Positions 1 through 40,237 of a stretch of 40,237 nucleotides of DNA are shown one piece after another. How positions within the stretch are numbered: position 1 is the stretch's first letter; each line of letters starts with the position of its first letter. Origin of the DNA: Lachnospiraceae bacterium (GTDB lineage: Bacteria; Bacillota; Clostridia; Lachnospirales; Lachnospiraceae); the NCBI GenBank assembly GCA_017436865.1, contig JAFSCH010000115.1, positions 1 through 40,237 on the forward strand, given 5' to 3'. The position numbers and the translations under genes were made by a program. The notes below the pieces were generated by a model that worked only from the letters and a program-made list of their open reading frames with translations, was not told the DNA's origin and made no database searches.

Positions 1-48
1 ACGTGAATATACGTTAAGATATGTGAATTTAATAATAGACTATATATG
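1..48. repeat. Possible outer end of another element of the same family
   Basis: This short stretch left of the first 94-bp repeat contains spaced ACGTGAA/ATGTGAA words. The same kind of words (ACGTGAAA, ATGTGAAA, ACGTGAC) occur at 18567-18592, immediately before the second 94-bp repeat, where they form the inner right end of element 1. The similarity suggests that the DNA left of the window ends in a related element. It could also be host DNA that resembles the end by chance. Confidence 0.35.
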
Positions 49-142
49 ATTGAAAAAACCGCCAAAAACCGTATTCTTACGGTTCTTAGCGGCTTAGTTT
101 CTTTGCATTTAAACTTCGTATGGATTATTTTGCATAATCTAT
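49..142. repeat. Attachment-site repeat, left copy (attL of element 1)
   Basis: This 94-bp sequence recurs at 18613-18706 with a single C/T change (76 versus 18640). The end nearest the integrase holds a palindrome, GATTAT-TTTGC-ATAATC (123-139), the layout expected of a tyrosine-recombinase core: two inverted half sites around a 5-bp spacer. The other end is a complete minus-strand terminator. On the minus strand a short reading frame runs through the core to a stop codon (ending NNPYEV), so the target may be the 3' end and terminator of a host gene. That last point is speculative. Confidence 0.75.
53..92 (-). terminator. Rho-independent terminator after int1, inside the att repeat
   Basis: On the minus strand a 15-bp stem (arms 78-92 and 59-73, two G-U wobbles) with an AGAA loop is followed directly by six U residues. 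It would stop transcripts leaving integrase 1. The same structure recurs at 18617-18656 after integrase 2. It is part of the repeated att sequence, so every insertion would restore a terminator at the junction. Confidence 0.85.
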
Positions 143-188
143 AACTCTTTGTATACACCGCTATTTATCAGTGTTTGCAACGATAGGT

Positions 189-215
189 TACACCTACTAC
201 ACCAGTTTTACACCA
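189..215. promoter_or_regulatory. Integrase arm-type repeats, left end of element 1
   Basis: Three TACACC(A) words start at 189, 198 and 209, one per helical turn, and the last overlaps the int1 stop codon. Four similar words (TACACCA three times, TACTCCA once) lie at 18510-18550 near the other end of the element. Lambda- and Tn916-type integrases bind such arm sites through their N-terminal domain. The assignment rests on repetition, spacing and position at both ends. Confidence 0.6.
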
Positions 216-1377
216 TCTTCTCCATTTTTTCGATTTCCTGACGTGCAAACTCTTCTGTGGTATGTACATATAAATCCATCGTTACATTAATTGTAGAATG
301 CCCTAATATGGTCTGTAAAACCTTTGGTTTCATGCCATTTTCAATACATCTGGTCGCAAATGTATGTCGAAGCGCATGCATGTACATTGGCTTAAATTCT
401 TCCCATGTCTCATTGTTCATCTTCGCCTTTACCTTACGGTCATTATTGATATTGGTAACAATCCGTCGGATACTAAGCTGATATGAGCTGTGCCCTAATG
501 CTACTCCATTTATGGTAGTGAAAACCAAATCGTTATCATGCCATTGGCTGCTCTTTGCCCGGAGCTTGAACTGATACATTCGTTGCTCCTTCAGAACTTG
601 TACAGCCGCTTCATTCAAAGGTATTGTCCGCACACTTTTCTTTGTCTTTGGCTTACCTAAGTAGAAACCGCCCTTTTTGGAATCAAATAGCATGGTATGC
701 CGTACATGCAGCTCTTTCTTATCGAAGTCCACATACTTCCATTGCAATCCGCTGACTTCTCCACTTCTTAATCCTGTGAGCAGTACCAGCTTATACGCAT
801 TGAAATACATAGTGTGTCTCGCATATTCTAAGAACATTTGCTGTTCGTCCACACTAAGCACACGCCGTTCTTCCGCTTCCTTCATTCTGCATTTAACTGC
901 TTTATTGACCGGATTCTTTTCAATATAATCAGAAAGAATCGCACCGTCAAACATGGCATGCATGGTTATTCGTGTCTGATTCATCGTTCCATAAGAGTAT
1001 TCTTCCTCATCCATGACATTCAGCACCTTTTGGCACATATCAGGCTTAACATCTACCAAACGCACATTTCCTAGAATCGGCTTAATATTATTCATATAGC
1101 GATTCTTATAATTGCGATAAGTATTGTCCGATACAATCCCACGCTTACTATTCTCAATCCAACGATTAAACCATTCGTCTACCGTATCTGTATGATAACT
1201 TCTGCCTGCAAGTTCTGACTCAAGTCTTGCTGTTTTCAACCATCTTCTTGCATCTACTAATTTGTCAAAGTACTTTTGGATTCTCTTACCATTCTGAGAG
1301 AATCTTGCGCTATATAAGCCGTCTTTACGTTGGGAAAGCCCCTCTCCCAACTCTTTACCTTTTAAATCCTTGCCCAT
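208..1377 (-). CDS. int: Tyrosine site-specific integrase (Int1)
   Basis: Catalyses integration and excision of element 1 by strand exchange at the flanking repeats. The N-terminal part is an AP2-like/arm-binding region followed by a SAM-like core-binding domain (about residues 60-160). The C-terminal catalytic domain shows the expected signature: Arg in TGLRSGEV, HxxR in HALRHTFAT, His in LGHS and the nucleophilic Tyr in MDLYVH. The start at 1377 (MGKDLKGKEL) follows AAGGAG at good spacing, whereas an upstream ATG has no such site. It lies last in the helicase-xis-int operon and ends in the att terminator. It is closely related to Int2 at 18772-19953, but the arm sites next to the two genes differ, so they probably prefer different arm sequences. 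Confidence 0.93.
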   Translation of the reverse strand: MGKDLKGKELGEGLSQRKDGLYSARFSQNGKRIQKYFDKLVDARRWLKTARLESELAGRSYHTDTVDEWFNRWIENSKRGIVSDNTYRNYKNRYMNNIKPILGNVRLVDVKPDMCQKVLNVMDEEEYSYGTMNQTRITMHAMFDGAILSDYIEKNPVNKAVKCRMKEAEERRVLSVDEQQMFLEYARHTMYFNAYKLVLLTGLRSGEVSGLQWKYVDFDKKELHVRHTMLFDSKKGGFYLGKPKTKKSVRTIPLNEAAVQVLKEQRMYQFKLRAKSSQWHDNDLVFTTINGVALGHSSYQLSIRRIVTNINNDRKVKAKMNNETWEEFKPMYMHALRHTFATRCIENGMKPKVLQTILGHSTINVTMDLYVHTTEEFARQEIEKMEKMV

Positions 1378-1396
1378 AAAAACTCCTTGTAAATAA

Positions 1397-1436
1397 TGGG
1401 CGCTATGGTACTTTTCCATTTTACCACAGCCGCCCA
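1397..1436 (-). terminator. Hairpin between xis1 and int1 (attenuator-like)
   Basis: The 69-nt gap between the excisionase gene and the int1 start contains an inverted repeat (TGGGCG 1397-1402 with CGCCCA 1431-1436) enclosing a second pair (GGTA 1407-1410 with TACC 1422-1425). It has no clean U tract, so it may act on mRNA stability or int translation rather than as a terminator. A hairpin stands at the same place in element 2, where it looks like a true terminator. Confidence 0.45.
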
Positions 1437-1446
1437 GTACCTTCAA

Positions 1447-1656
1447 CTAAAGACTCTCTCTTGACTGGATATACTCTTCAAAAGCCCGACGCTTAATCAG
1501 AGCCCGAGTCTCTGAAATATAGAATGCGAAAGGACAGCCGGGAGTGTATAGCAGATCACGGAGACGATTCACGCCAATATGGCTGTATTCAGAGGCTTCT
1601 TCGATAGTAAGAGTGAGTTTTTGCCAGATTGGGACAGATGTTATATTTTCTTTCAT
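1447..1656 (-). CDS. xis: Excisionase-like HTH DNA-binding protein
   Basis: A 69-residue protein whose middle part (IEEASEYSHIGVNRLRDLL) is the winged-HTH used by excisionases and MerR-like DNA-binding proteins, followed by a positively charged tail (RALIKRRAFEEYI). Small proteins of this kind directly upstream of a tyrosine integrase usually bend att DNA and bias the reaction toward excision. It starts just after the helicase stop codon and precedes int1, the same order as in element 2. The TPGCPF motif shared with the element 2 copy suggests a tight subfamily. Confidence 0.8.
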   Translation of the reverse strand: MKENITSVPIWQKLTLTIEEASEYSHIGVNRLRDLLYTPGCPFAFYISETRALIKRRAFEEYIQSRESL

Positions 1657-3171
1657 CTACTCCACCCGCTCCTTAATCTTTACACCAAGAAATCCATTAA
1701 CACTACTGTTATACCCTGCACAACGCCTTTTTGTTTTCTGTGCTTGTCCTAATGTAAACTTTCTAAACTCTTTAGAAAATGACTCTATAGACATATTTTT
1801 TTCAGAAAAAACTACAAATTCTTCGTAAAGTTTCTCTGTAGGAATGAAACTGTCTTGCTGACTTCCTACGAGCACAAATTTTATGCGTTCACGTATAAAG
1901 GCCTTAACTGGATTTTCATACGCTGCTTTCCACATTTCCTTCATTTCGATAGCTAATTTTGGTTCTGTAAAGATAAAATTGTTCTCCATTAACCGCTTAG
2001 CATATCTAGCTGCCTTTGATACAATGAAATCACGTTCTCCCCATATCTTCTCCAACAAGTATGGGTCACGTTGTTCCAATGGACAACTGTGCATACAAGG
2101 AATGAATTTACATCGCTCCCAAAATGCACCCGTGTCATCAAAATCCCCAATATTAATTGCATCATTAGAAGCAAATACCAACGTTGAATAATTTGGATAA
2201 TCCACTCTATCCATACCTTTTCGCTCAATTGAAATGGTCTTGTTACCCGTCAGTTCCTTTATACGAAGAACATCCATTTGCGAAAGCTTTCCGCTCGATT
2301 CCATTCCAAGATTAATGCTACATTGTACGAACTGCGCTAAGTTGAATCGTCCACCAATGCCATTAGCAGATATTTGTGAACAATTTGACATCCCAAAAAG
2401 CCTCACTATAAAGTCTCCTAGCAAACTTTTTCCAGTTGCAGGTTCTGTGCCAAGCCAAAAGAATACACGCTTAGGGGTTACATGTAGCAATAAATAACCT
2501 AACATCTCCCATATTAGCTCCTCACATTCTTCATCGCCACCAGTCATCTGGTAAATCAGCCTTTCAAAATTCTCCATATTTTCATATCCACCTTTAATAT
2601 AGCTGGCATTTATACAATATGGAGTTTCAAATTCAGCACTATGCGCATGAAATTTTAATTCGTCAATATCAAGTACACCATTCACAAATGAAATGTAAGA
2701 ACTGTCGAAATACTCTTCTTCCACTCCAACTTCATACTCGCACGAAATGTACTGATATAGCGACTTTAATATTTTCAAGGAAAATAATTGTTTCAAAATA
2801 TCTTGTGGAAAATACTTTTTACATAATCCACAGAAAATGTTACTATCTAAGCAACAATAACATTTCCCATCATAATATCTTAGCCTTCCTGCAATTTTTC
2901 TTATGTATACCATTTTACGAATTAGCTCCTCTAATTCAGGCAAATTAATTCCCACTTTTTGAGCTATTTCTTTTAATTGTTCTCTCTTAGCCTGTTCCTT
3001 CTGACCTTGCTTTTCTATGACTTCAAGTACTTCACAAATCTCTTCGTCATAAGGAATCATTTTTTTCGCTTTATTATCTTTTAAATCGCTCTCATTTTCA
3101 TAAGCAATCTCTTCCTCATCTTCCCCAAAATTCACCCAATATTCTTTTATTGCATCATCTAATCCTATCAC
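1657..3171 (-). CDS. SF3-type helicase (D5/P4 primase C-terminal family)
   Basis: Probable replication helicase of element 1. A D5_N-like segment (FVNGVLDID, residues 162-170) precedes an AAA+/SF3 domain with Walker A GTEPATGKS (241-249) and the downstream TLVFASND sensor region followed by FWERCKFIPC. At 504 residues it lacks the N-terminal primase module of full P4-alpha or D5 proteins. The first 100 residues are charged and helical and are not recognised. Its start overlaps the stop of the upstream gene by four bases, so the two are probably translated together, and xis1/int1 follow. Element 2 has a quite different ATPase at the same place. Confidence 0.82.
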   Translation of the reverse strand: MIGLDDAIKEYWVNFGEDEEEIAYENESDLKDNKAKKMIPYDEEICEVLEVIEKQGQKEQAKREQLKEIAQKVGINLPELEELIRKMVYIRKIAGRLRYYDGKCYCCLDSNIFCGLCKKYFPQDILKQLFSLKILKSLYQYISCEYEVGVEEEYFDSSYISFVNGVLDIDELKFHAHSAEFETPYCINASYIKGGYENMENFERLIYQMTGGDEECEELIWEMLGYLLLHVTPKRVFFWLGTEPATGKSLLGDFIVRLFGMSNCSQISANGIGGRFNLAQFVQCSINLGMESSGKLSQMDVLRIKELTGNKTISIERKGMDRVDYPNYSTLVFASNDAINIGDFDDTGAFWERCKFIPCMHSCPLEQRDPYLLEKIWGERDFIVSKAARYAKRLMENNFIFTEPKLAIEMKEMWKAAYENPVKAFIRERIKFVLVGSQQDSFIPTEKLYEEFVVFSEKNMSIESFSKEFRKFTLGQAQKTKRRCAGYNSSVNGFLGVKIKERVE

Positions 3172-3743
3172 ACTAAATCCTCCCCCTTTTTCTCTTTTAT
3201 TCTACTATCTTCTATCCGAATGCCATCAGCAATTATTCTTGTAATCCTGCATATGGGATTCCTAACATCCATTGCCTCCGATACAGTTAGCGAAATAAAA
3301 ATATCATTTTGCTTGTCCATGGCTCGTATTAACGAAAGCATGTATCTTGTCTCATACCCTATTAGAATTCCAAAAGAAAACAATGAAAGCTTGCTAAATG
3401 TATTGTACGTAGCAAAATACTGAACCTCCTCATCTCCTTTTTTCTTCAATTTTAGCAGTGCATACATCTTACTCATAATAATAAAATCAAAAATTTCAAA
3501 ATCCTGAAAATCATTTATGTCCTCAAAAAATAGAAATCCTTGACTAGTCTTTATCGAAATGCTATATTCGGAAGGAATATAATTCTTTTCGTTGCAGCTA
3601 ACTACTATTTCCTTCCTCCTATATTCACCCGCCAAAAAAATTCTTGCTTCATATTCTTCTGTCTTTAACACCTTTTCGCAGTCTCTTTCATTTTGTAAAC
3701 GTTCTTGGTGTTCTTGAGTTCTTGGTATTCTTTTGTAAGTCAT
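3168..3743 (-). CDS. Unknown protein coupled to the helicase
   Basis: A 191-residue soluble protein with no domain I recognise. The N-terminus is charged and helical (repeated Glu/Arg/Lys), the middle alternates beta-like hydrophobic strands with acidic turns (FEDINDFQDFEIFDFIIM), and the C-terminus is again basic/acidic. It starts at an ATG after GAGAGG and its stop overlaps the helicase start (ATGA), so the pair is translationally coupled. This suggests a role in replication, for example helicase loading or origin binding, but nothing in the sequence proves it. Confidence 0.65.
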   Translation of the reverse strand: MTYKRIPRTQEHQERLQNERDCEKVLKTEEYEARIFLAGEYRRKEIVVSCNEKNYIPSEYSISIKTSQGFLFFEDINDFQDFEIFDFIIMSKMYALLKLKKKGDEEVQYFATYNTFSKLSLFSFGILIGYETRYMLSLIRAMDKQNDIFISLTVSEAMDVRNPICRITRIIADGIRIEDSRIKEKKGEDLV

Positions 3744-3895
3744 AATATAACCTCTCTATTCTATTTTTTTATTTCTTTCCCCGGGTTATACATATGATAT
3801 CTCTATTCTTCTATTTTTGCAGTTTCTCAATTAATTATTTCAGTCATTTATAAGGCGTAATTTCTTTCCCTTTTTTGGTAAAAAGTCATTGACAC

Positions 3896-3928
3896 AAAAA
3901 GATGTCTTTAGTAATTTCTAAAGACATC
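3896..3928 (-). terminator. Rho-independent terminator
   Basis: Perfect 11-bp stem GATGTCTTTAG/CTAAAGACATC with a six-base loop and a U5 tail on the minus strand. It separates the 5170-3935 gene group from the replication-integration operon that starts at 3743. Confidence 0.9.
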
Positions 3929-3934
3929 CAATAT

Positions 3935-4615
3935 CTAATACGCATTTATTATATTTTTCAGTTTCCTTTCCAAACGATTTAGCATAGATTGACTTATTCC
4001 TTCACTATTTTTGTCATCTTTTCCTATAGCTTCCACATTCTCATTTTCCCTAGTACGCTCTTCCCACTCTTTCTTTAATTTTTCATAACATTCAATGTAT
4101 TCTTCTACTATCATCTCCATTTCTCTTACGTCATTCCACCTTTCATCAATTATATTGGCGTAGAAAATGTTTTTTACTAACGGATTATATTTTTCAAATC
4201 TCTTTGTAAGAATTTTAAAACTTTGCAATGAAATCAAATTTCTAATCTGACTTTCATAATCCATCTCTTTCTCAATACACTTGCTTGAATAAGCATCAAT
4301 TGCCTTATTTACAGTCTCTACATCTTTTTTATACTCCGAAAAGTTTTTTAATTTTCCCCCTCTCTTAAAAACTGGTAAAAGCTGCAACAATAATCTTTTA
4401 GTCTTTATGCATGTCAAATAATCAATATCCGTCCGCAGTGTTTCATGTGTCTTAGATTCAACCCAAAGATCAATTAATTCATATATCATTCCTATTTTTC
4501 GCCCAACTTGACTTTTTGTAACTTCAACCTCCCCTGCACTATTAATTTTTTGTATTCTTCCCTCAAAATATAAATTCGTGTATTTTTTAGCTCTATTATA
4601 ATAATATAGATTCAA
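3935..4615 (-). CDS. Unknown helical protein
   Basis: A 226-residue protein of no recognised family, rich in Lys, Glu and Tyr, with predicted coiled-coil character near residues 150-190 (EEYIECYEKLKKEWEER). The start is TTG just behind the stop of the upstream gene, with AGGAA close before it; the initiation signal is modest. It is the third gene of a short operon (5170, 4974, 4615) that ends at the strong terminator 3896-3928. Confidence 0.55.
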   Translation of the reverse strand: MNLYYYNRAKKYTNLYFEGRIQKINSAGEVEVTKSQVGRKIGMIYELIDLWVESKTHETLRTDIDYLTCIKTKRLLLQLLPVFKRGGKLKNFSEYKKDVETVNKAIDAYSSKCIEKEMDYESQIRNLISLQSFKILTKRFEKYNPLVKNIFYANIIDERWNDVREMEMIVEEYIECYEKLKKEWEERTRENENVEAIGKDDKNSEGISQSMLNRLERKLKNIINAY

Positions 4616-4620
4616 TATTC

Positions 4621-4974
4621 CTATTTTTTTAAAATTTTATTCATACAGTGATTAATGTATTTTTTCGGCTTCTCACTATTTTCATCCTGATCTTCATCTA
4701 TTGAAAACTTGCTCCCCATAAGTATAAGAACATTCTTCTTAAAATCTATCCCTTCGTTAAATTTCTTATACGTACTCTCAGTAAAATACACGCCATCAAA
4801 CAACCACACTTTAATCGGAATCCTCTTATTCCTTTCCGACAGTTCTATTTCCATTTTTTTATAATACTCCTGTCTCTCACACCAAAACTCTAATGCTTCT
4901 AAAAATTTTTCCTTACTTCTTATCTCTCTACAATCCATAACAATACTCCATATCTGATCTTCGGTTAATTCCAT
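4621..4974 (-). CDS. Unknown small acidic/basic protein
   Basis: A 117-residue protein, not recognised. The chosen start (MELTEDQIW) has a strong AAGGAG at eight bases; the longer reading from 4995 would overlap the upstream gene and lacks such a site. It has a helical N-terminal half (EKFLEALEFWCERQEYY), then a beta-rich segment (KVWLFDGVYF) and a charged tail. It lies between a small HTH protein and the 3935-4615 gene. Confidence 0.55.
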   Translation of the reverse strand: MELTEDQIWSIVMDCREIRSKEKFLEALEFWCERQEYYKKMEIELSERNKRIPIKVWLFDGVYFTESTYKKFNEGIDFKKNVLILMGSKFSIDEDQDENSEKPKKYINHCMNKILKK

Positions 4975-4987
4975 ACATTCCACTCCT

Positions 4988-5170
4988 TCATACATTCGAA
5001 TAATTCTGTAAATAATCTATAACTTCTTTTTTTAGTATTCTCCACTGATGTCCTACCTTTTTTGCTGGAATCTGCCCCGTTTGTAACAATTTTAAAGTAG
5101 TATTCTTTCCTACTCCTAAAATGTGATTTAAGCAGTCTACAGATAGTATATCGTCATATTCTTCTAACAT
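4988..5170 (-). CDS. Small excisionase-family HTH DNA-binding protein
   Basis: A 60-residue protein composed almost entirely of the excisionase/MerR-type helix-turn-helix of the HTH_17 kind (LSVDCLNHILGVGKNTTLKLL, then IPAKKVGHQWRILKKEVIDYL). The wing-like GHQWRI is typical. It heads a three-gene operon and follows the long hairpin at 5231-5373, so it might bind the hairpin or the element ends. Unlike xis1 it is not next to the integrase, so it could be a regulator of the element rather than the recombination directionality factor. Confidence 0.75.
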   Translation of the reverse strand: MLEEYDDILSVDCLNHILGVGKNTTLKLLQTGQIPAKKVGHQWRILKKEVIDYLQNYSNV

Positions 5171-5230
5171 TTTTACTTCCCCCTTTGTTTTAATTAAACT
5201 TATGTGGTCTTACTTGTTCTTTCTTAAATA

Positions 5231-5373
5231 TCAGGATAATAATGAATTTAATAAAAAAGATTTCACTATGAGTACCTGCGAGGAAACAAACGGCGGACAG
5301 TTGTTGTCCGTCGGTTGTTTCTGAGTGGTAGGAATAGTGAAATCTTTTTTATTGAAGGAATTATTATCCTGAC
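5231..5373. repeat. Long imperfect hairpin A
   Basis: A 143-bp inverted repeat. From the base up it shows 13 matched base pairs, a 6x6 internal loop, 20 matched pairs (the AATAAAAAAGATTTCACTAT arm), a roughly 12-base unpaired section containing a TACC match, a GAAACAA pairing, and a 9-bp GC-rich tip around GTTGT. It contains no gene. It lies just beyond the 3' end of the recombination operon, the same place as hairpin B (23704-23817) in element 2, although the sequences differ. Possible roles are a single-strand or replication origin, an oriT, a MITE or a structured RNA; none is proven. Confidence 0.8.
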
Positions 5374-5398
5374 ACGCATTATTACATGATAAACATTC

Positions 5399-5440
5399 AA
5401 AAAAATAAAGCCTCAAGTCTTGTAAACTTAAAGGCTTTAT
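5399..5440 (-). terminator. Terminator after the toxin gene
   Basis: On the minus strand AAAGCCT and AGGCTTT pair, with an inner AAGT/ACTT pairing, followed by a run of U residues broken by one A. It closes the antitoxin-toxin transcript and probably the whole recombination operon upstream. Confidence 0.8.
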
Positions 5441-5450
5441 TCCTACTACA

Positions 5451-5783
5451 CTATTCTCTAAACATCCTTAATAATTTTTCCCTGCTGTCTACCAGCATAT
5501 GGAAAACTCGAAGTATGTATATTATTTTTTCATGCTCGTCAATCAGAAAGTATATTTTGTAATTTTTATAATATGTCTTCCTGATTCCCAAATTTGCCAA
5601 TTCCTCATCTTCATCCAGTTCATGGCTCTGTGGAAATGTACTAAGATTATTAATCGTTCTACGAAATCCTCTTACCATATTAATTGCAGTTTCCGGTGAT
5701 TTTAAATCGTATGCAATATAATCTGTCTGGTCTGCAATATCTTCTTCAGCTAAAGGCAGGGTAATAACCTGATAATTATACAT
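5451..5783 (-). CDS. RelE/ParE-family toxin
   Basis: A 110-residue basic protein of the RelE/ParE fold. The motif LAEEDIADQTDYIA, the region PETAINMVRGFRRTINNLSTFP and the ending YYKNYKIYFLIDEHEKIIYILRVFH are typical of the family. RelE members cleave ribosome-bound mRNA and ParE members poison gyrase; the sequence alone does not decide which. The start at 5783 (MYNYQVITL) overlaps the end of the antitoxin gene, the usual coupling in such pairs. A longer reading from 5852 would run through the antitoxin gene and is unlikely. Confidence 0.85.
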   Translation of the reverse strand: MYNYQVITLPLAEEDIADQTDYIAYDLKSPETAINMVRGFRRTINNLSTFPQSHELDEDEELANLGIRKTYYKNYKIYFLIDEHEKIIYILRVFHMLVDSREKLLRMFRE

Positions 5784-5940
5784 TGGAATACTTCTTCTCC
5801 AATTCATCAAAGAATTCGTTACAGTCACGACCTTTGCCCGCTGCAATATCATGATAGCTTTCTAAAACCATCTCTCGTATCTGTTTCTGATTCTCTTCAA
5901 TCTCTCTTCTGTAATCTAACATCTGCTGTGTTGGACTCAT
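5776..5940 (-). CDS. Antitoxin partner of the RelE/ParE toxin
   Basis: A 54-residue acidic, helical protein (begins MSPTQQMLDYRREIEEN, ends EKKYSNV). It starts at 5940 after GAGGTGA and overlaps the toxin start by eight bases (ATGTATAA). Its size, charge, position before the toxin and overlap fit a type II antitoxin, although the short N-terminal DNA-binding part is not of a type I can name. It probably represses its own promoter and neutralises the toxin; the pair would help keep element 1 in the cell. Confidence 0.7.
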   Translation of the reverse strand: MSPTQQMLDYRREIEENQKQIREMVLESYHDIAAGKGRDCNEFFDELEKKYSNV

Positions 5941-6052
5941 ACAAATCACCTCTCGTATTGCATCTTCTTAATCTTAGTATACTACATTTTACCTTTTATA
6001 CAACTTCTTTTTCAGCCCATGTCAGTATTTGCACCTTTTAGAAAATTATGCA

Positions 6053-7294
6053 TTATTCTATAAGTGAAAATAATAAATCACTCTCTGTCGCAACCTCCCT
6101 CTCTGACATATCTCTTGAATACATACACAAAATTCCCTTTTCCTTATCATAATAATAAATACTATCCGACAGGAAATCCGTCTCCAACACTGCATGCTCG
6201 TTCATATCTTTTACTACTGACAACACTTCCTGCCTATCTACTATATTAGCCGGCATTGCAATTGTTTCATGTATGCCGCACGGTAAAATATACAAATCAG
6301 ATTGCAGTTCTTCTGCTATCTCTGATAATACATTAGGATACAGAAAAGTGATCGCCCCATGAGACAACTTGGTATTCGTAAGAACTATCATATTATCTTT
6401 GATGTTATCATAAGGCAAATCACTTTTCCCTATCATGAATTTTATTATATTTCGTAAAGACTCCTTCTTTGGTGGAAACAATGATACAGTATTCTTCTTT
6501 GCAACTTGCATTAAATCTTCCACTGATTTCTTCCAAGTTCTACAAAGGTTCTGATTTATTATGGCAGTTGCCATTTCCTCCTCATCTTCTTTTAATACTA
6601 GGCAGAATATAGCTGCCAAATCAAACCATGGAATATAAGGCACGTTCTTTAGCATTTCCTTATTCTTTTCCATGTTAATAAGTCTGCACACAACTTTATC
6701 CTTGATATTATCCCATTGTAGCAATTCCTCCATATTTACATTACCTCGATAACGTTTCTTCTGATACAGTTCCATGATTCGATTAATAACCATTTCAAGT
6801 TCTGTACCACTTGTATATTCTTCATAATACATCCCAAGATAGATTGTCGGTGTTACCTTGACGCCTTTTTCTGAAATCATAATTGCACGTAACTCTACAG
6901 AGTTATTCTTGGTAACGGTATGAGCCTGCACCTCAGCATAATTCAATCTGCGCTTCAGTTCCTCACATATCTTTTCTTCAAACTCTGAAAAACTCATTTT
7001 CCCTGCTTTCTTAACACACAGCTCCAAAATATCTGTTATATCATTCCATGTAAAAATAGACAATTCTTCTTTCTTCAAATACATCTGCCAGCACTCTGCA
7101 ATAATATTAATGTGTGAACCAAGAGCCTGTATGATATTTTCCGGAATATCCTGATTATAAAGGAAGTACTCATGTATATTGCTGTAAAAGAAAATCTGGG
7201 TGCTTTTCTCCCAGATACTTTCAGGTAGCTCTTTGATTATGCAATCCTTAAAATCACTATATTCTTTTTCAATCCTTTGTATTAACCTCTCCAT
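6053..7294 (-). CDS. DUF3848-like / DUF5688-like fusion protein
   Basis: A 413-residue protein of unknown function with two parts. Residues about 1-120 resemble the small helical DUF3848-type protein encoded separately at 26481-26846 in element 2. The rest matches the DUF5688-type protein at 23832-24746: shared are the PxIYLGMYYEE-like segment, the INMEKNKEML region and the C-terminal LPCGIHETIAMP with SDSIYYYDKEKG. The start at 7294 has a perfect GGAGG six bases ahead and sits two bases after the RecT stop. It is the last gene of the DUF932-YqaJ-RecT block. DUF5688 proteins have no known activity; linkage suggests a role with the recombinase. Confidence 0.75.
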   Translation of the reverse strand: MERLIQRIEKEYSDFKDCIIKELPESIWEKSTQIFFYSNIHEYFLYNQDIPENIIQALGSHINIIAECWQMYLKKEELSIFTWNDITDILELCVKKAGKMSFSEFEEKICEELKRRLNYAEVQAHTVTKNNSVELRAIMISEKGVKVTPTIYLGMYYEEYTSGTELEMVINRIMELYQKKRYRGNVNMEELLQWDNIKDKVVCRLINMEKNKEMLKNVPYIPWFDLAAIFCLVLKEDEEEMATAIINQNLCRTWKKSVEDLMQVAKKNTVSLFPPKKESLRNIIKFMIGKSDLPYDNIKDNMIVLTNTKLSHGAITFLYPNVLSEIAEELQSDLYILPCGIHETIAMPANIVDRQEVLSVVKDMNEHAVLETDFLSDSIYYYDKEKGILCMYSRDMSEREVATESDLLFSLIE

Positions 7295-7295
7295 A

Positions 7296-8093
7296 CTAAG
7301 CCTCCTCACTGCTCTCTTCCATATCAATGATTTCCTTTCCATTAATTTCTGTCATATCAACGGAAAGCTCAGTCTTTACCGTTTCATCAGAAGCAATGTC
7401 TCTTAGGAAATCCGTTTTTAATGGTGCAAATCTTAGAACCTTCTTAACAACCGTCTTCATTGCCATTTCACTATATGCTGTTTTCCAAGGACTGTACGAA
7501 CTGTTCACTGCCTTGGAATACTTTTTTGCATGCTCATCAATATCTGTCTTACTCATGACCTCGAAACCATAACCACCATTCTGTAATTTGAATAAAGCAT
7601 ATACCGCTATCAGTTCTCCACGTTCACTGATACATGGTTTATGATTTAACTTAGGCTCTAATCCTAGCTCATATTCAAACTGATCGTTGGCATATACGCA
7701 TTGTGCCTGTATGGTCTGTAACTGGTCATTACGATATGCAAGATTAATCAGTCCCTTATATCCTAGCTGGAACTGACATTCCAATACCCCTTTATTCTGA
7801 AACGGAATCAGATATGCCTGTCCTAGCGGTGTATTAGGTTCTAACCCTAACTGCGCCGCATTCATAAGTGCTGCAAGAAAAGACATCTGCGTACATTCTG
7901 CCAGTTTCGGTGTATTATTAATTGCCGATAGAGCCATTCTTGTAAAACGCTCCGGTGTAATCACACTTGGAAGTGCTCTCTTAATCTCCGGTTCTAATGC
8001 CTTTATCATGTCTGAAATTGACATACTTTTACTTAACTTCACGGGGCTTACTTTTTCCGCTTTCATTAATAAAGAACTCTTTACATCTTCCAT
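7296..8093 (-). CDS. recT: RecT single-strand annealing protein
   Basis: A 265-residue RecT/Redbeta-type protein that anneals complementary single strands in recombination. Family features are clear: PERFTRMALSAINN near residue 45, the conserved AALMNAAQLGLEPNTPLGQAYLIP block, CQFQLGYKGLINLAYRN, then MSKTDIDEHAKKYSKA and SPWKTAYSEMAMKTVVKKVLRFAP. It is placed between YqaJ, the nuclease partner, and the DUF5688-like fusion. A closely similar copy exists at 24765-25556. Such modules are typical of phages and mobile islands that repair or replicate through annealing. Confidence 0.95.
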   Translation of the reverse strand: MEDVKSSLLMKAEKVSPVKLSKSMSISDMIKALEPEIKRALPSVITPERFTRMALSAINNTPKLAECTQMSFLAALMNAAQLGLEPNTPLGQAYLIPFQNKGVLECQFQLGYKGLINLAYRNDQLQTIQAQCVYANDQFEYELGLEPKLNHKPCISERGELIAVYALFKLQNGGYGFEVMSKTDIDEHAKKYSKAVNSSYSPWKTAYSEMAMKTVVKKVLRFAPLKTDFLRDIASDETVKTELSVDMTEINGKEIIDMEESSEEA

Positions 8094-8110
8094 CTTAAAA
8101 TCCTCTCTTT

Positions 8111-9040
8111 CTATGCTACTTTAATCTGAAACCGTCTGGAATAATTCTCATTCAGATACTTTTTATATAACTCTAGTTCCTCTTCTTTCAGTCTCTTGGT
8201 ATCAATGCGTGATGACGTAACATTCGTCCAGCTTATTCGGTAATCTTCACATTCTGCCATTTCAAAATCACCCATTTCCGCTTTGATTTCCTGCTCAATC
8301 TGACTCTTTTCTTTTTCCATTCTTTCAATGATTTCAACAATTTCGGTTCTTCTTTGCAGTTTTTCCTTATAAGCCGTTAATTGTAACGTATCCGTTCTGA
8401 GAGCCTTTGGGTAATACTTACTTAAAATCTCATCACACACCTTACTTCCGTCTGGTGCTGGCATAATTCCTTTCATGACATGCTCTTTCCAGAACTCGGC
8501 TTCAATCTGAATGAGGTAATTAATGATTTCCTCATCCCTTTCTATTTTCTGATAGACAAACCGCACACCAAGAATAACCGCTGCGATATACCATGCCTTT
8601 GCTCCGGTAACTAACATATAGTGATGACATTGTATCTGATAATGCATGGGAACCTGTCCATCCTTCCATTTATCAGCGTTATAAGCGCTGACTGTCTTAC
8701 ATTCCAATCCTGCATTTTTTCCTAACACCGTTCTGTCGATGTTAGCCATAATATACGGATATTCTTCATGACAGTAGATTGCATTGGCTTTTCTTACTTT
8801 TAGACCAGTTTCTTCCATAAACCGTTCTGCAACGTACTGCTCCAAATCTCTTCCCTGTCGCATTGCTTCATTATCAAATTCATTCAGATCCTCAGATGTT
8901 TTATCCTGATATACCTGAATAGCGGAACTATATGGATTCAGTCCACATATCGCACCTGCATCCGAACCGCCTATCCCCATTTTTCGATACTTTAACCAGT
9001 CCTCATGGCTCATTCCCAATGTGGAAACCAATTTCTTCAT
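8111..9040 (-). CDS. yqaJ: YqaJ-family (lambda-exonuclease fold) nuclease
   Basis: A 309-residue PD-(D/E)xK nuclease that would produce the single strands RecT anneals. Catalytic-type residues are visible: GIGGSDAGAICGLNPY near the N-terminus, the Asp in PYIMANIDR and the ECKT motif (AGLECKTV), then a helical HYQIQCHHYM segment. A coiled-coil stretch follows near residues 220-260. It lies upstream of recT and downstream of DUF932, but a terminator at 9066-9099 separates it from DUF932. The intact sequence serves as reference for the interrupted copy at 25574-26503. Confidence 0.93.
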   Translation of the reverse strand: MKKLVSTLGMSHEDWLKYRKMGIGGSDAGAICGLNPYSSAIQVYQDKTSEDLNEFDNEAMRQGRDLEQYVAERFMEETGLKVRKANAIYCHEEYPYIMANIDRTVLGKNAGLECKTVSAYNADKWKDGQVPMHYQIQCHHYMLVTGAKAWYIAAVILGVRFVYQKIERDEEIINYLIQIEAEFWKEHVMKGIMPAPDGSKVCDEILSKYYPKALRTDTLQLTAYKEKLQRRTEIVEIIERMEKEKSQIEQEIKAEMGDFEMAECEDYRISWTNVTSSRIDTKRLKEEELELYKKYLNENYSRRFQIKVA

Positions 9041-9065
9041 ACGCTTACCATCCTTTCACAAAATA

Positions 9066-9099
9066 AAAACACCCCACTATCATTTTTTTGATAGTGGGG
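9066..9099 (-). terminator. Terminator between DUF932 and yqaJ
   Basis: Perfect 11-bp stem CCCCACTATCA/TGATAGTGGGG with a short loop, followed on the minus strand by a U-rich stretch (TGTTTTTATTTT). It probably reduces read-through from the strongly initiated DUF932 gene into yqaJ-recT. Confidence 0.85.
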
Positions 9100-9104
9100 C
9101 TTGC

Positions 9105-10037
9105 TTATGCTGCCTTAACCATTTCATATGCTCTGTCAATTAATACGTTTCCATCTACAATACGGGCAAATAAATTTTCCTTATAATTTGCCGTTTCTCT
9201 TAACGGCTTACTGTGTGTTGCAAAGTCTGAAACCGCATTAATAAAGCGGTAGCCATTCTTGCCTACATCCTTTAAGTCAGGAGCGTCGAAATATCTTCGT
9301 TTCATATCCAGTTGCAGACTACGCATATTTTTCATCTGCAAATCACTCATATCTGCGGAAACCGGAAAGAATGTCTCGATATATTCCATGACCTGCTTAT
9401 CGGTAAGCTTCTTTCTCTGTAATTCCTCAATTCCTTTTCCGAGCTCCACCATATAGGAGCTTGCTAGTTTCAACGTATCCCTTGCCTCATCCATTTTACC
9501 TTGAATGTTACCGATATGGTTGGTGCTCCAACATCTCTTGGCTGTATTCAACGCCAAGTTCAAAGTGTTCTGACATACCACTCTTATCGGTGTCATAGCT
9601 ACCTTAATCGAGCCGGAACCGTCATGAGAATTCATAAATACCATATACGGTGTTACTTCATCACCGGAAATAATATAGTGATGCGGAAGCTTTGCCAATA
9701 TCCATGTACGCTTTCCTTCAGCCAGTGCTCCTGCTGTTTCATAAGTTACACCTTCTCCTAACAATGCATCCGTAAATTCAAAAGCCTCATCATTCTGCAC
9801 TACCTTGTAACGGTTTGATACCACACCTAAAATCTTGCCGTCACAATCTCTCCGATTAACTTTGTACCCTTGAATCACTGCTCCATTCTCTGTTAATATT
9901 GGTTCCTGAATTACTTTCCAATCAAGACCAGCCAATATCAGTGCTTCTTTTGATGTTGGTGCTTCCTGTACCGAAACACCTAAACCGTGCCACGGCTTCT
10001 CTCTTGTGTAAAACATCGTTTCTACATTTGCTGCCAT
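9105..10037 (-). CDS. DUF932 / TIGR03299 phage-plasmid protein
   Basis: A 310-residue protein of the DUF932 family, found on phages and plasmids next to recombination genes; its biochemical role is unknown. The typical N-terminus (MAANVETMFY, KPWHGLG), LLGEGVTYETAGALAEGKRTWILA, the MTPIRVVCQNTLNLAL motif and the C-terminal GYRFINAVSDFATHS are all present. It has a strong AAGGAGG start signal and its own terminator, so it may be made in larger amounts than the genes after it. An equivalent gene lies at 26861-27790. The 5' region carries a structured leader (10084-10224). Confidence 0.92.
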   Translation of the reverse strand: MAANVETMFYTREKPWHGLGVSVQEAPTSKEALILAGLDWKVIQEPILTENGAVIQGYKVNRRDCDGKILGVVSNRYKVVQNDEAFEFTDALLGEGVTYETAGALAEGKRTWILAKLPHHYIISGDEVTPYMVFMNSHDGSGSIKVAMTPIRVVCQNTLNLALNTAKRCWSTNHIGNIQGKMDEARDTLKLASSYMVELGKGIEELQRKKLTDKQVMEYIETFFPVSADMSDLQMKNMRSLQLDMKRRYFDAPDLKDVGKNGYRFINAVSDFATHSKPLRETANYKENLFARIVDGNVLIDRAYEMVKAA

Positions 10038-10083
10038 AATATAATCCCTCCTTGAAATAAATTGTTATCCTTGTTTCAAGAAA

Positions 10084-10224
10084 ATAATATATATTTAATC
10101 TTGGCAGAAATGCGAAAAAATAAATTTTCTATGAGCCCTTAAGGGAACCTTTACGGCTCCCACTACATACAGTCTAGTGATGAACCGCCTGCTATGCGAA
10201 AGTACTAGAGGATAATATATATTT
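10084..10224 (-). ncRNA. Structured leader upstream of DUF932, framed by 13-bp direct repeats
   Basis: Two copies of ATAATATATATTT (10084-10096 and 10212-10224) bracket a GC-richer 115-bp segment unlike its AT-rich surroundings. On the minus strand it can form GGGAGCC/GGTTCCC, CTAGT/ACTAG and a CCCTTAAGGG palindrome. It may be a 5'-UTR regulatory RNA, or a tiny insertion with the repeats as target duplications. Element 2 has nothing comparable before its DUF932 gene. I do not recognise a known riboswitch class. Confidence 0.45.
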
Positions 10225-10241
10225 CAATTACAGATAAATAC

Positions 10242-10277
10242 GAAAAGTGTTGAGACTACCAAAATCCCAACACTTTC
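10242..10277. terminator. Hairpin after the zinc-ribbon membrane protein gene
   Basis: AAAGTGTTG and CAACACTTT form a 9-bp stem around a 15-base loop just beyond the stop of the 10293-12014 gene. The following minus-strand bases (TTCGTATTT) contain only a weak U stretch, so termination is probable but not strong. Confidence 0.55.
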
Positions 10278-10292
10278 ATATTCCATTCTCAT

Positions 10293-12014
10293 TTAACTTG
10301 TTTGAAGATACTCTGAATTCCAGTACCTTTGTGACTCAATAAGCCAATCCAATTCTTCAGCTCCAGTACTATTATCAGCTCCTACCAGTAATGTTCCTGC
10401 ATTTTCCCAATAGAAATATAGATTTGTTCCATTTTCCCACTGTGTTGTAAGCATACTAGTATCTACATACTCTGCTTCCATTTGATAAATATATTCCCCA
10501 CCATCAATAGACATTTCAATATATGCATATGGTTGATTTAACCAGACTTCTACACAGCCATATCCAATATCAGAACCATTTGTATAGCAACCATCAACAC
10601 CAAGAAAAGAATTACTATCTTCATACATACTTATAGTATCATCAGCCAATGTAAATCTTTTTCCATTCAATAATCTGTCCATATCATAGTCCAATTCATC
10701 ATCCGAAAAACCTGTACCTCCAATAACCCGTACCACCAAGCTTGTTGGAGTTTCCCATATAAATTCTATCTGTCCTTGCTCTCCATTTCCATAATAAGTA
10801 TCAACAACTAACGTTTTTCCATCACCCTTTTGATAAAGTACCCATCCATCTATAAAATTAGGAACTTTTGCCGTTTCAAATGACATATAATATATGAGAT
10901 TATCGTCTGTATCAAATGTTAAATATGTCTCATATCCATTATCCCATGATACATATCTTCCCATTTCTCCAACAAATTCAGATGTTACTTCCTTTGGCGT
11001 ATTAGCACTTATCATATCAAAGTCAGAAGATGATTGTACTTTTACCGTACAATCATAAAGCTCCATTCCCCAAAAAGAATCTCGCGCAATACCTTTTGCA
11101 ATAACTATATCTCCTGTTTTTAAGTCTTTCATTATGTCATAATCTACATAGCAATTAATTGAACTAATTTGAAACTCATCATGCGGATCAGCCAGACTTA
11201 CATAATAATCATCTTCGCCACCAATAAATGATATTTGCCCTTCCAATTTTACAATATTATCTTCATATTTTTCCTTTGCAACTATTTGATTACTTTCATA
11301 TTCTTCCAAAAGTTCCGATACCGTTAATGAATACTCATCTCTTTTGCTTTCTTTACCTTTATTATTCACTTCTTTTTCAATACGTTTCTCTTCTTTTTTC
11401 ACTTCCCCGTTTTCTTCTGAATCTGGAATACAAAATGCAATCACTAACGCAATTATAATAAGCGCTAATTCAATAAATACGCCTACACTCATTTTATGGA
11501 AAAATTTCTTCCTATATAGCAGAACTGATAATAAATAAATTAATGCAAATGCGAATGACAGCATACTCCATATTGCTAAATCAGAATATATTCCTATATT
11601 CGCAATACCTATTAATCCACCAAAGCAATAAAAACCTACACTTGTACCAATTGCATACTTATTTCTTCTTCCAGCTATTCCAACAATTCCGGCAACCAAC
11701 CAACACACTGCAAGAATCGCTCCTGCTGTTCCACTGGCACTTCCATTGTCTTCAAAAGTATTAACAACTCCTACTGCACATGACTGAAACATTATCACAA
11801 GGAAAAGTACAATCGAAACAATTCCTATAACTAATCTTCCTGTTTTAAATAAATATTCTCGCTTAGTCATTCTAACTTTATTACTTTCTCTGACTTCTTC
11901 ATTTTTCACTGTTGTAGTGCTCTCTTGTATAGTACTATTTCCAGTTGTGTGCCCACAATACTGGCAAAACTTTGCTTCATCAGCAATTTCATTCCCACAA
12001 TTTACGCAAAGCAT
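10293..12014 (-). CDS. Zinc-ribbon membrane protein with OB-fold domain
   Basis: A 573-residue membrane protein. It starts with a zinc ribbon (CVNCGNEIADEAKFCQYCG) and then has five hydrophobic segments between about residues 55 and 190 (for example LVIGIVSIVLFLVIM and LALIIIALVIAFCIP). A Lys/Glu linker leads to an OB-fold tRNA_anti-like domain (VKLEGQISFIGGEDDYYVSL to MKDLKTGDIVIAKGIA) and a long Tyr/Asp-rich C-terminal beta domain of unknown type. Start at ATG after GGAGGGG. It is a single gene with its own terminator and looks like accessory cargo. A sensor or envelope-stress role is only a guess from the architecture. Confidence 0.8.
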   Translation of the reverse strand: MLCVNCGNEIADEAKFCQYCGHTTGNSTIQESTTTVKNEEVRESNKVRMTKREYLFKTGRLVIGIVSIVLFLVIMFQSCAVGVVNTFEDNGSASGTAGAILAVCWLVAGIVGIAGRRNKYAIGTSVGFYCFGGLIGIANIGIYSDLAIWSMLSFAFALIYLLSVLLYRKKFFHKMSVGVFIELALIIIALVIAFCIPDSEENGEVKKEEKRIEKEVNNKGKESKRDEYSLTVSELLEEYESNQIVAKEKYEDNIVKLEGQISFIGGEDDYYVSLADPHDEFQISSINCYVDYDIMKDLKTGDIVIAKGIARDSFWGMELYDCTVKVQSSSDFDMISANTPKEVTSEFVGEMGRYVSWDNGYETYLTFDTDDNLIYYMSFETAKVPNFIDGWVLYQKGDGKTLVVDTYYGNGEQGQIEFIWETPTSLVVRVIGGTGFSDDELDYDMDRLLNGKRFTLADDTISMYEDSNSFLGVDGCYTNGSDIGYGCVEVWLNQPYAYIEMSIDGGEYIYQMEAEYVDTSMLTTQWENGTNLYFYWENAGTLLVGADNSTGAEELDWLIESQRYWNSEYLQTS

Positions 12015-12239
12015 CTCTTCCCCTCCTGGTCTTCTATATTTCGCTTAAATAACGTTATATCTTTACTATATATTGTCCTTTGTACACTACTTAACCATTT
12101 AAATAATCAATTTCTTCCTTCTTTTTACCTATATCATTAATCTCTGTTTTTGTTTTACATTTCCCCCATGCCCTTACATAGTTCTTCAACTCTTCCTATA
12201 AACACTACAATTATCAAAAAAATAAACAATTCTTTCATT

Positions 12240-12335
12240 TTACCTTACACAAACAAACCTACAAACCAACCTCCTATAAAAATTGAAAATAACTGTTCCT
12301 AAAACAACACCAACTACTACTAATAATACATCCAT
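12240..12335 (-). CDS. Hydrophobic micropeptide (possible type I-like toxin)
   Basis: A 31-codon frame with an AAGGAGA ribosome site. It encodes a Val/Leu-rich membrane segment (MDVLLVVVGVVLGTVIF) followed by a basic tail (YRRLVCRFVCVR), the layout of small membrane toxins or holin-like peptides. A good minus-strand promoter (TTTACA-17-TATAAT, 12436-12408) lies ahead, and a palindrome sits between its boxes. It is divergent from the HTH regulator at 12482-12781. No antisense antitoxin RNA was identified. Confidence 0.5.
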   Translation of the reverse strand: MDVLLVVVGVVLGTVIFNFYRRLVCRFVCVR

Positions 12336-12407
12336 ATGCGCTCTCTCCTTTTCTATTCTGTATACAACTTTCTTGTTTTTTCAGAATATTCTTTATTTTA
12401 TAAGTCA

Positions 12408-12436
12408 ATTATAACAATACTAAAGTATTTTGTAAA
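12408..12436 (-). promoter_or_regulatory. Promoter with operator-like palindrome before the micropeptide
   Basis: Minus-strand boxes TTTACA (12431-12436) and TATAAT (12408-12413) with a 17-bp spacer. The spacer contains the perfect palindrome AATACT-AA-AGTATT (12416-12429). A related ATACTATT word occurs nearby, between the likely -35 and -10 of the divergent HTH gene. A repressor bound here would block the micropeptide promoter; the adjacent HTH protein is the obvious candidate. Confidence 0.65.
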
Positions 12437-12481
12437 TATACTATTTTTTGGATAGACTATATAAAAAAGGAGTACACATCT

Positions 12482-12781
12482 ATGTTAGGAGAACAGATTC
12501 GCGACTTACGCCTAGCTCGCAATATTAGCCAAGTTGCCCTTGCAAATCATCTTGGTGTAACCAAACAAAGTGTCAGCAACTGGGAAAATAACAACATTCT
12601 CCCTTCATTAGATATGCTGAAAAAAATTGCCCAATATTTTTCATGTACCACTGATTATTTATTAGAATTGGAAAATGACAGGCTTTACATTGAAACCACA
12701 AACTTGACCATTGAGCAAATTGCTCATATACAGTTATTGGTTCAAGACTTAATCGAATTGAATTCTAAGGTAAAAAAATAG
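12482..12781 (+). CDS. XRE/Cro-CI-type HTH repressor
   Basis: A 99-residue regulator with a classic N-terminal HTH_3 domain (IRDLRLARNISQVALANHLGV followed by KQSVSNWENNNILPSLDML) and a short helical C-terminal region that may dimerise. It is one of the few plus-strand genes, with AAGGAG before the ATG and its own terminator. It is transcribed away from the hydrophobic micropeptide and shares a 145-bp control region with palindromes. This suggests a small self-contained switch that controls the micropeptide and itself. Confidence 0.88.
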   Translation: MLGEQIRDLRLARNISQVALANHLGVTKQSVSNWENNNILPSLDMLKKIAQYFSCTTDYLLELENDRLYIETTNLTIEQIAHIQLLVQDLIELNSKVKK

Positions 12782-12815
12782 ACGAAGGAATTATATTACA
12801 ATCCCTTCGTCTTTT
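12781..12815 (+). terminator. Terminator of the HTH gene
   Basis: GACGAAGG and CCTTCGTC form an 8-bp stem, extended by ATT/AAT after one mismatch, followed by TTTTAAT on the plus strand. It directly follows the stop codon. Confidence 0.85.
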
Positions 12816-13037
12816 AATATTAAGTTACGCTCTTTGTTTTTATCTCCTCTCTTTCGGAGAGATGATGTATCATTATTTAAAGCCACTATACTACTTACCT
12901 ACTATCTTAAAATCTTCGTTTTCCTCTACCATAAATATCATCTCTCGCTATCCTTTTCTTCATGTAGCATATACAACACTCCTTCTACAAGCTTTCTTGC
13001 CTTATCATTACTTACTACCATAATGTTCAAATCTGCA

Positions 13038-14141
13038 TTATTTTTTTATATAAACTTGTCCAAAAAATCTTTTGAATCTTTTACATTCCTGCTCTGCTTC
13101 TTCTGCACGATTGATTGCCTTGGCAACATTGATTTCCAAGCGTTTATTAGTTTCTTTTAAATCTAAAATTTGGTTATCTTTAGCTTGATTTTTTGACCGT
13201 TCCGCTTGCAGATTATTCTTTAATGTTTCGTTTTCTTCCCTCAGGTTAATATACTCATCTAGTATAGTCCCCACATGTCTTTCTTCCATCGTCCACCCCA
13301 TTCTATCCTCTATATGGATTTCTTCTACATCATCAAATCCTTGTCCTCCATCTTTCTTAGGTTCAATGAATTTATCACATCCTGTTTTCGAATAATTACT
13401 ACATCCCAATGCAATATTCCATGTATTCTTTTTATTACCAAGTTTTTTCTTTACCCATGGCTTATATCTAAAAACCAAAAAGCCATCACATAATGGGCAT
13501 TTTACTGTATCTGTTCTTTTAAATCTATAATGATTATCTCTCGTTCGTGTCTTCTCTTCGATTTCTCTTATCTCTTCTAAGTTCTCTTTATGTTCGGCAT
13601 CTCTCCACGCCGACTTCGCTTCTATCTTCTCAAGTTGCTTGCACAATTCATCAAAATCCAGTTTTTCTTTGCCTTCAGAAAGCAGCAAACAAATCCCCTC
13701 TAACAGATTGTCTTTTCCTAAAACATAATCGTTTGGATAATGGCTTCTTACGCTACGTTCAGAATACTCTAACAAAAACTCAACAGTTACTACTTGTTCT
13801 CTTGGAATATCAAAACACGAGCAAAAAATTTGCTTGTGAAAATGGTTCTGTTCAATAGGATTATCTGTTGTAACACCATTTAAAAGAGTCCATGTCTCTT
13901 CGCTATAATCTGTTTGAACGTAATTTGCAGCTTTGGTTTCTCCAATTATAATCCTATCATCTGTCACAATAATATGATCAATTTCCACAGTCCTTTTACC
14001 ATACACAGAAGGGAAGTCCAAAATTACATGATTATAAACTCTAATCAATTTTCCTAAAAGTTCGGAAGCTTTTTCTATAACATCTCTGACATACGCTTCG
14101 CCTTGGATTCCTTTTTCAATATTCTTTTGTGCTCCTGCCAT
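13038..14141 (-). CDS. NERD nuclease-like protein with zinc ribbon and coiled coil
   Basis: A 367-residue protein in three parts. The N-terminal NERD domain is a predicted PD-(D/E)xK nuclease fold: GIQGEAYVRDVI, the Asp in VEIDHIIVTDDRIIIGETKAA and the E-x-K pair. A topoisomerase-like zinc ribbon follows (CPLCDGFLVFRYKPW, then LGCSNYSKTGCDKFIEP). The C-terminus is a long coiled coil (LREENETLKNNLQAERSK to EQECKRF). Start chosen at 14141, where GGAGG stands five bases ahead. NERD proteins often occur on mobile elements and in defence loci. Nuclease activity is inferred from the motif. Confidence 0.85.
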   Translation of the reverse strand: MAGAQKNIEKGIQGEAYVRDVIEKASELLGKLIRVYNHVILDFPSVYGKRTVEIDHIIVTDDRIIIGETKAANYVQTDYSEETWTLLNGVTTDNPIEQNHFHKQIFCSCFDIPREQVVTVEFLLEYSERSVRSHYPNDYVLGKDNLLEGICLLLSEGKEKLDFDELCKQLEKIEAKSAWRDAEHKENLEEIREIEEKTRTRDNHYRFKRTDTVKCPLCDGFLVFRYKPWVKKKLGNKKNTWNIALGCSNYSKTGCDKFIEPKKDGGQGFDDVEEIHIEDRMGWTMEERHVGTILDEYINLREENETLKNNLQAERSKNQAKDNQILDLKETNKRLEINVAKAINRAEEAEQECKRFKRFFGQVYIKK

Positions 14142-14181
14142 ATCTGCCTCCATCTAAAACATTCATCTATCACATTCTTAA

Positions 14182-14388
14182 TTAGACATTTCTAATAGTA
14201 CGATTTAAAATCCCACACCTCTTGATTTTCCTATATTTTTCCTGAAAAGCAACTTCTTGCCAGGGCAAATAATATCTAATTCTATTCCCGCTAGTATCTT
14301 CTCCATAATAAATAAGTTCATTTAGCACACTAACATCATATTGTGAACAAAAACACAACAATATCTTCTGTTTTTGTTTTAATCTCAC
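14182..14388 (-). CDS. Small unknown protein or gene remnant
   Basis: A 68-codon frame starting at GTG with no convincing ribosome site. It encodes a mixed Lys/Tyr-rich protein (FCSQYDVSVLNELIYYGED). No family is recognised. It lies between the NERD gene and the two-TM protein in the same direction. It may be real or the remainder of a longer gene. Confidence 0.3.
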   Translation of the reverse strand: MRLKQKQKILLCFCSQYDVSVLNELIYYGEDTSGNRIRYYLPWQEVAFQEKYRKIKRCGILNRTIRNV

Positions 14389-14404
14389 ATGCCATTGTTA
14401 TGTA

Positions 14405-15745
14405 TTATTCATAAATATTAAAATCTGGTTGCTCTATATTCGCTGGACATGGTGGGTTTTTCCACAAACGATATATCGGAAAATCTAGCACTTGCAATTT
14501 TTGATTCTCTTCTAAATCTTCAAATACTTTTTGCGCCTCATCGTAATTTTTGACAATTATCAATGCCCCAAGGCGCAATATATTCGGTTTATTAGGATTT
14601 TCAATAATCACTCTCGCAGCTTTTAAATCCTTCTTTGAAATAGTCCCCATTCTTCTCAATACTTGCAAGTAATTTAGGCATGCAATATCTTTACACTCTT
14701 CCGTACCTTCATATTTGCGCAAAAATTCAGCAATACTCTTTGCAATCGGAAGCATATAACCATATCTCTCCTTGTCAATGTCATATGTAACAAGTGTTTC
14801 CATTAATACACCATTTAACTTATGAAAGCCAGATTCGTCTAACAGAATATTTGGCATATATGATAAGCTAGCTTGTATTTTTTCAACTGGCATGCGCATA
14901 AAATAACTACGCCCCAGCCAATAAATTCTTCTTTCTCTCTCCTCTTCAATTTGCTCATCCGACATTCTTTCAAAACGATAATCCAATAAATCAAACTTCT
15001 CTTTTCCCAGTACCTCTCTATATTGAATCAGTTCAAAAAATGATGCATCATAGAATAAAATTTCATTTCTTCTTCCAGGAATTTTTCTAGTATTATAATG
15101 TTCAAAATATGACAACATATGTAAAAATCTACATTTTCTAATATCCAATAATAGTTCAAGAAGTTCGTCATTAATATTTCCAGATACTGGTAAACTAAAT
15201 ATTTCATCAATCGTTTTGGTTATTGACTCACCACATGTTTTACATTTATCTAATAGATTAAACGAAAAACCTTTTACCTTAATATCCTTTCCATTCTTTA
15301 CATGGGTAATATCTGCATATTTTGTAATCGAATCAAATTCTAAGCTCTTAACTTGACATAAATCAGATAATGTAATATCCTCAATATTCTTATCTACTTC
15401 AATCTCGAATAATATCATTCTAATGATGTAACTCAAATTATCATATATAGTAACTAGATTATTTGAAATAATAGCAAATGCCTTTTTTTCTTTTTCTTTC
15501 TTAGGGATATAATCAACTACAAAATAAAAAATAAGTGACGCGACATATGCCATACAAAACTCATTAACAATAAACCATATTTCATATGCGTTAGTTCCTT
15601 CAACAGGACGTTCAAATAATCTCTTTATAAAGCTAGGCAACACACACCACATTGAAGCACTTGAGAACTTGACTATGCAAAATAGAGACACTAGCATTAA
15701 AATAATTAATATACTCTTTTTAAATCTATACCCTACTTTTTTCAA
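14405..15745 (-). CDS. Two-TM protein with large cytoplasmic domain
   Basis: About 446 residues from the TTG start at 15745, which has GGGGGAG ahead; an alternative GTG at 15805 lacks a ribosome site. There are two membrane segments near the N-terminus (SILIILMLVSLFCIVKF, and FCMAYVASLIFYFVVDYI about 60 residues later). A long soluble region follows, mostly helical and repeat-like toward the C-terminus (IACLNYLQVLRRMGTISKKDL, LGALIIVKNYDEAQKVFEDL). No family is recognised. Accessory membrane proteins of this shape occur in defence loci, but nothing here assigns one. Confidence 0.65.
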   Translation of the reverse strand: MKKVGYRFKKSILIILMLVSLFCIVKFSSASMWCVLPSFIKRLFERPVEGTNAYEIWFIVNEFCMAYVASLIFYFVVDYIPKKEKEKKAFAIISNNLVTIYDNLSYIIRMILFEIEVDKNIEDITLSDLCQVKSLEFDSITKYADITHVKNGKDIKVKGFSFNLLDKCKTCGESITKTIDEIFSLPVSGNINDELLELLLDIRKCRFLHMLSYFEHYNTRKIPGRRNEILFYDASFFELIQYREVLGKEKFDLLDYRFERMSDEQIEEERERRIYWLGRSYFMRMPVEKIQASLSYMPNILLDESGFHKLNGVLMETLVTYDIDKERYGYMLPIAKSIAEFLRKYEGTEECKDIACLNYLQVLRRMGTISKKDLKAARVIIENPNKPNILRLGALIIVKNYDEAQKVFEDLEENQKLQVLDFPIYRLWKNPPCPANIEQPDFNIYE

Positions 15746-15943
15746 CTCTTCTCCCCCTACAAAATCACTAAAATATATCATAAATAGCAATGTTTGGTAA
15801 CACACAATGCTTACATAACTATTCCATTTACTAACAATTATATCGTTCTTTTCTCTTCTTTTCCATAAAAATAATGCTTCAGTATAACCAGAGCGTCTCT
15901 GTAGAGTAACATTATTTCATTACTCTAAGCACACTTTTTTCAC

Positions 15944-16066
15944 CTATTCCACCGAAAATCCAAAATACTTTTCAATTTCTCCTTCCTTCAACTTCCCATC
16001 TTGCAATAATTTCAAAGCTATCTCTTTCTTCTCCTTATTAATCAAATCTTCCATCACTTTACTCAT
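15944..16066 (-). CDS. Orphan Rpn C-terminal micro-gene (RpnS-like)
   Basis: A 40-codon frame (begins MSKVMEDLINKEKKEIALKL) that matches the last part of the full Rpn protein at 17628-18401 (MCKIMEDLINSEKKEIALKM and onward through LQDGKL). It has its own ATG and a GGAGG ribosome site nine bases ahead, and no recognisable Rpn nuclease domain precedes it. It may be a remnant of a deleted Rpn gene, or a free-standing version of the short C-terminal Rpn form that in other bacteria opposes the full-length nuclease. Confidence 0.6.
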   Translation of the reverse strand: MSKVMEDLINKEKKEIALKLLQDGKLKEGEIEKYFGFSVE

Positions 16067-16134
16067 TACTGTATTCCTCCCTCTTTTGAAATTCTTCTAG
16101 CATTGTAAAATGCTCTGCACCAAAGAGTACCCTC

Positions 16135-16353
16135 TTACACTCTATCATTTCCTCTTAACTCCTCAATATATTCATCAGCTTTCTTCCCTCTTTCGGTCGA
16201 TGTAACAAACCTATCCAAGTCAAGTTGCATCGAATCTTCCTTTTTATTTGGACAATCCAGAATAGTTACAATTACATCTCGCCCATCGTATTTACTTACA
16301 TCTTCTTCAAGAACAACCTTATTCCCCTGTATAACACCTTTTATTGCCAACAT
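16135..16353 (-). CDS. Antitoxin-like small protein (DUF104/AbrB-like N-terminus)
   Basis: A 72-residue protein with a beta-rich start (MLAIKGVIQGNKVVLEEDVS, then DGRDVIVTILD) typical of small antitoxins with a DUF104-like or AbrB-like fold, and a charged helical tail (RGKKADEYIEELRG) that could bind a toxin. Strong GGAGGG start signal. No PIN or RelE toxin gene follows; the next frame is the orphan Rpn tail. It therefore appears to be an antitoxin left without its partner, or one whose toxin is not recognisable. Confidence 0.6.
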   Translation of the reverse strand: MLAIKGVIQGNKVVLEEDVSKYDGRDVIVTILDCPNKKEDSMQLDLDRFVTSTERGKKADEYIEELRGNDRV

Positions 16354-16443
16354 GACATTGCCCTCCTATTATCTATAAAAACATATTCTTCATAAAATAT
16401 ATCAACATTTCCACCATAAATACACTAATATCCATAAATTGAT

Positions 16444-17220
16444 TTACAGCCTCAAAGCCTTGATTGTACGCTGAACAATCTGTATAAATCCTTCACCAAA
16501 TGATGTAACTTGATAATCGTTGTGTGATAAATACTCTCCATAAGTCCCACTTTTTCCACTTGTCCTTTGCCAACCATCTGCAAACTTCTCTAAATGCGTT
16601 TTATTCGCTGCCGGAGAGCCCTTTTCTACAACCATACCTAGAGCAACCAAGCGTCCTATCTTATACTTATCTTGATTAGTTAAATTCAGATTATAATTTC
16701 GTAACTTAATCAATAATGTATAATCCGAAACAAACATCCTTCTGTTCGCTTCAGAATATTCACAAAATTTTTCCCAACTTATTCCACCTTTTACATATGT
16801 ATTATACAAACATCCCAGTATCACTGACTTAGTTTTATCCACATTGGCATCCAGCAGAATCAACACTCTTCCTAACTCATCTTCTGCAAACTCAGCATTT
16901 TTCTCAAGTTTTTCTCGATATTTTTTCATTATTTCTTCAGATATATTTCCTGCATTAAATCCCTGTATAAATGCCACTGTCTGTTTTACAAGATTTCTTT
17001 CCCGTATGGCAACTCCTGTCTTGCATACAGCTAATACCGTTTTAGCAATAGGAAGTTCAGAAAGTACTCCGTCATCAAGTACCGTATCAATCCCAAGTTC
17101 TGTCAAATCCATACTAATATCTTTAACTGAACTATTAAAAACAGACTCTCTAAAACTAGGTACCAAATCCATTGATTCGTCACTTGCATTTTTACATTGC
17201 TCTCTATCTAATAATTTCAT
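16444..17220 (-). CDS. Unknown accessory protein, possibly abortive-infection type
   Basis: A 258-residue protein with no family I can name. The N-terminal third carries a hydrophobic LPIAKTVLAVCKTGVAIRERN helix followed by KQTVAFIQGFNAGNI, which could contact a membrane. The middle is helical and charged. The C-terminus reads like a winged-helix domain (LTNQDKYKIGRLVALGMV, ending with YQVTSFGEGFIQIVQRTI). ATG start with GAGGAG ahead. It stands between an orphan antitoxin-like gene and a small gene, among accessory genes, which suggests a conflict role; this is inference only. Confidence 0.6.
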   Translation of the reverse strand: MKLLDREQCKNASDESMDLVPSFRESVFNSSVKDISMDLTELGIDTVLDDGVLSELPIAKTVLAVCKTGVAIRERNLVKQTVAFIQGFNAGNISEEIMKKYREKLEKNAEFAEDELGRVLILLDANVDKTKSVILGCLYNTYVKGGISWEKFCEYSEANRRMFVSDYTLLIKLRNYNLNLTNQDKYKIGRLVALGMVVEKGSPAANKTHLEKFADGWQRTSGKSGTYGEYLSHNDYQVTSFGEGFIQIVQRTIKALRL

Positions 17221-17287
17221 TTTTCTTTCTCCTCATTTCGTCTTTTACATAATCATATAGCAAAAATATATGCTCTTTCCTAAATAC

Positions 17288-17330
17288 ATAAAAAGAAGAA
17301 AGACCATGTTTTCTACAATCCTTCTTCTTT
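17288..17330 (-). terminator. Terminator after the 17349-17537 gene
   Basis: AAAGAAGAA (17292-17300) and TTCTTCTTT (17322-17330) form a 9-bp stem followed by U residues on the minus strand. It separates the small gene from the 16444-17220 gene. Confidence 0.65.
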
Positions 17331-17348
17331 CCATTATGCTTCATTTTT

Positions 17349-17537
17349 CTAAATAGAAAATTTCTTCACTTCTTCTGCCGTTAACTCTGTCAGTTTCTTT
17401 CCACACTCTCTCGCATATCTGGACATCATTAACAGATTCACATGACATGATGGTGTCATATCGTATGGATTTGGCTTTTCATAATATTTCTGCTGCACCA
17501 TTTCATTTTTCAAAAACGTAGGTTTTATTACACTCAC
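17349..17537 (-). CDS. Small unknown protein
   Basis: A 62-codon frame that starts at GTG with GGAGG nine bases ahead and has its own terminator. The product (SVIKPTFLKNEMVQQKYY near the start, LTELTAEEVKKFSI at the end) has no recognised domain; the ending resembles short helical regulators. The good initiation and termination signals support a real gene. Confidence 0.55.
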   Translation of the reverse strand: MSVIKPTFLKNEMVQQKYYEKPNPYDMTPSCHVNLLMMSRYARECGKKLTELTAEEVKKFSI

Positions 17538-17627
17538 GGTGATATACCTCCAATCTGCTAACAGCTAATACTAAATAGCCACTTTCCTTACTCATCTACA
17601 TGATGTGAATCATTCTAACTATACACA

Positions 17628-17774
17628 TTAACTATTTGCTAATTCTTCCACCTGTTCTAGTGTAAGGTCTAAATACCTTGCAATTTCTTCTTTCTCCAAC
17701 TTGCCATCCTGTAACATTTTCAACGCTATCTCTTTCTTTTCACTATTTATCAAGTCTTCCATTATTTTACACAT
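17628..17774 (-). CDS. Gene-within-gene: short C-terminal Rpn form
   Basis: Within the rpn gene, AAGGAAGGAG stands eight bases before an in-frame ATG at 17774, which would give a 48-residue product starting MCKIMEDLINSEKK. In E. coli a short C-terminal Rpn form made from an internal start has been described as a partner that controls the full-length protein. The internal ribosome site lies exactly where the orphan micro-gene at 15944-16066 begins, which supports use of this start. Expression is inferred. Confidence 0.5.
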   Translation of the reverse strand: MCKIMEDLINSEKKEIALKMLQDGKLEKEEIARYLDLTLEQVEELANS

Positions 17775-18401
17775 GGCTGCCACTCCTTCCTTATCTTCTT
17801 TATAATATCTCGTCTTATCTGCCAGTATCTTGTAATACATATCTGATGGATTTTTACAAGAAAAATCATGCATTAGCTGTCCTAACGGCGTATCATCCCG
17901 ATATTCACAGTTCACATATATTATGTGAGCTTCATCTTCAAAATTCTTTCCCGTTTCCTTTACGACACGGTCAATGTGATAAATCGGTCTATTTCCTCCC
18001 ATCACATCCGTTTCAGTTATAAAAATAACATAAGTCTCTGGTAAATCCGCAAATTTTGAACCGGGCAATAAGGAATTCGTATCAATGACACTGCTATTAT
18101 ACCTTGCTCTTTTTGCTCCTGCCCCTTTATCTGCTCTCTGTACTTCAATATTATATTTCTTACCTATAGTATCGACTGCATGTATATCTAACCTTACAGA
18201 ACGTCCTAATAAATTCTTTATACTATACTGAGTACGAGCATTTTTTACTTTTAAATCCGGCTTTTCCATTATGATATGTAATAGGAGTTCTATACATTCA
18301 TAATCGTCCTCAAATACCTTACTCATAAAATCATCATCCAGCAGACGGAATTCTTTAATTTTATTTATGAGTTCTTTTTGTTTATCAGCAACTCTATTCA
18401 A
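17628..18401 (-). CDS. rpn: Rpn / PD-(D/E)xK nuclease family transposase protein
   Basis: A 257-residue protein of the Rpn family (recombination-promoting nuclease, YhgA-like). Features: the N-terminal DDDFMSKVFEDD region, Asp in VRLDIHAVDTIGKKYNIEVQR with the catalytic E-x-Q, YNSSVIDTNSLLPGSKFADLPETYVIFITE, and a DMYYKILADKTRYYKED segment. It starts at TTG after AGGAGG. The C-terminal 48 residues have their own start signal inside the gene (17774). Rpn proteins promote recombination and some restrict phage; here it is the outermost cargo gene of element 1. Confidence 0.88.
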   Translation of the reverse strand: MNRVADKQKELINKIKEFRLLDDDFMSKVFEDDYECIELLLHIIMEKPDLKVKNARTQYSIKNLLGRSVRLDIHAVDTIGKKYNIEVQRADKGAGAKRARYNSSVIDTNSLLPGSKFADLPETYVIFITETDVMGGNRPIYHIDRVVKETGKNFEDEAHIIYVNCEYRDDTPLGQLMHDFSCKNPSDMYYKILADKTRYYKEDKEGVAAMCKIMEDLINSEKKEIALKMLQDGKLEKEEIARYLDLTLEQVEELANS

Positions 18402-18509
18402 AATTATATTCCTCCTGCCTTTGCTTATTTCTCTTCATATTCATGCTATCATAAAGCCTCCAATCTTGCAATAAATCTTGTACCACAGCCACCCATCTCA
18501 TATTTTTTC

Positions 18510-18550
18510 TACACCAGTTACTCCACTTCTTCTACACCACTTTTACACCA
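18510..18550. promoter_or_regulatory. Integrase arm-type repeats, right end of element 1
   Basis: TACACCA at 18510, TACTCCA at 18519, TACACCA at 18533 and TACACCA at 18544, matching the words next to int1 (189-215) in sequence and spacing. They lie on the inner side of the right att repeat, as expected for the second arm of attP. Confidence 0.6.
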
Positions 18551-18612
18551 CCTAGGCATAAAAATACGTGAAATTATGTGAAAATACGTGACTTTTCTAT
18601 TTTGTCCATAGA

Positions 18613-18706
18613 ATTGAAAAAACCGCCAAAAACCGTATTTTTACGGTTCTTAGCGGCTTAGTTTCTTTGCATTTAAACTTCGTATGGATTATTTTGCATA
18701 ATCTAT
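18613..18706. repeat. Attachment-site repeat, second copy (element 1/element 2 junction)
   Basis: Second copy of the 94-bp repeat (one base different from 49-142), with the palindromic core GATTAT-TTTGC-ATAATC at 18687-18703 and a terminator at 18617-18656. To its left lies the end of element 1 and to its right integrase 2, so it serves as the right end of one element and the left end of the next. Sequence outside the 94 bp diverges at once on both sides. Confidence 0.75.
18617..18656 (-). terminator. Rho-independent terminator after int2, inside the att repeat
   Basis: Same 15-bp stem and U6 tail as at 53-92; the loop differs by one base. It stops transcription from integrase 2 before it enters element 1. 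Confidence 0.85.
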
Positions 18707-18761
18707 TATTTCTTCTTTTTACCGCATAAACACTGGTGTTTCAAGCCCTAAAAATTCTTTG

Positions 18762-18779
18762 TACTCAAATTTTACTCAA
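18762..18779. promoter_or_regulatory. Arm-type repeats next to int2
   Basis: Two TACTCAA words start at 18762 and 18773, 11 bp apart, in the same place relative to int2 as the TACACCA pair at 198/209 relative to int1, and likewise overlap the int stop codon. The word differs from that of element 1, consistent with a changed arm-binding specificity. Confidence 0.5.
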
Positions 18780-19953
18780 AACTACCTATTTTTTTGATTT
18801 CTTCATGTTTCATCTCGTCTGACGAATGAACATAGATATCCATTGTAATACTTATACTTGAATGTCCCATGAGTGCTTGCAACACCTTTGGTTTCATTCC
18901 TCTTTCAATACATCTTGTTGCAAATGTATGGCGTAACGCATGCATATACATCGGGGCAAATTCTATATAGTTTTCTCCTGTAACCTTGGATTCTGTTCTT
19001 CTATCATTATTAATATTAGTAACAATTCGATTAATACTAATCTGATATGAGCTATGACCAAGTGGAAATCCATTAATGGTTGTGAATACTAAATCCTGAA
19101 AGTTTTCATCCTCACACCATGCTTTGCTTCTTTCCTTATATTTCATCTGCTCTATTTTCTGATTTTTCAAATACTGTATAGCCGAATCATTTAAAGGAAC
19201 AGTTCGATAGCTTTGTTTGGATTTCGGTTTTCCCATATAGAAACCCCCCTTGTTTTTATCATATAACATTGTATGACGTACATACAACTCTTTTTTATCA
19301 AAATTGACATGCTTCCATTGTAAGGCACTTACTTCACCACTACGAATCCCCGTATGCAATACTAGCATAAAAGCATTAAAATACATTGTTCTCTTGGCAT
19401 ACTTTATAAATACCTGTGTTTCTTCTTCTGATAGCACACGCCTCTCATTAACATCTTTTACTTTGCATTTTACTGATTTCGTTACGGGATTCTTTGTTAT
19501 ATACTCCGCTTCCACAGCACCATCAAATAGCGCATGCATTGTAATCCTTGTCTGGTTCATACTTCCATAAGAATACTCATTTTCATACATCTCATTCAAG
19601 ACTTTTTGGCACATATCTGATTTTACATCTAGTAAACGTTTCTTTCCTAAAATAGGTTTAATATTCATCCGATACCTATTTTTATAATGACGATATGTAT
19701 TATCCGCAACAATACCAAGCTTGCTATCATCTATCCACCGTTGAAACCATTCATCCACCGTAATATTATTATATTGATTACCATGACTTTCCGCCTCCGC
19801 TCTCACATGTTTAAGCCAACGCTTGGCTTCAATAAGTTTCTCGAAGTATTTCTGTTGTTTATATCCATTCAGCATAAAACGAGCAGTATACAATCCATTT
19901 TTATGCTGTGATAGTCCTTTTCCTAATTCTTTTCCTTTTAAATCCTTTCCCAT
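18772..19953 (-). CDS. int: Tyrosine site-specific integrase (Int2)
   Basis: Integrase of element 2, 393 residues from the start at 19953 (MGKDLKGKELG), which has GGAGG ahead. Catalytic residues: Arg in TGIRSGEV, HxxR in HALRHTFAT, His in MGHS and Tyr in MDIYVH. It aligns with Int1 over the full length with many identities, most in the catalytic domain, and differs more in the N-terminal arm-binding part. It ends at the same att terminator. Both integrases border the same 94-bp repeat, so they probably recognise the same core. Confidence 0.93.
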   Translation of the reverse strand: MGKDLKGKELGKGLSQHKNGLYTARFMLNGYKQQKYFEKLIEAKRWLKHVRAEAESHGNQYNNITVDEWFQRWIDDSKLGIVADNTYRHYKNRYRMNIKPILGKKRLLDVKSDMCQKVLNEMYENEYSYGSMNQTRITMHALFDGAVEAEYITKNPVTKSVKCKVKDVNERRVLSEEETQVFIKYAKRTMYFNAFMLVLHTGIRSGEVSALQWKHVNFDKKELYVRHTMLYDKNKGGFYMGKPKSKQSYRTVPLNDSAIQYLKNQKIEQMKYKERSKAWCEDENFQDLVFTTINGFPLGHSSYQISINRIVTNINNDRRTESKVTGENYIEFAPMYMHALRHTFATRCIERGMKPKVLQALMGHSSISITMDIYVHSSDEMKHEEIKKIGSFE

Positions 19954-19968
19954 GTTTCCTCCATAATG

Positions 19969-20002
19969 AAAAATTCTGAGAGTCAAAACTCTCAGAATTT
20001 TT
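19969..20002 (-). terminator. Terminator/attenuator between xis2 and int2
   Basis: A perfect 14-bp stem (19969-19982 with 19989-20002) ends in a run of U residues on the minus strand and stands directly between the excisionase stop and the integrase ribosome site. It would limit transcription of int relative to the genes upstream. Confidence 0.85.
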
Positions 20003-20003
20003 T

Positions 20004-20204
20004 CTATACCAATCTTTCAGTTTGTGATATATATTCCTCAAATTCTTTTCTCTTTATTAATGCCCTCCCCTGGCTTACATATATTGCAAATGGACATCCT
20101 GGAGTATAAAGAATATTTCTAATTCTATTTACTCCTATTCCTGTATATACAGCAGCTTCTTCAATTGATAATAATAACTTTTCCCACACTGGAATTTCTT
20201 TCAC
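20004..20204 (-). CDS. xis: Excisionase-like HTH protein of element 2
   Basis: A 66-residue excisionase-type winged-HTH protein (LSIEEAAVYTGIGVNRIRNIL, then TPGCPFAIYVSQGRALIKRKEFEEYI), closely similar to the copy at 1447-1656. It follows the helicase gene and is separated from int2 by a strong terminator. It probably directs Int2 toward excision and may also act as a regulator. Confidence 0.8.
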   Translation of the reverse strand: MKEIPVWEKLLLSIEEAAVYTGIGVNRIRNILYTPGCPFAIYVSQGRALIKRKEFEEYISQTERLV

Positions 20205-20234
20205 ATTATCACCTACTTTCTACTACAAATCCAA

Positions 20235-22205
20235 TTACCAGTTTTCATCACACACAATATTGGCATTTGCATTTATGCAATCTTCCAATATTTGATACAT
20301 TTTTTCTTTTTTTATCTGCCAGAAATTGACTTTCTGTTCGCATCCTACATCAAAACGTGCAAAATAAGTTTTTTTGTCTTTACCATTAGAATGTGTGATA
20401 AGCAGTCCCTCTTCATATAAGGCTATTTGCAAATCTCGTAAAGAATATATAAACGGCTGCCCTATACTATACGCATACTGCCGAACTTTCGTATATACTT
20501 TTTCTGGAAGAAAATACACATAATCATCATCTTCAAAACCATCAAAAGAATAAAAATTTTCTTTTGACAATTTTGTCTTCGAAATCGCAATTTGCCTATT
20601 TAATCTTAAAATATTTATCGCTTTCAAAAAAATTGTAGTTGGTGGTTCATTTAAAGAGCTTTCCTCGTTATTTTGTGCATTTTTTATAATTGCACTCTTC
20701 CACCGTTCATAGGACTCTAAAACTTTTCCCTCCTCTAATTGACAATGCCTCAATAGAAATTCTTTCACTATCTCAGCTGAAATTAATAAGGATGTTGCAG
20801 CATCAATAATTCTTCTCTCTTTCATTATAGTAGAAAGTCCGCTTCTTTGATGTTGATACTCTCGTCTTATATAGTCTATAATTTGTGGCCATTCACGTTC
20901 TATAAAAGAAATAAAATGTGCATAAATCGTAGGAAAAGCAGCCTCATTTCCTTGAAAGTAAGATACTATTTCTAAATTCACCTCTTCTCGTTGCATATAT
21001 GTGTACATACAACGGAATGATGATGACAATCCTTCACCTTTTATTTCTCCTGCTACTGCTACAATCCCAGCAACACCTTCACCTTGAATATCTTCCAAAT
21101 TAGCATTTGATCTACTTTTGGTAGCCCCATCGCCAACCATCCTTATTACATATTCTAGACGATTCTTCATTTCATTTGCTTTAACTTTTGTTCCTTGTGG
21201 AGCATAATCATCAATAAAAGTAATATTATCAGTTCCACCTCCAACAATCCTTCTCTCCATAGATGTCATAGTATCACTATCGATTCTTCGTGTTTCTCTT
21301 CTTCCTCTTTCTTGGAACGGAAGAAAGAGAATTTTCCCGATTGTAGATTTCATAGATCCCGTTTTTCCATTCAAAAATAATAAATAGCGAATCGGGAAAC
21401 CTGCCTCTTGAAACAATTTAAATAGCGGAGCTTCTAATGCAAATAAAACTATAGGTACAATTGCCTTTTCATTCTCTGACAACAAAAAAGCTTTTTGTAA
21501 TATATTCCCTACTTCTACGCGTAAACAATCTTTCCGCCATCCAAGTCTATGTCCCGTGTCAACGATATATCCATTCGGGATATTGGGCATATCATCATAC
21601 ACATATCGAATATCATTTCCGATTTTCTGCCATCCATGTTCTTTCAACACATACTGTATTGGTACCTGTGCTACATCTCTCCGAAATTTTTCTTCTACGA
21701 TAGCTGCTGAATTTACTCCATTCCCTAGTATTGCTGTTGCATACTTTCTTGTTACAATCGAACATATTTTCCCAATCTCACACACTCTAATCTCTGTAGT
21801 ATCCGTAAATCCGTACTGTTGCATTACTATATCAAATATTACTTTTTCTAATTCTGCCACACAGCTCCCATCTCTTTTTATGTATTTTACAATTTTTTTA
21901 GGACACAAATGAAAATTTGTTGTTGTGCTAAATACCTCCTTTTCAACATCCATTCCTTTTATAATCATTGGGGCATGTACTGTTATACTTTGTTCATTTT
22001 TTTGTTGTAGCACTTTTCTCCTTCTTATATCATTTAAATACTCCTCTGCATCAGCATCTACAGGAATTATTTCGTTTGCCAATTCAGGTTCCACTTCATA
22101 TAAAAGTGTAATTGGACTGATTGCATCTTTTCTTCCTATCCCCGCACTTTTCTTTGCATAGTACTTAAATGGATTTTTCACATTTTCGCCTTCTTTTAAA
22201 CTCAT
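20235..22205 (-). CDS. Replication ATPase/helicase of element 2 (DUF927-like)
   Basis: A 656-residue protein with a central P-loop ATPase: Walker A GKTGSMKST (280-288) and Walker B ITFIDDYAP (328-336), inside a DUF927/helicase-like domain (DTGHRLGWRKD before it, VGDGATKSRSNANLED after it). The first 240 residues and the last 150 are not recognised; the C-terminal part resembles a wHTH-type domain (KVYTKVRQYAYSIGQPFIYSLRD). It fills the place that the unrelated SF3 helicase holds in element 1, just before xis and int. Replication of the excised element is its likely role. Confidence 0.75.
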   Translation of the reverse strand: MSLKEGENVKNPFKYYAKKSAGIGRKDAISPITLLYEVEPELANEIIPVDADAEEYLNDIRRRKVLQQKNEQSITVHAPMIIKGMDVEKEVFSTTTNFHLCPKKIVKYIKRDGSCVAELEKVIFDIVMQQYGFTDTTEIRVCEIGKICSIVTRKYATAILGNGVNSAAIVEEKFRRDVAQVPIQYVLKEHGWQKIGNDIRYVYDDMPNIPNGYIVDTGHRLGWRKDCLRVEVGNILQKAFLLSENEKAIVPIVLFALEAPLFKLFQEAGFPIRYLLFLNGKTGSMKSTIGKILFLPFQERGRRETRRIDSDTMTSMERRIVGGGTDNITFIDDYAPQGTKVKANEMKNRLEYVIRMVGDGATKSRSNANLEDIQGEGVAGIVAVAGEIKGEGLSSSFRCMYTYMQREEVNLEIVSYFQGNEAAFPTIYAHFISFIEREWPQIIDYIRREYQHQRSGLSTIMKERRIIDAATSLLISAEIVKEFLLRHCQLEEGKVLESYERWKSAIIKNAQNNEESSLNEPPTTIFLKAINILRLNRQIAISKTKLSKENFYSFDGFEDDDYVYFLPEKVYTKVRQYAYSIGQPFIYSLRDLQIALYEEGLLITHSNGKDKKTYFARFDVGCEQKVNFWQIKKEKMYQILEDCINANANIVCDENW

Positions 22206-22258
22206 TTGTTCTTCCTCCTTGTTTGATAAATTAACACAGCCTTATCCAAAACGCACGC

Positions 22259-22286
22259 GTAGCAAATCACTTTCTTTAATTGCTAC
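22259..22286. promoter_or_regulatory. Inverted repeat in the divergent promoter region
   Basis: GTAGCAA (22259-22265) and TTGCTAC (22280-22286) form a perfect interrupted palindrome between the divergent genes at 22205 and 22336. ATCACT/AGTGAT form a second, overlapping pair. A TATAAT box (22299-22304) for the plus-strand gene follows closely, so a protein bound here could control both directions. Confidence 0.5.
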
Positions 22287-22335
22287 CGAGTGATACAATA
22301 TAATTAATAATTTTATGCTTTGAAGGAGGATAATC

Positions 22336-23595
22336 ATGAAAACTACCATTCCCATTCATATTAAATTGGATATAGATAATTATTTTTATAAAAATAGTAC
22401 ACCGAATTTCAGCGACGCCTATTCATTAATTTTTGATTCAGTTTCAAATTATGTTATTCCCAAAATTACTGATAAAATTTTTTCACAAGAATCTTCTAAG
22501 TATATTCTTTCTACAAATTACGAACCCTATATTTCATTTTTTAATGAAATACTATACAAGAAATATTTACAATTGTTACGTACAATCTCTTTACCAGAAA
22601 AAGATTTCTCTACCATCCCTCAAGCATACCGTGAGTATAATTCACATCACACTACAGGCCAAATTAAATCCATTACAAAGAAACTCAAGAGTTTTCTTTC
22701 AACCGACGAAGGTCAAGCATTGCTTAATTATCAATACATTAAAATTTCCAACCACTCAACTAAAGAATTATTCAAAGCCAAATATATGCTTAATCCTAAA
22801 ACATCTAATGAATTATTCTTTCACCTTGATAATTGGACCCTGAAATGTCCAATGCCTCCCACTATAAATAATGCTTCATCTTATGTAGACTATCTAAACA
22901 AATTAAAATCACACTCTAAGTTACCTCAACTTATAGAACATATATATTTACCAGATGACAACTTCCCTTTATATATATTGCTTGCAAATGATTGTCAAAA
23001 TATTATATGTGAAGCTCTCAAAACCGGAACACAAACAGCCATCTGTGATTCCATCACAAGATATCTTTCACAAGCTGTTAATTCTCTTCTCTATCAGTCA
23101 AACTCGCTACGTATTATAGGAATTAACAGAATTTCAGATTCGAATTATACATTTAAAAATTTAACCACAATATTTGATATATACTATTTTGCCCCCTTTT
23201 TTTCAAAAGCAACCGAATACTTTTTCAAAAAATATCTTCATAAGAATAATTGGCTTGCATGTATTTCTTTACTGCAAGACTATATTAAGGAACAACCCTC
23301 GTCTCCTCTTCAATATACTAAGGTTACTTTTTATAAAAACGATGATACCCTTAACGAACTTCTCGCAAACGGCATATTTCGCCTTGTAAGTTCGTTTTGC
23401 CAAAAACAAATATTATCCCCTTTTACCACTTATATCCCTCTTAGCAGACTTCCTTCCATTACATCTTTAGATTATTTCTTAGTTGCCCGAGATAATATCA
23501 ATAGCCTAAACGATGCTTTTTGTACATTCGCTTATAGTTTTCAAAAAAGCCTATTACTTGATATATATGAAAATATATTACCTTATATTAGATAA
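22336..23595 (+). CDS. Unknown protein, opposite strand to the rest of element 2
   Basis: A 419-residue soluble protein rich in Tyr, Phe, Asn, Ser and Leu, without recognised domains, TM segments or signal peptide. Very good start (TGAAGGAGG before ATG). It is the only plus-strand gene within element 2 and is more AT-rich than its neighbours in codon choice, which suggests it arrived separately. The position between replication and recombination genes is the usual place for accessory cargo. Function unknown. Confidence 0.7.
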   Translation: MKTTIPIHIKLDIDNYFYKNSTPNFSDAYSLIFDSVSNYVIPKITDKIFSQESSKYILSTNYEPYISFFNEILYKKYLQLLRTISLPEKDFSTIPQAYREYNSHHTTGQIKSITKKLKSFLSTDEGQALLNYQYIKISNHSTKELFKAKYMLNPKTSNELFFHLDNWTLKCPMPPTINNASSYVDYLNKLKSHSKLPQLIEHIYLPDDNFPLYILLANDCQNIICEALKTGTQTAICDSITRYLSQAVNSLLYQSNSLRIIGINRISDSNYTFKNLTTIFDIYYFAPFFSKATEYFFKKYLHKNNWLACISLLQDYIKEQPSSPLQYTKVTFYKNDDTLNELLANGIFRLVSSFCQKQILSPFTTYIPLSRLPSITSLDYFLVARDNINSLNDAFCTFAYSFQKSLLLDIYENILPYIR

Positions 23596-23604
23596 TCCAC
23601 TTAT

Positions 23605-23688
23605 CCATCTATTCCACCCTTCTTAAAACACATAAACACAGCATGTAATATCTCTACTACATACAAGATGGATAGGGTGGAATGATGG
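23605..23688. repeat. Inverted repeat downstream of the plus-strand gene
   Basis: CCATCTATTCCACCC (23605-23619) pairs with GGGTGGAATGATGG (23675-23688) with one bulged base, around a 55-base loop. An ATCCATC/GATGGAT pairing is an alternative inside it. It may help end the plus-strand transcript, but has no U tract. Confidence 0.5.
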
Positions 23689-23703
23689 ATTCTTTACAAA
23701 ACA

Positions 23704-23817
23704 ACTCTATCAATTGGAATAAAAAGTTTTAGGTAAGTGATTCATAACAGGCGCAGTGCTAGCTGCGCCTCTTTTCTGAATCACTTTCATGAAACTTTTT
23801 GTTGTAATTGATAGAGT
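23704..23817. repeat. Long imperfect hairpin B
   Basis: A 114-bp inverted repeat with regular architecture: 12 matched base pairs (ACTCTATCAATT), a 5x5 internal loop, 9 pairs (AAAAAGTTT), a 5x5 loop, 10 pairs (AAGTGATTCA), a small loop and an 8-bp GC-rich tip (AGGCGCAG/CTGCGCCT) around TGCTAG. It contains no gene. Like hairpin A it lies just beyond the 3' end of the DUF5688-containing recombination operon. It could end the two convergent transcripts, but the size and conserved position suggest an origin-like or RNA function. Confidence 0.8.
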
Positions 23818-23831
23818 GTTGATATCTGTTT

Positions 23832-24746
23832 CTAAGCAACAATCTCCAGCCGTTCTCTATTCCTATCGTAACGATAAATATTGTAAGAAAGCCTGTCTAT
23901 CGGATCTACCTGTGTATTATTCACTTCTTTTACCAATTCTTTTAATCCTTCCATATCAGGTATTTCCACAGACGGTATAACAATAAGCTCATAGATTGAA
24001 GATGGTAGTACAATAAAATCTCCATCCAATTTTTCCGCTACATCCACCAGCGTTTCTTCTATTATTAATTGCGCCGCTCCATACTGGCTATTTTTATTAC
24101 GCAAGATATACATAGGGATAGGCATTTCTTCTGTTTCCCTGTCATCTATTTCTATAAATGCCTTCATTTCCTCTATGACAGAAGTCATATCCCGCAGCTC
24201 TGCTTTCTGCTTATCTTTCACATTCTGTAGAGCGCATTCATGAAGCGCGTCTTGTGTAATATTCCATAGTTTTAAATGTTCATTGCGTATAATAATGCTT
24301 CCAAATCCTTCCAGGTTTTCAGGTAGGAAACATCCCACATTTACATGATAGATAACAGATAAATCCAGCACTTCCATATGTGGTACAGCTTCTAGTAGCT
24401 CATGATTCTGTTCTGTATTAATCACCCTGAAAAACACATGTGTTTTCACTTTCTCCCAATCCATAAAGAATGAAATATTAATTGGCTTTTTAATAATCGC
24501 CTCTTTCACAGATTCCATCACTGTGGTAAGCAGCTCATCTAGTGTTTCTCTTCCATGCATAAAATTGTCATAATATGCTTCCATATAAATACATGGATAA
24601 ACATTAGTATTTTCTGTTTTTACACGAAGCCCCATACGATATTCACTATTATTCTTTAATGTCTTTGTTATTTCGAAAGCATATTCTTCACCCATACGCT
24701 CTTCCAAACTTCTTTTTACTAAATCCAAAAATTCTTCGTATATCAT
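23832..24746 (-). CDS. DUF5688-like protein
   Basis: A 304-residue protein of unknown function, similar to the C-terminal two thirds of the protein at 6053-7294 (shared: YPCIYMEAYYDNF, VFFRVINTEQNHELLEAVPH, LPSSIYELIVIPS, LSYNIYRYDRNRE). Start with GGAGG ahead. It is the last gene of the DUF932-DUF3848-YqaJ-RecT series in element 2. Here it stands alone, without the N-terminal helical domain that element 1 fuses to it. Confidence 0.78.
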   Translation of the reverse strand: MIYEEFLDLVKRSLEERMGEEYAFEITKTLKNNSEYRMGLRVKTENTNVYPCIYMEAYYDNFMHGRETLDELLTTVMESVKEAIIKKPINISFFMDWEKVKTHVFFRVINTEQNHELLEAVPHMEVLDLSVIYHVNVGCFLPENLEGFGSIIIRNEHLKLWNITQDALHECALQNVKDKQKAELRDMTSVIEEMKAFIEIDDRETEEMPIPMYILRNKNSQYGAAQLIIEETLVDVAEKLDGDFIVLPSSIYELIVIPSVEIPDMEGLKELVKEVNNTQVDPIDRLSYNIYRYDRNRERLEIVA

Positions 24747-24764
24747 CTACCTTTCCTCCGTTCC

Positions 24765-25556
24765 TTATGCAATGGCACTGTAATCCATCTCATTCACCAC
24801 TGAAAACATATCCTCTGAAATTTGCGACTTAATAGTTTCATCTGTTGATAATGCTCTCTGGAACTCTGTCATAATTGGCGCATATTTTAATGCCTGCTTA
24901 ATGACTGTTTTCTTTGCCATTTCCACATAATTTGTTTTCCATGGACTATATGACGAATCAAACGCCTTGGAATATGTCTTAGCAAAATTGTCCATATCAT
25001 TTTTACTCATAACAGAAAAACCATATCCCCCATTAACGGTTCTGAAAATCCCATAAAAACAGACCAACTCTCCCCTTTCTGAAAAAGCTGGTCTGTGAAT
25101 TAATTTTGGTTCTAATCCGTATTCATATTCAAATAAATCATTTTCATATACTTCCTGTGCCTGAATGGTCTGCATTTGTCCATTTCGATAAGCAAGGTCT
25201 ATCAGTCCTTTATATCCTATCTGAAACTGACATTCCATATTTCCTTTATTTTTATAAGGAATTAGGTAAGCTTGTCCTAATGGTGTATTCGGTTCTAAGC
25301 CAAGTTGTGCCGCATTTAATAACGCCGCAATAAATGACATTGGTGTGCATTGTTGTAATTGTGGTGTATTATTTAGCGCAGATAAAGCAATTCTTGTAAA
25401 TCGTTCCGGTGTCATCACTGCCGGCAATGCTTTCTTAATCTCTGGAGCCATTGCCTTTACCATATCAGGAATGCTCATATTTTTTGTAAGCTTCACATCC
25501 TTTTTCTCTGACTTTGCTTGCAGTTCTAATTCCTGCTTGATATTCACTTCACTCAT
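24765..25556 (-). CDS. recT: RecT single-strand annealing protein, element 2
   Basis: A RecT/Redbeta-type protein of 263 residues from the start at 25556 (MSEVNIKQEL), which has GGAGAG at suitable spacing; a start at 25571 has none. The family blocks are intact: PERFTRIALSALNN, AALLNAAQLGLEPNTPLGQAYLIP, CQFQIGYKGLIDLAYRN and SPWKTNYVEMAKKTVIKQALKYAP. It is very similar to the copy at 7296-8093. The partner nuclease gene upstream is interrupted by a stop codon, so RecT may work alone or with the YqaJ of element 1. Confidence 0.95.
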   Translation of the reverse strand: MSEVNIKQELELQAKSEKKDVKLTKNMSIPDMVKAMAPEIKKALPAVMTPERFTRIALSALNNTPQLQQCTPMSFIAALLNAAQLGLEPNTPLGQAYLIPYKNKGNMECQFQIGYKGLIDLAYRNGQMQTIQAQEVYENDLFEYEYGLEPKLIHRPAFSERGELVCFYGIFRTVNGGYGFSVMSKNDMDNFAKTYSKAFDSSYSPWKTNYVEMAKKTVIKQALKYAPIMTEFQRALSTDETIKSQISEDMFSVVNEMDYSAIA

Positions 25557-25573
25557 ATAATATCTCTCCATTT

Positions 25574-26503
25574 CTATGCTGCATTAATTTGAAATCTTCT
25601 GCTTCTAGTTACCTTACAATATTGGTCATATACCTCCGGCTGTTCTTCCTTTAGCCTCTTTGTATCAAGCCTTCTTGCCTCTGAAGACGTCCAAGAGATT
25701 CTATAATTATCTGCGGTTGCATACTCCGCATCTTGCATTTCAAGCTTTACCTGTTGCTCGATTGAATTCTTTTCCTGCTCCATTCGATTAATCAAATCAA
25801 CCAATTCTTCTCTCCGCTTTAAAAGTGATTGGAAACCATGCAGTTCAATCTGCCTCTTAGAATCCGACTGAAAATATAACTTTGCAATGATTTCTGAACA
25901 TCTTTCCGTTCCATCCGGTGCCGGAAGCACTTTGGCTAAAACATTGTCATTCCAGAATCGTTCTTCAATCGTAATCAGATACTGTATTAGCTCTTCATCA
26001 CGCTCAATTTTATGAACAATAAATTCTCTTCCATAAATAAGTGCTGCTATATACCAGCAATCAAAACCCGACACTGCTAAATAATGCTGTACCTGCATTT
26101 GATAATGTAACGGAATGTCCCCCTATTTCCACTTATCAGCTGAATATGGTGATACTGTCTTACATTCAAGCCCTGCTTTTTGCCCTACTATCAAACGGTC
26201 AAAATCCGCAAGCATAATCGGGTGTTCTTCATTTTGATATATGGCATTCGCTTTCCTTACCTTTAACCCTGTATTCTCCATAAATCTCTCTGCCACATAA
26301 TTTTCAAGATCTCTTCCCTGTCGCATACTCTCATTATCAAACTGCACGATTTCATCTGATATTTTATCCTGATATACTTCCATAGCACTTACATACGGAT
26401 TCATTCCAGTTATTGCTCCGGCATCTGTCCCTGTAATTCCTCTTTTTCTGTGTTTTAACCATTCATCTTTTTCAATATTATTAGTAGCAACAAGCTTTCT
26501 CAT
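25574..26503 (-). pseudogene. yqaJ: YqaJ nuclease gene with in-frame amber stop
   Basis: Reads as a YqaJ nuclease of normal length (309 codons, the same as the copy at 8111-9040) but has a TAG codon at 26123-26125. The frame is unbroken on both sides: SADKWK, stop, then GDIPLHYQMQVQHY, which aligns with NADKWKDGQVPMHYQIQCHHY in the intact copy. The N-terminal part keeps the motifs GITGTDAGAITGMNPY and AGLECKTV. No ribosome site precedes the possible restart ATG at 26098. It is therefore a recent point-mutation pseudogene, or a gene read through by amber suppression. Its start at 26503 lies inside the end of the upstream gene. Confidence 0.8.
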
Positions 26504-26846
26504 CGTACCCATTTCCCCTATTACTCTTCTTATTCTTCATGCAGATTTTGCTAACCTCTGATACGATACAGTCTTGTAATTCATATTCAAAAGAATCCTG
26601 TATCTTTAACCACTGGTCATAAAAATATGATAAAACACCCGGAACTTTTATCAATTCCTGCACCGTATCCATACTCATATCCTGGCTCATTTCCAACAAC
26701 ATTTCATATATACTGATTACACACACTATTCGATATGCTTCTTCCATAACCTCAGTAGCTTTTTTCTTTGATATATCTCTTTTAAAGCTCTGTAATTCCT
26801 TGGCAATCTTTCTTGTAAAGATACGCCTTTTTCTATTCAGTTCCAT
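26481..26846 (-). CDS. Small helical DUF3848-like protein
   Basis: A protein of 121 residues, helical, unknown function (TEVMEEAYRIVCVISIYEMLLEM, then LSYFYDQWLKIQDSFEYELQDCI). It resembles the N-terminal domain of the fusion protein at 6053-7294 in pattern. The start at 26846 has GGGAGG ahead and follows DUF932; its end overlaps the start of the YqaJ gene, so the two are translationally coupled. It may be a partner of the DUF5688-like protein. Confidence 0.65.
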   Translation of the reverse strand: MELNRKRRIFTRKIAKELQSFKRDISKKKATEVMEEAYRIVCVISIYEMLLEMSQDMSMDTVQELIKVPGVLSYFYDQWLKIQDSFEYELQDCIVSEVSKICMKNKKSNRGNGYDEKACCY

Positions 26847-26860
26847 AAAATTCCTCCCTG

Positions 26861-27790
26861 CTATGCACATAACATCTGATATGCCTTGTCTATCATTACA
26901 TTTCCATCCATTGTTCTGCTAAACAGATTTTCCTTATAATTTGAAGTTTTTCTCAATGGCTCTGAATGTGTTGCAAAATCAGATACCGCATTAATGAATC
27001 TATATCCATTCTTTTCAAGGCTCTTTAAATCCGGTGCATCAAAATATCTCATCTTCATATCTTCACGTAGTTTATTCATATTTCGAACCTGTTGAGCTGA
27101 TGTTCCATCTTCAATCGGAAGTAAAATCTGAATATAATCCATAACCTGCTTATCAGAAAGCTTCTTCATTCGCAGTTCATCAAATGCTACCCCAAGCTTA
27201 TCCATATAGTCCTGTGCCTTAAACAATGTATCTTGTGCTTCCTGAAGCTTACTCCTAATATCACCTGTATGTACCATAGTCCACGAACGTTTTGCTGTAG
27301 CAAGCGCCAAATTCAATGTATTATTACATACCACTCTGATTGGTGTCGCACATACCTTAACAGCTCCTGTTCCATCATGCGTATTAGAAAATACCAAATA
27401 CGGTGAAATCCTTTCGCCTGAAATAATATACTCTTGTGGCATTCTTGCCAGTAACCATACTTTTCTTCCATCCTGTAAAGAACCAGCCGTCTCATACTTA
27501 ACACCTTCTCCAAGTAAAGCATCCGTAAACGCAAATGCTTCCTCATTCTGAATCACCTTATATCTGTCTGTAACTACTCCAAGCACCTTACGGTCAGTAT
27601 TTCTTACATTGGCTTTATATCCCACAATCTCTTCATTTTTATTTGTATAAATTGGCTCCTGTTTTACTTTCCAGTTCAATCCGGCTAATATTAATGCGTC
27701 CTTTGAACTTGGTGCTTCTGACACCCTTTTTCCTAATCCATGCCATGGTGTCTCTCTAACATAAAATATTGTTTCTACTTCTGCTGCCAT
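26861..27790 (-). CDS. DUF932 / TIGR03299 protein, element 2
   Basis: A 309-residue DUF932-family protein, the counterpart of 9105-10037: TPWHGLGKRV, LLGEGVKYETAGSLQDGRKVWLLARMPQ, TPIRVVCNNTLNLAL and GYRFINAVSDFATHS. Start after GAGGAGG, inside the last codons of a 39-codon frame upstream. First large gene of the element 2 recombination operon. Function unknown. Confidence 0.92.
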   Translation of the reverse strand: MAAEVETIFYVRETPWHGLGKRVSEAPSSKDALILAGLNWKVKQEPIYTNKNEEIVGYKANVRNTDRKVLGVVTDRYKVIQNEEAFAFTDALLGEGVKYETAGSLQDGRKVWLLARMPQEYIISGERISPYLVFSNTHDGTGAVKVCATPIRVVCNNTLNLALATAKRSWTMVHTGDIRSKLQEAQDTLFKAQDYMDKLGVAFDELRMKKLSDKQVMDYIQILLPIEDGTSAQQVRNMNKLREDMKMRYFDAPDLKSLEKNGYRFINAVSDFATHSEPLRKTSNYKENLFSRTMDGNVMIDKAYQMLCA

Positions 27791-27894
27791 TCTAAATCCT
27801 CCTCTATCTCTTCATCATTCACTTTAAATATTTTTGCAATAATGTCCTCAATCATCTTTTTTCCTATACGAATTACAAATTGAATTTCTATCAT
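27775..27894 (-). CDS. Short protein overlapping the DUF932 start
   Basis: A 39-codon frame with AAGGAGA ahead of its ATG. It encodes an acidic helical peptide (MIEIQFVIRIGKKMIEDIIA, ending EEDLEWQQK). Its end overlaps the DUF932 start by 16 bases, so it may act as a coupling leader for that gene. No family recognised. Confidence 0.5.
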   Translation of the reverse strand: MIEIQFVIRIGKKMIEDIIAKIFKVNDEEIEEDLEWQQK

Positions 27895-27907
27895 CTGCTG
27901 TCTCTCC

Positions 27908-27985
27908 TTACACTGCACGTTTCTTTCTTAATTCAAATATCACCACCACGATCAGTTTCAGTGCCGCCATAACAATGCGCTCCAT
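27908..27985 (-). CDS. Hydrophobic micropeptide
   Basis: A 25-codon frame with GGGGGTGA ahead of the ATG. The product (MERIVMAALKLIVVVIFEL, then RKKRAV) is a single membrane segment with a basic tail. It is followed at once by the 39-codon frame and DUF932. It could be a small membrane peptide or a translated leader; it is too short to classify. Confidence 0.45.
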   Translation of the reverse strand: MERIVMAALKLIVVVIFELRKKRAV

Positions 27986-28004
27986 TCTAATTCACCCCCT
28001 TAAT

Positions 28005-28029
28005 TAAAAACAAGAAGGCTATACCTTCT
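28005..28029 (-). terminator. Terminator after radC
   Basis: AGAAGG (28013-28018) pairs with CCTTCT (28024-28029), followed by TGTTTTTAATT on the minus strand, directly after the radC stop. Confidence 0.75.
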
Positions 28030-28032
28030 CAT

Positions 28033-28476
28033 TTACGCTGCCAATAATTCATTTTCCAAAAAGCTGAAATACTTGTCCCCCTCTCCTATAATAATATGGT
28101 CTTTTACTTCAATGCCTAACAGCCTACCTATCTTTAACAGCCTTTTGGTCTGAAGCTCATCTAATTTGCTAGGAACTGCTTCTCCTGATGGATGTGTATG
28201 GAACACAATAATGCCATTTGCATTCGTCAGCATTGCAGTTTTAAATATCTCCGGAATACCAAATAAACATGTATTGGATGTTCCTATTCCTACGATTTCA
28301 ATATTTGTAGGCTTCATTGCAGAATTAACACAGCACACCACAATATATTCCCTGTCTGATTCTCCGATTATTTTCTTCACTAGCTGCACCGCTTTTAGTG
28401 GTATATTCAACATCTCACCCCCATAATCAATTTCATTTTCCTTTACCACTTGTAATCTAACAATTGGTATCTTCAT
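28033..28476 (-). CDS. radC: RadC-like JAB/MPN domain protein
   Basis: A 147-residue protein consisting of the RadC JAB1/MPN (JAMM) metal-binding domain. The motif HTHPSGEAVPSKLD supplies the H-x-H and Asp ligands, and Glu lies in ANGIIVFHTH-adjacent strand region; DHIIIGEG follows. It lacks the N-terminal HhH part of chromosomal RadC, as is usual for phage and plasmid versions near recombination or antirestriction genes. A single gene with terminators on both sides. The true substrate of RadC proteins is not established. Confidence 0.88.
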   Translation of the reverse strand: MKIPIVRLQVVKENEIDYGGEMLNIPLKAVQLVKKIIGESDREYIVVCCVNSAMKPTNIEIVGIGTSNTCLFGIPEIFKTAMLTNANGIIVFHTHPSGEAVPSKLDELQTKRLLKIGRLLGIEVKDHIIIGEGDKYFSFLENELLAA

Positions 28477-28501
28477 GTTATCAGCTCCTTCCTTGCGTTT
28501 A

Positions 28502-28534
28502 TATAAAAGAATGGCAGGACTAACGCCCTGCCAT
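28502..28534 (-). terminator. Terminator of the WYL operon
   Basis: ATGGCAGG/CCTGCCAT, a perfect 8-bp stem (28511-28518 with 28527-28534), followed by TCTTTTATAT on the minus strand. It marks the end of the five-gene operon 33424-28640. Confidence 0.85.
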
Positions 28535-28639
28535 GTATCATAGATATAGTATATAATTATATAATCTTCCTTTTTCTAAATGCTCTCGTAACATATATTT
28601 TATTCTGTCATCTATTAAACAGAAACCTGCAAATCAGTT

Positions 28640-29680
28640 TTATGCCATCGCATTATTAAAACCTTTCTGCTTTAAAATATCTTCTACCTCATGTAAGGTC
28701 TTTTCTGCTTCTTGTGCATTAACTTCATTCAGTCTTTCTCCTTCTGTCTGTATAACTAATGAAACTCGACACATTTTATATAACAGACTTACTAAAAGTG
28801 CTGCATTTTCAAAGCATAACTTTTCTTCTTCGGTAAAAGTATTCCAATCTGTTTTTTCTCTAATATCCACAATTATTTCCATTTTGGCTAAATGCTTCTT
28901 ATAAATCTCATTTGCACTTGACAGTACTCTGTTATACATACTTGAGGTAATATATAATTTCTTTAAATAGGAGCATATTTCATTTATATCTTTCTCTGTT
29001 TTTTGCATTTGTTCGTATGCTTTATCAGCTTTACTGTGCATGCTTTCTCCCGAAAAATTAAAAATCAATCCTCCCACAAGTAGACCAACTCCAAGAGTAG
29101 TTACTCCTAATATAGTGGTTCCTAATGCAATCCCACCACCTCCTGCTGCTATTGCACCACCGCCTAAAGCTGCTAGCGTTGCGTTAGTCGCTGCTATACC
29201 TGTAAGACTTGCAATAGATGTTCCTGTCGACGCAACTCCTACTGCCATCACCGCAGAGGTTGTAGCTCCTGCTGCCGCAAATCCACCAGCAGTTCCCATC
29301 GCTGCACCACTCAATCCGCCTAATAAAATACTCGCTCCTAATGAAACCTTTTTGAGTTCTTCTGGATCATATTCAGGAATTTCTATCTTCTCCATATTAT
29401 AATTTTTGAATTCTGGTCTATTTTGCACTTTTTCTATATAATCTGAAAAAGTTTTAAAACTATCGAGAATTTCCAATTCTTCTTTTCCTAATTTATCCAT
29501 CTGTTTTGTAGTTTTATCATTATTTTCCTTTAACCTCTCAAGATTCCTATTATGTCGTTCTTCCGTATTCTTCATACTATCATTGGCTTGTTTCATCTTC
29601 ACCGCTCCGTGAACGGCTGCTCCTGTCCCTACTGCTCCTGCAATTCCCGCAGCAACACCTAAAACTAATGGTAATGGCAT
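28640..29680 (-). CDS. Glycine-zipper membrane protein (possible pore-forming effector)
   Basis: A 346-residue protein. The N-terminal hydrophobic Gly/Ala stretch (VLGVAAGIAGAVGTGAAV) is followed by a coiled coil (residues about 35-75). A long Gly/Ala/Ser-rich hydrophobic region (about 110-208: GGLSGAAMGTAGGFAAAG, ALGGGAIAAGGGGIALG, LGVGLLVGGLIF) and a helical C-terminal domain (KTDWNTFTEEEK) come next. That C-terminal piece is shared with the protein at 31617-32459 (NDWKTFSEEDK). Glycine-zipper segments of this size insert into membranes. It is the last gene of the WYL operon, and its ribosome site lies inside the end of the preceding gene. Effector function is inferred. Confidence 0.72.
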   Translation of the reverse strand: MPLPLVLGVAAGIAGAVGTGAAVHGAVKMKQANDSMKNTEERHNRNLERLKENNDKTTKQMDKLGKEELEILDSFKTFSDYIEKVQNRPEFKNYNMEKIEIPEYDPEELKKVSLGASILLGGLSGAAMGTAGGFAAAGATTSAVMAVGVASTGTSIASLTGIAATNATLAALGGGAIAAGGGGIALGTTILGVTTLGVGLLVGGLIFNFSGESMHSKADKAYEQMQKTEKDINEICSYLKKLYITSSMYNRVLSSANEIYKKHLAKMEIIVDIREKTDWNTFTEEEKLCFENAALLVSLLYKMCRVSLVIQTEGERLNEVNAQEAEKTLHEVEDILKQKGFNNAMA

Positions 29681-29681
29681 A

Positions 29682-29948
29682 TTATAACCCTCCTCTTTTT
29701 TGCTTTTGTATTATTAATAATTTACATTGCTCATAATTTTTAAGTTCATACTCATCTTTAGTCATAATACTTTTAAAGAAAATATCATAACATTCATCAA
29801 CTCTACATAATAAAGGTCTGCTAGTATAGACACTGCATAAGTCGTCTTTAAGGTATATACATGTTCCATCACCTCTATCCAATTCTCGATACAAATCTGA
29901 TTTATCAAGATTTCTACAACATTCTCCGCATTTATTACATTGAAACAT
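29682..29948 (-). CDS. YkgJ-type CxxCxxCC cysteine-cluster protein
   Basis: An 88-residue protein with the cysteine cluster of the YkgJ/UPF0153 family: CNKCGECCR at the N-terminus, then CIYLKDDLCSVYTSRPLLCR and a later single Cys. These bind zinc or an Fe-S cluster; the function is unknown. Its start overlaps the stop of the HNH-membrane gene by one base, and its end carries the ribosome site of the glycine-zipper gene. Such tight packing implies it works with its neighbours. Confidence 0.85.
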   Translation of the reverse strand: MFQCNKCGECCRNLDKSDLYRELDRGDGTCIYLKDDLCSVYTSRPLLCRVDECYDIFFKSIMTKDEYELKNYEQCKLLIIQKQKRGGL

Positions 29949-31612
29949 TACTCAAACACCAACCTATTGTTTTTGTCTTCCATAAAATCATCAAAATTTC
30001 CTTCCCATGGAATATTAATGCCAACCAATTCAATCACATTTTTTAGACGTTTATTGAGCTCCATTTCATCTATCCCCTGCGAAATGAATTCCTCCATCTT
30101 CATATACAGTGAAACTTCTTCTTGGAATTTATCTACATCGATTTTCATTAACTCTGCTGCATACTTCTCAATATATCGTGCCTGCTCACTGTAATAATGT
30201 GTCATAGTGCTCATTGTAGGAACCTCATTCAATTTTTTTACAACATTCTTTATTAATGAGCTTCTATCTATTAATAGCAAAAGTGTACAACTTAGTATTC
30301 CTGTTACTAATGTACCACAAAATGTCTGTACTATATCTCCTACTATCGGAATCTCTGCTACCGATGTTGTCTCAATCAATTCCATTACAATAGAACCTGT
30401 CACAACACTTGCGCCAGTCGCTATAACAACTGTAGCCGCTTTTACTCTATCACCTAACAATAAATCATCAGGATTAAACAAAATTATATCTAATGCTCTT
30501 ATTGTCGATGCGTATGTTTCTCTGATTATTTTTATAGTGTTCTTTGCTGTTGTAAAAAACACATTACAAAGAGTTGTTGTAATACTTGATAAAGCCCCTG
30601 CTATAAAACCTTCTCCCAATACAGCTATTGCTTCTTTGTATTTCTGTCTCGCTTTTTCTACTCCTTTCTTTACACCTTGAACAATCGCTAGATATATCTT
30701 CTCTAAGTTGAATTCTTCATCTTCTTTCTGTGCTAATTCTTCTTTAACAGCAAACCACACTTCCATAAACACAAATCCAAATAACTGCCTAACTCCCATC
30801 TTGACTCCGAGTTTTCCCGCTGCCTTAGCCGTATCTTTTACAAAACTAGGACTTGTATAATAAGCTCTTGCAAGCTTCGATTCATAGGCTTTTCTTGCCT
30901 TTTCATCCTTTTCATGCATTAGCTCTGGATTTATCTCATTCAATTTTTCTAATTTATTTAGTTCTTTTCGCTCTTTATCGGTAAGTGTTTGTTGCTCTTT
31001 TAGCTCTTGTATTCTACGATTCCTTTCCTCCTCATTCTTTTCTATTCTAGCCAGAAAATCATCTATAGAGTACTTATTCATTGATTTATTAATACTTTCA
31101 TTTGTAGGTTGCAAATTCACATCTGCATTAGCCAAATCTACACCATTAAGGCCTGCCAGTATTCTTCCGGAATCATCATGAATTTCTTTAGCCGAAATAA
31201 CATGATCTAAATTACTCTTTTCGTTGCGTGTCATCATTTTTCCAGTATAAGCATCTTCCAACATACCAGCTTTTCGTGCTTCACTCACCTTAGCATTTTT
31301 AGCAATATATCGTTCATCTGAATGATATTCTCTTGAAATGTCCTTGTCATATAAGCGATGCTCCTGAAATGCTTTGGCGTTCTGCGCATTTTTATATGTA
31401 AGCTCACTTCCTTCTTTCACAGCCTCTCTTACATTATGAATTGTATCTACATCTCCACCTAAACGATCAGATATAATAAAATCCAATCCAAACGAAGTAA
31501 TGATACTTTCAACAATTACCTTTTCATACTGCTGAAAAATACTTTTAAAAATATTTTCTTCTGGCTCAATTGTAAAATTGTCTGCCACCTTATTTGCAAA
31601 TTCGATTCCCAT
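29948..31612 (-). CDS. HNH nuclease-like protein with C-terminal membrane domain
   Basis: A 554-residue protein from the start at 31612 (MGIEFANKVAD), which has AAAGGAG eight bases ahead; the upstream reading overlaps the previous gene. Residues 117-176 look like an HNH module: DAYTGKMM, the Asp-His in NLDHVIS (136-137), then VNLQPTNESINKSM with the conserved Asn residues. A charged coiled coil follows (about 185-265). The second half has several hydrophobic segments (GFIAGALSSITTTLCNVFF, VVIATGASVVTGSIVMEL, FCGTLVTGILSCTLLLLI). A membrane-tethered nuclease is an unusual combination and fits a conflict-system effector. Activity is inferred. Confidence 0.75.
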   Translation of the reverse strand: MGIEFANKVADNFTIEPEENIFKSIFQQYEKVIVESIITSFGLDFIISDRLGGDVDTIHNVREAVKEGSELTYKNAQNAKAFQEHRLYDKDISREYHSDERYIAKNAKVSEARKAGMLEDAYTGKMMTRNEKSNLDHVISAKEIHDDSGRILAGLNGVDLANADVNLQPTNESINKSMNKYSIDDFLARIEKNEEERNRRIQELKEQQTLTDKERKELNKLEKLNEINPELMHEKDEKARKAYESKLARAYYTSPSFVKDTAKAAGKLGVKMGVRQLFGFVFMEVWFAVKEELAQKEDEEFNLEKIYLAIVQGVKKGVEKARQKYKEAIAVLGEGFIAGALSSITTTLCNVFFTTAKNTIKIIRETYASTIRALDIILFNPDDLLLGDRVKAATVVIATGASVVTGSIVMELIETTSVAEIPIVGDIVQTFCGTLVTGILSCTLLLLIDRSSLIKNVVKKLNEVPTMSTMTHYYSEQARYIEKYAAELMKIDVDKFQEEVSLYMKMEEFISQGIDEMELNKRLKNVIELVGINIPWEGNFDDFMEDKNNRLVFE

Positions 31613-31616
31613 AGGC

Positions 31617-32459
31617 TTACTCCTTTGTAGCAAAGAAATAAGGAACTTCGTTTTCAATAAAATCCATAGCCATTTCGGATAAATTTCCATTTCTATCAAC
31701 TAACGGTAATTCTATTATTTCTTGTACTCTTAATACTGCTTTCAACATATTAACAACAGCTCTTTTATCTTCTTCTGAAAATGTTTTCCAATCGTTTGTA
31801 TTTTTCAAAATCATTTTCAATTCGGTGTTTGCACAACCTACTAGTCTTTTTTGTTTCTCCAGTACTAGCAATAATTTTTCGACAGCCTTATAAATCCACT
31901 TAAGTTCCTTAATCTGTTCTTTCGATAATGTTTCCATTTCTTTTGCATTCTCTAATCTTTTATTCGCATAATTTATCAAGTTCCAATCCAGTAACAAAGC
32001 TGGTCCTCCTACATGCGGATATATTGTTTTTTCTCCATTATTCCTTTTATACCTATCAAATTCTGCATGAATTGCCCATAGATATAAAACATTTTCACTG
32101 TCTTCTGAATCCTCCCTTGCTCTTTTTACCATCGCATCTATCTTCAATATCAATTCTCTAGTAGTGTCTTGACATCCTTGTTTTTTTATACTGCTACTTT
32201 CAATATCTATATTGTCAATCAATGAATAATATTTTAGGAATTCCTCAATTTCTATTGTGCAAGTACTTAATTTCATTCTTCCAAACTGCTTTAATAAAGC
32301 TATATTTTTTTCCTCTTGTTCACTATATTCTTTTAAAATTCTTTCTTCTATTTCTTTTGTCTGTTTATCCAAACTATTTGCTCTCAGCCTATTTGCTACT
32401 GCTCCACCAATTCCTGCAATTACTAATCCTTTTGGTGAATAACCTCTTACTACTTTCAC
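31617..32459 (-). CDS. Helical coiled-coil protein related to the glycine-zipper protein
   Basis: A 280-residue protein with a short hydrophobic N-terminus (GLVIAGIGGAVANRL), a coiled coil (KQTKEIEERILKEYSEQEEKN) and a helical C-terminal domain (ILKNTNDWKTFSEEDKRAVV) shared with 28640-29680 (IREKTDWNTFTEEEKLCFE). It has no large zipper region, so it might be the inactive or controlling partner of that protein. It starts at GTG overlapping the WYL stop (GTGA) and ends four bases before the next start. Function unknown. Confidence 0.7.
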   Translation of the reverse strand: MKVVRGYSPKGLVIAGIGGAVANRLRANSLDKQTKEIEERILKEYSEQEEKNIALLKQFGRMKLSTCTIEIEEFLKYYSLIDNIDIESSSIKKQGCQDTTRELILKIDAMVKRAREDSEDSENVLYLWAIHAEFDRYKRNNGEKTIYPHVGGPALLLDWNLINYANKRLENAKEMETLSKEQIKELKWIYKAVEKLLLVLEKQKRLVGCANTELKMILKNTNDWKTFSEEDKRAVVNMLKAVLRVQEIIELPLVDRNGNLSEMAMDFIENEVPYFFATKE

Positions 32460-33424
32460 ACCAAATCACCCTTTCTTGATATCAATAGTACATTTTCTCC
32501 TTGACTCCTCAACCACATATCAACACCTTCACCGCCAAACACTTCCGCTGTTACCGTATATGTACCATTATCATTTAGCTCACAATTTGCTGTAGGAAAT
32601 CTATCCTGTATTGCTTCTAAGGATGTACCCTTATATATAAACTTTAGCTTTACCAAATCTCCTCCATACATAAATTGCACTCTCTGTCTAAACTGGCTTT
32701 CTTCAAATCTGCTACCATATGGCATTTGAAAATGTTCCGATTCTATACTGTATCTATTAATCCTGTCTATTCGATATATTGTTGGGTGTAGCTCGTCCAC
32801 TTCGAACTTTGCTGCCGGTTCACTATCATGATGAAATGCAATCAGATAAAAATAAAATTCCGCAAACATGATTCCAACCGGTTTAATCCGTCTTTTGACG
32901 TTTTTTCCATCTAATCTCGAATAGTCTATTTTCATTAATCGCTGTTTCCGGATAGCTGTTCCAATATCCCATATAGCAGTAAGAAGCGGTTTTTCGTGTT
33001 TTAATGGAATATAATAATGTTTTTCATTAAGAATCAGCTCCTGTACCTCTTGTCTTCTCTCAGTTGCAATATCGGATTTAACGATTTTATCAAGTATCTG
33101 ATACATTTCTTCTCTTGTAAAAGCTCTGCTTTCCAATAATATCTTACACACTGCCAAAGCCTCTTCATCTGTTAGTTCATTCTCCTTCTCACAAGCACAA
33201 ATATAACCATTAAGACTTCGATTATATATAATATCTTTTCGCTTTCCCCTTACTGTCTCTCTCTCAGAAAAATATGTTCGGATCACCTCAATATCTCTCT
33301 GAATCGTCCTTTCGTTCACTCCATATTGATTTGCAGCTACTTTCTTATTTATCACCTGCCCCTCTGTCAGGCGAGTCATTATATCTAATATCCTCATTTG
33401 CTTTCCATACTCTTCTGTATCCAC
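32456..33424 (-). CDS. WYL-domain transcription regulator
   Basis: A 322-residue regulator. The N-terminal winged HTH (RILDIMTRLTEGQVINKKVAA, then GVNERTIQRDIEVIRTYF) is followed by a WYL domain (about 150-225: LTAIWDIGTAIRKQRLMKIDY, RRIKPVGIMFAEFYFYLIAF) and a WCX domain (VKLKFIYKG to VFGGEGVDMWLRSQG). WYL proteins bind small ligands or nucleic acid ends and often control defence loci. It starts at GTG with AGAGGTGG ahead and is the first gene of a five-gene operon. A palindrome centred at the -35 position of its promoter recurs upstream of the gene at 38580-39416, so it probably controls both. Confidence 0.9.
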   Translation of the reverse strand: MDTEEYGKQMRILDIMTRLTEGQVINKKVAANQYGVNERTIQRDIEVIRTYFSERETVRGKRKDIIYNRSLNGYICACEKENELTDEEALAVCKILLESRAFTREEMYQILDKIVKSDIATERRQEVQELILNEKHYYIPLKHEKPLLTAIWDIGTAIRKQRLMKIDYSRLDGKNVKRRIKPVGIMFAEFYFYLIAFHHDSEPAAKFEVDELHPTIYRIDRINRYSIESEHFQMPYGSRFEESQFRQRVQFMYGGDLVKLKFIYKGTSLEAIQDRFPTANCELNDNGTYTVTAEVFGGEGVDMWLRSQGENVLLISRKGDLV

Positions 33425-33453
33425 TGAACCACCTCTTTTCTTGTTATACTTTT

Positions 33454-33486
33454 ATTATACTCATTACCGTAGACATACCTTTGTCC
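33454..33486 (-). promoter_or_regulatory. WYL operon promoter with palindromic operator
   Basis: On the minus strand GGACAAAGGTATGTC (33486-33472) is followed after 12 bp by TATAAT (33459-33454). There is no normal -35 box; the palindrome occupies that place, as expected for activator-dependent promoters. The same arrangement occurs at 39506-39474. Confidence 0.75.
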
Positions 33487-33653
33487 ATCTTGTTATTATT
33501 TTCAGTTTTTTCTTTCCTTTATATTAAATATTCTAACACTTGATATTTGCAATTGTAAATACAGCTATTGCAAATTAATACATTGCATACGCAAATTTGA
33601 TTATTGTTTATATATTTCATTTTCTCACATAAACTAATTTGAGAGGTGATAAC

Positions 33654-33884
33654 ATGCCAACGAAACGTGAACAAGAATATAAAATGATTGGATTAAATAT
33701 CGCATATTATAGAAAATTAGCTGGTCTCAGCCAGTTACAATTAGCAGAAAAAGTAGGAATCAGCCGTACTCACATGAGCAATATCGAAGCACCTAATATG
33801 CCTACATCTATTTCTCTTGAAACACTTATGGATATTGCAGATGCCTTGAATACACCAGCCAGCACATTATTAATCTTCAAATAA
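33654..33884 (+). CDS. Small XRE-family HTH regulator
   Basis: A 76-residue HTH_3 protein (MIGLNIAYYRKLAGLSQLQLA, EKVGISRTHMSNIEAPN, then LETLMDIADALNTPASTLL). The start at 33654 has GAGAGGTG ahead. It is transcribed away from the WYL gene and ends in a terminator shared with the convergent vWA gene. It may take part in control of the WYL operon from the 230-bp divergent region, but no palindrome for it was identified. Confidence 0.88.
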   Translation: MPTKREQEYKMIGLNIAYYRKLAGLSQLQLAEKVGISRTHMSNIEAPNMPTSISLETLMDIADALNTPASTLLIFK

Positions 33885-33893
33885 TAAAAAATA

Positions 33894-33931
33894 AACCATG
33901 CTCGTATCATTTGAGCAATGGTTCATTTTTT
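33894..33931. terminator. Bidirectional terminator between XRE and vWA genes
   Basis: AACCATGCTC pairs with GAGCA(A)TGGTT (one bulged A), with a T-rich run on the right side for the plus strand and an A-rich run on the left side for the minus strand. It ends both converging transcripts. Confidence 0.85.
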
Positions 33932-35747
33932 ATTGGAAGTAAAATATTTTCCCTCTTGTCTTAAATGGCAGCCTATGACCTTTCGGAATCAAATATGCAT
34001 GTTCTCTATGTACTTTCAGATTACTCTCGATAAAACCATCCGTAATAATAAGTATCGGTCCATCTTTTGGAAAATCCTTTGCATTTTCAAGACAGTTAAC
34101 ACCATATTGTAAAATAGTTCCCCCTCTTCCTACGACTTCCACACGGTCAGCAATTCTCTCCGGCTCCATATATCCGGCATCGTATGCTTTTGCATCACAA
34201 AATACCACTCTTACAAAAGGAACCTCCTTAGCATTCGCATAGCTTGCAATACTTCCTAACGCTTTTCCTATTAACTGTTTATCCATAGAACCGGATGTAT
34301 CAACAATAACACCAAATGTCCTTGCATTTTTCTCTTCCTCGTACCATACCATTCGTGGTCTTGGAATATCAGGCGTTGTTCCCTGTCTCCTACTTGGTCT
34401 TGCATATGTTCTATGTTTTTCTAAAGCCGGAAAATGTATTTCAAACCACTGTGCCAGTTCTACATCCCATGGAATTGCAGGCATACACAAAGCCTTTATT
34501 TCTTCGATAAGACCTGCCGGTAAATAGCCTCTGCCATTCTGCTGATGATATTCCAAGCCCTGAGATAAAGCTTCCCTAAAATATCTGTCGAGGTCTATAT
34601 CATCTAATGGATTCTTTCCTGCTCTGACTCTTCCAAACTCTCCCTTTCCATAGCCCCTGAATGTGCCAAGCTTCATATATTGCCTTATATCACCAAGTAT
34701 TTCATCATAAATCATTTCTGCTGACATATTGGCAAATTTTACATCATACAAAGCACATTCTGGCATTTTTCCTATTTTCAGTTCCACGAGCCAGCCATTA
34801 ATGACATAATCACAGGCAACATTCCAAAGATATGCATTTTTCCCTGCACTTCTTGTATGATGTTGCAGTCCGGCATGGAGATACTCATGTGCCAGCACAA
34901 ACTTCAATTCCTCTTCATCAAGTCCTGCCGCAGTATTAATATAGATTTCCCCTGCTTCTATATCAACTGCTGCTATCTGTATTTCCTCTTCTGTACATAT
35001 CCTATAATCTTCTATAATCTGAAATCCTGTAGCAATTCCGCCTAATAAGGGATAGTGATTCATGAACCATTCTGCGGCTCTTTTGACCTTTTCACTACAT
35101 TTTTCTACTGTTTTATTCGTACCTGCTGCACTATCTATGGTTTCTGTTACAGAATATGCCAATGCATAGCTAAAGCCTTCCACATAACGATTCTTTCGCC
35201 CATTCTGATATACAAGCGGCTTATCTAAACCAACCATTTGTATTCTTTTTCGAATCTCTTTAAAAAACTCCGTTTCTGCTTCCTTCCATTGTTTTTCAAG
35301 TAATTCATTATATATTTCTGTTTCATCAGCCAGTTTTATTTTTAAGTCCATATCTTGAAATGGATTCTGCCCGCATTTCATATCCTTTAGAAACTTCATA
35401 CAATATAAGTCACAAGCCAGATTCCATCTCTGTATATCTACTCTTTGTTGTAGCAATGTATTTTTCTCAGGCATTCTTTCCTCATCAAAATGCCCAAATC
35501 CCAGATGCAAGTGCTGTAATGCCAATATATACAGCCACTCTTTGGGATGTAACAGATATTCTTCATTTACCCAAATTGTTCCATCTGACTTAACAACACT
35601 GATACAGTCTTTTCCAATCTCTTTCTTTTTACAGTTTCTGATATACCCACTCAATTTTCCAAATAATCTGTGTGATTGAAATAATCGAATTCCCTGTTCC
35701 AAATTTTCCCTTTCCAGAGGTATTTTTTCTTTTCCCTTTTTTCCCAT
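33930..35747 (-). CDS. Metallopeptidase-like/vWA protein (DUF2201-type)
   Basis: About 605 residues; the start at 35747 has GGAG at eight bases. The central zinc-peptidase motif HEYLH (about 287-291) is followed by LQHH and the WNVACDYVING signature. The C-terminal vWA domain has a MIDAS motif (VIVDTSGSM, about 483-488) and ILIITDG. An earlier segment (about 70-128: LHPKEWLYILALQHLHLGF to RWNLACDLYCMKFL) repeats the peptidase region, but the His-Glu pair is replaced by Leu-Gln. It overlaps the MoxR gene closely; MoxR ATPase-vWA pairs act as chaperone-like remodelling machines. The substrate is unknown. Confidence 0.88.
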   Translation of the reverse strand: MGKKGKEKIPLERENLEQGIRLFQSHRLFGKLSGYIRNCKKKEIGKDCISVVKSDGTIWVNEEYLLHPKEWLYILALQHLHLGFGHFDEERMPEKNTLLQQRVDIQRWNLACDLYCMKFLKDMKCGQNPFQDMDLKIKLADETEIYNELLEKQWKEAETEFFKEIRKRIQMVGLDKPLVYQNGRKNRYVEGFSYALAYSVTETIDSAAGTNKTVEKCSEKVKRAAEWFMNHYPLLGGIATGFQIIEDYRICTEEEIQIAAVDIEAGEIYINTAAGLDEEELKFVLAHEYLHAGLQHHTRSAGKNAYLWNVACDYVINGWLVELKIGKMPECALYDVKFANMSAEMIYDEILGDIRQYMKLGTFRGYGKGEFGRVRAGKNPLDDIDLDRYFREALSQGLEYHQQNGRGYLPAGLIEEIKALCMPAIPWDVELAQWFEIHFPALEKHRTYARPSRRQGTTPDIPRPRMVWYEEEKNARTFGVIVDTSGSMDKQLIGKALGSIASYANAKEVPFVRVVFCDAKAYDAGYMEPERIADRVEVVGRGGTILQYGVNCLENAKDFPKDGPILIITDGFIESNLKVHREHAYLIPKGHRLPFKTRGKIFYFQ

Positions 35748-35752
35748 CTGCA

Positions 35753-36808
35753 TTACTCCGTTCCACTAATCAGCCTTGGGATATCCCTTACGATTTCTAC
35801 CAGAAACCAATCCGGTAATTTCTTGTTTTCTTCTACAGATACTACCATCTGCGCTATCTCAAGATTTATCTGTGCAAGCTCTTTTATCAATGCCTTTGCT
35901 CTATGTGCAAGATATTGACTATCCTTCGTCATATTCTGTTTTTTCTCCGGTAAGTCATGCCAAAGCTTAGCTCTGAATGACTGTGCTATAAAATACAGTG
36001 AATCTCTATCCTCCGGTGCTGATGGGAACTTTTCTGTTCCTTTAATAATCTCATTCAGCAAAAATTTATTGCCACACTGCTTTGTAAATGCTACAAACAT
36101 TCCTGCATGCGCTGCTGACAAGCATCCATATGACAGTATTCTGATTTCATTTTCTGTAATGTGTTCTCCATATTCCTTCAGTGCATCACTAAGCATATGC
36201 CATGAACGCGGTGTAGAGTAGATTTCTTCTGTCTTAGGTGGCTCTGAGTATAAATGATCTGGTCTTTGTGTAATGTATTCCAATACCCAAGGATGTAGTC
36301 CGTTTTCATACCCCCACGAAAGCCAGCTATTCACATCAGGCTTCAACTGAACATGAAACATTCTGTTTATGAGTGCTGATGACATTGTTTTTACAATCGC
36401 ACTATCCTGCGAACGGTTACCTGCTCCGATTACAACACTTCCTTCCGGCAAATAATATTCACCTACTCTTCTTTCATGAATCAGCGAATAAAATGCCTTT
36501 TGTACTTCCTGCGAACAGGCATTTAACTCATCTAAGAACAGACAATATGGCTCTTTTCTTGCAATCATCTTGGGCGGTAAAAATGTGCTTACTTCTCCTG
36601 TAATCTGTGGAATTCCGATAATGTCTTCCGGTGCTAACTGGCTTCCCAATAAAGATACACATGGTAATCCTACACTTTCTGCAAACTTCTCAACTAATGC
36701 TGACTTTCCAATCCCTGGTGCTCCCCATATAAACACAGGTCTAACAGGTGCAATATTTAATAATACTTCCAATAACTCTTCCTGATTTACGGTTAATGGT
36801 AAATTCAT
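35753..36808 (-). CDS. MoxR-type AAA+ ATPase
   Basis: A 351-residue AAA_5/MoxR ATPase with Walker A GAPGIGKS (29-36), Walker B CLFLDE (89-94), sensor GAGNRS and arginine-finger region SSALINRMFHVQL. MoxR ATPases work with a vWA protein to remodel or activate target proteins; the vWA gene starts immediately after it. The C-terminal third is helical. It belongs to a run RtcB - zinc protein - MoxR - vWA and may be co-expressed with rtcB, since no terminator is visible between them. Confidence 0.92.
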   Translation of the reverse strand: MNLPLTVNQEELLEVLLNIAPVRPVFIWGAPGIGKSALVEKFAESVGLPCVSLLGSQLAPEDIIGIPQITGEVSTFLPPKMIARKEPYCLFLDELNACSQEVQKAFYSLIHERRVGEYYLPEGSVVIGAGNRSQDSAIVKTMSSALINRMFHVQLKPDVNSWLSWGYENGLHPWVLEYITQRPDHLYSEPPKTEEIYSTPRSWHMLSDALKEYGEHITENEIRILSYGCLSAAHAGMFVAFTKQCGNKFLLNEIIKGTEKFPSAPEDRDSLYFIAQSFRAKLWHDLPEKKQNMTKDSQYLAHRAKALIKELAQINLEIAQMVVSVEENKKLPDWFLVEIVRDIPRLISGTE

Positions 36809-36856
36809 AAATTCTTTCTCCTCTTTTGTTCTTTACTACTGTTTTTCTTAACAGTT

Positions 36857-37042
36857 TTATGCAATATATTTACTACGTTGTTTCTCATTGTATTGTTTTT
36901 TCTTATTTATTTTCTTTACTTTTGCACGCGGAATATACTTTCCACAGTGCTGACAATATTTCTTATGGTTTGCCTCTCTTCCTTTTTCGCACTCTCCATA
37001 GGCAAGATAATATTTGCATGGTACTTCTCTATAACTACTCAT
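36857..37042 (-). CDS. Small Cys/His zinc-binding protein
   Basis: A 61-residue basic protein with a probable zinc site: Cys in VPCKYYLAYGEC, His in REANHKK and the pair CQHCGKY. A strongly basic tail follows (RAKVKKINKKKQYNEKQRSK). The spacing resembles CCCH-type zinc fingers that bind RNA, which would fit its place directly after rtcB. ATG start with AAAGGGATG ahead. Confidence 0.75.
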   Translation of the reverse strand: MSSYREVPCKYYLAYGECEKGREANHKKYCQHCGKYIPRAKVKKINKKKQYNEKQRSKYIA

Positions 37043-37062
37043 CTTTGAATCATCCCTTTCTG

Positions 37063-38208
37063 CTAATTTCCAGCTTTGAAATTGTAAATTGGTCTTATGA
37101 TTTTGGTAATATTTACTGTTTCTTTGATTACTTCTTTCACATCATCCAAGTTCCGATAAGCAAATGGAGCTTCATCCAATGTCTCTTTACCAATACAGGT
37201 TGTATAGATTCCTTTCATTGCCGTTTTAAATGAGGATACCGTATATTGTGTTTTTACATCTTCACGCTTCATAATCCTTCCTGCTCCATGCGGTGAAGAA
37301 CAATTCCACGCTTCATTGCCAAGACCTTCCCCTAATATAATCCCGTCCCGCATATTAATCGGAATAATAACTTTCTCTGCTTTCTTTGCAGAAATCGCTC
37401 CTTTTCTGAGCATAGGTGCGCAGAATACATGCAGCGTTTCCTCTGATGTATCAATATAATTGTGAATACACGAATAACTATCTAACACCTTCCACTTCAT
37501 TCCCTTTACAAGCTCATCCAATATAATTTCTCTGTTCAGAGTTGCAAACTGTTGAACCACCTGTAAATCATGCAGATAGCTTTGTAACAATCCATTTTCC
37601 AGATACGTCAGTTCATATGGAATTTTCATTCCCTTAGCTAAGAGTTCTTTTTGCCCTTCCTTCAGATAGTATTCTGTTACTTCTTTTCCTAAATGACGAC
37701 TTCCTGAATGAATCACTATGTAAAGATTACCTTCCTCATCTCTATCTGCCTCAATAAAGTGATTACCCCCACCTAATGTTCCAAGGCTGAGTAATGCTTT
37801 CTCTTCCTGAATATGTCTGTAACAATGTAATCTTGATAAATCAAATTCCTTTGCAAATCGGTGTATCTTATTTCGTATTGCAAAACCGGATGGTATGTTT
37901 TCACGAATGACGGCATCTAATTTCTGATATTCAATTTTCTTTCCTTTTATCTGTGCCAGTGTCATCCCACAGCCGATATCAATACCTACCAGATCAGGCA
38001 TTAATCTTTCACCTACCGTCATAGTAAGTCCGATTGTTCCTACTTTTCCGGGATGTACATCCGGCATAACACATATCCGGCTTCCTTTAGCTGTTTCATG
38101 ATTGCATAACATCTGTAACTGTTGCACTGCATAATCATCTATTGCATGTTCTTTGTTCTGTGTTGTGAAAATATTCGCTGATGTATAGACTCCATTAATT
38201 GTTATCAT
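37063..38208 (-). CDS. rtcB: RtcB RNA ligase
   Basis: A 381-residue RtcB, which joins 2',3'-cyclic phosphate and 5'-OH RNA ends with GTP and Mn2+. All key residues are visible: Cys80 in GIDIGCGM, His150 in GGGNHFIE, His167 in VIHSGSRH, His249 in SCIHNY, and the guanylylated His307 in SSPHGAG. Length is slightly below the E. coli protein (408). It is read from a separate promoter with an elaborate leader (38238-38545) and is followed by the zinc protein, MoxR and vWA genes. RtcB repairs RNA cut by toxins, so the context suggests damage response. Confidence 0.95.
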   Translation of the reverse strand: MITINGVYTSANIFTTQNKEHAIDDYAVQQLQMLCNHETAKGSRICVMPDVHPGKVGTIGLTMTVGERLMPDLVGIDIGCGMTLAQIKGKKIEYQKLDAVIRENIPSGFAIRNKIHRFAKEFDLSRLHCYRHIQEEKALLSLGTLGGGNHFIEADRDEEGNLYIVIHSGSRHLGKEVTEYYLKEGQKELLAKGMKIPYELTYLENGLLQSYLHDLQVVQQFATLNREIILDELVKGMKWKVLDSYSCIHNYIDTSEETLHVFCAPMLRKGAISAKKAEKVIIPINMRDGIILGEGLGNEAWNCSSPHGAGRIMKREDVKTQYTVSSFKTAMKGIYTTCIGKETLDEAPFAYRNLDDVKEVIKETVNITKIIRPIYNFKAGN

Positions 38209-38237
38209 AAAAATCCTTTCTCATAGCACTTTTCCGT

Positions 38238-38297
38238 ATGCCAATGAAACCGCTTCCTGATATGCTATGCATAATACAAAAAGCAATTTCTTGGCAT
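38238..38297 (-). ncRNA. Long stem-loop in the rtcB leader
   Basis: On the minus strand ATGCCAA pairs with TTGGCAT (7 bp), continued after one bulged A by GAAATTGCTT with AAGCGGTTTC (10 bp with two G-U pairs). An apical TATGC-ATA-GCATA hairpin caps it. It spans 60 nt between the leader terminator and the rtcB ribosome site. A 17-bp helix there is not expected by chance. It may control rtcB translation or be cut and sensed by the RNA-repair system. Confidence 0.65.
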
Positions 38298-38298
38298 C

Positions 38299-38324
38299 AA
38301 AAAAGCACCTCAATCAAGAGATGC
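38299..38324 (-). terminator. Leader terminator upstream of rtcB
   Basis: GCATCTC/GAGGTGC (7 bp, one G-U) with a six-base loop, followed by U6 on the minus strand. It follows the 27-codon leader ORF and precedes the rtcB stem-loop, so rtcB expression from the leader promoter would need read-through or antitermination. Confidence 0.75.
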
Positions 38325-38363
38325 AGATATCCTATATATACAATTATGGATAAGATATAAAGA

Positions 38364-38447
38364 CTACCCTAAAACAGATATACGGACAACCACAACTCTC
38401 TGGTTTACTGTTAAATTGTTGTTTTTTAAGTTCATATTACGTGTCAT
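38364..38447 (-). CDS. Leader peptide upstream of rtcB
   Basis: A 27-codon frame with an excellent AAAGGAGG ribosome site six bases before the ATG. The product (starts MTRNMNLKNNNLTV, ends RVVVVRISVLG) has an Asn-rich first half and a Val-rich second half. It lies between a strong promoter and a terminator, which is the layout of an attenuation leader or of an independently made micropeptide. It is not similar to anything I recognise. Confidence 0.6.
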   Translation of the reverse strand: MTRNMNLKNNNLTVNQRVVVVRISVLG

Positions 38448-38488
38448 GATTATCCTCCTTTCGAATCAGGGTTAATTAGTGTCTGAAT

Positions 38489-38545
38489 GTTATAAGTTGT
38501 AAAACTTATGACACGTAGTATATCGACAATAATTTCAAATGTCAA
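38489..38545 (-). promoter_or_regulatory. Consensus promoter and operator-like repeats of the rtcB leader
   Basis: On the minus strand TTGACA (38545-38540), a 17-bp spacer and TATACT (38522-38517). Immediately downstream lies an inverted repeat, ATAAGTT-TTAC-AACTTAT (38509-38492), placed to block a polymerase at the start site. A perfect 10-bp repeat, TACGTGTCAT (38438-38447), pairs with ATGACACGTA (38508-38517). Near-consensus strength plus an operator at +1 suggests repression that is lifted on demand. Confidence 0.75.
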
Positions 38546-38579
38546 TAGTGTTTTGGTATATTATATTGGCAAAAACTTT

Positions 38580-39416
38580 CTATCCATCACATCTTTCTAC
38601 CCAATCAAATACCGAATATCCAGATGTAAGTTGAATTTCATGATACGATAAATCAATTAAATGCTCATTTTCCGTAATTCCGTCCGGCTTAAAGAAGTGA
38701 TACCAACAACCATTACTGTCTTTTTCACTTTGCAATATCCCATATATCGGCTCTTGCATGATTGGTGTCTGAATCTTTAGTCTGCAACCGTTTTCAAATG
38801 GCAACTCCAAATGACAAAGCTCATAATAATAATTCAAACTGGCAAGTGTCTCCGGAAATACTCCTCTTTCTATTAACCATGGTTCATTGGGATAAACTCT
38901 GACTATCTGTAACTTCTTCTCCAGCCATAGCATTTCAAATTCCATCAGTATCTGATGAGGCTGATTCTGCGGTAAAATAATCTGATATACATATACTTTT
39001 TCCTGAAAATCGTTACTATGGTTATATAGTTTTCCTGTTTCATCAAGCAATTTTTCCATAGAATCATAAAACTCTATATCCGCTGTAGGAAAACGAAATA
39101 CATCTAGTGAACTTACTTTCATTTCCGTTGTTGCATTCGAAATACATTCTCTTACATACAGAACCCTATCAGTCGGATTATATATCTGCGCAATACATAA
39201 ATTGAATAAAGTAATCATTTGCCTCACTTTATATTCATCCTTTACACAGATTAATTCTGATAATGCTTGAAGCATTTCTCTTTTCTTCTCTATTGAGGCA
39301 TAACTATGTAGAATTAACTGTATCTTTTCATTTACCGTAAATCGCATATTCTGACGGAAAAATTCTCTTATTTCTATATTTCTAATACATTGATAAATAT
39401 CAAAACTCTCATGCAT
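38580..39416 (-). CDS. Unknown protein upstream of the RtcB cluster
   Basis: A 278-residue soluble protein of no recognised family. The N-terminal half is helical (FTVNEKIQLILHSYASIEKK to MITLFNLCIAQIY). The C-terminal half is beta-rich with many aromatic residues (FEMLWLEKKLQIVRVYPNEPWL, CRLKIQTPIMQEPIYGIL). Start with GGAAGGTGG ahead. Its promoter carries the same palindrome and spacing as the WYL promoter. No terminator separates it from the rtcB leader promoter, so its transcript could continue into rtcB. A role in RNA repair or sensing is inferred from position only. Confidence 0.65.
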   Translation of the reverse strand: MHESFDIYQCIRNIEIREFFRQNMRFTVNEKIQLILHSYASIEKKREMLQALSELICVKDEYKVRQMITLFNLCIAQIYNPTDRVLYVRECISNATTEMKVSSLDVFRFPTADIEFYDSMEKLLDETGKLYNHSNDFQEKVYVYQIILPQNQPHQILMEFEMLWLEKKLQIVRVYPNEPWLIERGVFPETLASLNYYYELCHLELPFENGCRLKIQTPIMQEPIYGILQSEKDSNGCWYHFFKPDGITENEHLIDLSYHEIQLTSGYSVFDWVERCDG

Positions 39417-39473
39417 TCTTTACCACCTTCCTCTTCATTCCTTATTATTTGCTTTTGATATGCCTTTGACATT

Positions 39474-39506
39474 ATTCTACAGATTTTCATAGACATACAT
39501 ATGTCC
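39474..39506 (-). promoter_or_regulatory. Second copy of the WYL-type operator/promoter
   Basis: On the minus strand GGACATATGTATGTC (39506-39492), then 12 bp, then the -10 box TAGAAT (39479-39474). The core GACATA-CA-TATGTC is a perfect palindrome. Base by base it matches the WYL promoter at 33486-33454, including the identical 12-bp spacing and the absence of a -35 box. Confidence 0.75.
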
Positions 39507-39559
39507 TTACATTTTTCAATATATATTAATTAAAGAATAACTGACTATATATACCTAAA

Positions 39560-40146
39560 AATGCCCAATCAGCACCACCGGCTTAGCCGGTGGTTTGCTC
39601 ACGCCCTATAAGGGCTCATTACCTGCGTTTGAGTCTAAAGACTCATCGAAAAGTTCGCCAGCCGCAAAACATTTACCTACTTGAGTCCCTTGGACTCATA
39701 TTACTTGTTCTTCTTTACTGGCTCACCCGTAAACGGGTCTACATACTCTTTCAACGTCATCTGATCATACTCAAAATCTTCTTTCAACTGATTTTGAATA
39801 TATTCCTGTATTTTCTTTGCATTCTTGCCTACAGTATCAACGTAATATCCCCTACACCAAAAATGTCTATTTCCAAACTTATATTTCAAATTTGCATGTC
39901 TTTCAAATATCATTAAGGTACTCTTTCCTTTCAGATATCCCACAAAACTTGAAACACTTATGCTTGGTGGAATTTCAACCAACATATGAACATGATCTGA
40001 ACACATCTCTGCTTCTACAATCTTGACTCCTTTTCTCTTACATAAAGCACTCAATATATTAGCTATGTCCTGTTTCAGTTGTCCATATATTATTTTTCTT
40101 CTGAACTTTGGTGCAAAAACAATGTGATACTTACAATTCCACTTGG
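39560..40146 (-). mobile_element. IS200/IS605-type insertion sequence, 5' part interrupted
   Basis: Contains a HUH transposase gene and, beyond its 3' end, the set of hairpins usual for such elements: GAGTCC/GGACTC, GAGTC/GACTC, GCCCT/AGGGC and the perfect CCACCGGC-TTA-GCCGGTGG (39575-39593), which should be the end hairpin recognised by TnpA. No tnpB gene is present in the window. The other end is outside the window, beyond a group II intron. Confidence 0.8.
39701..40146 (-). CDS. tnpA: IS200-type transposase TnpA, 3' exon
   Basis: A Y1 HUH single-strand transposase. Visible: KWNCKYHIVFAPKFRRK near the usual N-terminus, HVHML with the two metal-binding His residues, and the catalytic Tyr region YYVDTVGKNAKKIQEYIQNQ. 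The family normally begins a few residues before KWNCKYH. Here the reading frame upstream (to 40213) is not transposase but the end of a group II intron, so the first exon must lie outside the window. The protein can be made only if the intron splices. Confidence 0.88.
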
Positions 40147-40237
40147 GTCGAGTAGATAAGGGGAATCTCACCCCAAACCTCTCACGGAACCGTACGTGAT
40201 AGTCTCCCATCATACGGCTCTTGTCGTCTTTACATCG
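40147..40237 (-). mobile_element. Group II intron, 3' end (domains V and VI)
   Basis: On the minus strand a 34-nt domain V (40220-40187) starts GAGCCGTATG, has the AGC triad, a GAGA tetraloop and the closing CGTACGGTTC. Domain VI follows (GAGGTTTGGGG paired to the CCCC side), with a bulged A seven bases before the 3' end in CTACTCGAC. The exon starts at about 40146, inside tnpA. The rest of the intron, including any reverse transcriptase gene, lies beyond the window. Confidence 0.88.

Follow-up and report, generated by a model that had tools for sequence, protein, structure and literature searches.

Two promoters that lie 6 kb apart in a Lachnospiraceae genome carry the same palindrome at the same distance from the -10 box, which raises the question of whether both are controlled by the WYL-domain protein that is encoded behind one of them. 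WYL regulators abound among bacteria, and we know of few whose binding sites have been described. The region analyzed here (the window) is the whole stretch of 40,237 nt from a Lachnospiraceae bacterium (GCA_017436865.1, contig JAFSCH010000115.1, positions 1 to 40,237, forward strand; contamination rating of the source assembly, 7.68%), the relevant features of which are collected in Table 1. Below, L with a number denotes a locus of a related genome, and C103 and C52 are contigs of the window genome. Our results indicate that one sensor protein probably controls a candidate anti-virus operon and a gene beside an RNA-repair cluster through a common switch.

Table 1. Genes and promoter elements of the WYL operon and of the RtcB side of the window
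Feature	Position	Strand	Basis or remark
WYL regulator, 322 aa	32456..33424	-	PF13280, PADLOC WYL, AF2 model, fold comparisons
280-aa protein, gene 2 of the WYL operon	31617..32459	-	no convincing family
583-aa protein, PADLOC candidate-defence family PDC-M40B	29948..31699	-	E 2e-31
88-aa CxxCxxCC protein	29682..29948	-	sequence motif
346-aa glycine-rich hydrophobic protein, PADLOC PDC-M09A	28640..29680	-	E 1.7e-32
WYL box 1 (putative), GGACAAAGGTATGTC, form GACA-N6-TGTC	33472..33486	-	centre near -31.5 if TATAAT at 33454..33459 is used
-10 box TATAAT	33454..33459	-	12 bp 3' of box 1; without -35
WYL box 2 (putative), GGACATATGTATGTC	39492..39506	-	sequence read
-10 box TAGAAT	39474..39479	-	12 bp 3' of box 2; without -35
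278-aa orphan protein, gene directly 3' of box 2	38580..39416	-	open frame
P2, separate canonical promoter of the RtcB cluster, TTGACA-17-TATACT	38517..38545	-	consensus scan
27-aa leader ORF with strong Shine-Dalgarno sequence	38364..38447	-	sequence read
Intrinsic-terminator-like site between leader ORF and RtcB	38305..38324	-	sequence scan
RtcB-family RNA ligase	37063..38208	-	PF01139, E 3.5e-57
MoxR-like AAA ATPase	35753..36808	-	profile match
vWA / DUF2201 putative metallopeptidase	33930..35753	-	profile match

The regulator comprises a wHTH (residues about 5-79), a WYL/Sm-like domain (about 148-230) and a C-terminal domain (about 254-322), and it matches both PF13280 (38.4 bits, cut-off 21.8, E 1.3e-9) and the WYL profile of PADLOC (E 3.5e-17); its AF2 model has a pLDDT of 65. 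No relative was detected in viral_contigs, nor among PDB sequences at E 0.1 (phmmer). Two further proteins of the operon are candidate defence proteins by profile: the 583-aa protein, homologues of which occur in the WYL stretches of five related loci (L073, L085, L089, L093 and L108), has an HNH-like motif, read by eye only, and no Pfam match, and the 346-aa protein shows an additional weak match to LeoBC (PADLOC, E 1.3e-6). For the 280-aa protein, searches against Pfam, PADLOC and other collections gave one Pfam match, below its cut-off. A group II intron was the sole Rfam match at gathering thresholds in 23000-40237.

Both box promoters have the layout GGACAnAnGTATGTC-12 bp-TAnAAT, and a sequence read of 33486-33454 and 39506-39474 bears out exactly what an earlier note on this DNA had reported, namely the same palindrome with identical spacing at both places. 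The note expected TATAAT at 12 bp, which is true of the WYL operon, whereas the second site has TAGAAT; the additional agreement that it saw between palindrome and -10 (TA-G--AAT--GTA-AAT) was correct, as 7 of 12 bases are identical between the spacers TACGGTAATGAG (box 1) and TATGAAAATCTG (box 2), while boxes from different loci agree at 31% on average. Both boxes are of the rarer 14-bp form, and they precede a GTG start at 33424 (WYL gene) and an ATG at 39416 (278-aa gene). The motif is not frequent elsewhere in the genome (G000, 4,204,847 bp), which had been named as a check: the exact 15-mer is present in two copies, both of them the window sites. Its single match with one mismatch, on C52, was rejected as a regulon target because it lies inside a 118-aa open frame and has no -10 at 12 bp. 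The relaxed pattern GACA-N5/6-TGTC-N12-TAnnnT gave nine matches in the genome and its reversed control seven, and of the nine, the two window sites alone are followed by a -10 that differs from TATAAT at no more than one position. A consensus scan for sigma-70-type promoters listed none with the -10 of either box. The possibility that box 2 is part of the adjoining IS200 was also rejected, the genomic IS200 copies matching only window 39566-40141.

Judged from sequence, the window boxes belong to a promoter class of related genomes, which consists of GACA-N5/6-TGTC, exactly 12 bp, TATAAT and no -35. The scan of relatives that had been proposed confirmed that palindrome and -10 recur before WYL genes: the strict box at 12-bp spacing precedes 23 of 42 WYL genes, whereas among the 490 other genes in these loci 10 have it (Fisher p 2e-21), and reversed half-sites precede none of the 42. 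All 23 stand at 12 bp, and at most three boxes were found at any other distance from 4 to 25. Given this recurrence, the palindrome is very probably the operator of its own WYL protein. Across the family, the TATANT pattern was found in 34 of 55 genomes with a close WYL homologue and in 85 of 342 others (a hand tally, raw with respect to genome size). At least two boxes together with a WYL gene occur in L079, L083, L092, L097, L102, L106, L118, L163 and L184. Boxes within a locus were not clearly more alike than boxes of different loci (core p 0.07, spacer p 0.07), and gap size agreed in 17 of 17 pairs within loci and in 1046 of 1414 pairs between them; this comparison left out L105 (a near-copy of L106), L173 (the same region as L097) and one of each box pair within 60 bp. 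One box match, in genome G196 (L062), lies near an FtsZ-like frame.

In the window, the predicted direct target of box 2 is the orphan 278-aa gene only, and not RtcB. The 278-aa protein had no match at E 1e-10 in 396 other genomes of the family, fell into no family of Pfam, PADLOC, NCBIfam or PHROGs at the cut-offs applied and had no relative in viral_contigs; its single-sequence AF2 model (pLDDT 40) was too poor for a fold search. The gene stands beside the RtcB cluster, but a separate promoter, leader ORF and terminator belong to RtcB itself, and box 2 could reach it by read-through only. P2-like units are also present in relatives, and leader ORFs, found by pattern, in 30 of 80 of their loci.

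The proposed link to the RNA-ligase cluster is real in relatives and indirect in the window. A box 217-358 bp upstream of RtcB was detected in 5 of 16 clusters of relatives, compared with 9 of 673 other genes (p 6e-6) and with an upstream box in 2 of 48 MoxR-vWA clusters that have no RtcB (p 0.009). WYL genes were present in 6 of 24 loci with RtcB and in none of 56 without (p 4e-4; median locus length 17.0 vs 14.1 kb), and in L115 a boxed WYL gene, a leader and RtcB-MoxR-vWA follow in succession on one strand. A close WYL homologue was not found in two of the five genomes with a box before RtcB. The trend toward a weaker P2 in box-bearing RtcB/MoxR clusters was marginal (7 vs 22 loci, p 0.043), a canonical P2 being present in 1 of 7 box-bearing and 13 of 22 other loci (p 0.08).

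The most likely explanation is an autoregulated, probably autoactivating WYL regulon that includes candidate defence genes (PDC-M40B/M09A) and, in relatives, RNA repair. From the sites, their geometry and their recurrence before WYL genes and some RtcB clusters, which are observed, we infer binding, a homodimer, activation and a signal: it is likely that a homodimer of the WYL protein binds both boxes and activates its own operon and the 278-aa promoter through replacement of the -35. The homodimer would sit over the place of the missing -35, its two half-sites being GACA (upstream, about -38 to -35) and TGTC (downstream, about -28 to -25). The signal that the WYL domain binds may be a nucleic acid, possibly ssDNA that arises through DNA damage or during phage infection, and the signal-bound protein would hold sigma-A RNA polymerase on promoters with only a -10, thereby activating its own operon of candidate defence genes and, 6 kb off, the promoter of the 278-aa gene beside the RtcB RNA-repair cluster. 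Of the idea that the WYL protein activates both groups, the part concerning the box as a WYL site is very probably right, but activation would apply to RtcB by read-through only. A wider version, which we consider doubtful, is a family-wide Lachnospiraceae emergency regulon, in which an autoactivating WYL sensor, by homodimeric sigma adaptation on -35-less promoters, would couple defence proteins to an attenuator-gated RtcB cluster; the membrane-acting defence proteins would be the dynamin-like/Leo, glycine-zipper and PDC families, and RNA repair would be fully expressed only if a nucleic-acid alarm and disturbed translation coincide (leader-peptide attenuator).

By analogy with known systems, promoter geometry (palindrome over the -35, fixed spacing and a PafBC-like proximal TGTC) favours activation, the site lying in the -35/-26 region at a constant distance from the -10, both at the window sites and upstream of 23 of the 42 WYL genes. 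The view of these as activator-type promoters with a palindrome in place of the -35 was partly upheld: a usable -35 is indeed lacking, but this is forced by the box letters, since a control with these letters fixed equalled the observation, and it carries no weight as evidence for activation. It is rather unlikely that the protein is instead an autorepressor of the CapW/BrxR type, which blocks RNA polymerase on the palindrome and leaves when its WYL domain binds a ligand. CapW and BrxR are repressors of phage-defence loci with palindromic operators (PMC9122588, PMC9122601), encoded with the defence genes as the WYL gene is with candidate ones, and BrxR has two boxes per island, the second (R-BOX2) upstream of PbrxA (PMC9122601); a site that covers the -35 region could shut polymerase out, and an extended -10, able in principle to work without a -35, accompanies 15 of the 59 boxes. 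However, the CapW operator overlaps the -10 (PMC9122588) and BrxR R-BOX1 lies 3' of the promoter (PMC9122601), whereas the window palindromes end 12 bp upstream of the -10; a promoter under repression must be able to fire in the repressor's absence, and at the -35 place all 59 boxes have three matches or fewer out of six; nor is it evident why a repressor would need a constant spacing of 12 bp.

The remaining alternatives concern which protein binds and whether both sites count. The genome encodes four further WYL-domain proteins, one of which, on C103, has with its orthologues a related upstream box with GACATAC-like half-sites (GACA-N5/6-TGTC in 15 of 28 loci examined); binding of one or both window boxes by such a protein is nevertheless very unlikely, as most C103-type boxes have outer arms (AAACAT...GTGTTT), which are absent from the window boxes, and their -10 stands about 13 bp from TGTC (both by eye), and the window box recurs beside homologues of the window WYL gene. 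That site 2 is a chance match, with site 1 alone functional, might be suspected from the orphan gene behind it, the deviating -10 and the random occurrence of relaxed patterns seen in the reversed control, but seems hardly credible: all 13 specified positions agree, the only two copies in 4.2 Mb fall in one 6-kb region before start codons with the same spacing and similar spacers, and multi-box loci with a WYL gene recur in relatives (e.g., L079 and L083).

Literature searches for the WYL domain with dynamin and defense, and for WYL with LeoA, found nothing; among the matches listed, none for the WYL domain and Lachnospiraceae reported such a regulon by title, and none for RtcB with leader peptides or attenuation described such an arrangement. 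The box with its invariant 12-bp spacing offers a rule for spotting WYL targets in gut Lachnospiraceae from sequence alone, and in some relatives it connects RNA repair with candidate defence operons through a single sensor; it also opens to experiment the question of whether the -35 can be replaced by a homodimeric WYL protein in the manner of PafBC.

Among known systems, rtcBA operons are reported to place the RNA ligase under RtcR, for which a ligand-binding domain is predicted (PMC4012209, PMC7790460). Whereas RtcR is a sigma-54 activator of the CARF type, the window combines a WYL box with a sigma-A-type -10 and a leader ORF, and MoxR-vWA stands in the window cluster where those operons have RtcA. 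In a Foldseek ranking for the WYL model, DriD took places 1-6 and 8, PafBC 7 and 9-11, and BrxR followed from 12, a comparison that does not decide between activation and repression. DriD of Caulobacter crescentus (17-19% identity over the Foldseek alignment) is a wHTH-WYL activator whose palindromic sites lie over a very poor -35 and keep a single fixed distance to the -10 (PMC12340889); its site differs in being a 20-bp pseudo-palindrome, the targets named are DNA-damage genes, and the site near driD is reported not to serve for control of driD by its own product (PMC12340889), whereas a window box stands before the regulator's own gene. In mycobacteria, PafBC / RecA-NDp promoters follow the consensus tTGTCRgtg-8nt-TannnT, i.e., TGTC exactly 12 bp before TAnnnT as in the window boxes (PMC5656591), and PafBC replaces the -35 contact by sigma adaptation and binds DNA only when RNA polymerase is present (PMC11804915). 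PafBC is a heterodimer with a non-palindromic motif (PMC6789036), in contrast to the palindromic GACA-N6-TGTC and the single WYL gene of the window operon. SiwR of Mycobacterium smegmatis is a homodimeric WYL activator whose imperfect palindrome covers the -35 to -10 regions, with the -26 region required (PMC10693628), a layout similar to that of the window; its palindrome is 19 bp long with a conserved GGA at -26, and its targets are dinB-like genes adjoining siwR. On these analogies, the window layout resembles the WYL activators DriD, PafBC and SiwR more than CapW or BrxR R-BOX1.

Direct reading of both promoters bore out the earlier note's observation that the same palindrome stands 12 bp before the -10 box of the WYL operon and of the 278-aa gene beside the RtcB-MoxR-vWA (RNA-ligase) cluster. 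In the 4.2-Mb genome (assembly contamination rating 7.68%), the exact 15-mer is restricted to these two sites, and its sole one-mismatch match lies inside a 118-aa frame without a -10 box. The loose pattern GACA-N5/6-TGTC-N12-TAnnnT has nine matches, its reversed control giving a background of seven, and only at the window sites is the -10 box at most one mismatch from TATAAT. Membership of box 2 in the adjacent IS200-type element was considered and rejected, because IS200 copies match no further than 39566, which places the box outside. At the contig edge, the element itself immediately follows a group II intron 3' end (Rfam RF00029, 40147-40222).

Positions of the boxes and of neighbouring features
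Feature	Sequence	Position	Strand	Context
Site 1 palindrome	GGACAAAGGTATGTC	33486-33472	minus	then 12 bp, TATAAT, WYL gene GTG at 33424
Site 2 palindrome	GGACATATGTATGTC	39506-39492	minus	then 12 bp, TAGAAT, 278-aa gene ATG at 39416
RtcB cluster promoter	TTGACA-17-TATACT	38545-38517	minus	
27-aa leader ORF	MTRNMNLKNNNLTVNQRVVVVRISVLG	38447-38364	minus	between promoter and RtcB
Terminator-like site		38324-38305	minus	before RtcB
IS200-type element		39566-40225	minus	tnpA 39701-40213 as open frame; repeats match 39566-40141
C103 WYL paralogue box	GACATACAGTTGTC	about 2124-2137 of L110		L110 is from contig C103 of the same genome

Homologues of the window WYL protein were found in 55 of 397 family genomes, its own included (E <= 1e-20), and many of the upstream regions of 29 homologues, by reading, carry GACA-N5/6-TGTC, 12 bp and a TATAAT-like box. 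This strict box was counted in 40 stretches around WYL homologues plus the window, from 250 bp upstream through the first 45 bp of each frame, with a minimum length of 250 aa for WYL genes and 100 aa for the others. The palindrome class recurs at the 12-bp spacing before 23 of 42 WYL genes versus 10 of 490 other genes (p 2e-21), the motif having been derived largely from the very WYL genes counted. Five stretches (L105-L109), of which L105 and L106 are near-copies within one genome, had been chosen partly for pattern matches; the count without these five is 19 of 37. Reversed half-sites precede none of the 42 WYL genes, and among spacings from 4 to 25 bp the 23 cases at 12 bp stand against at most three at any other. 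Near misses were left uncounted: L087 (13 bp), L086 and L104 (one half-site mismatch), L100 (-10 box two off) and L108 (box about 500 bp upstream). Genome-wide, the TATANT pattern occurs in 34 of 55 genomes with a close WYL homologue versus 85 of 342 without; in the WYL genomes, for which alone the control was tallied, there are 57 pattern matches versus 32 reversed ones. Judged from this recurrence, the two window promoters very probably share the operator of a WYL family, a box by which the family marks both its own genes and some of those nearby. In two stretches (L088, 9269-9281; L102, 8443-8455), a single palindrome has a -10 box at 12 bp on either side, and divergent promoters apparently share it.

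The genome encodes four further WYL proteins, of which the one on contig C103 might be a rival regulator of the window sites. Its subfamily is a different one, with a distinct box among the orthologues: GACA-N5/6-TGTC occurs in 15 of 28 C103-type upstream regions (L225 and L240 left out), and the site looks different, mostly with AAACAT...GTGTTT arms and a -10 box about 13 bp from TGTC (both by eye). Both window boxes have the 14-bp (N6) rather than the 13-bp (N5) form, which fits a single protein reading the two. In a tree of 27 WYL proteins, N6 appears in two places, namely the window protein and, separately, a clade (L105-L109, support 89/85) of stretches selected partly by pattern matches. 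With the C103-type box, the promoter class may cover a second WYL subfamily as well.

The window WYL operon matches the PADLOC candidate-defence families PDC-M40B and PDC-M09A, and its 583-, 88- and 346-aa trio is also present in the WYL stretches L073, L085, L093 and L108 (single members in L089 and L079). Of 42 operon partners, eleven from box-led WYL operons were scanned, ten against each library; Pfam assigned five of ten to the dynamin family, and in PADLOC five of ten matched LeoA or LeoBC, some of them weakly, two matched BnzB and one PDC-M09B, and two had no match. None of ten proteins behind boxes not preceding WYL genes matched PADLOC, and Pfam found leucine-rich repeats in two, zinc ribbons, a Rad52-like protein (L103) and a sub-threshold SH3 domain, with five of ten lacking a match. 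Candidate defence is therefore the theme of the WYL operons, though it may not extend to every target. In L103, the strict box (18648, plus strand) precedes the Rad52/22-like gene, whose neighbours are homologous to the DUF932 and YqaJ-like genes of the window. Downstream of the window WYL operon (24765-28476, minus) lies a recombination module of the type seen in phages or integrative elements; it comprises the phage families RecT and DUF932, RadC, and a gene recognised by eye as YqaJ-like.

The earlier note had proposed that a WYL regulon ties this operon to the RNA-ligase cluster. In the window, shared regulation would link the 278-aa gene with the candidate defence operon, both having the box, but membership of the RNA-ligase cluster appears indirect, as RtcB has its own promoter, leader and terminator-like site. 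The 278-aa protein has no match at E 1e-10 among 396 other family genomes and no family in four libraries. A consensus scan listed no terminator between its gene and the RtcB-cluster promoter, so that read-through into the cluster is possible. The leader ORF and terminator-like site suggest an RNA-repair operon attenuated through a leader peptide; a pattern search picked out similar leader ORFs at 30 of 80 vWA loci, several with RGLVVL or RGLVIL-like ends and 29 with a scored promoter.

These 80 named loci (best 80 of 319, mostly Lachnospiraceae by title) were collected independently of the box, and the 64 that extend at least 500 bp upstream (16 dropped) were scored for a co-oriented strict box no more than 900 bp away. 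Among these best-matching loci, the box lies upstream of 5 of 16 clusters containing RtcB (L118, L140, L162, L163, L184; 217-358 bp from the RtcB start), versus 2 of 48 without RtcB (L117, L171; p 0.009) and 9 of 673 other genes (p 6e-6); reversed controls gave none upstream of either cluster group. Loci with an RtcB match contain WYL genes in 6 of 24 cases, versus 0 of 56 for those without (again the best 80 of 319), and in L115 a box-led WYL gene, the leader and RtcB-MoxR-vWA all share a strand. In L173 (Eubacterium ramulus; same region as L097), the box near RtcB faces away from it. A WYL homologue (E <= 1e-20) was detected in 6 of 12 genomes searched, and its absence at that threshold from the genomes of L140, L162, L117 and L171 counts against a simple story. 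The relatives support the part of the proposal that is indirect in the window, the cluster being a candidate regulon member in them.

Whether WYL proteins activate or repress these promoters was considered for 59 strict boxes pooled from WYL (41) and vWA (18) loci. At the -35 place, at most three of six bases match TTGACA (mean 1.9, shuffled 2.6); since shuffles retaining the box letters give 2.0, the box simply occupies that position. An extended -10 is present in 15 of 59. If the -10 box occupies its usual place (-12 to -7), TGTC, the half-site nearer to it, spans -28 to -25. With an AF2 model of the window WYL protein (pLDDT 65), Foldseek E-values placed DriD first, PafBC second, and BrxR and CapW behind them, although TM-scores were low, and VIA-align gave no separation among the four. 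Fixed spacing, published geometry and the absence of a -35 box suggest that the promoters are probably activated rather than repressed, a putative assignment whose odds were lowered slightly, since neither the -35 control nor VIA-align strengthens it.

In the published accounts, CapW operators overlap the -10 (PMC9122588), and for BrxR, R-BOX1 lies downstream of the promoter and a second box upstream of PbrxA (PMC9122601). SiwR requires the -26 region (PMC10693628). DriD, a homodimeric WYL activator, has a site that covers the -35 and keeps a constant distance to the -10, in promoters whose -35 matches 1-2 of 6 bases (PMC12340889, preprint). PafBC-dependent promoters follow the consensus tTGTCRgtg-8nt-TannnT, with TGTC 12 bp before TAnnnT, the same distance as in the window boxes (PMC5656591). 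On sequence grounds, the box promoters may be regarded as a variant of this known kind of WYL activator promoter, the variant itself appearing to be new.
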